DNA of 64,000 nucleotides, taken from positions 124,001-188,000 of the forward strand of contig CACVBU010000137.1 in assembly GCA_902728285.1 (NCBI GenBank), given 5' to 3'. Below, in pieces: positions 1 through 64,000 of this stretch (position 1 is the first letter of the stretch; each line of letters starts with the position of its first letter). Below the pieces are notes generated by a model. That model did not search any database, had not been told where the DNA came from, and saw nothing but the letters and a program-made list of their open reading frames with translations. The position numbers and the translations under genes were made by a program. This DNA is from Clytia hemisphaerica (taxonomy: Eukaryota > Cnidaria > Hydrozoa > Leptothecata > Clytiidae).

Positions 1-212
1 TTGCCAATAGCGAAGCTATGATGTGCCGTTGATTTGATTGTCCGGATAAAATTTTGGGGAGAAAAATAAATAGCCTAAATTTAGAGGCCACAGCTTTTAG
101 CTAAGCGTTATTTTTTCTGTTGGGATAATACTTTGTGGAGGAGAGTAGGACAATCCAAATAAAATGGTACAATAATGTGTCTGTAATAAATAGTGGTATA
201 TTTGGAAAAAAC

Positions 213-776
213 CTGTTTCGGGTTTGAAAAATCTTCAAAAGGAACGGTCGCCCCAACCAATGAAATTACGACAAAGTCCAAAAAATATCATTTTTCATTT
301 TCAGTTATAACACTGTGAAAATTTGTCCGATCTTGTTCAAATTTACACAGGAATTGTGTTTTAGTATCTTTTACTGAATTCTCATAGTGATATAATTTTA
401 AAAAATCTGTGTTGGGTTTGAAAAATCAAAAGGAACGGTCGCCAGTCGCGATGAAATTACGACAAAGTCCAAATACGATCATTTTCAGCCATAACACTGA
501 AAATTTCTCCAATCTTGTTCAAATTTACACAGGAATTGTGTTTCAGTATCCTTTACTGAATTCTCATAGTGATATGTTTGTAAAGAATCTGTGTTGGGTT
601 TGAAAAATCAAAAGGAACGGTCGCCAGCCGCGATGAAATTACGACAAAGTCCAAATACGATCATTTTCAGTCATAACACTTTCAAATTTCTCCAATCTTG
701 TTCAAATCCACACAGGAATTGTGTTTCAGTAATGTTGTAATTTTAGTATTTTCTTTCGAATTCCAATAGCTGTGTG
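213..776. repeat. Tandem repeat, ~182-190-bp unit, 3 copies
   Basis: Three successive units each open with a 'gggtttgaaaaatc' motif (near 219, 414 and 597), followed by 'aaaaggaacggtcgcc', an 'attacgacaaagtcc' block and 'cacaggaattgtgttt'. Units 2 and 3 are nearly identical; unit 1 is more diverged and unit 3 decays at its end. The apparent 64-codon ORF inside is a product of the repeat. Confidence 0.85.
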
Positions 777-891
777 TTTGGAAGTTTCATTGTCAAGTTA
801 GAGTTTTCTGATTTTCAGTGTCTAGAAGAGAAGTTAGCCATATGCAAGATTTAAGCACTCGATCAGCTGACGATTCATGGCCAAAATTTCT

Positions 892-1044
892 CTAAAGTCT
901 TTCCACATTGTTAGAGAACCAGTATGCATCAAACTTCTCATAAATAATGTCCAAAACATCATGAATAATGATGAAAATGATCAATTTTTCACTGAGATTT
1001 GCCCATTTCGCTACACAGTCAGCTAGCCCACTTTCGGCAGCCAT
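892..1044 (-). CDS. Hypothetical 50-aa ORF starting at an AAGATGGCNGC motif
   Basis: The minus strand carries AAGATGGCTGCC, a start codon embedded in a YY1-like motif, followed by a 50-codon ORF (MAAESGLADCVAKW..., ending NNVERL, then TAG). The same start context is found at the probable NOP56 first exon. The codons look plausible but I recognise no domain, and no good splice donor lies inside the ORF. It could be a first exon, a microprotein or chance. Confidence 0.22.
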   Translation of the reverse strand: MAAESGLADCVAKWANLSEKLIIFIIIHDVLDIIYEKFDAYWFSNNVERL

Positions 1045-1194
1045 CTTTTTCTAAATACTATCGGCCAATCAAATCACAATATTATCAGAATCCAGATAAT
1101 CCGTTTTTTTTAAATCGGAATAGATCATCGGATTAGATAAACAAAAAAAAAATGTCTTGACCGTTGTCGGAAGAGAGAATTAAAGGCTCCTAGG

Positions 1195-1358
1195 CCGGAG
1201 CAAAAATAGGCTAAAATCAGGCTATTTAGAGCAAAATATTCTCTTTGACAGCTGAAAATATTCATAGAGATTAATAAACGGGGGGGTCCTAATAAGGTCC
1301 TAATAATTTTCGAAAAATTAACAAGCGGGGGGGCCGTTTATTTGGAACCTAAGAGTAA
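1195..1358. mobile_element. Truncated copy of the TTACTCTTAGGTGCC TIR element
   Basis: The right end (aacaagcggggggg, then cgtttatttggaacctaagagtaa) and the preceding 'ataaacgggggggtcctaataaggtcc' match the complete element at 3288-3577. The left TIR is missing here. Confidence 0.7.
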
Positions 1359-1380
1359 CTTTTATGGCACTTTTTAGCCT

Positions 1381-1436
1381 GCTGGAGAAAGCTTAGCGTT
1401 TCCTATCTAGCCCTTCGGGCTTTGCAGATATCTGTG
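1381..1436 (+). repeat. Dispersed hairpin-containing motif, copy 1
   Basis: 'gctggagaaagctta' is followed by 'cctatctagcccttcgggct' and 'ttgcagatatctgtg'. The segment recurs almost unchanged at 43068-43133. AGCCC-TTC-GGGCT forms a perfect short hairpin. Function unknown; it lies 40 bp upstream of the ORF at 1477. Confidence 0.6.
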
Positions 1437-1476
1437 ATCGGAAACTACTGTTAACAAGTTCTCTGAAACTTTAGAT

Positions 1477-1767
1477 ATGAAAAAGTTTCTTACTTCCTAT
1501 TTCCAGAAAGCTGCTGCTTCTACTCGAGGCCGTGGTACCGCTCGTCGAGGAACGCCAAAACGTTTACGAGGTGGTAAAGCTGCCGGATCTCCAAAAACTC
1601 GTGGAAAACCTGCGGTTGAACAAGTGGAAACGCCTACTGCGGAAAGTCCGGCAAAAGAAACTCCTACGGTAGAGGAAAAACCGAGTGATGAAAAAACGGA
1701 CGCTATTGCAGCTGATGGTAGCTTTATGGACGGTTTTCAAGTCGTAGATGAAGTACAAGAGGAATGA
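1477..1767 (+). CDS. Hypothetical basic/acidic low-complexity protein or terminal exon (96 aa)
   Basis: The ORF is much more GC-rich than its surroundings and shows coding-like codon use. The N-terminal half is basic and RG-rich (TRGRGTARRG, RLRGGK), the middle is Pro/Thr/Glu-rich and the C-terminus is acidic (VVDEVQEE). Such composition suits an intrinsically disordered nucleic-acid-binding tail. A plausible 3' splice site (cctatttccag) lies just inside the ORF, so this could instead be the last exon of a gene whose other exons were not found. The sequence after the stop contains a Pumilio-like TGTAAATA near 2158, compatible with a 3' UTR. I do not recognise the family. Confidence 0.4.
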   Translation: MKKFLTSYFQKAAASTRGRGTARRGTPKRLRGGKAAGSPKTRGKPAVEQVETPTAESPAKETPTVEEKPSDEKTDAIAADGSFMDGFQVVDEVQEE

Positions 1768-2277
1768 ACTGTGGAAACTTTTAAGAGAAGTGACTTAAGT
1801 AAGGCTCTTTAGTTACCGTATCTAAATAGACTTGCATTTTGCTTCGATGGTTGGTGCTTTGTTTTAAACCCTTTGGTGATGTCGTCAAATAACTCTACAC
1901 GATGGTAGTGGTGTCTGCAGAAAAGCATAAATTGCTAACACTCATCGTAAAATTGTAATACTTCCATTCAACTTTCACAACATATGTTCCTTTAGTCCGT
2001 TCCAGATTCCTCCCGCCCTCACTTTTACGCGTTGACTTAAGATACCTTTAGTCGTTTAGAGTTACATCAGTGCCAGGTGAACTTTGCACTGGATCGTCGT
2101 GTATTCCTAGTATACGTCAACATTTTTACCCCCTTCCTTATTAGATCTTTATTTTGTTGTAAATAATTTCGTTTTTATATTAACTCTTTATGATAACAGA
2201 TAACTAAACCGACAAAGATGAGAACATGAATATAGATGTAAAGCAATCGTTTTACTTTTTCCACAGCTAGAAAGAGT

Positions 2278-3183
2278 GAGGCCCGGAATCTTCGAGTTAG
2301 AAAACTTCGAGTTAGCTAAATTATGACGTCGTAGTTTGGAATTTCGAATTTCAAATTCTTACTAGCTCTACGGTCGTCGAAGCTCCAAAATACAAATATG
2401 AACAAAAGGAAATAAAACAAAAAAACACTCCAAGCTCGTCAAAGGAATTGAAGCTAAGTACCTGAAAAAGATAAACACAAAGGCCACGCAGTATCGAAAA
2501 GTGAAATACCAAAGCTGAATAAAAGTTATTGGTTTGTTTTAACGTCTTACAAAGGAACAAAAACACTTCCTTTTGAATTTATAGAATCATAAAGAAGTAA
2601 TGTTAGAAATATTCAATATAAATAACTCTCAAATGTACTGTATATACATAACTATGTAACATACCTTGAAATACCTTATTGGGGAAAGTGACGAAATTTT
2701 GGCAAAGTGACGAATATTTTCCCCCGATAAGGTAATCAAATCTGCAACATCTGTAGCCAAAGTATAAGCAAAGAACATTCAGTGTGGTAAAATATCATAC
2801 ACTCATGCAAGTCGAAATTCAAGCATCAAAATGTAGTTTTATGAAGCAAAATTTTGTTGGTGCACACAGAAGATACATCAATTCAATAAATCTAATTTCT
2901 CATCTTTTACAAAATCTCCACTTCACATTAAACAAGAAGAAAGGAGGAAGAAAAACAAGCAGACTTCCTCCCACCTACTTCTTTTTCGAAAATTTTTGGA
3001 TTTTCTACTACCATACAAAAAATCCAAGATAGCTAACTCGAAAACTTGTGAACGAAAAAAAAATTCCGAGTTAGTTAACTCGAAAAAAGGTTTTGTGAAA
3101 AAGAAATTCGAGTTACCTAACTCGAAAAGGTTTTTTCGAAAAATAAAATTCGAGTTAATTCTAACTCGAAGATTCCGGGCCTC
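2278..3183. mobile_element. 906-bp TIR element with 9-bp target duplication, MULE-like
   Basis: The ends are exact inverted copies: GAGGCCCGGAATCTTCGAGT... at the left and its complement ending ...GATTCCGGGCCTC at the right. Both ends are flanked by the direct repeat AGAAAGAGT (2269-2277 and 3184-3192). A 9-bp duplication is typical of Mutator-like elements. The interior near both ends is filled with TTCGAGTTA-type motifs in both orientations. No transposase ORF, so it is non-autonomous. Confidence 0.85.
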
Positions 3184-3287
3184 AGAAAGAGTTAGGGAAA
3201 AGTAGAGGTATGTAAAGAGATGGAAAAACAGCTTTTCTGATTACTCAAAGTTCAAAGATCACCTCTATTAAAACGTTGATTAGGTCA

Positions 3288-3577
3288 TTACTCTTAGGTG
3301 CCAAATAAACGGGGGGGGGTTGGAAAAATTTTTCAAATTAAATAAACGGGGGACCTAATTACCGGGGGGGTTGGAAAATGGACCTTTAAAAACCCTAAAA
3401 AGGGTCAAAATAGACTAAATTTAGGCTTTTTAGAGTAAAACAAGGAATTTTCCTTTTTGTAGCTGGGAATTTTTTCAAAAATTAATAAACGGGGGGTCCT
3501 AATAAGGTCCGGGGGGGTTGGAAAAAAATCGAAAAATTAACAAGCGGGGCGGGCGTTTATTTGGCACCTAAGAGTAA
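3288..3577. mobile_element. 290-bp TIR element with G-rich interior (TTACTCTTAGGTGCC family)
   Basis: TIRs TTACTCTTAGGTGCCAAATA and its complement ending ...GCACCTAAGAGTAA enclose several 'aaacgggggg' blocks and 'cctaataaggtcc'. A truncated relative lies at 1195-1358. Elements at 45018 and 49507 have related ends (TACTCTCGGGTACC). Confidence 0.8.
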
Positions 3578-4579
3578 ATGAAAGTTAAGAAAAGACGCCA
3601 TACAAATCGGACGGTTTCTACATGATTTGTTTGAAGATAAAAATGAAAATTTGTTTTTCCTTTTTCGCCAATTTCTAGATCAATTTTTAGGAATAAGGAG
3701 CAATCTTTTTACCAATGTATAGCAAAATAAATTCTTAACGCAATGATATTAAATTGATTCTTGTAAAACTGTAAGAAATCTAGTAAAATCAAGATGAATT
3801 TTAATTTTCTCGAGCTCTAGCTTTCTATATAATGATGCGGTTATATCAGTAGAATTGCTAGGAAGTTCTGAGTAAGAAGATATAGGTACCTTTTCGTATA
3901 AGAGAGGTTCACCCAATATAAGCCCTTTCCTCTTGGAAAAGATTTTAGTTTACATAAGATCGAAAACTGATACTTTCTACTGGTACAAAAATCGTAATAC
4001 GGAGAAATTTTTGAAAATATTTGAACCTCTCTGATTTCAAATATGTCCAAATTCTTCGTATTTTTCTTACGGTTACGGTTCCCTACAGAATAGCCGGGGG
4101 GATTAGACGATGTTATCGTCCGTTACAGTGATAGTAAAGGCGGGAAAATATGGCGGTATACGGGGAAAAAATCGGCGGGAGAGTTTCGAAGAAACGACTG
4201 GCAACTCTACCGACTGTAAACTCTTTTTCGGCAAAAAACCCGTTTGCGAATTTTCTTCGGCTTTGGGCTTTTTTTTTTAGATAGTGATTCGTCTTAGGCT
4301 ACGAACCTTTTATAAGTCAAAAAAATTTTCATCTTTTACCCTCTCGAAATTTTGAAATAATTTTTTACCCCGATCGTTACTACAGCACTAAGGCTCGAGC
4401 CCTTAAATTAGCCATTTTTTCAAATGATAAAAAAAAGTATAAAAGCTTTTTAGATGATCTAAATACCTTTTAAGGGAAGAAATTTAATGTTCATTCAATT
4501 TAGTCTCTATTTCTCCTAAAATAAAAAACTCTTTTTTTTCCTCTTTTTTCAGCTAAAAATTGGTCGTTCGCCAAAATTG
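3578..4579. other. AT-rich intergenic stretch, nothing recognised
   Basis: Both strands were read; I see no coding exon, RNA gene or clear repeat boundary here. Confidence 0.5.
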
Positions 4580-4744
4580 ATAGACCTTTTCATAAATTAC
4601 GCCACGAACATCACTTGCCTCGTTTTGAAATTACTTTTTATTCATACAATAATAATTTAATGTCTCAAGGGACAATCACCATGGAAATTGTTTGAATACG
4701 AGGTAAGTGAAGTTGTTCGTGACGTAATTTTTGAAAAGGTCTAT
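4580..4744. repeat. Foldback (inverted repeat) ~165 bp
   Basis: 'atagaccttttcataaatta' through 'tgcctcgttttgaaa' is mirrored by 'tttgaatacgaggtaagtga' through 'gaaaaggtctat'. The arms are about 50 bp and imperfect, around a short loop. A second, weaker pair (gagctggagttttt near 4811 and aaaaactccagctt near 4945) flanks it. Confidence 0.65.
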
Positions 4745-5917
4745 TCTCGTCAAATTTAGAAATTTTATTAAATCGCCAAAATAAATTCCACCAAAATTGG
4801 CAAGTGGGGTGAGCTGGAGTTTTTATAAGATACTTCTCTAATTGGTCATTTGAAATAATAGAGATGACGCGTTCTTTAGAAAAAGCAATAAAATCCTTTG
4901 TCTCAAGATTCAACGACCAACCGAATCATCAAAAACCTTGTAAAAAACTCCAGCTTGACCCGGCTCATTTGCCAGAATTTCTTCTCTTGAGGTATGCTAT
5001 GGTAAACGACAACCCTTGATTCAATATAGGAAAGGGCAGAAGACTAACTAATTTAGAAAATAATTGTAAATAATCTTTTATGTACTCTCTTTGTTTAAAC
5101 TTTTCATGGCTTTGAACCATTTTAAATTTTACAACATTCCTTCGCATTTTTCTCGTATATTCACTAGTCTAATTTCGTTGCAATTTAAATGATAGATGTG
5201 TACAATGTTATCTCTTTATGAATCGTCAAGCTTTGTTATGTTATTTTGTTTTTTGTCAATGTTGTAAGTATTTTTTTTTTTTTTATTATTATTAACACCT
5301 CTTTTATCACCAAGAAAATCAATGGTATATAAATAACTAAAACTAAGTATAAAGCTCTTTCCTTTTATGTACATTTAAAAAAGTTTTTTCTGTTTTCGGA
5401 ACAAAATATATACACGCTTTTTCTTTTATAAGAATAACTTCTATAAGAATATCAGGGTGAGATTTTGGGTTTAAAACAATAGGCCTATTATTTGTCTACG
5501 CCACATTGTATGTGATAAGATTTTTTTATTTATGCTTGTGTGCTTGTGTTACATATACCTTTCTAATTGAAGCTAATATTTATAAATTTCTACACCACAT
5601 TGTATGTTATTAATCAAGATGTATTATTTTTGCTAACTAATCTGATAAGATTTTTTTATTTATGCTTGTGTTACATAACTTTTTAATTCTAATTGAAAAT
5701 AATATTTCTAAATTAAATACAACGTTGAAAATTTAATGACTAGATTTTTCCGATCTACCTTATTTTTAGCCATTTCTTAATTAAATGAATTTAGATTAAT
5801 TTCCAATCATATCAATTTTCTTTATAAAGGTCATCATCGGCTTACGATAGCTGCAAAATTTTCAAATTACCAACCTTGATGGGTCAGAGCATTTTCTATT
5901 TAAATTGACTATCTATT

Positions 5918-6150
5918 TTCCGACCTGCATTTTCAAAACCTTACGTTGGAAATCACTGTTTTCTTACCGGAATTTGACAATTTCGCAACTTCCAAAATGT
6001 GTGATATCCAAACTTCCGAACTTGCGTTTCGGGCTTTTTCCAATATAAATATTCAAAATATTTTTGACAATGTCTGGGATATCAACTTTTTCCGACCCGC
6101 ATTTTCAAAACCTTACGTTGGAAATCACTGTTTTCTTACCGGAATTTGAC
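5918..6150 (+). repeat. Direct repeat pair about 170 bp apart
   Basis: 'cattttcaaaaccttacgtt' followed by 'ggaaatcactgttttcttac' occurs near 5928 and again near 6101, each copy continuing into 'cggaatttgacaatt'. The region between shares no coding signal. Confidence 0.7.
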
Positions 6151-6424
6151 AATTGAAACTGAAAAATGCAGTTGCTTATAAAAAATGTGTGTCGGTATTT
6201 TGTATCAAGGCAGGGGCAACGAAGTATAAGCCTAAAGTGTTAGAATTGAGTCTCCTTAGTAGGATTTGTATTCACTAAACCCTACCAAAGTTGAGCGGCC
6301 CGTGTGGTTTTTATACAATAGTCAATACAAATTCCGGATTTTGAAAAATAAATTTTCCGCCAGATTTCAAAAAATATACCACTCAAAAAAAAAGAAATTG
6401 CTAAATCCAAATCCGTCATGAAAA

Positions 6425-6660
6425 ATGGGTTAAGGTGAAGTAAGTAAAGAAGCAATCTGATTGGCTGATAAAGAACTGGTAATTCAGGCTAAAAATGTTC
6501 ATAGGCTAGTTTCATCATCAGGCTTGACACTCTCAGCCTAGATTCGTCATTTTTTTATGGGAAAAATAAATTTTAAAATAGTAAGACAGAATCTTGTGTT
6601 CTCTGTGTTCTTGTGTCCACCACGATGGAAAAAAATAAATTCTAAAATAGTAAGACTGAT
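6425..6660 (+). mobile_element. Short copy of the element that carries the 26-bp minisatellite core
   Basis: The flank (aagaagcaatctgattggct, ...gttcataggctagtttcatc, ...tgacactctcagcctagatt) is the reverse complement of 47500-47640. Here it is followed by one full 26-bp core (cttgtgttctctgtgttctt...) between two 'gaaaaaaataaattctaaaa'-type spacers, compared with about 29 cores in the copy at 45.5-47.5 kb. Confidence 0.8.
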
Positions 6661-7225
6661 GGCGCAGCGAATGCGAGGATTTGAAACAAATTTTCAGTAC
6701 CAAGTGGAAGCAGCAAAGGTCAAGTCAAGTCAAGCAAGGCAGCCAGAGACAGCAACATTCTACCAGAACAAAGATCAATGAAATGTGGCTTTCCAGGCGT
6801 TGTATTAAGTCTGTAAAAGCTGACTGTAGGAATCGAACCTCTGTGAAGCATGATATGTAATGTATTTTTAGTAATATAAAGAGTGATTTTTTTAAACAGA
6901 GCTTTTTTAGGTACTCGGAAGGTTTTAGTTTTATGAACATTTAAAGGACAGGATAGTCTCTATGACGGAATTAGACAAGGTATGTGTGTCAGCATTACAC
7001 AAAGTTAAGGAAGTACTGTATCTTGACTTCCGATTTTCTGCTGGAGGTCAGGGCTCGATTCTCACTTCCGTGATGCTACGTCCTACAATTCACTTGGCGA
7101 GAGTGAATGGGCCATTCCAGAATTTGTCTGTAACAGGGGGGTGGACAACACAGGATTTCTGAGGGCAAAAGTTTTCACCAAAATTCAAAATTTCCAAGGT
7201 GAGAGAAGAAAATGTATGAATTTTT
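6661..7225. other. Intergenic, nothing recognised
   Basis: Several short ORFs overlap on both strands, but none has splice sites, family motifs or biased composition that would support a gene. Confidence 0.4.
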
Positions 7226-7826
7226 CCAGGACCCTGCAGACACGTACCGGACTTAACGAACACCGGACACGCGAAAGTCCGGTGTAGAGTCCCCTGCCCA
7301 GTTGGCGACCGGTCCAGTTGGCGACCTAACGTCTTTGAACCCAGAAAAGTCATTCAAAAACAAACCTCTGGAGAATTTCTTTTGGTAGTAATCTGCCTTG
7401 ACCTATTTCCCGTACTGTGTAAAAAAAGTTCTAGAAAAGAACGAGTAGAATCCGAAAGATCCAACTTTGCACGGAAGCACATGAAAAACCCGGATTTTTC
7501 GAAAAAAATAAAAAATGACTACCTGTGGACAAAAAAGCTTCGTAAGAAAAAACGCTTCAACTCCCACTCCAAAAAAATCTTGTCCAAAACGATGAATATG
7601 TTAGAAAGCATTTCTGTAAAAATCAGCTCGATACAGTTTTTCGTTTGAAATATTGATAAAAAAGTTGATGCAATCAGCTTCGAAATTTGATGTCCAGTCT
7701 GCGACCAACCAAACTCAAAAAATGAAAAAGAAGACTCTACATTGCGATTAAAAAATTCCAGACGCGAAGAGAAAAAACAGACATAAAAAATTCCCACGTT
7801 TTAATCAAATGAAGACTCTCCATAGA

Positions 7827-8172
7827 AGGACCCTGCCGACGCACCGGACTGTCCGGTGTATTTGTCCGGTGGCAAAAAGTATCCTTTCGCTACACCGGAC
7901 GCAATAAGTCCGGTGTCAGTCCGGTGTTGCATACAGGGAATTTTGGACGCCGGACATTTATGAAACAAAAAATTAAGAAACACCGGACGCACCGGACTGG
8001 TCATGTCCGGTGTTTTGATTGTCCGGTGGAAATAAATATCCTTCTCTGACACCGGACATACGACTTCCTTAAGTCCGGTGTAGAGATTGTCCGGTGGTAA
8101 AAAGAATTCTCATTTTACACCGGACTTTCGCGTGTCCGGTGTTCGTTAAGTCCGGTGCGTCGGCAGGGTCCT
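7827..8172. mobile_element. 346-bp TIR element packed with CCGGAC motifs, 8-bp target duplication
   Basis: TIRs AGGACCCTGCCGACGCACCG and its complement ending ...CGGCAGGGTCCT are bounded by the direct repeat TCCATAGA (7819-7826 and 8173-8180). An 8-bp duplication is the hAT signature. The interior carries about two dozen CCGGAC/GTCCGG hexamers in both orientations, mostly as ACACCGGAC. No ORF belongs to it. A shorter derivative, also beginning AGGACCCTGC, sits near 7229-7304. Confidence 0.88.
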
Positions 8173-8625
8173 TCCATAGACTGCCACTTTCAAAACAAAA
8201 CAAAAACAAACTTTAGAAAAAAATGGCAACTTGAAGAAAAATTCTGAAAAAACATGCCGAAGGGAAATGTAAGTGAGCTATTTTAAAACAAAAGAGCGAG
8301 TGTAAATAAATGTAATACGGGAAAGCTTATGAGTTTTTTTATCATCCTGATCAATTAATACGACCTTACCTGCAAGTAGAGCACTGATTTTTTCTTTCTC
8401 GCGATCGGTCGCAGACTGGTACGTCGTTCGGGAACTGGGCACTAGTACCGCTCGCTTCGAAAGTTTTTTATTCTAAGAAGATCGCCTCAGATAAAAAATC
8501 AAAATAAACACGAAGAGCATGTTAAAAGTTGTCTAACCGTTGGTCGAAAAGGATTTTCAAAAAAGTAAAAAGTAAGTGAAAAATTTGAATCAAAAAATTT
8601 TGGTCGCCAACTGGGCAGGGTACTC

Positions 8626-9345
8626 TAAAATGAGAATTTTTTTTACCACCGGAAATCTCTACACCGGACTTAAGGAAGTCGGATGTCCGGTGTCGGAGAA
8701 GGTAATTTTTTTCCACCGGACAATCAAAACACCTGACATGACCAGTCCGGTGTTTCTTAATTTTTTGTTTCGTAAATGTCCGGCGTCCAAAATTCCCTGT
8801 ATGCAACACCGGACTGACACCGGACTTATTGCGTCCGGTGTAGCGAAAGGATACTTTTTGCCACCGGACAAATACACCGGACATAGTGTGCACCCCCCCC
8901 CCAGAATAGTGGGGGGGGCTTTTGCTGATTTGGGTCGAAATTTTTCAGGTGGGATTTGGGGTTTTCCAGGTTTTAGGTGGGAGAAACAAGTTAAGGTGGG
9001 AGTTAATTTCTTTAGGTGGGACTTTGGGTGTTTTGGAAAAAGTAAAATTAGATAGATAGAGCTGCTTTTATTTTGCATAAGCTGAGAGCCTTAATATATC
9101 TGCTTTTTAAATGTATATAATAGACATATTAATATATCATATGTAATATATTGCATCTTCATATTACAGTAAAGAAATTTTGTTTTGTTCCTCGAATTAG
9201 TATATTTTTTTGTTTTTAGCTGGGATCTGGGAGTCTGGGCTGAAGGTGGGAATTTTAGGATAAGGTGGGACCTGAATTTTCAGGTGGGACCTGGAACCCC
9301 CTTGCACACTATGCCGGACAGTCCGGTGCGTTGACAGGGTTCTAT
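8626..9345 (+). mobile_element. Second CCGGAC-motif element copy, interrupted by another element
   Basis: From 'taaaatgagaatt' to 'gtgcgttgacagggttct' this matches the reverse complement of 7827-8172 almost base for base, except for a 432-bp insertion plus 5-bp duplication. Its left terminus is replaced by a short sequence also seen near 7298 (agttggcgacc). The overlapping ORFs are translations of the repeat. Confidence 0.85.
8882..9313. mobile_element. 432-bp TIR element (CATAGTGTGCA) with 5-bp target duplication
   Basis: Ends are CATAGTGTGCACCCCCC and, on the other side, ...GGAACCCCCTTGCACACTATG. It is flanked by the direct repeat CCGGA (8877-8881 and 9314-9318). The interrupted site reads AATACACCGGACAGTCCGG in the intact relative at 7.8 kb, so boundaries and duplication are confirmed by an empty site. 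The interior near both ends repeats 'aggtggga'. A larger copy is at 49170-50271. Confidence 0.92.
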
Positions 9346-9372
9346 TTTTCCACACAGCAATTGAATTTTAAA

Positions 9373-10035
9373 CCAGGGGATGTCAATCGAACTCAATCGA
9401 ATTCGATTTGGAGTCAAATCGATCGAATTCAATCGAAGTACATCGAAGTGATTGTTTGAATCAATCGAACTCAATCGAAGTGATTGATCGAACAATTGAA
9501 TTCAATCAAAATGGGAAAAACATGTAAATCTTTGATCGTCTTCGATTGGATTCGATTTATTCAATCAATCACTTCGATTGGTTTCGATTGTTCTATCGGT
9601 TGGTTGATGCTGGATGGATTGATTATGATGTGTTTTTTTCAGTAGTTTTAAAAATCTTTTAGAACTTTCTAAAGAGATTTTATGGTAGGTTATAATTAGT
9701 ATGCGCCCGAGTTTGAAAAATAGTTTTTGAGCATTTATAAGTCATTATTAGTACCCAGGCCAGACGGTACTAGCCAGAGGATGTCAATGGAAAACTTCGA
9801 TTGTCGCACCAATCGAATATAATCGAAACCAATCGAAGTGATTGACCGAATCAATCGAAGCCAATCGAGTACAATCGAACCAAATCAATCTTAAAAAGCT
9901 GTAAATCTTCGATTGACTTCGATCGTTACGATCAATCACTTAGATTGGCTTCGATCGATTTGGTCAATCACTACGATTGATTTCGATTATATTTGATTGG
10001 TTCAACAATCGAAATTTTCGATTGACATCCCCTGG
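9373..10035. mobile_element. 663-bp TIR element filled with TCAATCGA motifs
   Basis: CCAGGGGATGTCAATCGA at the left and its complement TCGATTGACATCCCCTGG at the right, with TTTAAA directly repeated outside both ends. The interior contains dozens of TCAATCGAA/TTCGATTGA octamers in both orientations in two blocks (about 9373-9600 and 9780-10035) separated by unique sequence. An internal 'CCAGAGGATGTCAATGG' near 9775 resembles a second terminus, so it may be two joined copies. Confidence 0.8.
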
Positions 10036-10080
10036 TTTAAATAAAAAAGACAAAAAAGAGTAAAATTTCCAACGCATTTT

Positions 10081-10618
10081 AGGACCCTCTCGGCGCTCCG
10101 GAAACTTCTGGAGTTTTCGGTAGCAGCTAAAAAAACACTATTTTTCTCTCCGGAAGGTTCAAGAGCTCTTCCGGTGCTTCTGGAGCAAGTGATATTTTTA
10201 ACATATTCTAAAAACTATTTAAACATGGATTACAAAAAATAAAATATTTGTCCTCAGGTGATGGACTTTGGTCAAATAAAATACTTTACAGTCTTTGAGG
10301 ATGATGGTTCAGCTATTAATTGAATTGAGTAGTTTGTCACATTATATTTAAAAGCATCATCACTGGTCGTAATATCAAAACTACCATGAGTCGGCTGCTT
10401 TTTTTAAAATACGCGCATGGGCAGTTAATTTTCACATGATTAGCACATATCGTAATTATATCGTGGATATCTTGCTCCGGAACACGGGAAGTGCACTGAA
10501 ACGTTCCGGAGCAGACCGATCACCTACGTGCTCCAGAAAACCGGAAGTGCTCCGGAATCTTCAACAAAAATACAGCACTTTTTGCCCCCCTACGTTTCCG
10601 GAGTGCCAGGAGGGTCCT
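10081..10618. mobile_element. 538-bp TIR element with CTCCGGAA motifs, 8-bp target duplication (one mismatch)
   Basis: AGGACCCTCTCGGCGCTCCG at the left is mirrored imperfectly by ...CCGGAGTGCCAGGAGGGTCCT at the right. Flanks CGCATTTT (10073-10080) and CACATTTT (10619-10626) match at 7 of 8 positions. The ends share AGGACCCTSYCGGCGC-like sequence with the element at 7827 but the internal motif is CTCCGGAA/TTCCGGAG. Apparent ORFs on both strands are not supported. Confidence 0.78.
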
Positions 10619-10626
10619 CACATTTT

Positions 10627-11589
10627 GCTTTTCATCTGAATTTCCGACCACTACTGGAAAAAAATGCAAGGTTCTCCCGTACTGTGCAAGTATCATCATC
10701 AATACAGCACAGCTCTGATGTGTCGGGAGCACAGACAGGCACAGAGTACAATGTCTGGTAAGCGCTGTGATTTCCCTTTCTAGGGGTAGGAAGCTATCCC
10801 AGGATTGGGTCCGGTCGAATGATTTCGGAGGGTCCACTTCCCTGAACTTCTGATTTTTCTAGCATTTTGTTTTGACGTTTATATTTTTCCTTCTCCTTGC
10901 TGGTGCATGAAATTTGAAAGGGTTTTCTTCATCTATAAAAATACGGAAAATCTTGTGTTTACTTACAAAATAGCCTAACTTCCAAAGCTCATTTCTCAAA
11001 GTAGCAGTGGAAAGAGGATCTTATTATGCAAAAACAACGATGGTAGAAGTACCTTTTTTTTACATGAATACAAGGTATAGAAGTATTTAAATTGAAAGTA
11101 ACACAATTAAGGTGTAAACTTTTAAGAGTGAGTGGTAATTAACACAAATAAACACATTTAAAAAATTCAAATAGTACCTCTTTAATAACACGATTTTGTC
11201 AAAAGAGCTCATTCTTGAGTTGTTTGTTACAATAAAAGCAAATTGTAAGGGAGCTACTAAAGCATAATAAAGAAGCAACAGATAATTAAATAAATCTCCA
11301 TGAAAACTAGGTATATATGGTTTAGTTTTAGGAGCTACAGTAGAAAATACATGAAACTCTATAATAAAGTACCTATAACGTAGTCGTCTAAGAAAACAGC
11401 TATTTTTTAGAATCTTCCTTACAATCTAATTTTTGTATTTATAAAAAGTAGATTGCTGACGTGTGGAAAGGAATTTCGGCATGACTGATCCTTTTGTTTA
11501 GATAATAACATCAAAGCGGGAATTAATTTTCTTCTCGTTTCTTTCTTTCCTTTTTCTTTCTTATCAGTTCATGCTCTCCCTCGCCACTC
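10627..11589. other. Intergenic, nothing recognised
   Basis: AT-rich sequence without convincing exons on either strand. Confidence 0.4.
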
Positions 11590-11680
11590 TCAAAGCGTGG
11601 TTAGCTCAATCGGTTAGATCGTCTGTCTCATATGCATGGGGCTCCGAGTTCGATTCCGATGGGTGTCCAATTTTTCAATT
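11590..11680 (+). repeat. tRNA-derived SINE head, copy 1
   Basis: A tRNA-like block retains an A box (TTAGCTCAATCGG), a loop CTCATAT that would place CAT as anticodon, and a B box (AGTTCGATTCC), but acceptor, anticodon and T stems do not pair properly. It ends in 'gtccaatttttcaattctt'. A second copy in inverted orientation at 12345-12437 shows it is a repeat and not a working tRNA gene. Confidence 0.65.
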
Positions 11681-11859
11681 CTTCAAAGGTCAAACAAACA
11701 AGTAACTAGCATATATTACCTCCGCTCTCTGTCTAAGGTTTAGATAAGCTATGATAGCATCACTTAATAAGAACTTTTTAAAGTTTTTTTTCTTCAATCT
11801 TTTTTTTGCCACAAGCGATTATTCAAGGCTGAGATATAGAAGAATGGGTATAGGCGTTT

Positions 11860-11956
11860 GCGCCTGCGTTTGTGTCTGCGTTTGCGCCTGCGTTTGCGCC
11901 TGCGTTTGCGCCTGTGTTTGCGCCTGTGTTTGCGCCTGCATTTGCGCCTGCATTTG
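11860..11956 (+). repeat. 12-bp minisatellite
   Basis: About eight tandem copies of 'gcctgcgtttgc' with single-base variants. The Cys/Val/Ala-rich translations are artefacts of the repeat. Confidence 0.9.
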
Positions 11957-12344
11957 CTGACTGACAGTTTCACTTTCAGCCAGCGAGTGAGCGAGCAATT
12001 CTTTGTAAGAGAATCATCAAATAACTTTTTTCAGAATCATTGAACTTCTCGTTTTTTACTTTAAAGGCAGAATAATAATTGATTTCCAGGTCAAAATGTT
12101 TGGCACTTGATCCAATCATTTGCTTATCTTTCTTGCGTGGTCGTTATTTGAATTTCAGTATTCAATGCTTATAAAATATGGTTGTTATAAGAGTATTAAA
12201 CTCCTCACTAGGAGGGAACAGATCATAGAATTGAATTGAACGTGTAATTACTAATAGCAATTAACATTACATAACGCGTCGATATCTCTTCACTCTAATG
12301 AAAATGTGATACAAAATTAAAGTGATGAGAGAATCACAAAAAAA

Positions 12345-12437
12345 ATCAAGAATTGAAAAAATTGGACATCTATTGGAATCAAACTTGGAGCCCCATGCAT
12401 ATGAGACAGACGATCTAATCGCTTGAGCTAACTTGAG
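12345..12437 (-). repeat. tRNA-derived SINE head, copy 2 (inverted)
   Basis: Reverse complement of the block at 11590, with A box TTAGCTCAAGCGA and a degraded B box (AGTTTGATTCC), and the same 'gtccaatttttt' tail. The two copies face each other about 0.7 kb apart. Confidence 0.65.
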
Positions 12438-12439
12438 CA

Positions 12440-12710
12440 GTGGGGGTGAAATTAACGGACTCAGACTTGCTGGGGATTGATATTCCCATTTTTTTATGGC
12501 TGGGGATAGAAATTCTATTGTTTTCAAGTCAGTTGGGATGGAAAATATAACGCAACATTTTGCAGTGGTGATTCTTTTATTTGATTTTTTAGCGGTACAA
12601 AAATGTTTGTATATGATTTTCCACTGGAGATGGTATTCTGGCCAATTTTTCCCACTGGGAAGGTTTCCCAGTGGGTCTGTGAGAAGGAAGTGTAAAATAC
12701 TACAAGGCTT
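12440..12710. repeat. Dispersed repeat with 'ccagtgggtctgtgagaag' end
   Basis: Contains 'gggggtgaaattaacggact', 'tggggatagaaattctattg', 'cccactgggaag' and 'cccagtgggtctgtgagaag'. Related segments occur at 53205-53290, 61320-61580 and at both ends of 62608-63333, marking a dispersed family of G-rich elements. Confidence 0.6.
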
Positions 12711-13020
12711 GTAGCTTTTGTTTTACGCAATTTTTTTTTGGATTTCATAATCATACAATACCCTCTTTGTTTTAGCACAATAGCCAAAGCCATCTATTTT
12801 GAAATTTGGGTAAAAAAAAACTAGATTTTGATTATGAGTAATTCAGCACAATCAGTTTACTTTCCTTCCTAAAAATTAGACTATTTTTGCAGACTCAATG
12901 AAACCCTTTTATTTGGATCATTTTCTAGAGCCATAATCAATTCAGATCATTTTTGTTTTATCTCTGCCTAGTTATTTTTGACAATTTAATGATTAAATCT
13001 TTTTAGGAATAAAATATTGA

Positions 13021-15502
13021 ATGCATAAACAAACTTTTAAACTGCTTGTAAATCTGGTAAAACGAACAGCAAGTAGAGTCCCTAGAAGCTGCATTAACCA
13101 AAACCCATTAACATTTTCAACAAAGGCATATCCTGATTGGAGGATAAATAACATGAAGTTCTTAAATCAAGTTGAAGCTCAAAATATTGATATTGAATTA
13201 TTCAATGAGTACAAGTTCTCTATTGAACAGTTGATGGAGCTTGCAGGTAATTTTCATACCTTAATGGTATTAAATTTCGCGTGTTACAAAATTTCGCGAT
13301 TTTTTAGGTCAAATTTCGCGAAATTTAATACCGTTTAAATTTTTCAAAAATACAAAATCAAGAAATTAAATACACACGAAAAATTTTCAACTCTTTTGAT
13401 ACTTATTTGTTACACTTAGCTACTATTTTTGTCACTAGTTTTGTTACTATTTTTGGTATGTTTACACCCAATACGGTGTGTTTCAAGTGAAATCAGTCAT
13501 TTTCTTCCTTTACTCCCACTTTTTGAAAATGCCCAATTTAATGAATCGTGAAATTTAATACAAGTGAAAATTTTCAGTAACTGTTAATTGCCAGATTTAA
13601 TACACGCGAAACACATTTCCTCAAAAGAATTTTGTGAATCGCGAAATTTTGTAACACGCAAAATTTCATACCATTAAGGTATTATTTATTTGCTATTCCC
13701 AATCTTTTCTTTGTTCTGATAATAAGAACAATAGAAAATTATTATTATACCTAAATTAGCAAAAAGGAAAAATGAGAAATAATGAAGAAAACAACCCTAT
13801 GTTAAATAAATTTATTTTATCAGCCTTGTAATATTCAGATTAGAAGTATAATATAGCTTGAATCACAAGAAATACGTCTGGCTACATTTTAAGAGATTTT
13901 TTCCCATCAAACTGGCCATAATTATTAACTCAATCTGATTAGCTAAGATTTAATCCCCCTTGTCATATTATTGGATGTGAAGGGTTTGGTAATCTAGTCG
14001 TTGGCTACCACAATATGGAAAATAAATTTTTCTTGCTTATCTTTTATTTTCTTGCCTTGGGGAATATGATATGGGAAAAAAAAAAGTTATATATTGTACT
14101 TGTGACAGTAAAATATCACTATGATATATACAATATCACTATTTAGGAATATTATGGTACACTCAAGAAGTATTTTCCTATTTTTAGGTCTAAGTGTCGC
14201 ATGTGCTGTGGCCAAATCATTTCCGCTTGATTCATTGTTGAATGCAACAAGAAAGAATCGTATTTTCGTTTGCTGTGGACCAGGAAATAATGGTGGCGAT
14301 GGGCTTGTTGCTGCAAGACATCTCAGACATTTTGTATGTATAGAAACTTTATCAAGTTATACACTATGAGCTTTTCGATTATAAACTTGAATTATACGAA
14401 ATTTGTCAGAATTTAGTTTGTTTCTTTCACTTATAGCAAATATCATTCTTTCGTTTTAACAGCTCTTTTCAAAATTTTCAATTTAAAATTTGTGAAACCT
14501 CTATTTTACTTTGATCGTATTTCTTTGCAATAAGCAATATGTCACCAGTTTTATTTTAATTAATTCATGCTCCTTTTTTATAGGGTTATGATCCAGTCGT
14601 TTACTATCCCAAACGGCCAAACAAAGATTTATTTCGTATTTTGACCGAGCAATGCGCTAGACAGGGAATTCCATTTTTAGATGAAATGCCCAGTTCTGCT
14701 TACATCAGTGAGAATTACAATTTCGTTGTGGACGCTATTTTTGGGTTCAGTTTTCGAGGGGATGTCAGAGCACCTTTTGATATGATTTTGGAAGTGTTGA
14801 AATCGATTTCAGTTCCCATTGCCTCAGTCGATGTTCCCTCAGGTAATATTTTTTGCATACCTTTACACAAAGTACACAATTATTTAACGGCTTTGAAATT
14901 AACACGGGAGTAAGTAACACGAATCTTTAAACTTTCTTTTATTTTTTGGCTTTTAAAAAGTAACACGAAATGTTTTAGTTTTTGTTAGTTTCTGCTTATC
15001 TTCGTGTAATAAGGTATACTGTATCAGACTGTATACAACTTTATAAAAATTACAAAAATCTTTGAATTTTGTACCAGCCTCGTCTTTACTATTGCTAATT
15101 TTTTTCTTTCGAAAAGCTCTACTCAAATACCTTAAGTGGATGGCTAATTTTTTTTCTGACTTAAAATTTTCTTTCGAAAAGCTCTATTCAAATACGCTTA
15201 GGTTCTATTTTTTCCTAGATATTGGCTACACTTTCTGAACAAAAGTCCCCCACAAAACCGTTACATATTTTGTACTTAACGTTGTTTCAGGTTGGAATGT
15301 GGAGAATGGAAACGCTGAGGGAATTAATCCAGACGTTCTTATTTCATTAACAGCTCCTAAACTTTGTGCTGCCAAATTCCGTGGTGAAAGACATTATCTC
15401 GGTGGTAGATTCGTTCCGAAAGCTTTAGAGGATAAATATCATTTAGATTTACCGTTATTTCCTGACCAAGAATGTGTAGTGCTACTCCCAAAGATTAAAT
15501 GA
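13021..15502 (+). CDS. NAXE: NAD(P)H-hydrate epimerase, mitochondrial/cytosolic
   Basis: Repair enzyme that interconverts R- and S-NAD(P)HX, so that the partner dehydratase can regenerate NAD(P)H. Four exons join in frame: 13021-13246, 14188-14333, 14584-14842 and 15291-15502, giving 280 aa (animal orthologues are about 280-290). All introns are GT-AG. The N-terminal 45 residues are basic and Ser/Thr-rich with few acids ([12 protein letters not shown]), like a mitochondrial presequence. The conserved YjeF-N core follows: [24 protein letters not shown], the Rossmann-type motif [52 protein letters not shown] and [12 protein letters not shown] chose the first ATG because it precedes the presequence-like region and the exon has no upstream acceptor that would extend it. 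Intron 1 holds a 421-bp MITE. Confidence 0.96.
13259..13679. mobile_element. 421-bp TIR MITE with TA target duplication, in NAXE intron 1
   Basis: CCTTAATGGTATTAAATTTC... at the left is mirrored by ...AAATTTCATACCATTAAGG at the right, each flanked by TA. 'gtgttacaaaatttcgcg' and its complement lie just inside. It starts 12 bp after the NAXE 5' splice site. TA duplication indicates a mariner/Tc-type non-autonomous element. Confidence 0.85.
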
Positions 15503-16235
15503 ATGCGATTGTCAACATTTGGTACTTGTATCGGTAGGGAGAGAATCTACTTTTCTAAAAGGTGTTACGAGAATTTCGAGTACCGGCTAAATTTTAGATT
15601 TAACTGTATGAATGGAAGCATTTTTATCAACGTAGACAAAATACAGTAAACAGATGCAATCGTGATGGTCTTCAGAATGTTTTGTTTTGTGGTAACTAAA
15701 ACGAACGTAATTTAAACATTGAACTGGTCCTAAAGAGTGCTTGTACCTCGTATTCGCTTTATAATTTTTATTTTTATCGACTTTATATATTTCAAGCCCA
15801 TTTCAAGAATAGGAATCTCATCCCTTACCTTTCCTACCAGTCGGTTGACGAAGTTTGCTCTCTTTCTGAATATTCTGGCTTGAAACTCGATGTAAAACTT
15901 ATTAACAGTTAGTATGTTGACCAAAAAATGCAGCCTTTGGACAATTTTACGTATTTAAAACGCTCAAACCATGAACCGGAGTGTATTTTTTCACATTTTT
16001 AGTTATAGGGAATATATGATTATTTTCTTCAGTTTTGTACATATATAAGTAATATTATGAAATATAGGTTTTTAAATTACATTTCATGGGTAATGTTGGT
16101 AAAATCTGGGGAAGGGAAATGTTTAATAGACTGGGCATAAAAAAACCCTTTCTTAGAGAGAAGATCTACAATACTGCCAATTTTTAGCCTACTGGGGAGG
16201 GCGCTACAGCTCGTATACAATTGAGTAGTCAAAAA
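15503..16235. other. NAXE 3' flank, nothing further recognised
   Basis: Presumably 3' UTR followed by intergenic sequence. No canonical AATAAA close to the stop and no convincing ORF. Confidence 0.4.
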
Positions 16236-16532
16236 TTGATTTTGGTATTTGAGCATAAAATTTATGTTTCAAGTTCCGTTACACTTTTAACAATTGCCTT
16301 TACAAATTGATCAAATCCCTTAAAAGTAATTAAAAATTTAATTGCAAAAAGGACGTTATATTATTAACTTTAAAAAGACGTTAATATCTTGCATCACCCT
16401 CTTTTATAAAAAGTGCTAAGTTTTAATGGGTAATTAACCTTTTTGTTTCGAAATTTTTTCAAACTGTCTGCAAAGAATTGAACTGTTTTAAATTTTTCAG
16501 AAAAATTTTCTGAATTGATGCATCAAAAGTAA
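16236..16532 (+). repeat. Dispersed repeat R1, copy a (left part; continues after the insertion to about 17395)
   Basis: Homologous to 47860-48320 (opposite strand) and 37900-38150. Shared landmarks are 'tttaatgggtaattaacctt', 'ctgcaaagaattgaact' and 'attgatgcatcaaaagtaat'. The repeat is split here by the 826-bp element. Confidence 0.8.
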
Positions 16533-17358
16533 TAGCCTGGATATCCAGGCTGTAAACTATTTCACAGTCTAGTTTTTGATATTTTATGCTCTGGTTTACA
16601 GCCTGGTCTCCCTAGAGCGATTTGCATTCTCTTTAAGAGAATGCAGTCCGCTTGCTTGCGCTCACTTCGCTAAAACCGTAAGGGCCAATCTACACGGCGT
16701 TGAGCAATTCTAAAGCAAAAATAGGATAGTCCTCCAGTTGCTAGTGAAGATAGGGCTTTCTGTTACATGAAAACATGAAAAAGAAGAAAACAGAGGCAAG
16801 TTCATTTTTCAAGAAAACATGGTTGGTCATGATAATGCATGCAAACTTTTTTATGGACTTTGGTGTAATCTTTGGATGTTTTAAATAGTTTTAGATCTTG
16901 TAAGCATTGAGTTTCAAGCCGAAGGCTAGAGGTCAATCTCTAACCTTTCTCAGGCAAGAAAAATTGAAGCCTTAAAATATGCGCCGTATTTTTGATGACG
17001 GATTGAATCTAGCAATTCCTTTGTTTTCGAGTGATATATTTTTCAAAATGAAGCGGTAAATTTTAGTTTCAATCTGTCATTTGTGTAAAAACCAGGCGGG
17101 TCGCTCAAGGCCGCGCAACTTTGGTAGGATTTGTTGGCTTCAAATCCTACCAAGGAGATTGACCTCTAGCCTTCGGCTTGAAACTCAATGCTTGTAAGAC
17201 TGCTTTTTATTAATTTCTGTTTTGCTGCCCTGGGTTGGCTAGGAAACATGGGTTTTCACTTTCATTCTCTAGGGAGACCAAGCTCTATAATTTTAGAACT
17301 TTGTATGTTGAGGTAAATTTTGTTTTTTCTAAAATTTTGAGCTTGGATATCCAGGCTA
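16533..17358. mobile_element. 826-bp TIR element, 9-bp target duplication, with proven empty site
   Basis: TAGCCTGGATATCCAGGCT at the left and the complement of TAGCCTGGATATCCAAGCT at the right are bounded by CAAAAGTAA (16524-16532 and 17359-17367). The paralogous site at 48.1 kb reads straight through with one CAAAAGTAATAGCTG. Each terminus is itself nearly palindromic (CCTGGATATCCAGG), and a second inverted pair, 'ggtctccctagag', lies further in. Because TAGC sits at the junction, a 13-bp duplication with shorter TIRs is an alternative reading. Non-autonomous; 9 bp suits Mutator-like elements. Confidence 0.9.
16905..17190. mobile_element. 286-bp hAT-like MITE nested in the 826-bp element
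   Basis: A perfect ~36-bp TIR begins CATTGAGTTTCAAGCCGAAG and is mirrored at the right, flanked by CTTGTAAG on both sides (16897-16904, 17191-17198). The interior (gacggattgaatctagcaat, 'ggtaggatttgttggcttc') is related to 6240-6420 and 17940-18070. Confidence 0.9.
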
Positions 17359-17395
17359 CAAAAGTAATAGCTGTTTTTCTATAAAATTGTATTTC

Positions 17396-18660
17396 AAAAA
17401 TCACCAAGTTAAAGTTTCATGCTACATACGCAATCATCAGATGTATAAAACCATTTACATAGATTTAGATACATGTTTTTCTTTTATTTATAAACAAGTG
17501 TCTTCCCCTTGCAGGCTAGACTAGTAAACTAGTCGTTGAAAACAGACCCATATACAAAAAATTCAAGCACCAAATAAAAAGAATCGAAGAGGTGAGGTTG
17601 CGTGTCTTTTCTGAATTTCAACGACTTGAAGCTTCTTCCCTCAAAAACGTTGTTTAATTTTACAACCTTTTTTAGGTTTTTGAGAATCCATCCAACTGTT
17701 TTGACTAAATGATATTTCATAGTAACATTAAACATGGTTGTCTGTACACAGACCCGATATCTACGGCTAATTTTAAAATTCATTGCCGTAGAAATCGGAG
17801 GCGATAAGAGAAAATGGCCGTCAGAATTGTCAGAAAGTATAGAACTTTGGTGGCCCCAGTTATGACCCCGCTGCCGGAAACTAGACTTGAGACTCCTTGA
17901 GGGGAAATGAAGCCATATTTATTTCCCATCCAGATAGAACGCCCGTGCGTGGTTCTTACACAAACGCCGGATTGAAACTAAAATATATCGCTAGATTTTA
18001 AAAATGAAGTACTCAAAAAACAAAGGAACCGCTAGATACAATCCGTAGTCATAATTACGGCGCGTTCTGGATGGGAAATAAATGGCTTCAATTTCCATCC
18101 AGGAGTCTCGAGACTTTTCCTTGCCTGCAATAAAGGTCATAATATTTGAGAAAAAAGGGAAATTCCCACGAAATCTTACAACCACAAACGATTTGGAAGC
18201 GCTCTAATTCTAAATTAGGTCGGATGGGTAGTCTTAACGCTAGACTTAAGACTAAAAGTCCAAGAATGGTCCAATAGGGCTCAGAATAAAGCCTGGAAGT
18301 CTATATATAAGCCCCTCCCTCCCGAATTGAAATATTCATATAAATTTATCAATTTGCCCAAAAGCCACTTTTTCGCCCGAACTTTAAATAGCTGAAAACG
18401 AGGAATTAACAAAAAGTCCCAATATATTTCGACCCTGATTGTGGGAAAGACAAGTAAACTCTATGCCCTTGCCCAATAAATTATAAGCATAAAAGGCTAG
18501 AATCGAGTCTTTCTCTCTTAGAATATATACGTCGTATTTTTCACAGTAGTGGTGAAGAAGTAAAGCTCGAATCTCATTGGCTATCCATTTTTTCAAAAAT
18601 CCAGGCTATTTATTATCGAAGATTCAGGCTATTTAATTCCGTATTCTAATTCAAAGTTGA
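17396..18660. other. Intergenic with degraded MITE fragments
   Basis: 17950-18060 (acgccggattgaaactaaaa, caaaggaaccgctagataca) is a diverged relative of the interior of the 286-bp MITE. I found no supported exon in the rest. Confidence 0.45.
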
Positions 18661-18664
18661 TAAA

Positions 18665-19478
18665 TTTCAGAATTCAAATCCAAATCTTGTGTTCTCTGTG
18701 TTCTTGTGTCCGATTTTATCAATTACAGAATTTCAAATCCAAATCTTGTGTTCTCTGTGTTCTTGTGTCCGATTTTATCAATTACAGAATTTCAAATCCA
18801 AATCTTGTGTTCTCTGTGTTCTTGTGTCCGATTTTATCAATTACAGAATTCCCAAATCCAATGTTGTGTTCTCTGTGTTCTTGTGTCCGATTTTATCAAT
18901 TACAGAATTTCAAATCCAAATCTTGTGTTCTCTGTGTTCTTGTGTCCGATTTTATCAATTACAGAATTCCCAAATCCAATGTTGTGTTCTCTGTGTTCTT
19001 GTGTCCGATTTTATCAATTACAGAATTTCAAATCCAAATCTTGTGTTCTCTGTGTTCTTGTGTCCGATTTTATCAATTACAGAATTTCAAATCCAAATCT
19101 TGTGTTCTCTGTGTTCTTGTGTCCGATTTTATCAATTGCAGAATTTCCAAATCCAATCTTGTGTTCTCTGTGTTCTTGTGTCCGATTTTATCAATTACAG
19201 AATTTCAAATCCAATCTTGTGTTCTCTGTGTTCTTGTGTCCGATTTTATCAATTACAGAATTTCAAATCCAATCTTGTGTTCTCTGTGTTCTTGTGTCCG
19301 ATTTTATCAATTACAGAATTTCAAATCCAAATCTTGTGTTCTCTGTGTTCTTGTGTCCGATTTTATCAATTACAGAATTCCCAAATCCAATCTTGTGTTC
19401 TCTGTGTTCTTGTGTCCGATTTTATCAATTACAGAATTCCCAAATCCAATCTTGTGTTCTCTGTGTTCTTGTGTCCAG
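18665..19478 (+). repeat. 60-bp minisatellite, about 14 copies, with 26-bp core
   Basis: Each unit is 'aatttcaaatccaaat', then the core beginning cttgtgttctctgtgttctt and ending gtgtcc, then 'gattttatcaattacag'. Copies differ by one or two bases. Because the unit is a multiple of three, all three plus frames stay open for over 270 codons. These are not genes. The core is shared with the 68-bp array at 45.5 kb and the short copy at 6.6 kb. Confidence 0.97.
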
Positions 19479-19489
19479 AAAAATTAAAA

Positions 19490-20560
19490 GATATTTGGTC
19501 GTGCCCTTTGTGCCTTTGTTCCCTCGTGCGATATGAGATAAATTTTCACGAGGATTATTTATTTCACGGATTTTGCAGATTTAAATATAACTACTTTTAA
19601 ATTGTTTACTGACATCAAACATCAACACCTATGCCGAAGAACATCCAAAGGCTCTATCGGCTTTACAAGCTCCATACAAGCAATTTCTTAAATCTACACC
19701 AAAATATGCTAAAAAATAAACGCACTAATAATAGGAGGAAATAACTTACTTTGAACCGTTGACGTTCCCACCGTACCACATTAAAAATTAGATAGAAGAA
19801 AATTACATAATTAGAATGATTGAGATTTACAAGAATTCCCCTCGCTTTTCTATGAGAAATCTGGATTGGTCGGATTTATCATCCACGAGGCTTTCTAGCT
19901 CGCTTGGGTGTCATTTTGGCTCGCTCTCCTCTGGGTCTTTTCGCGGATTATAAACACCAAAATAAATCAGCCCCTATTTGCCAAAATAATTAATCCGCAT
20001 TAATTAATTATAGGACGCACTAAATTATTAGAGGACTAAATGTGACGGTACCGTTCCTTCTTCTTTGACGCACGCCAGCCCTTAGCCGGACCATTATTTA
20101 ATTTCATTTCGACCACCACCCCTTATATTAATACGCCGGCCCTGCCTTATTACGCCAGCGACGAAAAAATAACGCCAATAAGGGCCGGTGTAAAGGGCCG
20201 ATAAGGTTATTTTTACCGCTGTTCATATACTCGCATCGCCGTGGACACAGCTTCAGAATCGCACGTGGGGGAAGCAAAAATAGCTGACCCAATTAAGTAA
20301 GATCAAATTTTACTTTTAGTATTCAGTTAAATTTGCTTTTGTGTTTTATTTGAAATTTCAATAACAAATAAAATTTAAAAAGTACAATTTTATATAATGC
20401 TCTTTTCATTTAGCTAGAAAAATGAAAGACAAACTGTCGATTTGGTCAGTAATTTGTTTCTCTCGCGTGGAGAAGGAAGAAAGTTATTTTTGAGCCAGAA
20501 TTTTTTTTTGATTTTCTCCGAACACCTTGCCTTTTTGCTTTTTGTACTAATACTGAAATT
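19490..20560. other. Upstream region of the KDZ gene; GC-richer island, no gene recognised
   Basis: 20040-20280 is richer in GC and has 'ccggcc', 'gccagcgacg' and 'gggccggtgtaaagggccga' motifs with a CACGTG near 20265. It may be promoter or a degraded element. No exon with splice sites is convincing. Confidence 0.35.
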
Positions 20561-20569
20561 TTGTGATAC

Positions 20570-21184
20570 TTTACCTGGATTTACGTTGCTGACCCTTGAC
20601 TTGCTTATTGGACTACTCTACCTGGACTTAACTCTGGTTAATTCGTTGGATTGGATTTATACGTTGCTGACCCCTTGACTTGCTTCTTGGACTACTCTAC
20701 CTGGACTTAACTCTGGTTATTTCGTTGGATTGGATTTATACGTTGCTGACCCCTTGACTTGCTTCTTGGACTACTCTACCTGGACTTAACTCTGGTTATT
20801 TCGTTGGATTGGATTTATATGTTGCTGACCCTTGACTTGCTTCTTGGACTACTCTACCTGGACTTAACTCTGGTTAATTTGTGGATTGGATTTATACGTT
20901 GCTGACCCCTTGACTTGCTTCTTGGACTACTCTACCTGGACTTAACTCTGGTTAATTCGTTGGATTGGATTTACACGTTGCTGACCCCTTGACTTGCTTC
21001 TTGGACTACTCTACCTGGACTACTTAACTCTGGTTAATTTGTGGATTGGATTTATACGTTGCTGACCCCTTGACTTGCTTCTTGGACTACTCTACCTGGA
21101 CTTAACTCTGGTTAATACGTTGGATTGGATTTATACGTTGCTGACCCCTTGACTTGCTTCTTGGACTACTCTACCTGGACTTAA
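20570..21184 (+). repeat. ~79-bp minisatellite, about 8 copies, abutting the KDZ gene start
   Basis: Unit: 'ttggattggatttatacgtt', 'gctgaccccttgacttgctt', 'cttggactactctacctgga', 'cttaactctggttaattcg'. The last copy is cut at 'ctggactta', 24 bp before the proposed start codon. Reading frames stay open through part of it, so transcription through the array is possible. Confidence 0.95.
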
Positions 21185-21207
21185 ACATAAAAAATCTAAA
21201 GCATGAA

Positions 21208-24200
21208 ATGCAGTCATTAATGGACCATGCATATTGTAAAACCGACACTCAAATTTTGGAACCTGATGCTGCTGCTGCCAATGGCCCGGTAAGATGGACT
21301 AAAAGAGGTTATGGTCAGTGCAGTAATTGTAACAATAGTTACAAAAATAGTAAGAAACCAAAATATTGCAGCTGTGGCTTTGAGCTTGGTGGTAGCTATG
21401 CAAAAAAATTGGACACTCCATCATCCAAAGCAAACAATAAGACTTCCACTGCCATCCCGAAATCAGTTACCATTTATGGAACACCAGAGTCTGGAACCTT
21501 ACGCTCTGTTGCAACAAGCAATAGTCATGACAGGGAATTTTTGTTTATTTCAGGAAACAAAGTATCCTGCCATGCAAAAAAATGTTCAAGACTAAGAGCC
21601 ACATTTCGTGCCTCGAGAGAGAATTTTCATTGTCAGCACTCTTCATATGAAACCACGCCGGAACTGTATCGTATTTTTAGTTTTTCTCTGGAAGAGATAA
21701 CCCTTTTTACACCTGATGAACATAGACAAACAGAAATGAGGAATCTCAATGAGACAGATGTTAATTTTCCAATTTGTTTGAAACTTTCAAATAATAGTTA
21801 TGCTGTTAAAGCTCTAGTTTCTACTGGTGCACCACTTGCTTACACCCACGTTAAAGTCACCTCCTCAAAATCATCCACAGGGCGAGATGTAGTAAAGCTG
21901 AATTGCATGCTTAATAGTTGCCGGAAGAAGGTTGGCAGAACTAAGCAGGTACTTTTAAAAATCCACTTTTTCATAGAATTACAAGATCTGGGAAATGTTC
22001 AGAAAGGATTTTTTTCAATTTTCTTCTTCATGTGTAGACCAGGCCATGTCAATTGAATAATTTGATTATCAAATTTATCAAAATTTATCAAAGTTACAGT
22101 AAGCAATGCGATGACCCACGGTATGGGCCGAGAATTTTCAGGCCAAATTTTTTATTATAATTCACATAAAAAAGCTCGAACATGGATGAACCGAAACTGG
22201 CCCAAGCTTTCGGGTCGTGCTAGGGCCGCGCATGGGCCAATTTAGGAAAACAAAAACTTTTAAAACAGCTTGTCTCCATTTTTCAAATTATTGTGTCTTT
22301 CTACCTATCAGGGTAAACTTTTAATACAGCTTGTCTCCATTTTTCAAATTATTATGTCTTTCTACCTAACAGGGTCAACGAAAGAAGTTCTGTGTTCACT
22401 TACATTTAGTTGCACTTGCCAGGAAGTTGAAAGAAGGAATAATTGATCAATTAAGCTATGCTAAAGTTAATCCCACTAAGGACTCAAATCTAACTGAAAA
22501 AACACCTAAATCAGAATTGGCTGAGATCTCAACAGCTGTAACCAATACCATATTGATTCAGAAATCAAGAAAAATTCCATTGGATATTCCACCAACGGTC
22601 CTAGCAGAAAGCCTTAAACTGGATGAAACAATTGAAGTTTATGTCCCTGAAGAAACTGATTGTTCACTCTGTGGAAGCGCCTTAACAGATCCAATGAATC
22701 AAAAGGGTATGGAACATGGATACCTGATAACAGAGGTTGTCTCATTCAAAAAGATTAAGATAAAGATCAAAAAGTGTAAAAATTCAGATTGTAATGCTAC
22801 AGTTGTTCTATTTCCATATAACAAAGGTAAGAAAGTGTTTTATATGTTGTTTCTATTTCATATTTGTCTAAAACCTAAAAAAGCAAATCATCTTGAAAAT
22901 TAAAATTTAGAATAATTTGAAAACAAAAATTATTTGTACTTAGATTTTATTTGTTCGTTAGTTTAAACTACCGTATTACTTTGAATAAGTGTCTGGGGCG
23001 TTTATTTAATTTTTTCGATTTTAGGAGGAGCGTTTATTAAATTATTTGAGTCTAACGTGTAATATTTAGAACAAATGTAGTCTTTATTTAAGTTATATAT
23101 ATCAGGATTTTTAGTGCTAATTTCTTTAGTTCATCGACTAAAATTGCATCGAAAACTGCTCTGGTTTATATTAAATGACTAAATTCCTTTTCGATCCCAA
23201 TCAACACTTGTATTTGCGTTTATTTGAGGGGGCGTTTATTAAATAAATTTTCTTTTAGGAGGGGCGTTTAAAAAAAGGGGGCTTTACTCAAAGTAATACG
23301 GTATACTCTTTCGTAACATTCTTTAAAGATAATGCTTTTTTTTCAAAGGACTTTTCAATATCTCCAACAAAGTTTTGTTAAGTCTAAGCATAATGGTGGA
23401 ATGGCGTGAATTTTTGAAAGATGGTACACCAGTCACAAACTTCATCACAAGAAAGCTAAAAGGCCTTCAATTGAAATTACCTGTGGTAAAGAGATACTTT
23501 TTTTGAAACTAGTTTTCTTGTTAAAGCTACCTTCAAATCAGCTAACATGGATCATTTGAGAGTAAGACTTTTTGCAAAGAAGATCCACAAAATTATGAGT
23601 AAATTTGCCATTTAATCAATTTTTATTGTTTTATAAATATATCCAAAGTGTCATTAAATTATTAGATGAAAAGATTCAGAGTTGAGAGGTGATATGTTTT
23701 ACTCCAATGATTCATGTTTGCAGATTTGACTGTATGATATTACTTTGATAGTAGGAATTGGCTATACTTGCTTTCTTTCTAAAGTATTTATCTCATTTTT
23801 GGAGGTTAAAATCGCAAGTGTAGATATGTAGGATTATATATAATGTTTAAAATAGATCAAATAAAGAATTTTCATCAAAGGTTTGAACTACTAATCAAAT
23901 GAGACATTTTTGACAACTTTCTGCTCACCAAAATTTGTTTGCTTGATTTTTTCACAATAAATTGAAATTTCTATTTATCTAGGCATCACGCTTGAAAGCA
24001 TCAGAATTTGACTATCTTATCAAAACCATTTATAATGGATACTATGCATTTGAGGCAATGACAGAGAGAAATTTGGTTGATGCCGTTTGTGGGATATGTG
24101 GGATTGCAGGAAAATTGTACTTCGGAGATGGCAATGAGAAGAATTGCACCTCAATAAAGGAGGTAGCTATGTCACACTTTTTAATGTTAAGTTTGAAATT

Positions 24201-26158
24201 AAATCACCTTCTAATTCTTGTGTTTTGAAGTTATTTAAATAGTTGATAAGGGTCGTAATGTTCAAATTGTGAATAGTCTACCAAACTTTGTACAGATTTC
24301 ACCCACCATATAAGTAGATTCAATAAAGAAGGGGTGCCAAAAATTTTGTGGCCCTAGTGACGTCATAGCAACAATTTTTGCATTTTCCAAGCTAAGTTTT
24401 CAACCCCTCAGAAAAATGCGAAAGTCAAAGTCGCTAAAACCCAAAATCACTTTTACCATTCGAAAGCTTTCAAAGAACGATATAGAACACATTTAAACAG
24501 ATATGGTCGATTTCCTAACGTAACTCATGTAAAGCCATCACTTTCTGCTTGGAATTTGACGTCAATTGACCTAAAGTAACATCTTTGAAGTCAAATTGCT
24601 CTACTATTTACAATTTGAACAATTCAACGCTTATCGACTCTACTAAAAAGGATAACACTGTTGAAAACACTTCTCTTTTTTTGTTTAAGGTTAATCTAGA
24701 TGATAACTTAGAATCAATACATAGTTTGACATCAACCGATTATCAGACAAATATGATGGATGTATTGACTTCTCACCTTTTGGAAAAGGGGGCATATTTA
24801 AAACATGTACCTAGTCTTTCTTTGAATCTCTCAGACATTCCTCCACTTATTTCCCCATTAATGAGATCGCATGAGATAAACACGGAAACTGAAAAAAGAA
24901 GTACATACCTAGATGATACAGATGAGGTTGAAGGTATTTTGTTTGAAGGAATTTGTATTCTAAGCATAATTAAAAGAGAATGAGGAGAGAGGACGATTTT
25001 GCTTGACGTTTTGAATGAAAACCTACAAACTATTTTTGAATGGCATATTGCAAGAAGTTATATAGGAAAAATACCAAAAGATTTAATTTTGGGGAGAACT
25101 TATTTTGGCGAGTGAACAAAATATTTAATTTTGGCGGGAACTAGTTTTGGGGAATTTTCGCAAATTTTGTCTAAATTCACCGAATTCCCAAAAATTTGTT
25201 CCTGCCAAAAAGAGTTCCGTTAAGGTAAGTTTCTATTTTTAGGAGATGCAATGATGCTTTCAAAGATTTTAAGAGACAAAAAAACCACAATTGATTCTAT
25301 TGAAACAATGAGTGCCAATGAGCTTAAAGATTTGGCCAAATCATGCAATATCAAAACATCAAAGAATGGGTCAAAAAAATCACAGGTTAACACTTTAATT
25401 CATTTCTGCAGATATGGTAAACTGCCCTGGCTGATGATTTTTATCAAGATAAAAATAAGAGGTAGGGCAAAAATAAAATAAGAGTGAGGGTATTTTTTCG
25501 TCAGAAAACTCTTGCTTACCGTGCCCCTTTTTTGAATGCGTTCTTGTATTTTTACAGTACATATGAAATAGTTTTAGCCAATCAGATTGCTCATATTTTT
25601 CATAATAATAAATAACAATAATATCAATTAAAAGCCAAGATTTTATTAAAGAATGCACAAAAGTTTTCGTAAGTTTCTCTCACACTATAAAGTGTAAAAG
25701 AATTTTTTATCATAAAAATTACTGACAACAAAATGGAAATTCAAAAGTCTTGTGATCAAAATAATGTGATACCAAGTTCAATTTTAGCAAATTTTCTCTT
25801 CCCTTAAAAATGTAACAAACTAGCATAGCAAATTTTACAGGTTCATTTAATCCAATTTTCTTTTGGATTCCTGAAGAAATAAATAAAACATTGACTATTG
25901 TATTTGTAAACTGTAAATTTGATGAAAATAACTTAACTTTTATTTAAAGGCTATGTTGAAGCTTAACTTAAAACAACTCTATGCAACAATTCTAGTCGGA
26001 ACATCTGCTTGTCATCAATTTGTCAAGTCTCCTGGTCATACTGGTGGATTCTATCACCTTGTTTGTCCTCACGGAGTATGTATATCTACATTAAACTTAA
26101 GAGCAGATTCACCTAAGAATCAGCATAACTTTCCAGCCGTTGGTGCTAGAGAGCTGAA

Positions 26159-26242
<84 letters not shown>

Positions 26243-27942
26243 TGTGTGATCCACCCAAGATGTGTGACCTTATCTCAAAATTTCAGTAGGATTTGAAGAC
26301 TTTATATTGAGCTCTTCTGATTCTTAGGTGCATCTGCTCTTAAAATTTTGATACATTTATTTGAAAATGTTAAAAATTTTGCCACGCCCACTTATATTTC
26401 AGGCAATCTGTAGTTTATATTGGAGAACAACCATTCAAAATTCTACTCCGTAGGGGTTTTTCGTTGATTTTGGTTTGGTTTTTAAATGAACTTTTTTGGG
26501 TCAGGATCATAGGTGGCACCTATGTATTTTTATCTTTGTTATCCACTTTTCAAAAACAAAGGAATTTTTCAACCATTATAGATTGATCAAAACAAATATT
26601 TTCATGAAATGCTATAAGATGTGGGCACTAGACAACCTAATTGCATTTTTTATTCAAAAAATGTTTTACAAATGTTTTTATTTAAAATAAAATAGATTTT
26701 GAATGTTTATAAGTTACATAGCAACTGGCAGTGACAGCAAAATAAAGGAAATCAAATGAAAATCAAGGCCTGTCGGGTTTATGTCGATAACATCCTAAAT
26801 TGCTCCTAACTTGTATTCATTGTTTACTTGTTGAAGAATAAGAATGGAAACTGAAAAAAAGATAATAATGGTGGTTTCACGCAAGAAAATATGACGGGAT
26901 CAATTTTCTTTACTTTTTTTATTTCTAGACTACTGTTGCTTCAAAATTCATGATATTAACAGAGTCTGTTCGAGATGCTGCAGATCTGTATTTAAGTTTA
27001 AAGTTTCCACCGGTGATGTTTGTATGTGATACGCCTTGCACTCTGGTCCAGCACATCAATAACAGATCTCCTGAGCATGCTGAACATTTTTGGGGAGAGA
27101 ATGATGGTTGCTTTGAGAAACCAAACTTGGAAAATGATCCAGAAAAGGTTAACAAGGATGTCTAATCTTTATTATTCATGATAAGAAAAGAGCCACAGAG
27201 TGCTCAAGAAAAATGGAGCAAAAATAATGTATTTGAAATAATAACTTAACTTGAAATTGATAGGCAGTATTTCATGCTATGTAATCGTCAGGCAATATGG
27301 TTGCGGTTGTTTTATTTAGTCTGCCAAGTCTGCCATCATGAATTTCAAATAGAACTTGAACTTTCCTTCAAACACTACAGGGAAACCATTTACAGCTTAG
27401 AAATTTGGATAGCTTCAATAAGATGGATTATCAAATCAACAATCATCAACAAAAGTTAAAATTAAAATTTAATAAAACTAAATTCATAAATTTTAATCAA
27501 TTCTATCTTAATTTTCTAGATGATGAATATTCCAATAGTTGTTCCACCTGAATTCCAAGATGAAGATGAGGAAACAAAAGAGATAGCTCTTGATAAACCT
27601 TTTTGTCATCCATTGACTCAGAGCAGCAGGCGTTTCATATGCGGTGACCGTTTTCATACAAAAACAAATCCACATAAGTCTCAACTTTGTGAATTCCACA
27701 ACATCGATTTGTGTCTCCAAAGCACTTGCATAAAAACAAGCTACCCAGAAAGTTTAAATAACAAGAAAAACAATAAAAGAAATCGCTCAGCTTGCACCCA
27801 AAACCTTGCACATCATATTTATTACAATTACCTTATGGACTATTATGATAATCTTGAAATTGTACAAGAACAGAAGGCAGCTTTATCTATTTATGAAAAA
27901 GAAGTAACACGTGATGAATTGTTGCGATTTGTTTTTAATTGA
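21208..27942 (+). CDS. KDZ-transposase-derived protein, HMGXB3-like
   Basis: Nine exons join in phase: 21208-21948, 22373-22826, 23349-23485, 23983-24162, 24690-24933, 25243-25385, 25950-26075, 26929-27147, 27520-27942 (888 aa). Domains in order: an N-terminal Cys cluster (KRGYGQCSNCNNSY, then CSCGFELGG); a second one (CSLCGSALT, CKNSDC); the segment GLFNISNKVLL...YNGYYAFEAMTERN with CGICG; a SAP-like helix pair (SANELKDLAKSCNIK); and the KDZ core GHTGGFYHLVCPHG, VCDTPCTLVQHINNRSPEH, FWGENDGCF, DRFH and LCEFHNIDLC. KDZ proteins are a DNA-transposase family, domesticated in animals as HMGXB3. Whether this copy is domesticated or mobile is open: it has many introns and no visible TIRs. Catalytic acids were not assigned. 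The start is the first ATG after the minisatellite; an upstream exon is possible. An alternative donor at 27904 would fuse it to the next gene. Confidence 0.82.
22971..23301. mobile_element. 331-bp TIR MITE, TA target duplication, in KDZ intron 2
   Basis: CCGTATTACTTTGAATAAGT at the left and ...TACTCAAAGTAATACGG at the right are flanked by TA. The interior has several 'ggggcgtttattaaa' blocks. Confidence 0.85.
26160..26248. repeat. (GT)n microsatellite in KDZ intron
   Basis: About 44 GT dinucleotides with single interruptions. Confidence 0.98.
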
Positions 27943-28219
27943 CAAATTCCTGGAAAAACAATTTTTGAACTAATACTATCAATATGTCATCTAATAATCT
28001 TGTAACATAATAACTTTAACTTTAACTGTAACATTAACTTCTTTTGTTGATATATTTGATATATTGTGTTTAAAAAGTTTCATTGGGAACTTGACCTAAT
28101 GACGTTTGAGGGTGTCTTATGTTTTTCATCATCAAGTTATTTCTTTACAGATAAAATTTAATTGGCTTTTTCCTCTGCTCATATGGTATACTTTATGGTA
28201 CATGTTTTCGTTTTTTCAG

Positions 28220-31200
28220 AACAAAATAAAAATAATCAAAATGATAAATGAATATGTTATTGAAAACCAGAATACGTTCTATAAACCATTGGAAAAAAAG
28301 AAGAAACTTCAACTTTTCTGTGAAGTTGTCATGAAAATCATTGGTTATATTGAAAAGGCAAATGAAAAAGTCAAATCTTGGGTTTTGATGTGTACCTACA
28401 AAAATGAACATCTTGTTGTTGAAACAAAGTGAGTGAGATTTTCCACATTTTTTCCTTTATACTTTATTGACCCCCTTTTTGATTTATGTATAACACAATT
28501 ATTTTAATCAAGTCAGTGATTCTACAAAGTTAGTAATTAAATGTAGGAGTTTTTTATGCATTTTTGCATATAGGTTTTCACTGCCTTTTTATTGCTTTTA
28601 GTTTTGAATAAGATGAGTTTTAGTATCCTAAACTTTCATAATAAATAACTGAAATAGACCAATACTAGATAACACTTCCAGTAGCTCTAATTTGTTTTCC
28701 TTTTTTATTTTACTTTAATCTTCAGCTGGTATGTCCTTTTCCCTCATTATAGAAAAACATTTTAACAAAAATGATTATTTGTATATATGCTTCATTTTTT
28801 AGGACAATCATATTGGATTTTGATGTTTTTACTGCTAGTCCATTGGTTTTTGAGAAACGACTTACCTCTGCTGTCGGTTATTCGGTGTCTGTAGGATCTG
28901 GAGTACAATCCAAAGATATCAAGGACTATAAGTTCTTTCTTCAAAGCCAATACACAGAACCTATACCATATACGCTGATAGAAAAAGTTGGTTTTATTGG
29001 AAAAGGGACTTGGTTTTTAAACGAAAAAGTAAGTTATTAAGTTATTCTTTCCATCTCGAACGATTTTTAGGTTAAAATTAGCATTATTTTTATTCATAAC
29101 ATAAGTCAAATGTAATAGATATTTTACTCGCATCCTAATACCCATTTTTTGACCAAACCACGTTCCCAGCGACTTCTAACTGCTCTAAATCGACTCGTTC
29201 TATTTTTCAACTCCTCGCTACTGTATTAAAAATAATCTTTATCTGGAATAAGGAGATCACTTGGTGTGAGCAAACAAGTAACATTTTGAAACAGAAGATT
29301 TTTCATTTAAAAGAACTTAAATTTCCTTCTGGTACAGAGAATGTTGGAAATTTCTTTTCTTTAGTTAGGCAATTACTTTTTTATTTTCTGGTTTACAGAT
29401 TCGCCACATTTTTTTTTTCAAAATTAAAATAAAATAAAACTGAAATTCCCAAAACTTTATTTATTTTTGACCTTCGGACCCTGTCTGATCTGCCATGAAA
29501 AGGAATTTTTTTAGGAAACTTCATTTTATAAGAGCATAAAAGGAGATGAAAGGGTACGGCCTTCTCTTTTTCCCATTGATTTTCTTGTGTGTATAAACAT
29601 TCTTCAAAACATTCTAAATTTTCTCCAACATTAAAGTTTCAAAATGACAATTTTTTTTTTCCATCCTCCCGTCCAACTCCAAATTTCTGTAAACCAGAAG
29701 AAAAAAAATACTTGCCTAGTGTGCATCCTCCTACAGTGAAGCCCAGAAAAGAAATTTATTAAGACATAATAAGAATCCTCCAAATGTTTAGGGAAAACAA
29801 AAAAGAGTATGCTTATTATCAACGACTTTACATCTACTGCAGATTTCTTACTAATAGTTTTATTTTGTTATTTCTATTTAGACAGACTTGGTCAAGGCAG
29901 GATTCGAAAAATCAGATGAAAAATTTATTCTTGGAGACCAAAATAAATTCAAGCACTTGTGTCTAGACGTAGATAGTTCCTTGTTTAAAAAGGAAAATTG
30001 TATCGAAATCAATAAGAAGTAAGAAAAATTGTTATGGTCTTAAAGAGGTCATGAATAAAATTTAATTATTGCTGTTCCCAGGAAGAAAAATTTAGGGCTT
30101 TTAATAGCTTTTTGAATATGGGGCACAGCTAGAATGGGCCAAACCAGATTAGACATGTAAAAAATCTAAAATTCTGCCAAACATATACTTCATTTTTGAA
30201 TTTCCTTAGGATATACGAGCTGTTAGAAGGATTTGGAACAAACCAATGGAATGCAGAATTTTGCTTTGCTTTCATTTTATCAAGATTGCTACTGGCTGGT
30301 TCTCCTGCCTCATTGGATTCAGGTATTTGAATCATATTTGAAAAGTAGACCTACCTGGAGGACCTGTAAATTAACCCTTGTCCGTCTGTCTCTTACCAGC
30401 TTTTCTCGAGATTGGCTCATTAGTTTTTTCTGACTTTTGACACAAGATGCAAAATTGTAATGCCCACAAAATGTGACGGACCCTGATTTAAAAAAAAAAA
30501 TATTTTCCGTCCAAAATGTCAGAAAAACTGGCTTTTAGGCTGATTCATTAATTGCAACAATGGATCAAATTTTGGAAATTAAGTCTCGATTGTTGATAAA
30601 CTATTTCTGATATTTTTGTCAAATTTTGATGACCTTTTGTTGTTATTTTTTTCAGTCCCTATACTTCTGTTCTATATTTATCATTAGGTGGGTCCAAAAA
30701 ATGCATTGTGCTTATTTATCAGATTTTTAAGTCCTTCAAAAACAATGTTGAACTTCCAGTTTATACAGGCTCTAATGCTTTTTTCAATCCTTCTAGGCGA
30801 GAGCAATGTTCTTCTCCTTCATTCTGGTTCCGAGGTAAGGAACGTTGGAAAGACATTGCTTCAGAAGCATATAACCTTTGGACAAGGAGCAAGTCTCCAA
30901 CACAAATTAATTGTATCTGGTGGGAGTGGATCTTCTTCTGGGACAAGCAGGTATAATGCTTTTAATGACATACATTGAGCAAAAACAGTCTATAGAGTGC
31001 TCAAGAAAAGGAATTAACTATGAATTGCTACAGTGTTTCATGCTATGTAATTGTTGGGCAATTCGGTTGTGTATTTTCTTGCAATAAAAACTAAAAAACA
31101 ACAGCAACCGAATTGCCTGATTTTTAAATTGAAGATTTATTTAATTTTGGATGGCAAAACAAAATAAGTTTTTGAAACTCTAAATTTTGAACTCATTTTT

Positions 31201-34200
31201 AAATCTTTATCAAAAAGATGAGATTAATTAGAACTTTGGATTGCTAGACACTCAGTCCTTAATGGTATATATAAACCGTATTTCATTTTAGTCGTTCCCT
31301 TCAAGAAATTTGCAACTCGTCATCAATGGTTCTGTGTGTAAACGAAACAAAGAATGGAGACAGTCAATCGGAAATGCTTATCCATTTGCACGAGAGATTT
31401 TTCCAAGGCACCAAAACTGGAGGTCTGGAATGTTCGGATTGTTCAGGGATCGTCCTGTCATCCAATTATAAAGAACCGCAAAGGTAAAGAAAGAAATTGG
31501 CAAAAGTTTGATTACACCCTAAAAGTCAGATTTGAAAAGAAAAAGAATAAATAAATTAAATATTGTATACCTTTAGGGAGATATATAAGTTCGCAAGTTC
31601 TTCTGTTAATTTGTGAAAACTTTATAGACCTTTGGAAATATTATAATCCTCACAAAAATTAAGTTTTTTAGACATTTGTAATTTTAAGGGTTTTTAGACA
31701 TAGTTTTCTTTTGTTTTCAAAAAAATAAGCCCACTTCTCACAAAATTTAATCCTTGCGAAAGTTTACATTTCCCGTCCTTGCGAAAGTAAGTCCAACAAA
31801 AATTTAATTTACCATGAAAAAATTGAATTTGCCATGAAAAGATTGCCTCGCGAAAATAACTTACCAAAAAATTATTCCCCTTAAAGCCATAATAACAATA
31901 TGTTATCGAGGTCTGGATTGCTGTTTCAAAAAATGTTTTAAACCCATTATCAAAAAATTGTTCAACTAAACAATAGAATATCCTCTTTCTAAAATTACAT
32001 TTTCACGACCCGAAAGTTTGCAATGTTTTGACTTTTTAGAGATGAATAAGAATTAGAATGAATTGTCTGTGTTTTTAATACATAAGTGCGAGTAATATTT
32101 TGTTTTTGCAAAATAAGCAAAGAGCCTCATGGATGTATAAATTGGCTTTAAGGTAGTAATTTTAGATCACCATTTTGTATTTTTTAGATTGCAAGGTCGG
32201 GTGCTGTCATTGGAATTTGTCAAAGGAGATTATGACCGCCAGAAGCTTGATGAATTATATGAAGCTACAAATAGACATAAGGTTAGTAGTGAAAAAGTTT
32301 TTTCTTTGACAAGATAATGTCAATATCACACCATGGTGAGTAAAAAAATAGACATCAGTTTCTCTATTTGCCCGAGTTTCAATCCCATCGTTCATTACGT
32401 TAATTTCTTATGTACATTAATTACACTTCATGACAAAGAAAATGTAACAACTTTAATGACTTTGAAATCAAGACGAAAGGGATTATGGGATTGAAAGTCG
32501 GACACATTTGAAAAGTAATAATTATGACGTTTGCATAACAGAGCGCTATTATATCATTTAGAACATTGATTTGATTGGTATCAATATATCAGCCATAATT
32601 TGATTGCCTCAATTTACAATTTATTTACAGATTGAATTCGAAAAAAAGGTTCTGTAAACTGAGGTTGTAAAAATAATTATATCTTTAAAAATCATGCTTT
32701 AGGGTTTCTTGACTTCATGGGTGATTCACCACTGTTCGACCTGGCTAGACTCATTCAAGGAAGAAGAAAGGAAAATCTCCGAAAAATTAAAGCAACAGTT
32801 AAAGTGTTGCGAAGATGATAGATGGCATGATGCTGTAGCATTGGTGCTATTTACAAAATTTATTGTAAGTTCTTAATTTTTTATACAGGAAGTCGATAGT
32901 AAAATACCAGACATGTGGAGTGAAAGAATTTTAAAGAATTTTTGACCCTTATTCTTGGAAAGGGCATTTTTTTTAATTTCAACATGGAGACCACCTATTT
33001 TCTGGCTCTTTTTCGGGGCCGTCCATATAGTATGTACGCAAAAACTTTCCAAAATTTTGATACTGCCTCCACCCCCTTGTACGCAGAGAACAATAGAAAT
33101 GATGTCATTTAAACAAAAGATGTATGCTTTCACTAAACCCCCTCTCCCTTCACTGTGTGTGTACTACTGGCTGTTTCAAAAAAAAGTGTACAAGTTTGAA
33201 TTGAGATTGTGAGAAAACTATTAGAAAGGAGAAATGCCAACTTAAATTTTGAGCTATCATACTTTAAATTTGCTTCACGTATTCAAAAGTTATGAAGAAA
33301 ATTAGAAAAAAATCTCGTTCAAAAAATGTACTTTTTTGAGAAAAAAGAGGGGATCAATATTCAAGCTCACAAAACACTAAAAAAAGCTTTATTTACGATA
33401 TTTTTTCGTAACCTAAAGATTTGAGACCTTTTCAAATGTTTTGATTGCCAAAAGAATACAAAATAATCGGGAAAATGGGAAGGAATTTCACAATCATCAC
33501 AAATACTCTAACTTTTTCTGACCAAAATTTTGAGTTTTCCAGGATAAGTGGGAATATTAGGAAATTTATGTACCAAAACTTTCTCCTAAAAACCCAAAAG
33601 CAAACCAGAAAGATTCGTTTCCAGCTAACATCAAGAAAATGTTCCAATATTATTCAAATTCACACACATGCATTTTGTCTAATAATAAAATTATAAAATT
33701 TGTCAAACAAAGTTCCAAATCATCTTAAAAAATCAATATTTTGGAGATCTTTCAACAGCAAAGCAAGTTTAGCTATCGCTTGAGAACTACCATTTCAGTT
33801 CGGCAAATTGCATAGTTCCGCAATGTTGTAAAATTTCGCAGCACTGTGTTGTCCAAAGGCCAGAGCAGCGAAATTAGCAGGGTAAAGCTGCTGAAAAGTC
33901 GCAAAGTTTTGCCCTGTAGCTGGCCTCAAACTGGGTTCACAAGTCCATCCAATCAAAATGCACCGAAGGAGAATCACAAAATTTGATTGCCTTTTCAGTG
34001 ACGCATCGTATTCCCAAAAATAATCCGTATCTGAGAACTATTGAAAATATTTGAGCCATTGAAAAGATTTCGTTCTTTATGATACATGTATGATACACCA
34101 CTTTTTTTATCACAATTTAGTTTTGCTCTTCAATCGGTATCAATTTTTCTTTGGTGGATGAGGTCCGAAAATTGAAACAAAACTATGAACGGACAGAGAG

Positions 34201-37200
34201 ATCCTTCTGGCTCACTCTTGAGACGAAGCTCAGAGAATTTGTCAACAATTGTGACCGTGAAAAGGTAATGCAATAAATGTGATTGATAGTTTGATGAATA
34301 CTTCATGTTAGGTTTTTTTCATATTTCTTGTTTAGAATGAATCCATAGATGTAATATTTAGTTCCATGTATCGTTTTAGTTACTATCTTGGTTAAAGCCA
34401 AACGCTTCCATTGGCATCAAGGATAAAATACCGGCTTTTTGTATAACCCAAGCCAAGTTTGATGAAATGCTACCGAAATCATCGGATGTAAGTCAAATTC
34501 TGTAATTTACCTACACCTTTTTAGGGAGAAATGAGCTATAATCTTGGGGTTTCGAATCCCCTGTCTTATTCTTCTGTGCTCAATTATAGGGGGTGGAATA
34601 AGCAAGGGGTGGGCACTCCGAAAGAAAAATCATAAAATGGGTGGATCATTATTGAGTGCTTTTGCCGTGATTTTCCCTAAAAAAACCTAGGAAAATCAAG
34701 GTTTTGGCACTTTTCCGGAAAATATATCTCTCTCATTATAAAATGCTATGGGGTTGTTTTGTACCAAAAATTGCAAAGTGACCCCCCCCCCCCACACACA
34801 CACACAGAAGAGTATGTTGTAGAGATGAATACCTGAAAAATTGATTATTGGTTTCATTTCTATTTTTAACATTAAAAGCTGAAAAAAGGTCTGAGCTTTT
34901 CCTTTTAATTTAGATGTTTTCAATTTCAGGAATTAAAAAGAGAACTTGGCAGTTTGTCTGAGCAAGCTTACAATCAATCAATCAAATTTAATGATAAAAA
35001 TGATAAAGATGATGCACATGAAGAAAATGGCAATGACAATGATCCACAAACAACTCAAATCAAATCAAATTCTATAAGAAGTAAATAAAAACTCTAAAGT
35101 TTTTAATTTGTTGTAGTAAAGTTTATTATTGCACCATTTTTAAAATAGACCTTAGTCCTCTTTTGTGCTAAATTGTAGGGGATGAGGTAGGTCTCAAGGA
35201 AAAAAAAAAACAATAAGGGGGTCACAAATAAAGTGCTGTTGGCACGACTATCTGAAAATACTTGGATAATGAAGGTTTTTGGCACTTCGTAGCACAAAAA
35301 TCATAAAATAGGTGTCGTTATTAAGTGAAGTTGGGGGTTAAAATATTGCCAAAATATGCTGAGTACGAGTTTTCTTGGCTGAGGGTTACATTTGGGAGTA
35401 TTATGTTTATTGTATATCACTTTTTATATTAGGTCACAAGATTCCTAAACATCGAGTGTCAGAAGATCTGGTTAATTGGTTGGATAAAGTTCGAGGTATA
35501 TATCAACAATGAAGCTTTTTGTCTTTACCTATCAACCTCAACTCTTTTGATTTCCATGTGTTTCAATTTTTTAAATGCTTAAATTAAAAGGGTTGTGTGA
35601 AAATGCTTAATCGACCATCAAAGGGTTGTTTTTTCCTTTATATCCCGAAAATTAGGTACAATAACTCTTTATGACTTAATGTCCAATTTGACGCAAAATA
35701 GGCAAAACCTTTGAGTACAATGTTGAAAATTTGAAAAATTGTAATTTTTAACAAATTTTTCTAGAAAATCCAAATGAATATTTAAGTCATGAAATTCCAA
35801 GAAGAGAAATCATTACTGACGATGAAATTGATTTAGAGTCATTCCAATACGACATGAATCAAACCTTACAGGGTATGGTCTGGTTTTTTTAATTAAAGTT
35901 AAGGTATGTCATAAGGTTAAAAAATTAATTTTTTTTCAAAAAAAATTTTTTCCGGCCGATCTAGAAAAGAATGCTTCAAACTTTCTTTTTGTCTAAAAAC
36001 GAAATTAAAATCTTAAATAGTTGCTGAGATATTAGCGTTTTAAATTTTAGAACAGATTTGAACTTATAATTGGCTATTTGCATAAGACAAAGAAGAATAT
36101 TATAATTTCTTATTCAATATACTAAATAAGATTTTAACGAACACCATCATTTAGGAAATTTCATGGGCTTTCAGAAAATATATACTCTTTTTCGGAAGTT
36201 ATTAACAAAAGAAGAGAAGGTGTCAATTAACCTTATGACATACCTTAAGTAGAATATATTAATGACCTCTGATTTGCTGGTTTGTAAATACTATTTTGTG
36301 TTTGACTGTATAGGGTTGGAAAAAGCAGGGGTTTGGTACTACAGGGATAATATAAATATTGGGGTCATAATAAAATGCTATCAGGCATATTATCTGAAAA
36401 TAATGTAGGGACAGTGTATGTATGAGGTGTGGATCTGAATAAATGAGAATTGTAATTATATTGATTGTTCATTATGTATTATCATAGTTACTCATCAAAA
36501 TCCGACGCCACTCGAAAATATTGAAGAACAATATCGATGTTTGCCGCCGGTGGTAATTGAAAATTCGAAATTGAAAAGCCCAAAATCGAAAATTGAATAT
36601 TTGAAGGTAGTGATATTATTTATAGTATTGATATTGACAAAAATATGACAGAAAGGTCAGGCGTCAACTCAATCTTTCTCAGATAAAGTCGAAACAAAAG
36701 TCTTGAAAAACGAATTTATGGCAAGGGACGTACTAAAATTCATAGGTTTGCCTCAAACCGCCAATTTTAATTCCAAAATTAAAATATGTATTAGCCACAC
36801 TTAATCTTATGGTGAACAAAACAATTATTAGATATTTATAAGATAATTTTTGTAGATTGTAGATTTTTCAGAGATCTTTTTCTCTTTTTACTTTTCTCGT
36901 CGACATTTTGCTCATTACATTTATTACAGGGAAGTAAAGAGACCTGGGATTCGATTGTATCAAAGAAAAGAAAATTAAACCTCCAATTGGATGTTCAGAA
37001 AAGTTGGGATTGTACACCAAGTAAGACAAATATTCTTGTAAAATATTCTTTATAAAATTCAAAAGGATAATTTATTCTTTTTCTTTATTACGTGCTTATC
37101 GACCAGGGAAAATCCATTTCGTTCATCGGTTAAAAAGAATTGTTCTAGGGTTTTTCGAAAATTTCGATCCTGAATGATATAGACAGGAACCCGTCTTGTA

Positions 37201-40200
37201 TTTTGAATCTGTTGTATACTAGAGGGTTCAGAGCTCAACATTAAAATAGCTCAACATTTTTTGTCGTTTTTTGCCTCGTTTGCCAAGAAAGAAGTTTAAT
37301 ATTGCAAAATTTTGTTCCGAAAGTTATAGTTCACCGCTGACTCAATTACATGTTTTGATTTGTAGATTTCCTTCTCTGGAGGAAGATTAAAAAATTTAAA
37401 CTTTGGACTGTAACTCCTTTTACAAAATCTTTCTGGAGCCGAAAGCTCCATAATGAAACATGGGAACTTTTTATGTAATCTTTTTCGTCTCTGTATTAGG
37501 CATCAAGGTTCCTGTTAACCCAATGGATGTTGCAAAGAAGGCAGGAGATTGTTCAAGTAAGCCAGATTTCCGATATTTTTGAATTTTCTTTAACTGTATT
37601 TGTTATTATTATAGTCTCTTTAACTTGTACTTCTATTACTCGAACGCCCCCTTAAAGCCACTTTATACATACACGAGGCTCTTTGTTTATTATGCAAAAA
37701 CAAAATATTACTTTCACTACTGTATTAAAGACGCAGTCAATTCATTCCAATCCTTATTTATCTCAAAACATTGCAAACTTTCGGGTCTTTAAGTCAGAAA
37801 ATCCGTTGAGAGATTTGAAGATAAAACTTTTGTTGTGAGTTTCTTGGCATTTTTAACAAAGATCTGTCATTATAAGTTTTTTTTGAATTTATTTTATGAA
37901 GAGTAATTAGCAATTTAATTACAAAAAATGACTTTATGAATCTTAAATAGACGTTGATAAATTATTATAGAACCTCTTTTTCAAAAAATGCTTGGTTTTA
38001 ATGGGTAATTATTCTTTTTGTTTCGAATCTTTTTTAAACCTTCTGCAAAGGATTGAACTATCTAAAAAATTTCGGAAAAATTTTCTAAATTGATGTATCT
38101 AAATTTATGACCCTTTTTTAGATTCAGGAATATTTGGCCTAACAGAAAATGTATAACATGTCATGATTTTGCTGCGTAAATCAGTCAGAAAAACACATTT
38201 TATACATAGCAAATATGAAAAATTCACTATGGTCATAGTCTGGAGATCCATACTCTCTATTCAAACTTACACCACATAAGCAAAAGTCCCATCAGAAGCT
38301 ACTCATTGAGAGTATGGTATTTTTGACCCAGTTTGAATTTGTTTACATTTGCTTTGAATTTCGTGCCAAAAAAGCCGTTGATAAGATTGGCCAATCGCGT
38401 TCGAAAAAAGCCAAAATCCAAGTTAAACAAGGTTGGAATTTTCAAAACCCATATTGAAAAAAGCCAAAATCCAAAAATACAATGACAGAGTTTTGAGAAA
38501 AAGGGATCTTAAACGAGGTTTTTATTTTTGTGAACAGTCACGCGCTAGCCTAGTCTCGATGGCTCTCGACGAAAATTAGCGACTTGTCAGGGTACTTATC
38601 AATTACTTTAAGGGCAGAAATAACTTTCGCGAATTTGCTCAAAATTGCGAAAGTTTCTTCCTTTAAAGTATATGAAATTATAATTGTAATTTCTAAGCCT
38701 TGTTTTGTTTAACTTTAAGCTGTTTCCATGAATGTTGGTGGTGAATCTACGAAAACTACTGAAAAGAAAAAAAGAAAAACAGGTATAATCATATCATTTT
38801 GAGAAGAGAAATCTTACTGAAGAAGATGCTAAAGCATGAAATCGTTATCATGTCTTTTTAATATACTTACGTGCGTGAGATATGGAAATAATTAATAGCT
38901 TTTGAAAATTTACTTCGAGGTTTTATTTAGGATTCATGATAGGTGTCTTTCGGAAGAGTTTAATTTTTCACCTATTATCCCTAACAGGTGTTTTCAAAAA
39001 ATCTTTTTCAAGGTTCTGTCAACCAAATGGTTGGTTTTCCAGATGGAGTGTTCGGTGCCAAGGGTAAGTTAAGTCTTATTTTCACGTAGCTTATTTCAGG
39101 AGGGATTTAACTTTTTATAAATATGAAATTCTATTTTCATCAAACGTATCAACAATAAGTGAATACATTCAATTTGAGTATTCAATTAAGATTTTTTCTT
39201 TTCTTCTTTACATTTTCAGGAATGTCACCGATAACATGTAAGTTCGTTATTCATACTGCTTTTCAGACATTGATTGAAAATTGATTCAAAAGATATTTTA
39301 GAAAACTCCCACTTTCAGCAGTACAATTCTTGTGGGGATTTTCGCTGCTCGTCAAAATTTGGCCCCTTCGGTATTTTGACCCTATTATTTAAAATCTGCT
39401 TGTTTTTTCTGGTTTTATTAGACTTTCCCCCAGAGAAAAATCCGTTCATAGGGATGGAGGATGAATTGTCTAGAGAAGATTGTCCAGGGAGTGAAAAATG
39501 GAAACTTCCAGGGGTACCTTGAACAGCCAATTGCCACTTTTCTCCTATTTTAATTTGTTTTGAGAATGTTATTTCAGCTTGTTGTTTATCGAGTTTTTAT
39601 TTGAGTACTTTTTCCCTCCTTAGCGACACCATTGGATGAGAATTATGGCACAAAACACAAGAGACAGACGGACTATCCACTCAGAAAAAGGAATGGGGAC
39701 CATTCAAAAAGTACGTACGCTCGAAAATGGCAAATTTTTGATCCTCCCCTCCCCCTTGTACGCTTTCGTAACTTCAGATCAATTTTATTAGAAAGAATAC
39801 ACGCTTTTTCTTTTATAAGAATAACTTCTATAAGAAAATCAGGGTGAGATTTCGGGTTTAAAACAATAGGCCTATTGTTTAGAACAATAGAAAAATAAGA
39901 ATAATGCTTACCCTCAACCAAAGTACACTATTCTTATAAAAAAAAAGCGTGTAGTCTTATTAAATATCAAGGGGTAATTTTTAAAAGTTCTTGGAAAATT
40001 AATTTGATAGGTAATTGTAAATTGAAAGGTAGACGAACTCCCGATACCCCCATTGAATTGATCAATTAAGGTAGACGAATTTAATCTGGCTATCCACTTG
40101 GAAAAAAATAAATATCCTTTAGATTTTCCAGCTTTAACCCCCCCCCCTGGAAAAAATCGTCCACGCCCTGTATGGACACGAAGGAAAAGCTCATTGCTTG

Positions 40201-40885
40201 AAATAAAAATAAAGTATCAAAATCTAAATATCTAATTGTTAACCTCCGTTTTAGATCTTAACAGCCAACAGAAAAGATTTTGCCCATGCATGAATAAAGT
40301 AAGCACTGCAATTTTCGAACTTTGCTTCAAATTTCTTTATTTTTAGTGGGTATCTTAAAAATTATTGAGAAAAAGTGGTTCGCTGAAGATGATATTGATT
40401 CTCTAACCCCTTTTTTCGTTTTAGGATAAACCTTTACAGCCATCGATATCGTGTGATAAGGTAGGTTTCTGGTGATACAAGATCCGTTTTGTTCTTTGTT
40501 TTACCATTTTATTTAGCATCTTGGTTTTCAAAATAGTCTTACACCCTTTAACCTCAAACTTCTTTATTCCTTAGTGTGGATCGCCTTATCATCTTGAATG
40601 CACCGGATTGGTAGCTGTGCCAGACAACACGCAAACTTGGTAAGTAAGATTTAATATTTTGAAAAATTATACTGGATTATTTGAACAGAAAAATATTTTA
40701 AAAGAGAACAAATGAACAAATAAATATTAGGAAGCACTGTTGCAAATTCAAGTTATTTTATCATTTTAAAAACCTATTTTTTATGATTCTTTTTCTTGAG
40801 CACTGTTTGACTTGTTATAATTTTTACTTGATGAACCGAACAATGCTCCTTTATTTTTAGGTTGTGTAAAGAATGTAGGAAGTAA
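28220..40885 (+). CDS. Unrecognised multi-exon protein with C-terminal PHD finger
   Basis: Exons (all phase-compatible): 28220/28241-28428, 28803-29028, 29882-30018, 30210-30322, 30688-30950, 31292-31422, 32188-32281, 32703-32864, 34121-34264, 34380-34487, 34930-35080, 35433-35495, 35765-35872, 36488-36606, 36930-37020, 37500-37556, 38720-38782, 39013-39063, 39220-39237, 39624-39710, 40255-40298, 40425-40460, 40575-40639, 40861-40885. About 847 aa from the ATG at 28241. The first half looks globular (TIILDFDVFTASPLVFEKRL; SWVIHHCSTWLDSFKEEERK); the middle is acidic and disordered; several tiny exons encode KKRK-type basic patches. The end is a PHD finger, C-P-C...CDKCGSPYHLEC...WLCKEC, a likely histone-tail reader. 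The donor at 31422 is weak and uncertain. The exon acceptor at 28220 is in phase with a possible KDZ donor, so this may be the 3' half of one ~1730-aa protein. Function unknown. Confidence 0.68.
29368..29716. mobile_element. 349-bp TIR MITE, TA duplication, in PHD-gene intron
   Basis: GGCAATTACTTTTTTATTTT..., continuing 'ctggtttacag', is mirrored by 'ctgtaaaccagaag...tacttgcc', flanked by TA. A sister copy with better-preserved TIRs lies in NOP56 intron 1 at 54455. Confidence 0.82.
35899..36248. mobile_element. ~350-bp TIR MITE in PHD-gene intron
   Basis: TTAAGGTATGTCATAAGGTT at the left is mirrored exactly by AACCTTATGACATACCTTAA at the right. A TA duplication within the ends is likely. Confidence 0.85.
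37900..38150 (+). repeat. Dispersed repeat R1, copy b, in PHD-gene intron
   Basis: 'tttaatgggtaattattctt', 'tctgcaaaggattgaact' and 'ggcctaacagaaaatgtat' match copies a (16.3 kb) and c (48 kb). It is diverged at the site where copy a carries the 826-bp insertion. Confidence 0.7.
39798..39953. mobile_element. ~156-bp TIR element in PHD-gene intron
   Basis: TACACGCTTTTTCTTTTATA at the left and its near complement ending ...AAAAAAGCGTGTA at the right. The left ~95 bp is repeated at 5410-5500 (ataagaataacttctataag, aaacaataggcctatt). Confidence 0.75.
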
Positions 40886-41060
40886 GCTTTTTGGATATCT
40901 TTTGCAATTCATAATATGATGATTTTCATTGACGATGAAGTTCTCAAGTTTGACGTATTTTTGGTGTTGGCAGAAGAAGATAAAAGAGCAACAAGAAAAA
41001 GGACGTAACCTGTGATGATATTCTTTTGATACTTTTATTGGTAGAAAACAATGCAATGTT

Positions 41061-41462
41061 TTCACTTTATATGTAAATACACTACTAATTTATTAACCCA
41101 AAAACGATATCATTGATTTATTTAGTATTCACTTTTATATGTAAATACACTACTAATTTATTAACCCAAAAACGATACCATTGATTTATTTAGCTTTCAC
41201 TTTTATATGTAAATACACTACTAATTTATTAACCCAAAAACGATACTATTGATTTATTTAGCTTTCACTTTTATATGTAAATACACTACTAGTTTATTAA
41301 CCCAAAAACGATACCATTGATTTATTTAGCTTTCACTTTTATATGTAAATACACTACTAATTTATTAACCCAAAAACGATACCATTGATTTATTTAGCTT
41401 TCACTTTTATATGTAAATACACTACTAATTTATGAACCCAAAAACTATACCATTGATTTAAA
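41061..41462 (+). repeat. ~68-bp minisatellite, 6 copies, just downstream of the PHD-gene stop
   Basis: Unit: 'ttcacttttatatgtaaata', 'cactactaatttattaaccc', 'aaaaacgataccattgattt', 'atttagct'. It begins 176 bp after the stop and may lie in the 3' UTR. Confidence 0.95.
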
Positions 41463-44250
41463 GTCTGTCCCAAAAAGCCTATGGACAGTTTACTTTTGTT
41501 AGTATTATGTTATCATCTTTTTAACATTATATAACCTTTGAATATACACGTACAAATGATTTAGGCCATGATGGCCAGACCCCTCGAAACGTTTCAATTT
41601 TTTTCAAAATATCGGTGAACAAACTTTGACCATTGATTTTACTTAGTCAATTTGAGGGTGCTGGTTCCAAATCTCAATGTTACCAAGCTTGAAACCCACA
41701 GTTTTTGCACAATTTGCGTATTTTTTTAAGGTTTTCATGATTTTTGGGGGATCTTCAAAATCAAAAAAGACCTATAGCACGTGATTTTGCTCTTCAAACT
41801 AAGCAGAAAAATGTATTACATCGAAGTTTCAACTTTTCTTGATCAAAAGTTATGGGCGATTTGGTGGTCAAAAAAATGATGAAAAACAGGGAATTTCCCC
41901 AAAATCCGCATAATTTATGCAAATAATCTTACAACAAAATAGCCCATATCTCACCGACATTTTTTATTTATTTTTTTTGAATGTTTAAAGAGATGAGTGT
42001 TTACTTTTGCATACTTTTAGGATGGACTTATGCTTTCATTTTATCTGTATATCTTACTATACTAAATGAGTTTATGAAAAATGTCTGTAACGCTAGCCCA
42101 TTAACATATGTTAAGGTTTCTAAAATTTGAACGCCGCGGCTGGAAAACCTATCCACCTTCGATACAAAAAGTCTCGCGCTAAGTTTGACAAGCGTAGAAA
42201 ACTCGGATTAGAGAAGACTCTACACTGCTATTTGTAAACGAAAAAAGTTCTGACGTCAATTTCATGAAAAAGTACTGCGACGTCACAAAGTTTCAAATAA
42301 AAAGATGTGGCATTTTTGTTGCACGATTTCGAATTATCTTATATCAACACACGCAACAAGCCAACATTGTTGTTCGATGATTAAACTTCGTCTAACATTA
42401 TTTAAAAAGGTTTCAATGTTGGTTGCATTGCATATGCGCCGGTCTTAAGCTGTCCGCATGTGAAGCCAACAAATGGGTAAACCTTCAGTGCTCAATCGCA
42501 AAGCGCGAGCCTCTCCTTCACAACTAAGGCTTTTTCTTTCCTAGAAGCAACCCTCTCACCACCTCAGACACCTTTGGGGGTCTGCAACGACGGGTACTCT
42601 CGATAATTTTGACAGGGTCACTATGGCATTTCATTGAACACAAACTTCCGTTATCTTAAAAAGACATATCGTCGAGGCTTACAGACACAAAATTTTGACT
42701 AATGTAGAAAGTTTAGAAGTATAATTTTTATTATTGTATTCGGCATTTTAAGCCGAAACAATGTCAGGAATTAACCGACATTATAGTATTTTAAAGGCTT
42801 TTGACGTGCAAGCAAAACCGTTAACCGGCGTTTGCGACGACGGGAACCGTCTAGTATACACTATACTATTTTTTTACAGTGAAAAATTTATGTTTTATTT
42901 CAAGTAAAATGATTTCTTTTTCTTGTTTTTATTTTCCGATACCAGCATGTTGTTCTTAACTTTTTTAACTACTTTTTTTGATCTCGTGCTCCGAAAACAA
43001 TTAAAATGCTAGATCCTATCCATCGGCACGAAATTTAAAAAGTCAAATTTTTGCTTCACTTTTTTTTGCTGGAGAAAGCTTAAAGTTCAAGAAAGTTGCC
43101 TATCTAGCCCTTCGGGCTTTACAGATATCTGTGTTAAAACTTTCTTCCACTTAATTGATAATTATAAGTTGTTATGACGTTTCAAACTGTGAGAAAGATG
43201 CAAAAGACGTGTTGTGTATAAGAAATTTAATGTTGACACAGTGGAGCCAAGACACTCAAGTCCTATTTATGTTAATTTCAGCTCTTCTGGGGGCAGTCTT
43301 AAAAAGATATTTCCAATTGAAAATTTTGTGTCACTATAAGCATTTTTCCTGAATTTCTTGTCTAATTGCGGACAAAGCTAGAACACCAATTGTTTTCTGA
43401 AGCAAAGGAAATACAATGATCGCTCTCCATCGTTTTATGAGTCGTTTATCCAGTGTATAATAAATCTTTGGTGAAATTAGCCTTATTGGGGATGAGACGC
43501 CGAAAGAAATATGATTTCCCCCATTTTATGAATTTTTGCCCTTAAAGTACTGAAAACCTCCATTTTCCTTGTGAGAATCAATAAAACCACACGTAATTAT
43601 GACCCCCTACCCCCATAATGATTTTTCTTCCGGAGTCCACCCACTGGGGTAAGGACAAGGTACAGAGAATCAAACGTTTGGAAGTGCTGTGAATTTTTTC
43701 CCTAAGCGACCTTAGTCCTCATCCAGCGTCCCATAACCTGATAACAGCTGTGGAGTTTTTTTAACGCAACACGCTGAAGCTCTAAAGATCGCTGAAAACT
43801 AACATCTGAGGAAAATGGTCATGTCGCTATGAGAAAATTTCAGTCAACTTTTTGTCGTGCGCCAAAATTATTAAAATTAAAATGGCGCTCCATAAAAATT
43901 GCGTTTTATAGATAGGAATTAAAATTCTAACCCACAATGCTTTGCGACTTGGAGGCTTTCAAAATATTTAAATTTATTTTGTGAAACCTTTGAAGTTTTT
44001 TCTGACCCAAATTTTGTCGGCAATGACACCCTTCCCTGTCCAGATTGCACTCGGGCCCATTCTTCTATACGCGGTCCGAGAATAAACGCGCGACCATATT
44101 CTTCAGATTGTATATTTTCGCCCACGTCTTTAGAGCTTTAGGGTTTAGCGTACTGGGCTAGAAAATACACAATCTGTTATCATCAGGTTAGCGTCCCAAG
44201 CCCCAGTAGCCATATATTGGAGAATTATTTTCTGTAATAAAGAGAACGAA
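41463..44250. other. Intergenic, no gene recognised
   Basis: AT-rich with a GC-richer block at 42100-42620 that has no extended ORF. 43490-43650 resembles repeats near 34500 and 35160 (cccattttatga, aatcataaaat). Confidence 0.4.
43068..43133 (+). repeat. Dispersed hairpin-containing motif, copy 2
   Basis: Same 'gctggagaaagctta', 'cctatctagcccttcgggct' and 'cagatatctgtg' blocks as at 1381-1436, with a 10-bp difference between the first two. Confidence 0.6.
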
Positions 44251-44252
44251 TA

Positions 44253-44462
44253 CCTTAAGGGAACAAATTTTCGCTGGAACTAATTTTCGCGGTACGAGGG
44301 TATGAAATTGCTGGTGCTTTTTGCGAAACTAATTCTAATTTCATTTGCCTAAATTCTTTCATTTTCCTAGGGTTTTTTAAGAATTCCAATTTAAAATTTC
44401 CATTTCGCGGAACTGACTTTTGCGGTAGACACCCAAAAACGCGAAAATTAGTTCCCTTAAGG
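44253..44462. mobile_element. 210-bp TIR MITE with palindromic CCTTAAGG ends, TA duplication
   Basis: CCTTAAGGGAACAAATTTTC at the left is mirrored by ...AATTAGTTCCCTTAAGG, flanked by TA. One-ended relatives occur in a NOP56 intron near 51794. Confidence 0.85.
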
Positions 44463-44477
44463 TAACGTGTTATCCCC

Positions 44478-45250
44478 GTGGAAATATACCTCTATTTGAT
44501 GAAGCATAATGGATATCTATTAACTAGTATTAATACACATTTTTTTATAAAAAAACCTAACTTTAGGCTTAAGGCAGGACGGGAGTTGCAAAGGGATTTC
44601 AAGATTTCAGCCCAAAAGTTGATTATAGATTTTGAGCCAACATTGCTTCGACAACTCCACAAATTTCAAATTTTTAACTTGTTTTATGTCCAAAATACCT
44701 TAAATTCAGTTAGGCAATTTAATACCAAAAGTGCGGCAATTACAAGCTTGATACTTCCCATTTTACTATACAACAATGCTGAAACCTTGTGTCTGTATTC
44801 GAGAAATGTGTAGGGTAAACCGTTTGCACGTATTTCCCTACATAACCAGCACATATGATCTTCTTGATCGTCCTTCTTTGAAAAAGATTGATTACTATGT
44901 TTTCCACGGACAGCTATCGTGGCTTGATAATGTTGCTAGAATGCCTTTTGAAAGGCTACCTCGAAAAGTGTTGTCGTCCTGGCTATCGACGGCCTAGATG
45001 GGCCACCTGAGTTTACCTACTCTCGGGTACCTAATAGCCGGGGGGTTTGGAATAAGCGGGGGGGGGTTGGAATAAAAATGTCCTGGGTGGAAAATTTTCG
45101 AAAAATTAATTAGCGGGGGGGGTGGCTATTAGATACCTGAGAGTATGGCCGTGGTGTTCTCAAAGCTTTGAAAGTTGTTAATGTTAATAGAATTGATTGA
45201 CGTGGTCTTACACTCGATCATGTTGCATGGACAGGGTCGGCGAAACGGGG
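44478..45250 (+). pseudogene. Non-LTR retrotransposon relic (3' end of reverse-transcriptase ORF)
   Basis: Translations resemble the C-terminal part of LINE ORF2: SAAITSLILPILLYNNAETL in one frame, then after a +1 shift LSWLDNVARMPFERLPRKVL, matching the common 'LPxLLYGxETW ... LRWLGHVxRMPxxRLPxxxL' pattern. A stop follows, a 128-bp MITE interrupts it, and a further tail (VLKALKVVNVNRID, stop, RGLTLDHVAW) continues after the MITE. Frameshifts and stops make it dead. Clade not determined. Confidence 0.65.
45018..45145. mobile_element. 128-bp TIR MITE (TACTCTCGGGTACC family) inside the LINE relic
   Basis: TACTCTCGGGTACCTAATAGCC at the left is mirrored imperfectly by 'ggctattagatacctgagagta', with poly-G blocks and 'ggttggaataa' inside. 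A relative is at 49507-49780. Confidence 0.75.
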
Positions 45251-45534
45251 GGGGGGGGCTTTTTTGCTCAGAAAAAAAAACCAACCAACCATGGTGGCGC
45301 CTCCTTAGCCACTTACTATTTGGCCCCTCCACTTTCAAAATTGATTCGCCGGCCCTGATGGAAAAATGTTGTTGACGGGTTACAGAGTTTATGAATTTTG
45401 AACCGTTTTTATAGACATATCTGTATTTCTTTTTTATTTGTCATAGCGCTGTGATTTCCTGGATTTTTATGTTCTAGCTTTGTCTAGGATGGTTAGTCTT
45501 CAGTCTTACTATCGAATTTATTTTTCCTATCGTT

Positions 45535-47640
45535 GGGACACAAGAACACAGAGAACACAAGATTCAGCTTTACTATTTTAGAATTTATTTTTCCCATTGC
45601 AGTGGACACAATAACACAGAGAACACAAGATTCAGTCTTACTATTTTAGAATTTATCTTTCCTATTGCAGTGGACACAAGAACACAGAGAACACAAGATT
45701 CTGTCTTACTATTTTGAAATTTATTTTTCCCATTGCAGTGGACACAAGAACACAGAGAACACAAGATTCAGTCTTACTATTTTGGAATTTATTTTTCCTA
45801 TTATGGTGAACACAAGAACACAGAGAACACAAGATTCTGTCTTACTATTTTGAAATTTACTTTTCCCATTGCAGTGGACACAAGAACACAGAGAACACAA
45901 GATTCAGTCTTACTATTTTGAAATTTATTTTTCCCATTGCAGTGGACACAAGAACACAGAGAACACAAGATTCTGTCTTACTATTTTGAAATTTACTTTT
46001 CCCATTGCAGTGGACACAAGAACACAGAGAACACAAGATTCAGTCTTACTATTTTGAAATTTATTTTTCCCATTGCAGTGGACACAAGAACACAGAGAAC
46101 ACAAGATTCTGTCTTACTATTTTGAAATTTATTTTTCCCATTGCAGTGGACACAAGAACACAGAGAACACAAGATTCTGTCTTACTATTTTGAAATTTAC
46201 TTTTCCCATTGCAGTGGACACAAGAACACAGAGAACACAAGATTCAGTCTTACTATTTTGAAATTTATTTTCCCATTGCAGTGGACACAAGAACACAGAG
46301 AACACAAGATTCAGTCTTACTATTTTGGAATCGATTTTTCCTATTATGGTGAACACAAGAACACAGAGAACACAAGATTCTGTCTTACTATTTTGAAATT
46401 TATTTTTCCCATTGCAGTGGACACAAGAACACAGAGAACACAAGATTCAGTCTTACTATTTTGAAATTTATTTTCCCATTGCAGTGGACACAAGAACACA
46501 GAGAACACAAGATTCAGTCTTACTATTTTGGAATCGATTTTTCCTATTATGGTGAACACAAGAACACAGAGAACACAAGATTCTGTCTTACTATTTTGAA
46601 ATTTATTTTTCCCATTGCAGTGGACACAAGAACACAGAGAACACAAGATTCAGTCTTACTATTTTGAAATTTATTTTTCCTATTATGGTGAACACAAGAA
46701 CACAGAGAACACAAGATTCTGTCTTACTATTTTGAAATTTATTTTTTCCCATTGCAGTGGACACAAGAACACAGAGAACACAAGATTCAGTCTTACTATT
46801 TTGAAATTTATTTTTCCCATTGCAGTGGACACAAGAACACAGAGAACACAAGATTCAGTCTTACTATTTTGAAATTTATTTTTCCTATTATGGTGAACAC
46901 AAGAACACAGAGAACACAAGATTCTGTCTTACTATTTTGAAATTTACTTTTCCCATTGCAGTGGACACAAGAACACAGAGAACACAAGATTCAGTCTTAC
47001 TATTTTGAAATTTATTTTTCCCATTGCAGTGGACACAAGAACACAGAGAACACAAGATTCTGTCTTACTATTTTGAAATTTACTTTTCCCATTGCAGTGG
47101 ACACAAGAACACAGAGAACACAAGATTCAGTCTTACTATTTTGAAATTTATTTTTCCCATTGCAGTGGACACAAGAACACAGAGAACACAAGATTCTGTC
47201 TTACTATTTTGAAATTTACTTTTCCCATTGCAGTGGACACAAGAACACAGAGAACACAAGATTCAGTCTTACTATTTTAGAATTTATTTTTCCTATTATG
47301 GTGGACACAAGAACACAGAGAACACAAGATTCAGGTTTACTATTTTAGAATTTATTTTTCCCATCGTGGTGAACACAAGAACACAGAAAACACAAGATTC
47401 AGTCTTACTATTTTAGAATTTATTTTTTTCCATCGTGGTGGACACAAGAACACAGAGAACACAAGATTCTGTCTTACTATTTTAAAATTTATTTTTCCCA
47501 TAAAAAAATGACGAATCTAGGCTGAGAGTGTCAAGCCTGATGATGAAACTAGCCTATGAACATTTTTAGCCTGAATTACCAGTTCTTTATCAGCCAATCA
47601 GATTGCTTCTTTACTTACTTCACCTTAACCCTGTTTTGAT
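45535..47640 (-). mobile_element. Expanded minisatellite-bearing element: 68-bp unit, about 29 copies, plus conserved flank
   Basis: Units read 'gtggacacaagaacacagag', 'aacacaagattcagtcttac', 'tattttgaaatttatttttc', 'ccattgcag'. Two alternating variants (attcag/attctg; gcagtgga/atggtgaa) suggest higher-order duplication. The 140 bp after the array (47500-47640) is the reverse complement of the flank at 6425-6560. ORFs of 62-107 codons on both strands are repeat translations. Confidence 0.93.
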
Positions 47641-47859
47641 TGCGCACTTCATCCTAACCCTTTGAAACCTATACTTTCCGGAATGGAAATTTATCGCTCT
47701 TTTCAAATATCATAACCATTTGATTCTCACAACAACAGAAAACTAAATATCATTGCTTAAAATACCATACATATAAAAGACGCGTATACGCGTCCCTCGT
47801 ATATAGGCGCGGACGCACATGTGCGTCCCGCGTGGGCTAAGGGTTAAGGTATACATTTT

Positions 47860-48320
47860 CTGTTAGGCCAACTATCCTCGAGTCTGAAAATTTATGAATC
47901 GCAAAGAAAAAAATTGATGAAGAAGAAAATGAAGACTTTTGCAAAGGAGTATTTCAACTTTGAAGAGCTTAGTTTGGTCGAAGAAGAAATATTTTGAAAA
48001 AACTTTTGTCGTAGATGGTGTATCCTTTAGCAAACTAAAAAAGCTTACTTCATATCTCAAAATCTTGAAAAAAGTGCTTTTTGACCTAATTTTCATCCCA
48101 ATTTTCATAGAAAAACAGCTATTACTTTTGATGCATCAATTTAGAAAACTTTTCCGAAAAATTTGAAAAAGTTCAATTGAGTGCGGACAGTTTGAAAAAA
48201 ATTCGAAACAAAAAATCAAATTCTTAATTACTTTTATGGGATTTGATCAAAAAGCAATTATTTGTTAAAAGTGTAAAGGAACCTGAAACATAACTTTTAT
48301 GCTCAAATACCAAAATCAAT
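47860..48320 (-). repeat. Dispersed repeat R1, copy c (empty site of the 826-bp element)
   Basis: On the minus strand it reads through 'aaattgatgcatcaaaagta' and 'atagctgtttttctatg' without interruption, the unoccupied form of the target at 16.5 kb. The left end continues into 'cctaacagaaaatgtata', as in copy b. Confidence 0.85.
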
Positions 48321-49164
48321 ATTTTGACTACGGTCTGAGTCCTTAAGCTTTCGACCTGAGCCTGTTTTCGGATTTTTGTATGCTTATAAAAAAAACATGC
48401 AGGTATATTGAGAAATTTTGCCACCGGAACGAGCGAGGAGTGCAAAATTCTTGACGCGGTCTCGCAACATTCCGTAATGTAAACCTTGCAGATGTTGAAA
48501 ATTTTCCTGACCTTCAGAGCTTTAGCGTGTCGGATGAAAATTTCACCATCTGGGTGCCAGATAAAAAAATTAGACGATCAATTCAATAACCGAGCGATTG
48601 TTTCGACAATTGAAGGTTGCAACAAAAATTTCTTTGGACAAAGAAAAATCAGAAACTGCAATCCAAAACATCCTGATTTGTTTGTTTTCAGCACTGTTGT
48701 TAATTACCATGCAATTATTTCATGATAAATGGCACTTTTTGAAAGTTGTTAATTATCTACACAGTGTTAATAGACCAGTTTAATGAAGCTTTTTCTCCAC
48801 CCAGGAAGCTTTGAAAGCCAAGAAACCTATGGCATATTGTAATTAGAGAAAAATTCCAAGTGAATCATCGATTAATTGAGGAAGCAGACTTGCAATTTCA
48901 AGAAAACTTTTTATAGACGATCACCAAGAGTATTTTTTCAACACAAAAAATCTATATACAAGATAAAGCTCTGTTTATACTACAAGCACATACTACAACA
49001 CTGAAATTATGGGTGCAAATTGGGCTTAACACACAAACTCGTCTATATATCCCCTCTTCCATATTACTAATGAATTAGATAGTATTACACTGTCAGAACC
49101 GATCAAAGTCTCCAGAAAAAGTTATTAAAAAGAGTTAATTACTAAAAAAAAACAATATAAGTAG
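48321..49164. other. Intergenic, nothing recognised
   Basis: Overlapping short ORFs near 48486-48783 lack splice or family support. Confidence 0.35.
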
Positions 49165-49485
49165 TAATACATAGTGTGCACCCCCCCCCAGAATAGTGGG
49201 GGGGGTTTTGTTGATTTGGGTCGAAAATTTTCAGGTGGGATTTGGGGTTTTCCAGGTTTTAGGTGGGAGAAACAAGTTAAGGTGGGAGTTAATTTCTTTA
49301 GGTGGGACTTTGGGTGTTTTGGAAAAAATTAAAGTAAAATTTCTTATTTTCAGATTTTATGACATATTTTTTTTATATATTTCATAAATAATTTTTTACC
49401 ATGCTAAACTTTTCTTTTTATTATTACAGGTCATTTGATGTGTGAATAAATATCTTTAAGAATGATTTTTTTTTACTTTTGCTTA

Positions 49486-49943
49486 CCTTATTACACTTAT
49501 ATAACTACTCTCGGGTACCTAATAGCCGGGGGGGGGGGCGCTAATTAATTTTTCGAAAATTTTCCACCCAAGACATTCTTATTCCAACGCTTATTGATTT
49601 TTGGGAAAATTTTTTTTGAAAGTTACCTCTTTTGCCCTAATTCTGCTGTATCAGCCTCCTTTTCGAACATTTTCCACCCAGGACATTTTTATTCCAACCC
49701 CCCCCGCTTATTAAATTTTGTGATTTTTTCCAACCCCCCTGCTTATTCCAAACCCCCCGGCTATTAGGTACCCGAGAGTAGTCAAGTAAAAGTACGCGGT
49801 TAAAATGAGTGCGAGAATTTATTAACGCGAAAGGCAGGGTTTTCGAAAATAACCATGGCTCGAATTTTGTTTAAACATTTGTAATTAACGCGAGGTAAGC
49901 AATTCGCATTAATAACATGAGTAGTTATATAAGTGTAATAAGG
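49486..49943. mobile_element. TIR element with TA duplication nested inside 49170-50271
   Basis: CCTTATTACACTTATATAACT at the left is mirrored by AGTTATATAAGTGTAATAAGG at the right, flanked by TA. Confidence 0.8.
49507..49780. mobile_element. ACTCTCGGGTACC TIR element, innermost of a three-level nest
   Basis: ACTCTCGGGTACCTAATAGC at the left is mirrored by GCTATTAGGTACCCGAGAGT at the right. The interior holds inverted 'ggggttggaataa'-type blocks shared with 45018-45145. Confidence 0.82.
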
Positions 49944-50415
49944 TATTTTGAGAAGCACCAAAATGTAAGAAATGGAACTATACATATACGAATAATTACC
50001 ACAGTAAAATAATGATAAAAACTAGATTTACATAATGTGAACAATATGCAAGAAATATTTTTGCTCTTATTTTTAACAATCATAATCGTATATTGACGAA
50101 CAATATATTTCATCTTCATATTACGGTAAAGAAATTTTGTTTTGTTCCTCGAATTAGTATATTTTTTTTCTTTTTAGCTGGGATCTGGGAGTCTGGGCTG
50201 AAGGTGGGAATTTTAGGATAAGGTGGGACCTGAATTTTCAGGTGGGACCTGGAACCCCCTTGCACACTATGTAATAAAAATCCAAAAAGAGTTAAAATAT
50301 ACGGTAAAATCAAAAAAATATATACTGTATCATATAGCAAAGTCGATAAAAAGTCCATTTTTCTATTTTTAATGAGTTTCAGTCCCTTCTGATCAATTTC
50401 TCATTTTTGTGTGAT

Positions 50416-53400
50416 TTATTCTTCGTTTTCGGTTTTTGACTTCTTCTTTTTCTTCTTTTTAGGGACGAGTTCGTCAACGGTTGTATTTATATCGTCACTC
50501 TCAACCATACTCTTATCTTTGTTCTGTTGGTAAGAAAAAGATACAATGAAAAGAAACATAAGCACTGGGAAATTGTAAATTCTTTTTTGTCATCAAAACG
50601 TAACAATATATCACGTATCGATACGTGACAGCCCTAACTAGTTCCGAAACCTCTACAATAGCTTTTGTTAAAATCTTGTGTTCACGCAGCATTATGCATG
50701 CTGGCCACCCATATTTTAGGACCAATCTCAAGGGTATCAAGGGTGTAAATGTCATAGTTTAAGGGTATTCAGAAAATCATCACATTTTCAAGGGTTTCAA
50801 GGATTTCAAGGGTCGCTGGCCACCATGATATGTTAAAGATCCCATCTGATCCCATGACTCCTGATTGTTAAAACATGGATTCATTATTTTAATTTTTAAT
50901 CCCGGGGCTATGTATACTTGTAAAGGCACCTTTTTCTTCTTCTTAGGCTGTTCATCAGCTTCTTCCGCCTCCTCTTCTACTTCTTCAGCCTTTCGCTTCT
51001 TCTTCTTCTTTTTCTTCTCAGAAGTCTCGACGTGTCCGTTCTATGGAAGAAAGAAAGTTTACAAGGTTTAGAAAAAAGAAGCTGTGAAACATTGATATCT
51101 ATCAGAACTTTCAGTAAAAATACTGATTTATAATACTAAATTTCTGACGCTTATCGAGTATTTACTGTTTCACAGTATTGACCGATAACTTCATTCCCAG
51201 TGGGAATATTTTGTGATACCTTATCGCGACGGTACTGTCCAAGGAATTTTTTGAGAAAAACTAAGGAACATTTTTTTAACGGTAGACTCGTTATTGTCGA
51301 TCAACAGTTAAAGATATAGTTTTTATGCGATAAGTTAAATGAAGTCTTTTAAGGAATGAAGCCTTAAGAACACAAATAATACCTCTTGCGCAGGTTCCTC
51401 ATTTTCGTCATCATCCTCTTCTTTAGCCTTCTTCTTTTTCTTTTTCTTCTTCTTCTCACTGTTCGTCAAACCGGTTGTCTCTTCAGCCAATGATTTCAAT
51501 TCTTCTAACACCTCCATCATGGCATCTTCGTTTTTCATTGGTGCTTCTCCGGTCTCGTAGAATTTCAATCGATCGTCCACCTGCTCGTGCATCTTCTTTC
51601 CGAACAAATTTGAGGGGCTTTCTATCCGTAAAGAAAGACAAAAACATTAGTGGAATTTAATTTTTTCTTCGCAACACCTACCACAGTTGATTCTTTCTCT
51701 AATTCGATATTCTGGGGTTGAAGAACCTTCTTTTGATTAGAGGACGCTCTTTTCCCAGGCTTTTCGAGGGGCTGAAGGTGACTACAAGTTTACCTTAAGG
51801 GAAATAATTTTCACGGAAAGCTATTTTCGCGAGGCAATTTTTTCGCGAAATAATCTAATTTTCGCGGGACTTATTTTCGCGAGATGAGGCCTTTTTTGAC
51901 TAATTTCATATAAGATTCGATAATTGAGGTTTGGAATAGAAAGATATGACTATTCAACACATTCAAGTGGGAAACATTTTAAAATTCAACTGGGCTGTGA
52001 AATCTGTAAATTTTTAAACAGCGTTACCCGTGAAACAATCGATTCTTGAAGCAATGGAGCATTTATTAGCAAGATATCTGGAAATTCGTCCCTTGTTCTT
52101 GGCACCAGCCCGCCCAATGAACGATGAATGGAAAATCAATCCGTATTTTGGTGTTTTCCCTTTTGTCTTCAAAGCTCTAAAAAATAGTAAAATATAACAC
52201 ATTCTTAAAAGTATTCCGCAAAAATTCTGTCAAATCAAAACATTTCTTGACATTTATTCTTGTATCCAAAAAGAAAAAGCTCTAAATTCACTATTTACTG
52301 AAATTACTATAATTCAATATTGTTCTTTGTTATTTTACATATCGTCAAATGTACAAATATTTCGGGAACGAAGACAAAAACTGTTATTCGGTTATTCTCG
52401 ACAAGTTTGTATCTAAAACTTCGGGAGGCAGCAATAAAAAACTAAACAGGCACAAGTACAACAAAACGTCTATTTTACCTGAAAAGAGCTTTTTCTGCAC
52501 CAAGAATTTGAACAGTAGAGGCAGGATATTTTGCAAGGTTTGTTAAACTTCCAGCATGAGCAATCAAACGAGCACCAACCTAGAAGACAAGTGATTGGTA
52601 TTCATTCAGATTCATTAGAATAAGATAACTAAAACAAGAAAGACGGGAAGGCCTCTAGCCGAATATTCAAGGGAGATAAAAGTAGTAAAATGTAAACATT
52701 CATTGCGCGAATCACGTGTCATTAAAGAGAATAATTAAAATCACGTGTTCAAAACAAACTTGTAAAACAATTGAAACAATCAAAATCAGCCATATTTGTG
52801 TTGATTTTTTATTTTGACACGTGACATTTATTTTGATTTTGTATACCGCTGCATACGGTTTGTTTACAAATTTCGTCAGTATTTTAAGTCCCTTTAAATT
52901 TTCCCTTCTACTTTTCTAAAATATCTCTATACTTACAAGATCTCCGATAAGAGCTTGCAAATTTGGAGCGACTTGGTTCATTTTGGATGTTAAGTAGGCG
53001 TGGAGTTTTTGTCGATATTCTACCAAACCAATGACTCTGTTAGCAAAGCTTTCAATATTGATCAAATCAATTGGTGAAATGTCCATACCTAGACATTAAT
53101 ATACAATTAATTAAAAAATACTGACTGTAATATTAAATGAATCACTCTTTTCAACGATTCTAGCAACAATTGTGTCAAAAGTTATCGGAAAAAATATCAA
53201 TCCCCATCCAGTTTCAGTCCACTATAATTTTACCCCCACTGGCTGAAAGAATTCTACCGGGTCTGTGAGAAGAGGGTGTGTTTAAGATTTTTTTTCTAGC
53301 AGTTTTCACAAAAATCTAAGTAAAAATTTATTTTATGGAACTAACTTTAACTAAAATTAACAAAGGACATACCCATGGATGACTTTGAAGCAACATAAAT

Positions 53401-55173
53401 AGCTTTAGCTTTTGCTTCGTCCATAACGATTTCTTCAAGTCCTTCCAGTTTTTCTTCCGTCAATTCTTTTCTTGATTTGATGTATTGAGCTAATTTGGCA
53501 TAGAGGTAATTATCGTTGACAATCTTCACCAACTCTGGGAAGTGGTATGAATACCATTCTCTAAAAGGTATTGAAGAGAACATAGAGAGTAAATTCCGTC
53601 TATCTCTAACTCCAACCCTCTTACTAGAACTTTTGGAATGACACTTTTCTTCCTTTTTTCCCTAACAATCTTTTAAAACCAGTCAAAACATGAACTTCAA
53701 GTAAAAATAGGACTCATTCAAACTCGTAACTTCAAGATCAAAATAAGTTATCTATCTGTAGGTATTAAAATAACTAAATCACCTAAACAGTATCACATAA
53801 GATGCAAAATAAAGATTTTGAAGCAAAAGCCAACCTTATTCTCATAGAAAATGTGTTGATATCTTTGTCCAATTGATCCACAAGAGCAATAGTCTGGATG
53901 ATCATGTTGTCAACACGATGAACATTAAACTTGACTTTAGCACGGGAGTAACTGTGACCTAGACCAAGTTGTGCTTTGCCAGATGTCTCAGCAGTTAGTC
54001 CTAGCAAATAAGAGAGTTACATAGTAAATGAAATGTTTTGAAAATGACCAAAAGCAGAAAGAAGATACAGTTGATTACACCTGTGGAATTGAAAGATTGA
54101 ATTAAAAAAAAAGAGTAATCAAAAGCAACACAAAATCTAACCTTGTATCATTTTATGAAAATGAAGGCGTACTCCTCTCAAGATTTCTGAAACGGTCTGT
54201 CCATATTCACACTGGATATTACAAGCCTCTTGGATAACTCCGCCAATCTTTGCATCAGAAATTCCTAGAGCAACTTTGCTTTTCTTTTTTCCAGTAGGGA
54301 TGTTTGCTTCCAAGAATGCCTTTAAATCCTCATGGACCATCCCTAAAGAAACAATAATAAATAATGCATGAGAGAACAATACACATATTTTCTTTATTTT
54401 AATGTAGTGGATAAAGCAAATATTCTCAGTTTCAAATAACAAAATACTTGATAAGGCAATTACTTTTTTATTTTCTGGTTTACGGACGTTTGAAAAAAAT
54501 AAAAATAAAATTGCTCTTTTCAAACTTTAATGTTGTAAAAAATTAAAAAAATATGTTTTGAGAAACTTACATACATTAAAGAACGTTTTTAGTAGAGAAA
54601 TTGTGTTTAAGTTATTAAAGGCCTGGACACTGACCCTTTTACTTGCCCTTCTTGCTTTTATAAAATGTAATTTTCTATAAAGTTTCCTTTTTATGGCTGT
54701 TCAGTAAAAGGTCGGAAGAGCATAAATAAATAAAATATTTGTAAAATCTAATTTTATTTTTATTTTATTTTTGCAAAAAAAACGTCGGCGATTCCGTAAA
54801 CCAGAAAATAAAAAAGTAATTGCCAAATGTAAAAAAAAAATTATTTGAAGCTTCAGGAAGCTTCCATTTTATTGATTATCTGACAAATTTAGATAATAAA
54901 TCCTATGGCTGAAATATGCTGTATATAAGAAAAAATAAAAAAACTTGTTTGGGAGTGAAGATATATACCTTCCGAAATGCTGTTTATGTTTTCCAAGGCA
55001 TTTGCAGCATTTTTGAAAGGGCTAAATGCAACCAATTTTACTAATCTTCCAAAACGTTCTAGATCAGTGACTGATTCTTGTACTTCAGGTAGCAGAGCAC
55101 CAATCTCTTCTGTTGCATTCACTTTAAAGATTGCATAGCCAGCTGCATGTTCAAATAAACTGTATAAAACCAT
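50416..55173 (-). CDS. NOP56: Nucleolar protein 56, box C/D snoRNP core
   Basis: Scaffold of box C/D snoRNPs, pairing with NOP58 and fibrillarin to guide rRNA 2'-O-methylation in the nucleolus. Ten coding exons (minus strand): 55173-54969, 54342-54142, 54000-53835, 53560-53373, 53088-52937, 52579-52479, 52176-52028, 51621-51383, 51040-50930, 50523-50416. All join in phase, giving 539 aa. The N-terminal domain is [18 protein letters not shown]...[11 protein letters not shown]. Then [36 protein letters not shown], the Nop-domain coiled coil ([11 protein letters not shown]) and the diagnostic core [58 protein letters not shown] and [19 protein letters not shown]. The tail carries the usual Lys runs and acidic patches. 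The ATG matches the start in other animals; an in-frame upstream exon at 57.1 kb could extend it. No clear intronic snoRNA was seen. Confidence 0.97.
52713..52823. promoter_or_regulatory. Three CACGTG E-boxes in a NOP56 intron
   Basis: CACGTG occurs at 52713, 52742 and 52818, between coding exons 5 and 6. Two more lie at 56722 (5' intron) and 57453 (upstream of the putative first exon). NOP56 is a classical MYC/MAX target in animals; binding here is inference. The triplet has some inverted symmetry and could be part of a small repeat. Confidence 0.45.
54455..54824. mobile_element. 370-bp TIR MITE in NOP56 intron 1
   Basis: A perfect 32-bp inverted repeat begins GGCAATTACTTTTTTATTTT and ends in its complement 'aagtaattgcc'. 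Same family as 29368-29716. Confidence 0.88.
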
Positions 55174-55190
55174 TTTTTCAATGCCCTGAA

Positions 55191-57101
55191 CTAAAATTAA
55201 TCAAAATTAGAAAATTTAAAAATCATTAGTAAATAAAATAGGTTAGCGGGTTTATAACCTTCTGCCACAAATAATGGACGCATAGTTTTAACCTCACATC
55301 TATATATTATTGTTTATGCCTAAGGATTGCATCATGAATATCAAGAATTAAAAATTCAACATGAGTTTGTGACAAGGAAAAGGTCTAGTACCAAAATTTA
55401 GCTCATGGGTGCTGCCATCCATATTTACAAACTTTGTAAACTCCACAGCTTGCTATTTATTGCGATTGCATGCAGTTAGCAGTAAAATTCTTTGATTTTG
55501 ACTTTGTTTTGTTTTTTAAGATATGGCAATATTTGAACAATAACTATGAGCTCAAAAAATCGCCCAGTACTCAGTAGTACTTTAATTTTTTCCTCAAAAT
55601 AGATGCAAAACCCTGAGATTTTGATTGACAACATGAAATAGCTCCATAAAACCATGTAATTTTAAAGGCATACGTTATACTTTTACACACCACCTATCAG
55701 TCTTTGCCGGGAAAGGCGTACAATTGTACGCGTATATGCCACCAGCACACGTCTAAACTTGTTAGACTTGTTAGAGCCGCACGTCCGGTAGGTCACTTAC
55801 CTACTTACATCCCTCATCTAATTCCGACACCCTTCTTTAGAGAAGGAATAATATGAAAGTTTGAATCACTGATTGAAAAAGGATTATTCCTCCCCGACCA
55901 CTATAAAAGCAAAGAAAAACAGTTACAAAATTTCTATAAATTTCAGCTGATAAAAAGGGTGTCGACATTAGACCAAGTTACGGTATCGAATTGTATCGAG
56001 TGGGGAGTGAGAGAGCATAGAGGTATAAAGAAAAACAGGAGTTGAATGTGTCGGTAATTGGTCGTTAAAGTCTTTTGATTTCTTTTATAAAATGTATCAA
56101 AAGAAATTCTAAGCTCGCCCGATGAAATAAGACTTTCTAGTAGAACTCAATTTGCTATGAACATTCTAATAATCAGTATTGAAGATTCTCGCCTTTTAAT
56201 ATACGAAAATTAGATAAAAATTCGTCCACGAAGCAAGTTTATGTTCCATTTCGCTATCCGTTCAATTTTGTTTTGAAAAGTTATTTTCTCAAGCCAGAAA
56301 ATGAAAAGTTCTTTATAAGCACACACGATTTCAGACTCAATGTGTAGACATAAAGTCGCTGGAGGATTTTGGAGGAAAGTATCAAGCAATAGAGTTCACC
56401 TTAAGGAAAACATTGATCGAAAAATTTTATCATTTGATGAGGGATTGCCAAGTTTACAGGCCTTTTTTTAGTCCAAATATTTTCTTACACTGATGTCAGA
56501 AACAATGAATCTCGTCTCATCTAATTTCTAAAGCTTAAATGAGCCAATAGGATTTCACCTATGGATAAAAGAGCTCATTAAAAATGCACGGTATATGAGA
56601 TTATGAGCATGCATACATCGTAACTTTTTTAATCGTAGGGCGAGCTTGGTTACAATAGCATACTTCTCCTGTTTCTTTATACCTCCATGGAGAGAGTAAG
56701 GGTACGAAAGTTAGCATTTCCCACGTGCGTTTGGTTTGGAAACGCAAAACACGAACGCGAACTACCCATGTCTAAACTTTTCGATATATCTCCAGAACTA
56801 ACAGATTTTTTGAAATTCTGTAAAAAGGTCTAAGTTTCTGAATAGTTTTACTATGTTCTGTGAAAAAATCATAACCATCAGTCAAATACTCGTTCATCTA
56901 TTTAAGATTGAAGACAAAAATTTGTGAAGAAAAATAAACCTTGAGCACAAAAAAATGCTTAAATGCTTTAAACACTTTTTTCCACCGAAAAACAAATAGC
57001 TTTTACAGACTTATCTTCCCCAAACATTGAAGAAGCCTCTACTAATTAAAGAAAATGAGATAAGATAAGATAAAACCTTAAAATCAACCAGAATTTACAA
57101 C
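55191..57101 (-). other. Probable NOP56 5' intron
   Basis: An acceptor (ttaattttag) immediately precedes the 17 nt ahead of the NOP56 ATG, and a possible donor (aaaag|gttgt) lies at 57102. The stretch contains a foldback element and one CACGTG but no other exon I can support. Confidence 0.55.
56001..56697. repeat. Foldback-type element in the NOP56 5' intron
   Basis: 'agaggtataaagaaaaacag' near 56019 is mirrored by 'ctgtttctttatacctc' ending near 56685, with weaker extension on both sides. Confidence 0.55.
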
Positions 57102-57144
57102 CTTTTGTCCAAAGCAAAAGACGTGCTTTTCTCGCCGCCATCTT
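57102..57144 (-). promoter_or_regulatory. Putative NOP56 first exon with YY1-type AAGATGGCGGC start
   Basis: AAGATGGCGGC (57144-57134) is the YY1 consensus that often sits at transcription starts of ribosome-biogenesis genes. An ORF from this ATG (MAARKARLLLWTK) reaches a GTTGT donor after 40 nt and joins in frame, through VQGIEK, to the conserved NOP56 start. It may be 5' UTR or a short N-terminal extension. The donor is weak. Confidence 0.5.
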
Positions 57145-58020
57145 GTTTTCTAGAGAATTCTATTCGGATTGAGCAGGATTTGAGTCATGTGACATCTCCA
57201 CATGACAAAACCCACGAGAATTAAGATAGAAATACAGGGGGTCACACTACTGGCTACAGGAACTGAAAGCAATCAATTAAGGCCGATATTTTTGGTTTTT
57301 CTGAAGGACAAAAGGTATAGGAAAAATTTTTATTTGAAAGTAATCTCTTCATGGAAAAAAAGATAGTCTGAAAATCTTATAGAGTCATTTCTCAAAAAAA
57401 TTTTGCCAAATTCGATTTTCGCATTTCGCCATTATTTTACCCTACGCAAACGCACGTGCCAAACCAAACAGGTGTGCTTATTTATTAAACAACACCTACC
57501 AAAGTTTCTAAAATCTTTGAGCTCCCAACTAGCTCCCAACTGGTTAAAAACTGGAGAGAAAGAGGACTGAAGAAAAAATGAACTTTTAACCTGGATTACA
57601 TTTTGTGCATTCCTTTTTTACTTGAGGTTTTACTTTTCTCTAGCTAGTATTTCCAATTTCTTAAATACAGAAAACTTGACAAACCCCACCTGACTAAGTA
57701 TTGAACCATCCACATATGGTTAACCCACCTAAAATTTTTCATAAGCCCAACCCCCAACTGCAAACTATTTTTAAAAAATCTTCAAAACTCAAATCCTCAG
57801 ACCTCAATCCCCCCCTGAATCCAGGGGGTGCCCACTGTGCGGGAAAAACTTCAATATCTCTAAGAAGGGTTGCCCTATTTTGTATAGATTCAGACACTTC
57901 TATTATTGATCAAGCAGCAAACCTAACTTAACCTACCCCTTACCTCTTTAAAAATCTTTAGCACGAATTTTCTTTAGCACACAGGCGCCGCCATTTTTTC
58001 CACTTTTTCAATCACAACAC
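57145..58020. other. NOP56 upstream region, no gene recognised
   Basis: Carries a CACGTG at 57453 and, at 57987-57997 on the minus strand, a second AAAATGGCGGC motif whose ATG is followed after five codons by a stop and then by a good donor (aaagag|gtaagg). That could mark another transcription start. Confidence 0.4.
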
Positions 58021-58024
58021 CTCG

Positions 58025-59370
58025 TGGACCAAAATGAACTTAGCATCGGATTCAACATTGGATTCAACATTGGATTCGCCATTCTAGCATTGGATTCACT
58101 TTACCGGACAGTATCTTTTTCGGACAGCATTCTCTGGTATTCAAAACTACAATGGACGTTACCTGTGTCTACTAGCTATCACCTAGTGAAAAAATTAAGT
58201 TCATACCTCCTTTTCCCTAGGAGGAGTTTAGTGGAAACCACTGCTGATTGTCAGCATTGGATTCAAATTTCCAGCATTGGATTCACTTTACCGGACAGTA
58301 TCTTTTTCGGACAGCATTTTTAGATCATCAAAACTATAATGGACGTTACCTGTGTCTATTAGCTATCCCTAGTGAAAAAATTAAGTTCATACCTCATTTT
58401 CCCTAGGAGGAGTTTAGCGGAAACCACTGGTGATTGACAACAAGAAATTCAAATTTCGACCTTATGCTCGGTAATTATCGGACAACCTTATTCTCGGACA
58501 GCATTTTTAGGTGTTCAAAGCTATAATGGACGGTACCTGTACCTATTAACTATCATTTAGTGAAAAAATTAAGTTCATACCTCATTTTCCCTAGGAGGAG
58601 TTAAGCGGAAACCACTGGTGATTGACAACAAGAAATTCAAATTTCGACCTTATGCTTGGTAATTATCGGACAACCTTATTCTCGGACAGCATTTTTAGGT
58701 GTTCAAAACTATAATGGACGGTACCTGTACCTATTAGCTATCATTTAGTGAAAAAATTAAGTTCATACCTCATTTTCTCTAGGAGGAGTTAAGCGGAAAC
58801 CACTGGTGATTGACAACAAGAAATTCAAATTTCGACCTTATGCTTGGTAATTATCGGACAACCTTATTCTCGGACAGCATTTTCAGGTGTTCAAAACTAT
58901 AATGGACGGTACCTGTACCTATTAGCCATCATTTAGTGAAAAAATTAAGTTCATACTTCATTTTCCCTAGGAGGAGTTTAGCGGAAACCACTGCTGAATG
59001 TCAGCATTGGATTCAAATTTCCAGCATTGGATTCAATTTACCGGACAGTATCTTTTTCGGACAGCACTTTTAGGTGTTTAAAACTATAATGGACGGTACC
59101 TGTACCTATTAGCCATCATTTAGTGAAAAAATTAATTTCATACTTCATTTTCCCTTTGAGGAATCAAGCGGAAAGCACTAATGCCGATGTCTTTTAGCTA
59201 TCATTTAGTGAAAAAATTAAGTTCATTACTCATTTTCCAGAGGAGGAGTTTAGCGGAAACAATAAATAGATCATTGACAATACTAGCTTCAAATTTAGAC
59301 TTCAGACTCGCTAATTATCGGACAATGGATGGTACTTATGTCTATTTAGCTATCATTTAGAGAAAAAATT
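58025..59370 (+). repeat. 188-bp satellite array, about 6-7 units
   Basis: Units contain 'ggacagcatttttaggtgtt', 'ataatggacggtacctgtac', 'ctatcatttagtgaaaaaat', 'ccctaggaggagtttagcgg' and 'aaaccactggtgattgacaa'. The spacing of 'agcggaaacc' is 188 bp. The first and late units carry a variant with 'cagcattggattcaa'. An inverted array is at 63390. Confidence 0.95.
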
Positions 59371-59686
59371 AATGAATAAAACTACGGAAGCCCTAAGCGG
59401 CCACAACGACAACAATTTCTCACAACAATATAAATCACTTACAATAAAAACTTTGAAACTCTTACAGCAATATTTGAAACTCTCACAACAATATCAAAAG
59501 TCTCACAACATTATCAAAATTCAAAAAGCGTCATTATGAAAAATTGGAAAATCTAACGTGCTCTCTCTCTTATTGATTTTTTACGTTTCATTGATGATGA
59601 AAAAACTTCTGTCTCCGGGCAGGGCCTTAAGTTACTACACCTATGAGGCGCGCCTGCGTGTGTGTAGTTCACGAAGTTGTCCCTAC

Positions 59687-59955
59687 CGTGAGTATCGCAG
59701 CTCGAATAAATATCTCTGAAAACTTGGCCTCTGATACACCCAGGGTAGATTGTCCCCTTGCGATTGAAAAGAAATTAATTGAGCCTCTGGTGTTTAGCTG
59801 CAAAAGTTTCCAATTTCCAGAGAAACCATAATCATAAGCTTTATAGACGGTATGGACCAACTTCTAATGATCAATCAGAAAATACTTACGATCGAATACA
59901 TATATAAGATAAATGCGGTGTAGTCTCCTCTCACATTCCGTGCATCAGTTGCCAT
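59687..59955 (-). CDS. Possible 5' exons of an unrecognised gene
   Basis: On the minus strand ATGGCAACTGATGC... (MATDARNVRGDYTAFILYMY) runs 22 codons to a strong donor (atc|gtaagt). An acceptor (cttttgcag) at 59798 opens a 37-codon segment (LNTRGSINFFSIARGQSTLG...IFIRAAILT) ending at a GTAGGG donor; both are phase 0. An alternative acceptor would make a 26-nt intron, which is implausibly short for this genome. No downstream exon was found and the family is unknown. Confidence 0.35.
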
Positions 59956-60406
59956 CGGCACTATCGCATGTATTTTACACACGAAAAAGAAACAAAAAAA
60001 TCAAATGGTTTTCTTCTCTCTGTCTGATTGGCTTGTTCCAATAAATCGCGAAATTTACGACATTTATTTTCGTGAATTTGACAAAAATCAAGACATAAAA
60101 ATGAATAATTTCACACGAAAAAATTGCTTAGACGGACAAATACTTTTTGAATTTGGTGGAAACTTTTGACTTGAATCTTTGACTTCAGACGTTTAAGCAG
60201 GCTAGAAAGTGCCATAAATCTTACATTCTATTTCAAGTTAGAAATTTAATAGATTTTCTAACTTGTCAAGAATCTTTCGCAAGCATAAAGTTTCGCGAAT
60301 GGTCACTTCAATAATTTTCATTTCAAGACATTTACTTTCACGAAAAGGGCTAAAAATTCGCGAAAATTGCGTAGTTCGATCGCGAAAATTTTTACGCCTA
60401 AAGTAG

Positions 60407-61283
60407 GTTGGCATTTTTTGGTATTTTAGCACTTTTTAAGTTCTTACTTTATCTAATCGGGTCTTTCGATTTAGGAGGATTATAATGGCTTCCAGGCTAT
60501 ATTCTCAGCCTAGTCGGACCATTCACAGGCTAAATTTGGATTTTCAGCCTTAAGTCTCAAACTCAGAGTTAAACTTCAGGTAAGTTATAAGAGGAAATTG
60601 CATGAATTGATTTGTTTTCTTGTTATATATAGATGGTGAAAACGAAGATTGATTCTCAAAACGGATCAAAAAACTGTTTACGGCATTAGATGCCCTTGGA
60701 TGCCGTAGCTTGGCTAATAGATGCAATAGAATCTTCTAATATAAATCGAAAGAAAATTGCCGAAACATGCGTCAGGGAATTGGCTGTGTATCTAAAGTTC
60801 TTATATTTGTGCGATTTATTGGAACAAAAAGAACCATCGGTGAAATTTTCAGATATTTGGAAAAATCTCTTACATAAAAATAACTGGAAATCGAGATTAT
60901 TCAAAACAATCTTTCATTTGTATATTTCATTTGTATAGAAATTACAACAGTACTTTTCAATTTTATATCTAAAACATTGAATATTGAAAAGCGTATTTCT
61001 CTTTTTTCGGGTAGAAAATAAGCTTACTTCCAAGGATTCGATTTATAGTACAATGTTCTATCAAGTGTCTTGGTTAATACTACGTGTTTTAACATGAGAT
61101 TAAGGAGCTTAGGATATGAGGATCCAAAAGCTTTTGAATGGTCCGACTAGGCTGAGAATATATTCTGGAAACAATTTACTCCTCCTAAGTTGAAATATCC
61201 GATTGAATAAAGTAGAAAGCCTGAAAATGTCATTCTCGCTAGAACATTAAATTCAAAACGCTAAAATACCTAGAAATGCCAAC
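60407..61283. mobile_element. ~877-bp element with long (~120-bp) imperfect inverted repeats
   Basis: Left arm 'gttggcattttttggtattt' ... 'tttaggaggattataatggc' ... 'tattctcagcctagtcggac'; right arm is the complement, ending '...tacctagaaatgccaac'. The arms enclose the ORF at 60633-60938. Flanking duplication not clear. Confidence 0.75.
60633..60938 (+). CDS. Small ORF (82 aa) inside the long-TIR element, with an in-frame stop before its ATG
   Basis: From the ATG at 60690 the product begins MPLDAVAWLIDAIESSNINR and continues with a predicted helical, Leu/Lys-rich segment (ELAVYLKFLYLCDLLEQKEP; FSDIWKNLL). Codon use looks coding. The same frame is open back to an ATG at 60633 (MVKTKIDSQNGSKNCLRH) except for one TAG immediately before the second ATG. 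It could be a decayed transposon ORF, or two ORFs. I recognise no domain. Confidence 0.4.
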
Positions 61284-61319
61284 ATGTTCTGACCACCATT
61301 GTACACCCTTGTCTCACAC

Positions 61320-61580
61320 AGCCCCGGTGGAAGTTTTGTTCTCAGTGAGGATGAAAATTTCTATCGAAATCCCAATGGGGAGTGAAATTCTATTGTTTCT
61401 CAGTCCAAAAGTTCCAGCTGGGATGGCATCGGAGAGTTATTTTTTCCGTTGAATTTCAAGTGGGGATAAAATCAGAGTCAATTTCCCAGTGGGGCTGAAA
61501 TTATAGGGCTTTTTTCCAACAGAGACAAAATTTTGTGCAAATTTTCCAGAGGGGCTGGGGTCCCAGGGGCTGTGTAACAC
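61320..61580. repeat. Copy of the 'ccagtggggctg' dispersed family
   Basis: 'agtgaaattctattgtttct', 'cccagtggggctgaaatt' and 'cacacagccccggtgg' / 'aggggctgtgtaacacag' (short inverted ends) relate it to 12440-12710 and 62608-63333. Confidence 0.55.
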
Positions 61581-61854
61581 AGTGGTTTTAAGGTTTTCAG
61601 CATCATTGATTACTCATTCACGAAAGTTTTTTCTCAAGAAATGAATAATATTTTCCCTTATAATCTACCTCGAAGCCATTTACCTTTGGCCCATGGATCT
61701 TTGGATAGCTTTTAGGTTTATGGATATGAAATAAGTCCGGTTTGGGTTTTATCCTCTAACGAAAAATCCGAGGAAAAAAAACAAACAGATAAAACTCAAC
61801 AAATCCCGAGTTTTTTTTTCTTGCGAAATTTGAAAGCTCTATTCGCCAAATCTT

Positions 61855-62226
61855 ACTTATTACCAAAAGGTATATGGCTGTTGATCAAAGTTATTGATCT
61901 GATTCTTATAAGTTAAATGCTTATAAGAAAAATAAATATGCTCATATTATGCGCCATCCATCGTTTACTTTATAAGAGCTAATTACCAAAAAGTATATGG
62001 CTGTTGATAAAGAGTTATTGATTTTATTCTTATAAAGTAGGTGCTTATAAGAAAAATAAATAAGCTCATATTGTGCGCCGTCCCTTGTTTACGTTGTAAG
62101 AACTACTAACCGAAGGGTATATCACTGTCTATCAAGAGTTAATGATTTGATGCTTATAAAGTAGATGCTTATAAGAAAAAGAAAAATGCTCATGTTATGC
62201 GCCATCCATTGTTTACTTTGTCAGAA
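61855..62226 (+). repeat. ~122-bp tandem repeat, 3 copies
   Basis: Each unit has 'accaaaaggtatatggctgt', 'tgattctta', 'atgcttataagaaaaataaa' and 'tgcgccatccatcgtttact'. The third copy is the most diverged. Confidence 0.9.
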
Positions 62227-62280
62227 CTAAAACGTAAAAGTCAATACAAGTCGCAACAAAATAGATAAAACGATAGGTGC

Positions 62281-62529
62281 GTGCGAGAATTTTTTAGCCG
62301 TGGCGGCCCGCTCAGAATCAAAAGAAACAACATCTTGAACATGAACATGAACATGAATATTTTTCTGGTGAAAAAGCCCACTACTTACGTAAAGCAACAA
62401 AAGCCCCTGCGGGACAATTATCCTTTCAAATACAATTTAGTGAAGCAAAGAGGAAAGAAAAAATCTTTCAACGGACTCTATCATCGAAAACGGCAGCAGA
62501 ACGCCGCCAGAATGTCAAATAATTCATAG
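62281..62529 (+). CDS. Hypothetical basic C-terminal exon or small ORF
   Basis: A splice acceptor (gagaattttttag) precedes RGGPLRIKRNN. After a MNMNMN run the product is highly basic (KQQKPLRDNYPFKYNLVKQR, KKKSFNGLYHRKRQQNAARM) and ends SNNS before TAG. The composition is like the tail of an RNA-binding or mRNA-export protein, but no upstream exon was identified. The unusually even coding composition against an AT-rich background is the main support. Confidence 0.35.
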   Translation: MREFFSRGGPLRIKRNNILNMNMNMNIFLVKKPTTYVKQQKPLRDNYPFKYNLVKQRGKKKSFNGLYHRKRQQNAARMSNNS

Positions 62530-62607
62530 TTCATGTCTCTTCAATATGATCGAAAGAGGGAACTCATTCATACCTTATAATACAGACCTCTTTTGCACTG
62601 GTCTTTA

Positions 62608-63333
62608 ATACACCCCTTTCTCACAGACTTGGTAAGACTTTTTCAGTCAGTGGGGGTAAGAATATCGGACAGAAAACTCGATTGGGGATCGGTATTTCCA
62701 TTGCTTTGATGACTGGGGATTTAAATTCTATTGTCTTGATGATATGAGCCCTCCCCGTTGGGGAATGGGTCCTACTCCTTACGAAATAGGAATTCCTCCT
62801 TTTGTAAGTCGGAACACTTAGCCCCCTTCCAGAGACCGCTGGTTCTGTACACACAAGAAACGCATACCATGATGGATAGCGATGACACTCGAACTACGCG
62901 GGAGAGCATATAGCTCGTCGCAAGCACAGAGCGGGATGAGTGACACCACACATCACAATGTCTGGCATATCACCCACACTCTCGTATCAGAGTAGTGGTA
63001 CCCGATTCCCATCACAAGGTATGGGTTGACCCGGGCGAGTTGTGTTCATTTGCCAAGTGAACCGTAGTATTAGAGTTGGAATCGCGAAATCGGACCTCCA
63101 AGAGAGTCAAGAGCGATGACCATCATACCACTACGCCTTACATTCCATTGTTTTTAAGTCTGAATATTCAGAAGGGATTGAAAAAAGGCATAATATTTCA
63201 AAGTGATGATTTGCTTATTTCATTGTTTTCAGTAGGGAAGAAAATTGGAGTATATATGTTTCCACAGGGGACGATATTTTTGCTAAGTTTACAAAGGGAT
63301 CCCGCGGTGGGTCAGTGAGAAAGGGTGTCTTAA
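62608..63333. mobile_element. ~726-bp inverted-end element with a GC-rich core
   Basis: 'taatacacccctttctcaca' at the left is mirrored by 'gtgagaaagggtgtctta' at the right. The outer ~150 bp on each side belong to the dispersed family also seen at 12.5, 53.2 and 61.4 kb. Confidence 0.6.
62750..63130. other. GC-rich, palindrome-rich block of unknown nature
   Basis: Base composition changes sharply. The block contains 'gagcatatagctc', 'ggtacccgattcccatcaca', 'tgacccgggcgagttg' and several short complementary segments, but no ORF. It may be a SINE body or a structured RNA; see findings. Confidence 0.4.
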
Positions 63334-63389
63334 TCTACAGTTGTTTACATTTGAGTTTAACGCCAATTAGACCCGTTAGAAGCTGTGCT

Positions 63390-64000
63390 GACAATCACGA
63401 AGGGTTTCCGCTAAACTACTCCTAGGGAAAATGAGGTATGAACTCAAATTTTTCACTCAGTGATAGCTAAAAGACATGGGTACCGTCCAATGTAGTTTTG
63501 ATCACTATAGAATGCTGTCCGAGAATGATGTTGTCCGATAATTAGCGAGTCTATGGTCAAAATTTGAATCCTGTGTTGTCAATTAATAGTGATTTCCGCT
63601 AAACTCCTCCTAGTAAAATGAGGTGTGAACTTAATTTTTTCACTAATGATAGCTAATAGACATAGGTTACCATCCATTATATTTTGAACACCTAAAAATG
63701 CTGTCCGAAAAAGATACTGTCCGGTAAATTGAATCCAATGCTGGAAATTTGAATCCAATGCTGACAATCAGCAGTGGTTTCCGCTAAACTCCTCCTAGGG
63801 AAAGAGAGGTATGAACTTAATTTTTTCACTAAATGATAGCTAATAGGTACAGGTACCGTCCATTATAGTTTTGAACACCTAAAAATGCTGTCCGAGAATA
63901 AGGTTGTCCGATAATAAGCGAGCATAAGGTCGAAATTTGAATTTCTTGTTGTCAATTGCCAGTGGTTTCCGCTAAACTCCTCCTAGGGAAAATGAGGTAT
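63390..64000 (-). repeat. 188-bp satellite array, inverted orientation, runs off the window
   Basis: 'ccgctaaactcctcctaggg', 'aaaaatgctgtccgagaata' and 'aggtaccgtccattatagtt' are reverse complements of the units at 58025-59370. At least three units are visible. Confidence 0.95.

Follow-up and report, generated by a model that had tools for sequence, protein, structure and literature searches.

A 29-kb candidate DNA transposon pairing a KDZ-like gene with a PHD-finger gene

For many eukaryotic cut-and-paste transposons, a single transposase is considered sufficient. The Zisupton and Dileera elements of the KDZ group have 8-bp target-site duplications (TSDs), with terminal inverted repeats as well in Zisupton (consulted portions of PMC12730594), and long, many-exon transposase genes (consulted portions of PMC9297572), while fungal KDZ elements carry a TET/JBP gene as a chromatin-related second gene (PMC12730594, same portions). 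Among the papers listed by searches of mainly open-access literature, none described a KDZ-type transposase with a PHD or ATPase-like companion. Within a window of 64,000 nt, the whole stretch of DNA that was analyzed, two adjacent genes (Table 1) very probably make up the coding part of a DNA transposon of the cut-and-paste type, 29 kb long and with two separate protein products. That this is a large transposon with two genes is indicated by precise, recurrent ends, by TSDs, by gene-1 exons inside a second end-bounded copy, by recurrence of the pair, and by selection on its exons.

Table 1. Features of the two-gene element, in window positions (copies elsewhere in the genome are designated C plus a number)
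Feature	Position	Strand	Details
Solo right-end fragment and TSD partner	6419..6659	-	TSD partner 6419-6426; fragment 6427 to about 6659; C102:130427-130556 match 100%
Target-site duplication	18536..18543	+	ATTTTTCA; left flank of element
Whole element	18544..47631	+	29,088 bp; left end CAGTAGTGG, right end CCTTAACCC
Left terminal inverted repeat	18544..18603	+	Imperfect; aligned to reverse complement of 47572-47631
Left sub-terminal minisatellite	18663..19476	.	59-bp unit x 13.8
79-bp array	20582..21184	.	x 7.6; immediately 5' of gene 1
Gene 1	21208..27942	+	9 exons, 921 aa, probable transposase
Gene 1 exons	21208-21948, 22373-22826, 23349-23485, 23983-24162, 24591-24933, 25243-25385, 25950-26075, 26929-27147, 27520-27942	+	
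CxC4 cysteine-cluster domain, gene 1	22631..23449	+	aa 334-432, spans intron 2; Pfam PF18717
Candidate acidic triad, gene 1	27028..27750	+	D of CDTPC 27028-27030; D of GDRFH 27646-27648; E of SYPESLN 27748-27750
3' splice-site AG	28218..28219	+	21 nt before gene-2 ATG (28241); candidate spliced-leader acceptor
Gene 2	28220..40885	+	25 exons, about 857 aa counted from ATG (28241), C-terminal PHD finger
Gene 2 exons 1-14	28220-28428, 28803-29028, 29882-30018, 30210-30322, 30797-30950, 31292-31483, 32188-32281, 32703-32864, 34121-34264, 34380-34487, 34930-35080, 35433-35495, 35765-35872, 36488-36606	+	
Gene 2 exons 15-25	36652-36729, 36930-37020, 37500-37556, 38720-38782, 39013-39063, 39220-39237, 39624-39710, 40255-40298, 40425-40460, 40575-40639, 40861-40885	+	
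P-loop-like stretch, gene 2	30797..31483	+	N[IV]GK[ST], followed by a hydrophobic strand with N[DE] and by S[SA]N; seen in copies read
PHD finger, gene 2 C terminus	40255..40882	+	Pfam PHD E 2.2e-5, 24.8 bits vs cut-off 24
Right sub-terminal minisatellite	45499..47501	.	68-bp unit x 29.5
Right terminal inverted repeat	47572..47631	-	Imperfect; same alignment as left

The span marked in the initial annotation (20570..41462) is too small, the unit running from 18544 to 47631. Alignment of its terminal inverted repeats scored 12.0, against a top score of 5.5 among 500 shuffles, and the left and right minisatellites have a 28-bp core in common, in opposite orientation. The 79-bp array, which is found in the C356 copy too, is a possible promoter or 5' leader. 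Across the genome, the left end was detected at 31 further places (32 with the window) and the right end at 24 (25 with the window); for 17 of the 32 left ends, the right-end search detected no complete counterpart in the vicinity. Of 20 copies whose left flank was read, 18 begin at CAGTAGTGG with other DNA before it. Perfect 8/8-bp TSDs flank 9 of 14 other end pairs and 7/8 matches flank two more, compared with none at 8/8 and one at 7/8 among 195 mismatched control pairs; two of the 14 have no TSD, and one more (C75) has a damaged left end. Nine left ends, counting that of the window, are 100% identical, which suggests recent movement, so that the system may still be active or have been so until recently.

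The window copy itself has been rearranged, since its adjacent ends share no TSD: the adjacent right end (47631) is flanked by TGTTTTGA and not by the 8 bp ATTTTTCA, which recur instead on the minus strand, following the solo right end (6427). We read this reverse-oriented solo end as a sign of an inversion or a similar rearrangement. The genome searches revealed no second long copy bounded at both sides. C359 has the left end followed by the two genes in order; C356 is a short, TSD-flanked copy that retains gene-1 exons 1, 2, 5 and 6 at 99.1-99.6% DNA identity and has lost exons 3 and 4 by deletion. Many short copies are probably deletion derivatives mobilised in trans.

Both genes look real. 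Their exons match copies elsewhere in the genome, support that is independent of the choice of borders, and the joined frames contain only the last stop, with 63 and 92 stops in the other two frames of gene 1 and 40 and 71 in those of gene 2. Because exon borders were picked by hand at GT-AG sites, the finding of GT-AG introns throughout (8 of 8 in gene 1, 24 of 24 in gene 2) is partly a matter of construction, and the borders of small exons 15-21 of gene 2 are based on the window sequence alone. A scan of seven open frames for a possible third gene in 40886-45499 gave none above the cut-off.

For gene 1, the nine exons, the GHTGG, CPHG and DRFH motifs and the cysteine cluster of a previously proposed KDZ protein were recovered; its expected match to the KDZ profile was not. 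The cluster matches CxC4 with an E-value of 2.9e-8 (34.1 bits against a cut-off of 26.9) in a Pfam scan of a 926-aa draft that equals the final model across this stretch, and Pfam describes that profile as 'associated with KDZ transposases'. The KDZ profile PF18758 found no match in the same draft (E up to 1), in the 3' part of gene 1 (E up to 10), or in eight rows of that part from the window and seven copies (E up to 5). Comparison by hhalign with KDZ proteins of the same genome scored 16.1, a value reached by 10 of 60 column shuffles, and the gene-2 alignment, set against KDZ as a control, did no worse (16.55). Two features of the ends agree with described elements, the 8-bp TSDs with both Zisupton and Dileera and the imperfect terminal inverted repeats with Zisupton. 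We describe gene 1 as KDZ-like, with no Pfam KDZ match. Its D/D/E residues are candidates for catalysis: the second D and the E are invariant columns in the eight-row alignment, and CDTPC is present in all seven rows that cover its region. The best PDB match (E 0.078) is not meaningful, and viral contigs scanned with 255 aa of gene 1 held no relatives.

CxC4 occurs in HMGXB3, of which an HMG box is a feature, and it is conceivable, if very unlikely, that the pair consists of domesticated host genes, an HMGXB3-like gene and a neighboring chromatin factor, which the host has retained. Two open, many-exon genes with purifying selection on the exons tested would suit such a history. The Pfam scan at E up to 1, however, found no HMG box in gene 1, and the many dispersed copies, some near-identical, with precise ends and TSDs, argue for a mobile element, as does C356, where gene-1 sequence lies within an end-bounded, TSD-flanked copy. 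The earlier label 'transposase-derived gene' understated the case, as both genes are contained in a transposon that has precise ends and TSDs of 8 bp.

An approximately 24-exon PHD protein had been predicted about 300 bp past gene 1, and we model a 25-exon gene whose start (28220) lies 277 nt after the gene-1 stop. Of the profiles proposed for searching at that stage, CxC (as CxC4) matched gene 1 and PHD matched gene 2; KDZ had no match in gene 1. The nearest solved chain to the PHD finger is that of TAF3 (E 2.8e-7). PHD fingers that read H3K4me3 have a cage tryptophan and C4HC3 spacing; in alignment with TAF3, gene 2 has Pro at the Trp position, and its first cysteine pair is CxC, not CxxC. 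When the genome was searched for the PHD family, all 150 candidates scored out of 2201 were matches, the window finger being absent from them, and a PHD finger split by introns escapes such a search. On inspection, an apparent finger fragment at locus L038 proved not to be a PHD finger. The P-loop-like stretch contains a Walker A-like GTNNIGKT in C49 and C715 and a looser NVGKT or NIGKS elsewhere, including the window. No search placed it significantly: its sole PDB match is interleukin-33 (E 1.3, irrelevant), three Pfam P-loop families each matched 1 of 10 rows (E 0.031, 0.14 and 0.2), and one unnamed PHROGs family matched 1 of 10 rows (E 0.024). Single-sequence and family searches of gene 2 outside the PHD finger likewise gave nothing significant in Pfam, PHROGs or PDB, and viral contigs scanned with 209 aa of gene 2 showed no relatives. 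Gene 2 would probably encode an NTPase-like protein that carries a chromatin-binding finger.

Genes 1 and 2 are adjacent, in the same order and on the same strand, at 13 further loci (14 with the window), so the proposed genome-wide search bore out the idea of a companion gene more strongly than the initial annotation had stated. A full partner was not found at 5 of 17 loci of the gene-1 3' end, nor on 10 of 24 gene-2 contigs, with one more having only a gene-1 fragment. Estimates of dN/dS were 0.04-0.08 for the clearest gene-2 exon pairs and mostly 0.08-0.2 for gene-1 exon 8, values that show purifying selection on the tested exons of both genes, and several copies are broken (C359, C460). 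A composite origin, in which gene 1 is the transposon's own and gene 2 was captured or merely hitch-hikes, taking no part in transposition, would fit the finding of gene 2 between both ends in the window copy only (C359 has the left end alone), the lack of gene-2 matches within the 14 short end pairs, and the adjacent right end with no matching TSD. We consider it unlikely, as gene 2 follows gene 1 at all 14 loci, diverged family members included, and the tested exons are constrained, which together indicate long co-inheritance of the two genes.

It had also been suggested that exon 9 is spliced from 27904 to 28220, making the pair one gene with a protein of ~1,730 aa. The named donor (gaagtaaca) and acceptor do exist in the window, are phase-compatible, and would join genes just 277 nt apart; the AATAAA reported as missing between the genes is present at 28225. 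In the closest copy, C359, the donor is lost (gaactaaca). Of the 13 copies read, 11 keep the gene-1 stop close to an RDE..RF-like motif, at most a few codons away, the exceptions being C359, with an earlier in-frame stop, and C909, which is 15 codons longer. At six of eight gene-2 starts read, the ATG follows a 3' splice site by 0-21 nt (21, 14, 15, 0, 0 and 7 nt); since two of these six distances are not multiples of three, and C460 has an in-frame TAA between acceptor and ATG, this stretch looks like a leader and not like coding DNA. The retained stop, the lost donor and the placement of the ATG just behind the acceptor speak for two unfused genes, and a fusion, even as an alternative product, is very unlikely.

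The layout resembles that of an operon, with short spacing and an acceptor before the second ATG, and a fixed acceptor rule is passed by five of those six gene-2 starts compared with 13.8% of window ATGs. We infer operon-style expression of both genes, possibly with spliced-leader trans-splicing. A less probable alternative that still carries some weight gives gene 2 its own promoter and a 5'-UTR intron: a cis-spliced leader likewise leaves a 3' splice site before the ATG, no spliced-leader RNA was identified, and the gene-2 start in C297 has no clear acceptor. The spacing of about 300 nt in the window leaves little room, however, and an acceptor close to the ATG, as expected in a trans-splicing host, was also seen in two host genes whose starts could be read, by a looser rule only.

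Under the two-protein transposon reading, gene 1 would be the transposase. Binding of the ends and of the sub-terminal arrays would fall to its cysteine clusters, and the cutting and joining of DNA, with an 8-bp stagger, to the conserved D/D/E residues. Gene 2, as a long-standing partner, would help the transposase engage the ends or choose targets, a role that may include engaging the target or chromatin. Both would probably be expressed from one operon transcript, with gene 1 read from its own promoter and gene 2 receiving a separate 5' end through splicing at the acceptor that immediately precedes its ATG; in a host that is a hydrozoan-type animal, the likeliest route would be spliced-leader trans-splicing. 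The acceptor suggests that a transposon can exploit host operon machinery to make two proteins, and with a long-lived pair whose second protein combines ATPase-like motifs with a chromatin finger, it would become testable whether some eukaryotic transposons choose targets through a partner of their own. A bolder version, which we hold to be speculative and rather improbable, is a transposon of a eukaryote, probably an animal, that divides labor much as Tn7 does: a KDZ-like transposase works with a separate P-loop ATPase bearing a PHD target selector, both encoded in one spliced-leader operon inside the transposon.

Compared with Zisupton and Dileera, the element shares the 8-bp TSDs, the terminal inverted repeats (with Zisupton), a long many-exon gene, a CxC cluster named for KDZ transposases, and a candidate D/D/E-like layout, yet it fails the Pfam KDZ profile, reaches 29 kb with inverted sub-terminal minisatellites, and encodes another conserved protein, parts of which are PHD and P-loop-like. 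Fungal KDZ-TET/JBP elements resemble it in joining a KDZ-type transposon to a chromatin-related second gene; their partner is a dioxygenase passed among transposon lineages (PMC12730594, consulted portions), whereas gene 2 is PHD/P-loop-like and stays beside gene 1 in diverged copies. Harbinger and Nuwa elements also pair a transposase with a separate DNA-binding partner, as the same portions of PMC12730594 state for Nuwa, but Pfam scans of genes 1 and 2 found no Myb/SANT domain, and the TSD here is 8 bp, not 3 bp. With Tn7-type systems, which are bacterial and combine a transposase, an ATPase regulator and a target selector, any likeness would be confined to the division of labor, provided that gene 2 encodes an ATPase bearing a chromatin finger, with no sequence relation shown. 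In the Hydra RFC140-flp operon, the intergenic region is similarly short (less than 417 nt), and the second gene is preceded by a trans-splice acceptor (PMC3273482, consulted portions); it is a host operon, whereas the layout described here belongs to a transposon with a candidate acceptor.

Searches covered the 417.4-Mb genome (951 contigs, designated C plus a number), of which the window is C102:124001-188000. The initial annotation was right in its anatomy of a nine-exon gene followed by a many-exon PHD-finger gene (gene 1 and gene 2), since the frames are open, the exons match copies at other genome sites, and Pfam detected CxC4 in gene 1 (scan of a 926-aa draft model) and a PHD finger in gene 2, each the sole domain over the cut-off. 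With exon borders set by hand at GT-AG sites, neither joined frame has a stop before its end; the other two frames hold 63 and 92 for gene 1, and 40 and 71 for gene 2. The Pfam KDZ profile did not match gene 1, and an AATAAA, said to be lacking between the genes, is present at 28225. Intron 1 of gene 1 closes with a 61-bp tandem duplication, by which its acceptor region is doubled.

Features of the window
Feature	Position	Strand	Remarks
Solo right end with its 8-bp flank	6419-6659	-	right end at 6427
NAXE-like host gene, presumed start	13021	+	YjeF_N domain
Left flank	18536-18543		ATTTTTCA
Element	18544-47631	+	CAGTAGTGG at left end, CCTTAACCC at right end
Array, 59-bp unit	18663-19476		sub-terminal, inside left terminus
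Array, 79-bp unit	20582-21184		directly upstream of gene 1
Gene 1	21208-27942	+	nine exons, 921 aa
61-bp tandem duplication	22254-22379		intron 1 of gene 1
Gene 2	28220-40885	+	twenty-five exons; 864 codons from acceptor, 857 from ATG at 28241
Array, 68-bp unit	45499-47501		sub-terminal, inside right terminus
NOP56-like host gene	54892-55200	-	NOP5NT and Nop domains
Array, ~188-bp unit	58120-59179		
Array, ~188-bp unit	63386-64000		apparently reverse complement of the preceding array (by eye)

The unit that carries the gene pair is a transposon. A copy on C356 retains gene-1 exons 1, 2, 5 and 6 at 99.1-99.6% DNA identity, followed by the right-hand minisatellite, with exons 3 and 4 falling in an internal deletion; its borders are sharp, with GTAAAAGT flanking either side, and thereby define the ends of the window element (see table). 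Within C356:67001-77000 (L073), this derivative lies inside a ~30-bp tandem repeat, where neighbouring units suggest, by eye, the empty site. Counting the window, matches to the left 103 bp lie at 32 genome places, nine of them at 100% identity, and matches to the right 130 bp at 25 places; the same first base was found in 18 of 20 left flanks read, drawn from the 31 other left ends. Two of these 18, inverted and ~1 kb apart at C678:316601-317678, have a common outer flank and represent either an inverted duplication taking in the flank or a derivative of fold-back type. A properly oriented right end lies near 15 of the 32 left ends (window counted) and is absent near 17, C888 having a fragment.

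Among 14 end pairs other than the window's, spanning 0.3-8.7 kb, nine had a perfect 8-bp target-site duplication (TSD; C419, C941, C899, C112, C312, C113, C397:854, C850 and C356) and two matched at 7/8 (C239, C832), while among 195 mismatched control pairs none matched at 8/8 and one at 7/8. In the C75 pair the left end is damaged and ACTTTTTT flanks either side, and no TSD was found in two of the 14 (C254:2327, C261:810). The window's 29,088 bp form the sole long end pair detected; C359, an older damaged copy, shows in order a left end (92%), gene 1 and gene 2, with no right end found in the genome search with the right 130 bp. The termini of the window element are imperfect inverted repeats, and its 59-bp and 68-bp arrays have a common 28-bp core in opposite orientation; such arrays could serve as multiple transposase binding sites.

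The window copy itself is rearranged, because its left-flank TSD matches at 8/8 the flank of a solo right end lying 12 kb upstream in reverse orientation, and not that of the adjacent right end, which is TGTTTTGA. The simplest account, we infer, is an inversion, one of whose breaks fell in the right array; the solo right end and its matching TSD would be the footprint either of that event or of transposition with reversed ends.

The pair recurs across the genome, on the same strand with gene 2 downstream, at no fewer than 14 loci including the window. Both gene searches scored best candidates only, so that their counts, at least 53 exon matches for gene 1 and at least 54 on at least 24 contigs for gene 2, are lower bounds. 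Among the matches listed, gene 2 lies downstream at 12 of 17 loci carrying the gene-1 3′ end: C102, C359, C460, C297, C49, C397, C554, C791, C340, C715 and C431 from the gene-2 search, and C513 recognised by separate reading; it was not found there at C421:1570, C113:719, C788, C786 and C558. Two more pair loci, C303 and C909, were reached from the gene-2 side. Lineages are fewer than loci, since C397, C554 and C431 are near-identical, as are C297 and C303. Among the matches listed, no adjoining gene 1 was found on ten gene-2 contigs (C355, C866, C621, C161, C421, C612, C611, C360, C635 and C224); C170 has only a gene-1 fragment beside gene 2, and C297 has two additional, unpaired gene-2 sites.

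The two genes would give two proteins rather than the single ~1730-aa product proposed from splicing donor 27904 to acceptor 28220. We rejected that fusion: no more than a few codons separate the gene-1 stop from an RDE..RF-like motif in 11 of 13 copies read (C359 stops earlier in frame and C909 extends 15 codons past), the proposed donor GT is CT in C359, acceptors lie near the gene-2 ATG, and C460 has an in-frame TAA between acceptor and ATG. A 3′ splice-site AG precedes the gene-2 ATG in six of eight starts read, by 21 nt in the window, 14 in C909, 15 in C460, 7 in C513 and 0 in C397 and C715; among the same eight, no clear acceptor was found before the start at C297:11799, and in C359 the ATG has been lost. 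A fixed rule, which asks for a pyrimidine-rich YAG at most 21 nt from the ATG and has looser and stricter settings, was passed by five of the six gene-2 starts, C513 failing, compared with 261 of 1890 window ATGs (13.8%), or 126 (6.7%) at the stricter setting; the five are not independent events, as the copies are related. The gene-1 start failed. This pattern fits an operon with a trans-spliced second gene, an arrangement demonstrated in Hydra (PMC3273482; PMC7986045), and acceptors 12-17 nt before the presumed ATGs of the NAXE-like and NOP56-like host genes, which satisfy the looser setting only, hint at wider spliced-leader use in this genome. Possibly, the gene-2 acceptor belongs instead to a cis-spliced 5′ UTR.

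Nei-Gojobori dN/dS was calculated per exon, with no more than the 14 least diverged pairs listed for each, and some pairs, being saturated, yielded no value. The clearest gene-2 pairs lie near 0.04-0.08 (exon 6: C715-C612 0.04, C49-C612 0.05, window-C359 0.08; exon 5: C49-C715 0.07; exon 2: C355-C460 0.07), with 0.14-0.26 for other exon-2 pairs and 0.1-0.6 for distant, near-saturated ones. Gene 1 gave 0.08-0.2 in exon 8 where dS exceeded 1, and 0.15-0.27 in exon 9. Very recent pairs, with few changes each, ranged from 0.3 to 1.45 (C397-C635, exon 5), values to be expected if copies decay once inserted.

Among eight aligned rows of gene 1, all seven that reach CDTPC contain it, and all eight have GDRFH and S..ES.N unchanged. 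By eye, these motifs align with ADIMCKL and MHAKGH of the separate Pfam-positive KDZ proteins encoded elsewhere in the genome, as does TGGFYHLVCPHG with their TGLEVMSCRHQ. Profile comparison with those proteins did not rise above shuffles, so the KDZ kinship of gene 1 rests on CxC4, the 8-bp TSD and the layout. The separate KDZ sequences themselves (110 matches; L001-L008) include many with internal stops. In copies of gene 2, N[IV]GK[ST] recurs ahead of a hydrophobic strand bearing N[DE], with S[SA]N beyond it, a series that recalls an SF3/AAA+-type P-loop ATPase; Pfam gave only three P-loop families (E 0.031-0.2, each in one of ten rows), and the stretch had no supporting match in PDB. The gene-2 PHD finger is nearest to that of TAF3, yet lysine-methyl reading is not to be assumed, because Pro replaces the Trp of TAF3's DDWYH stretch and the first pair is CxC. 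Elsewhere, numerous equal-scoring PHD fingers among the matches listed lie in open frames of ~1,000-1,160 aa (e.g. C18:1779685, C585:627388), and we guess that these are probably retroelement-encoded. The best mechanism for the element would be a transposase, gene 1, with a partner, gene 2, that may help with ends or targets.

No description of the pair was found in the literature searched. KDZ elements are already known: fungal ones can carry TET/JBP genes (PMC12730594), Zisupton genes with many exons have been described from Pristionchus (PMC9297572), and a paper on Hydractinia lists one 'likely KDZ transposase' (PMC9926710). The element's 8-bp TSD has the length given for Zisupton and Dileera, whereas Kyakuja has 7 bp (PMC12730594).
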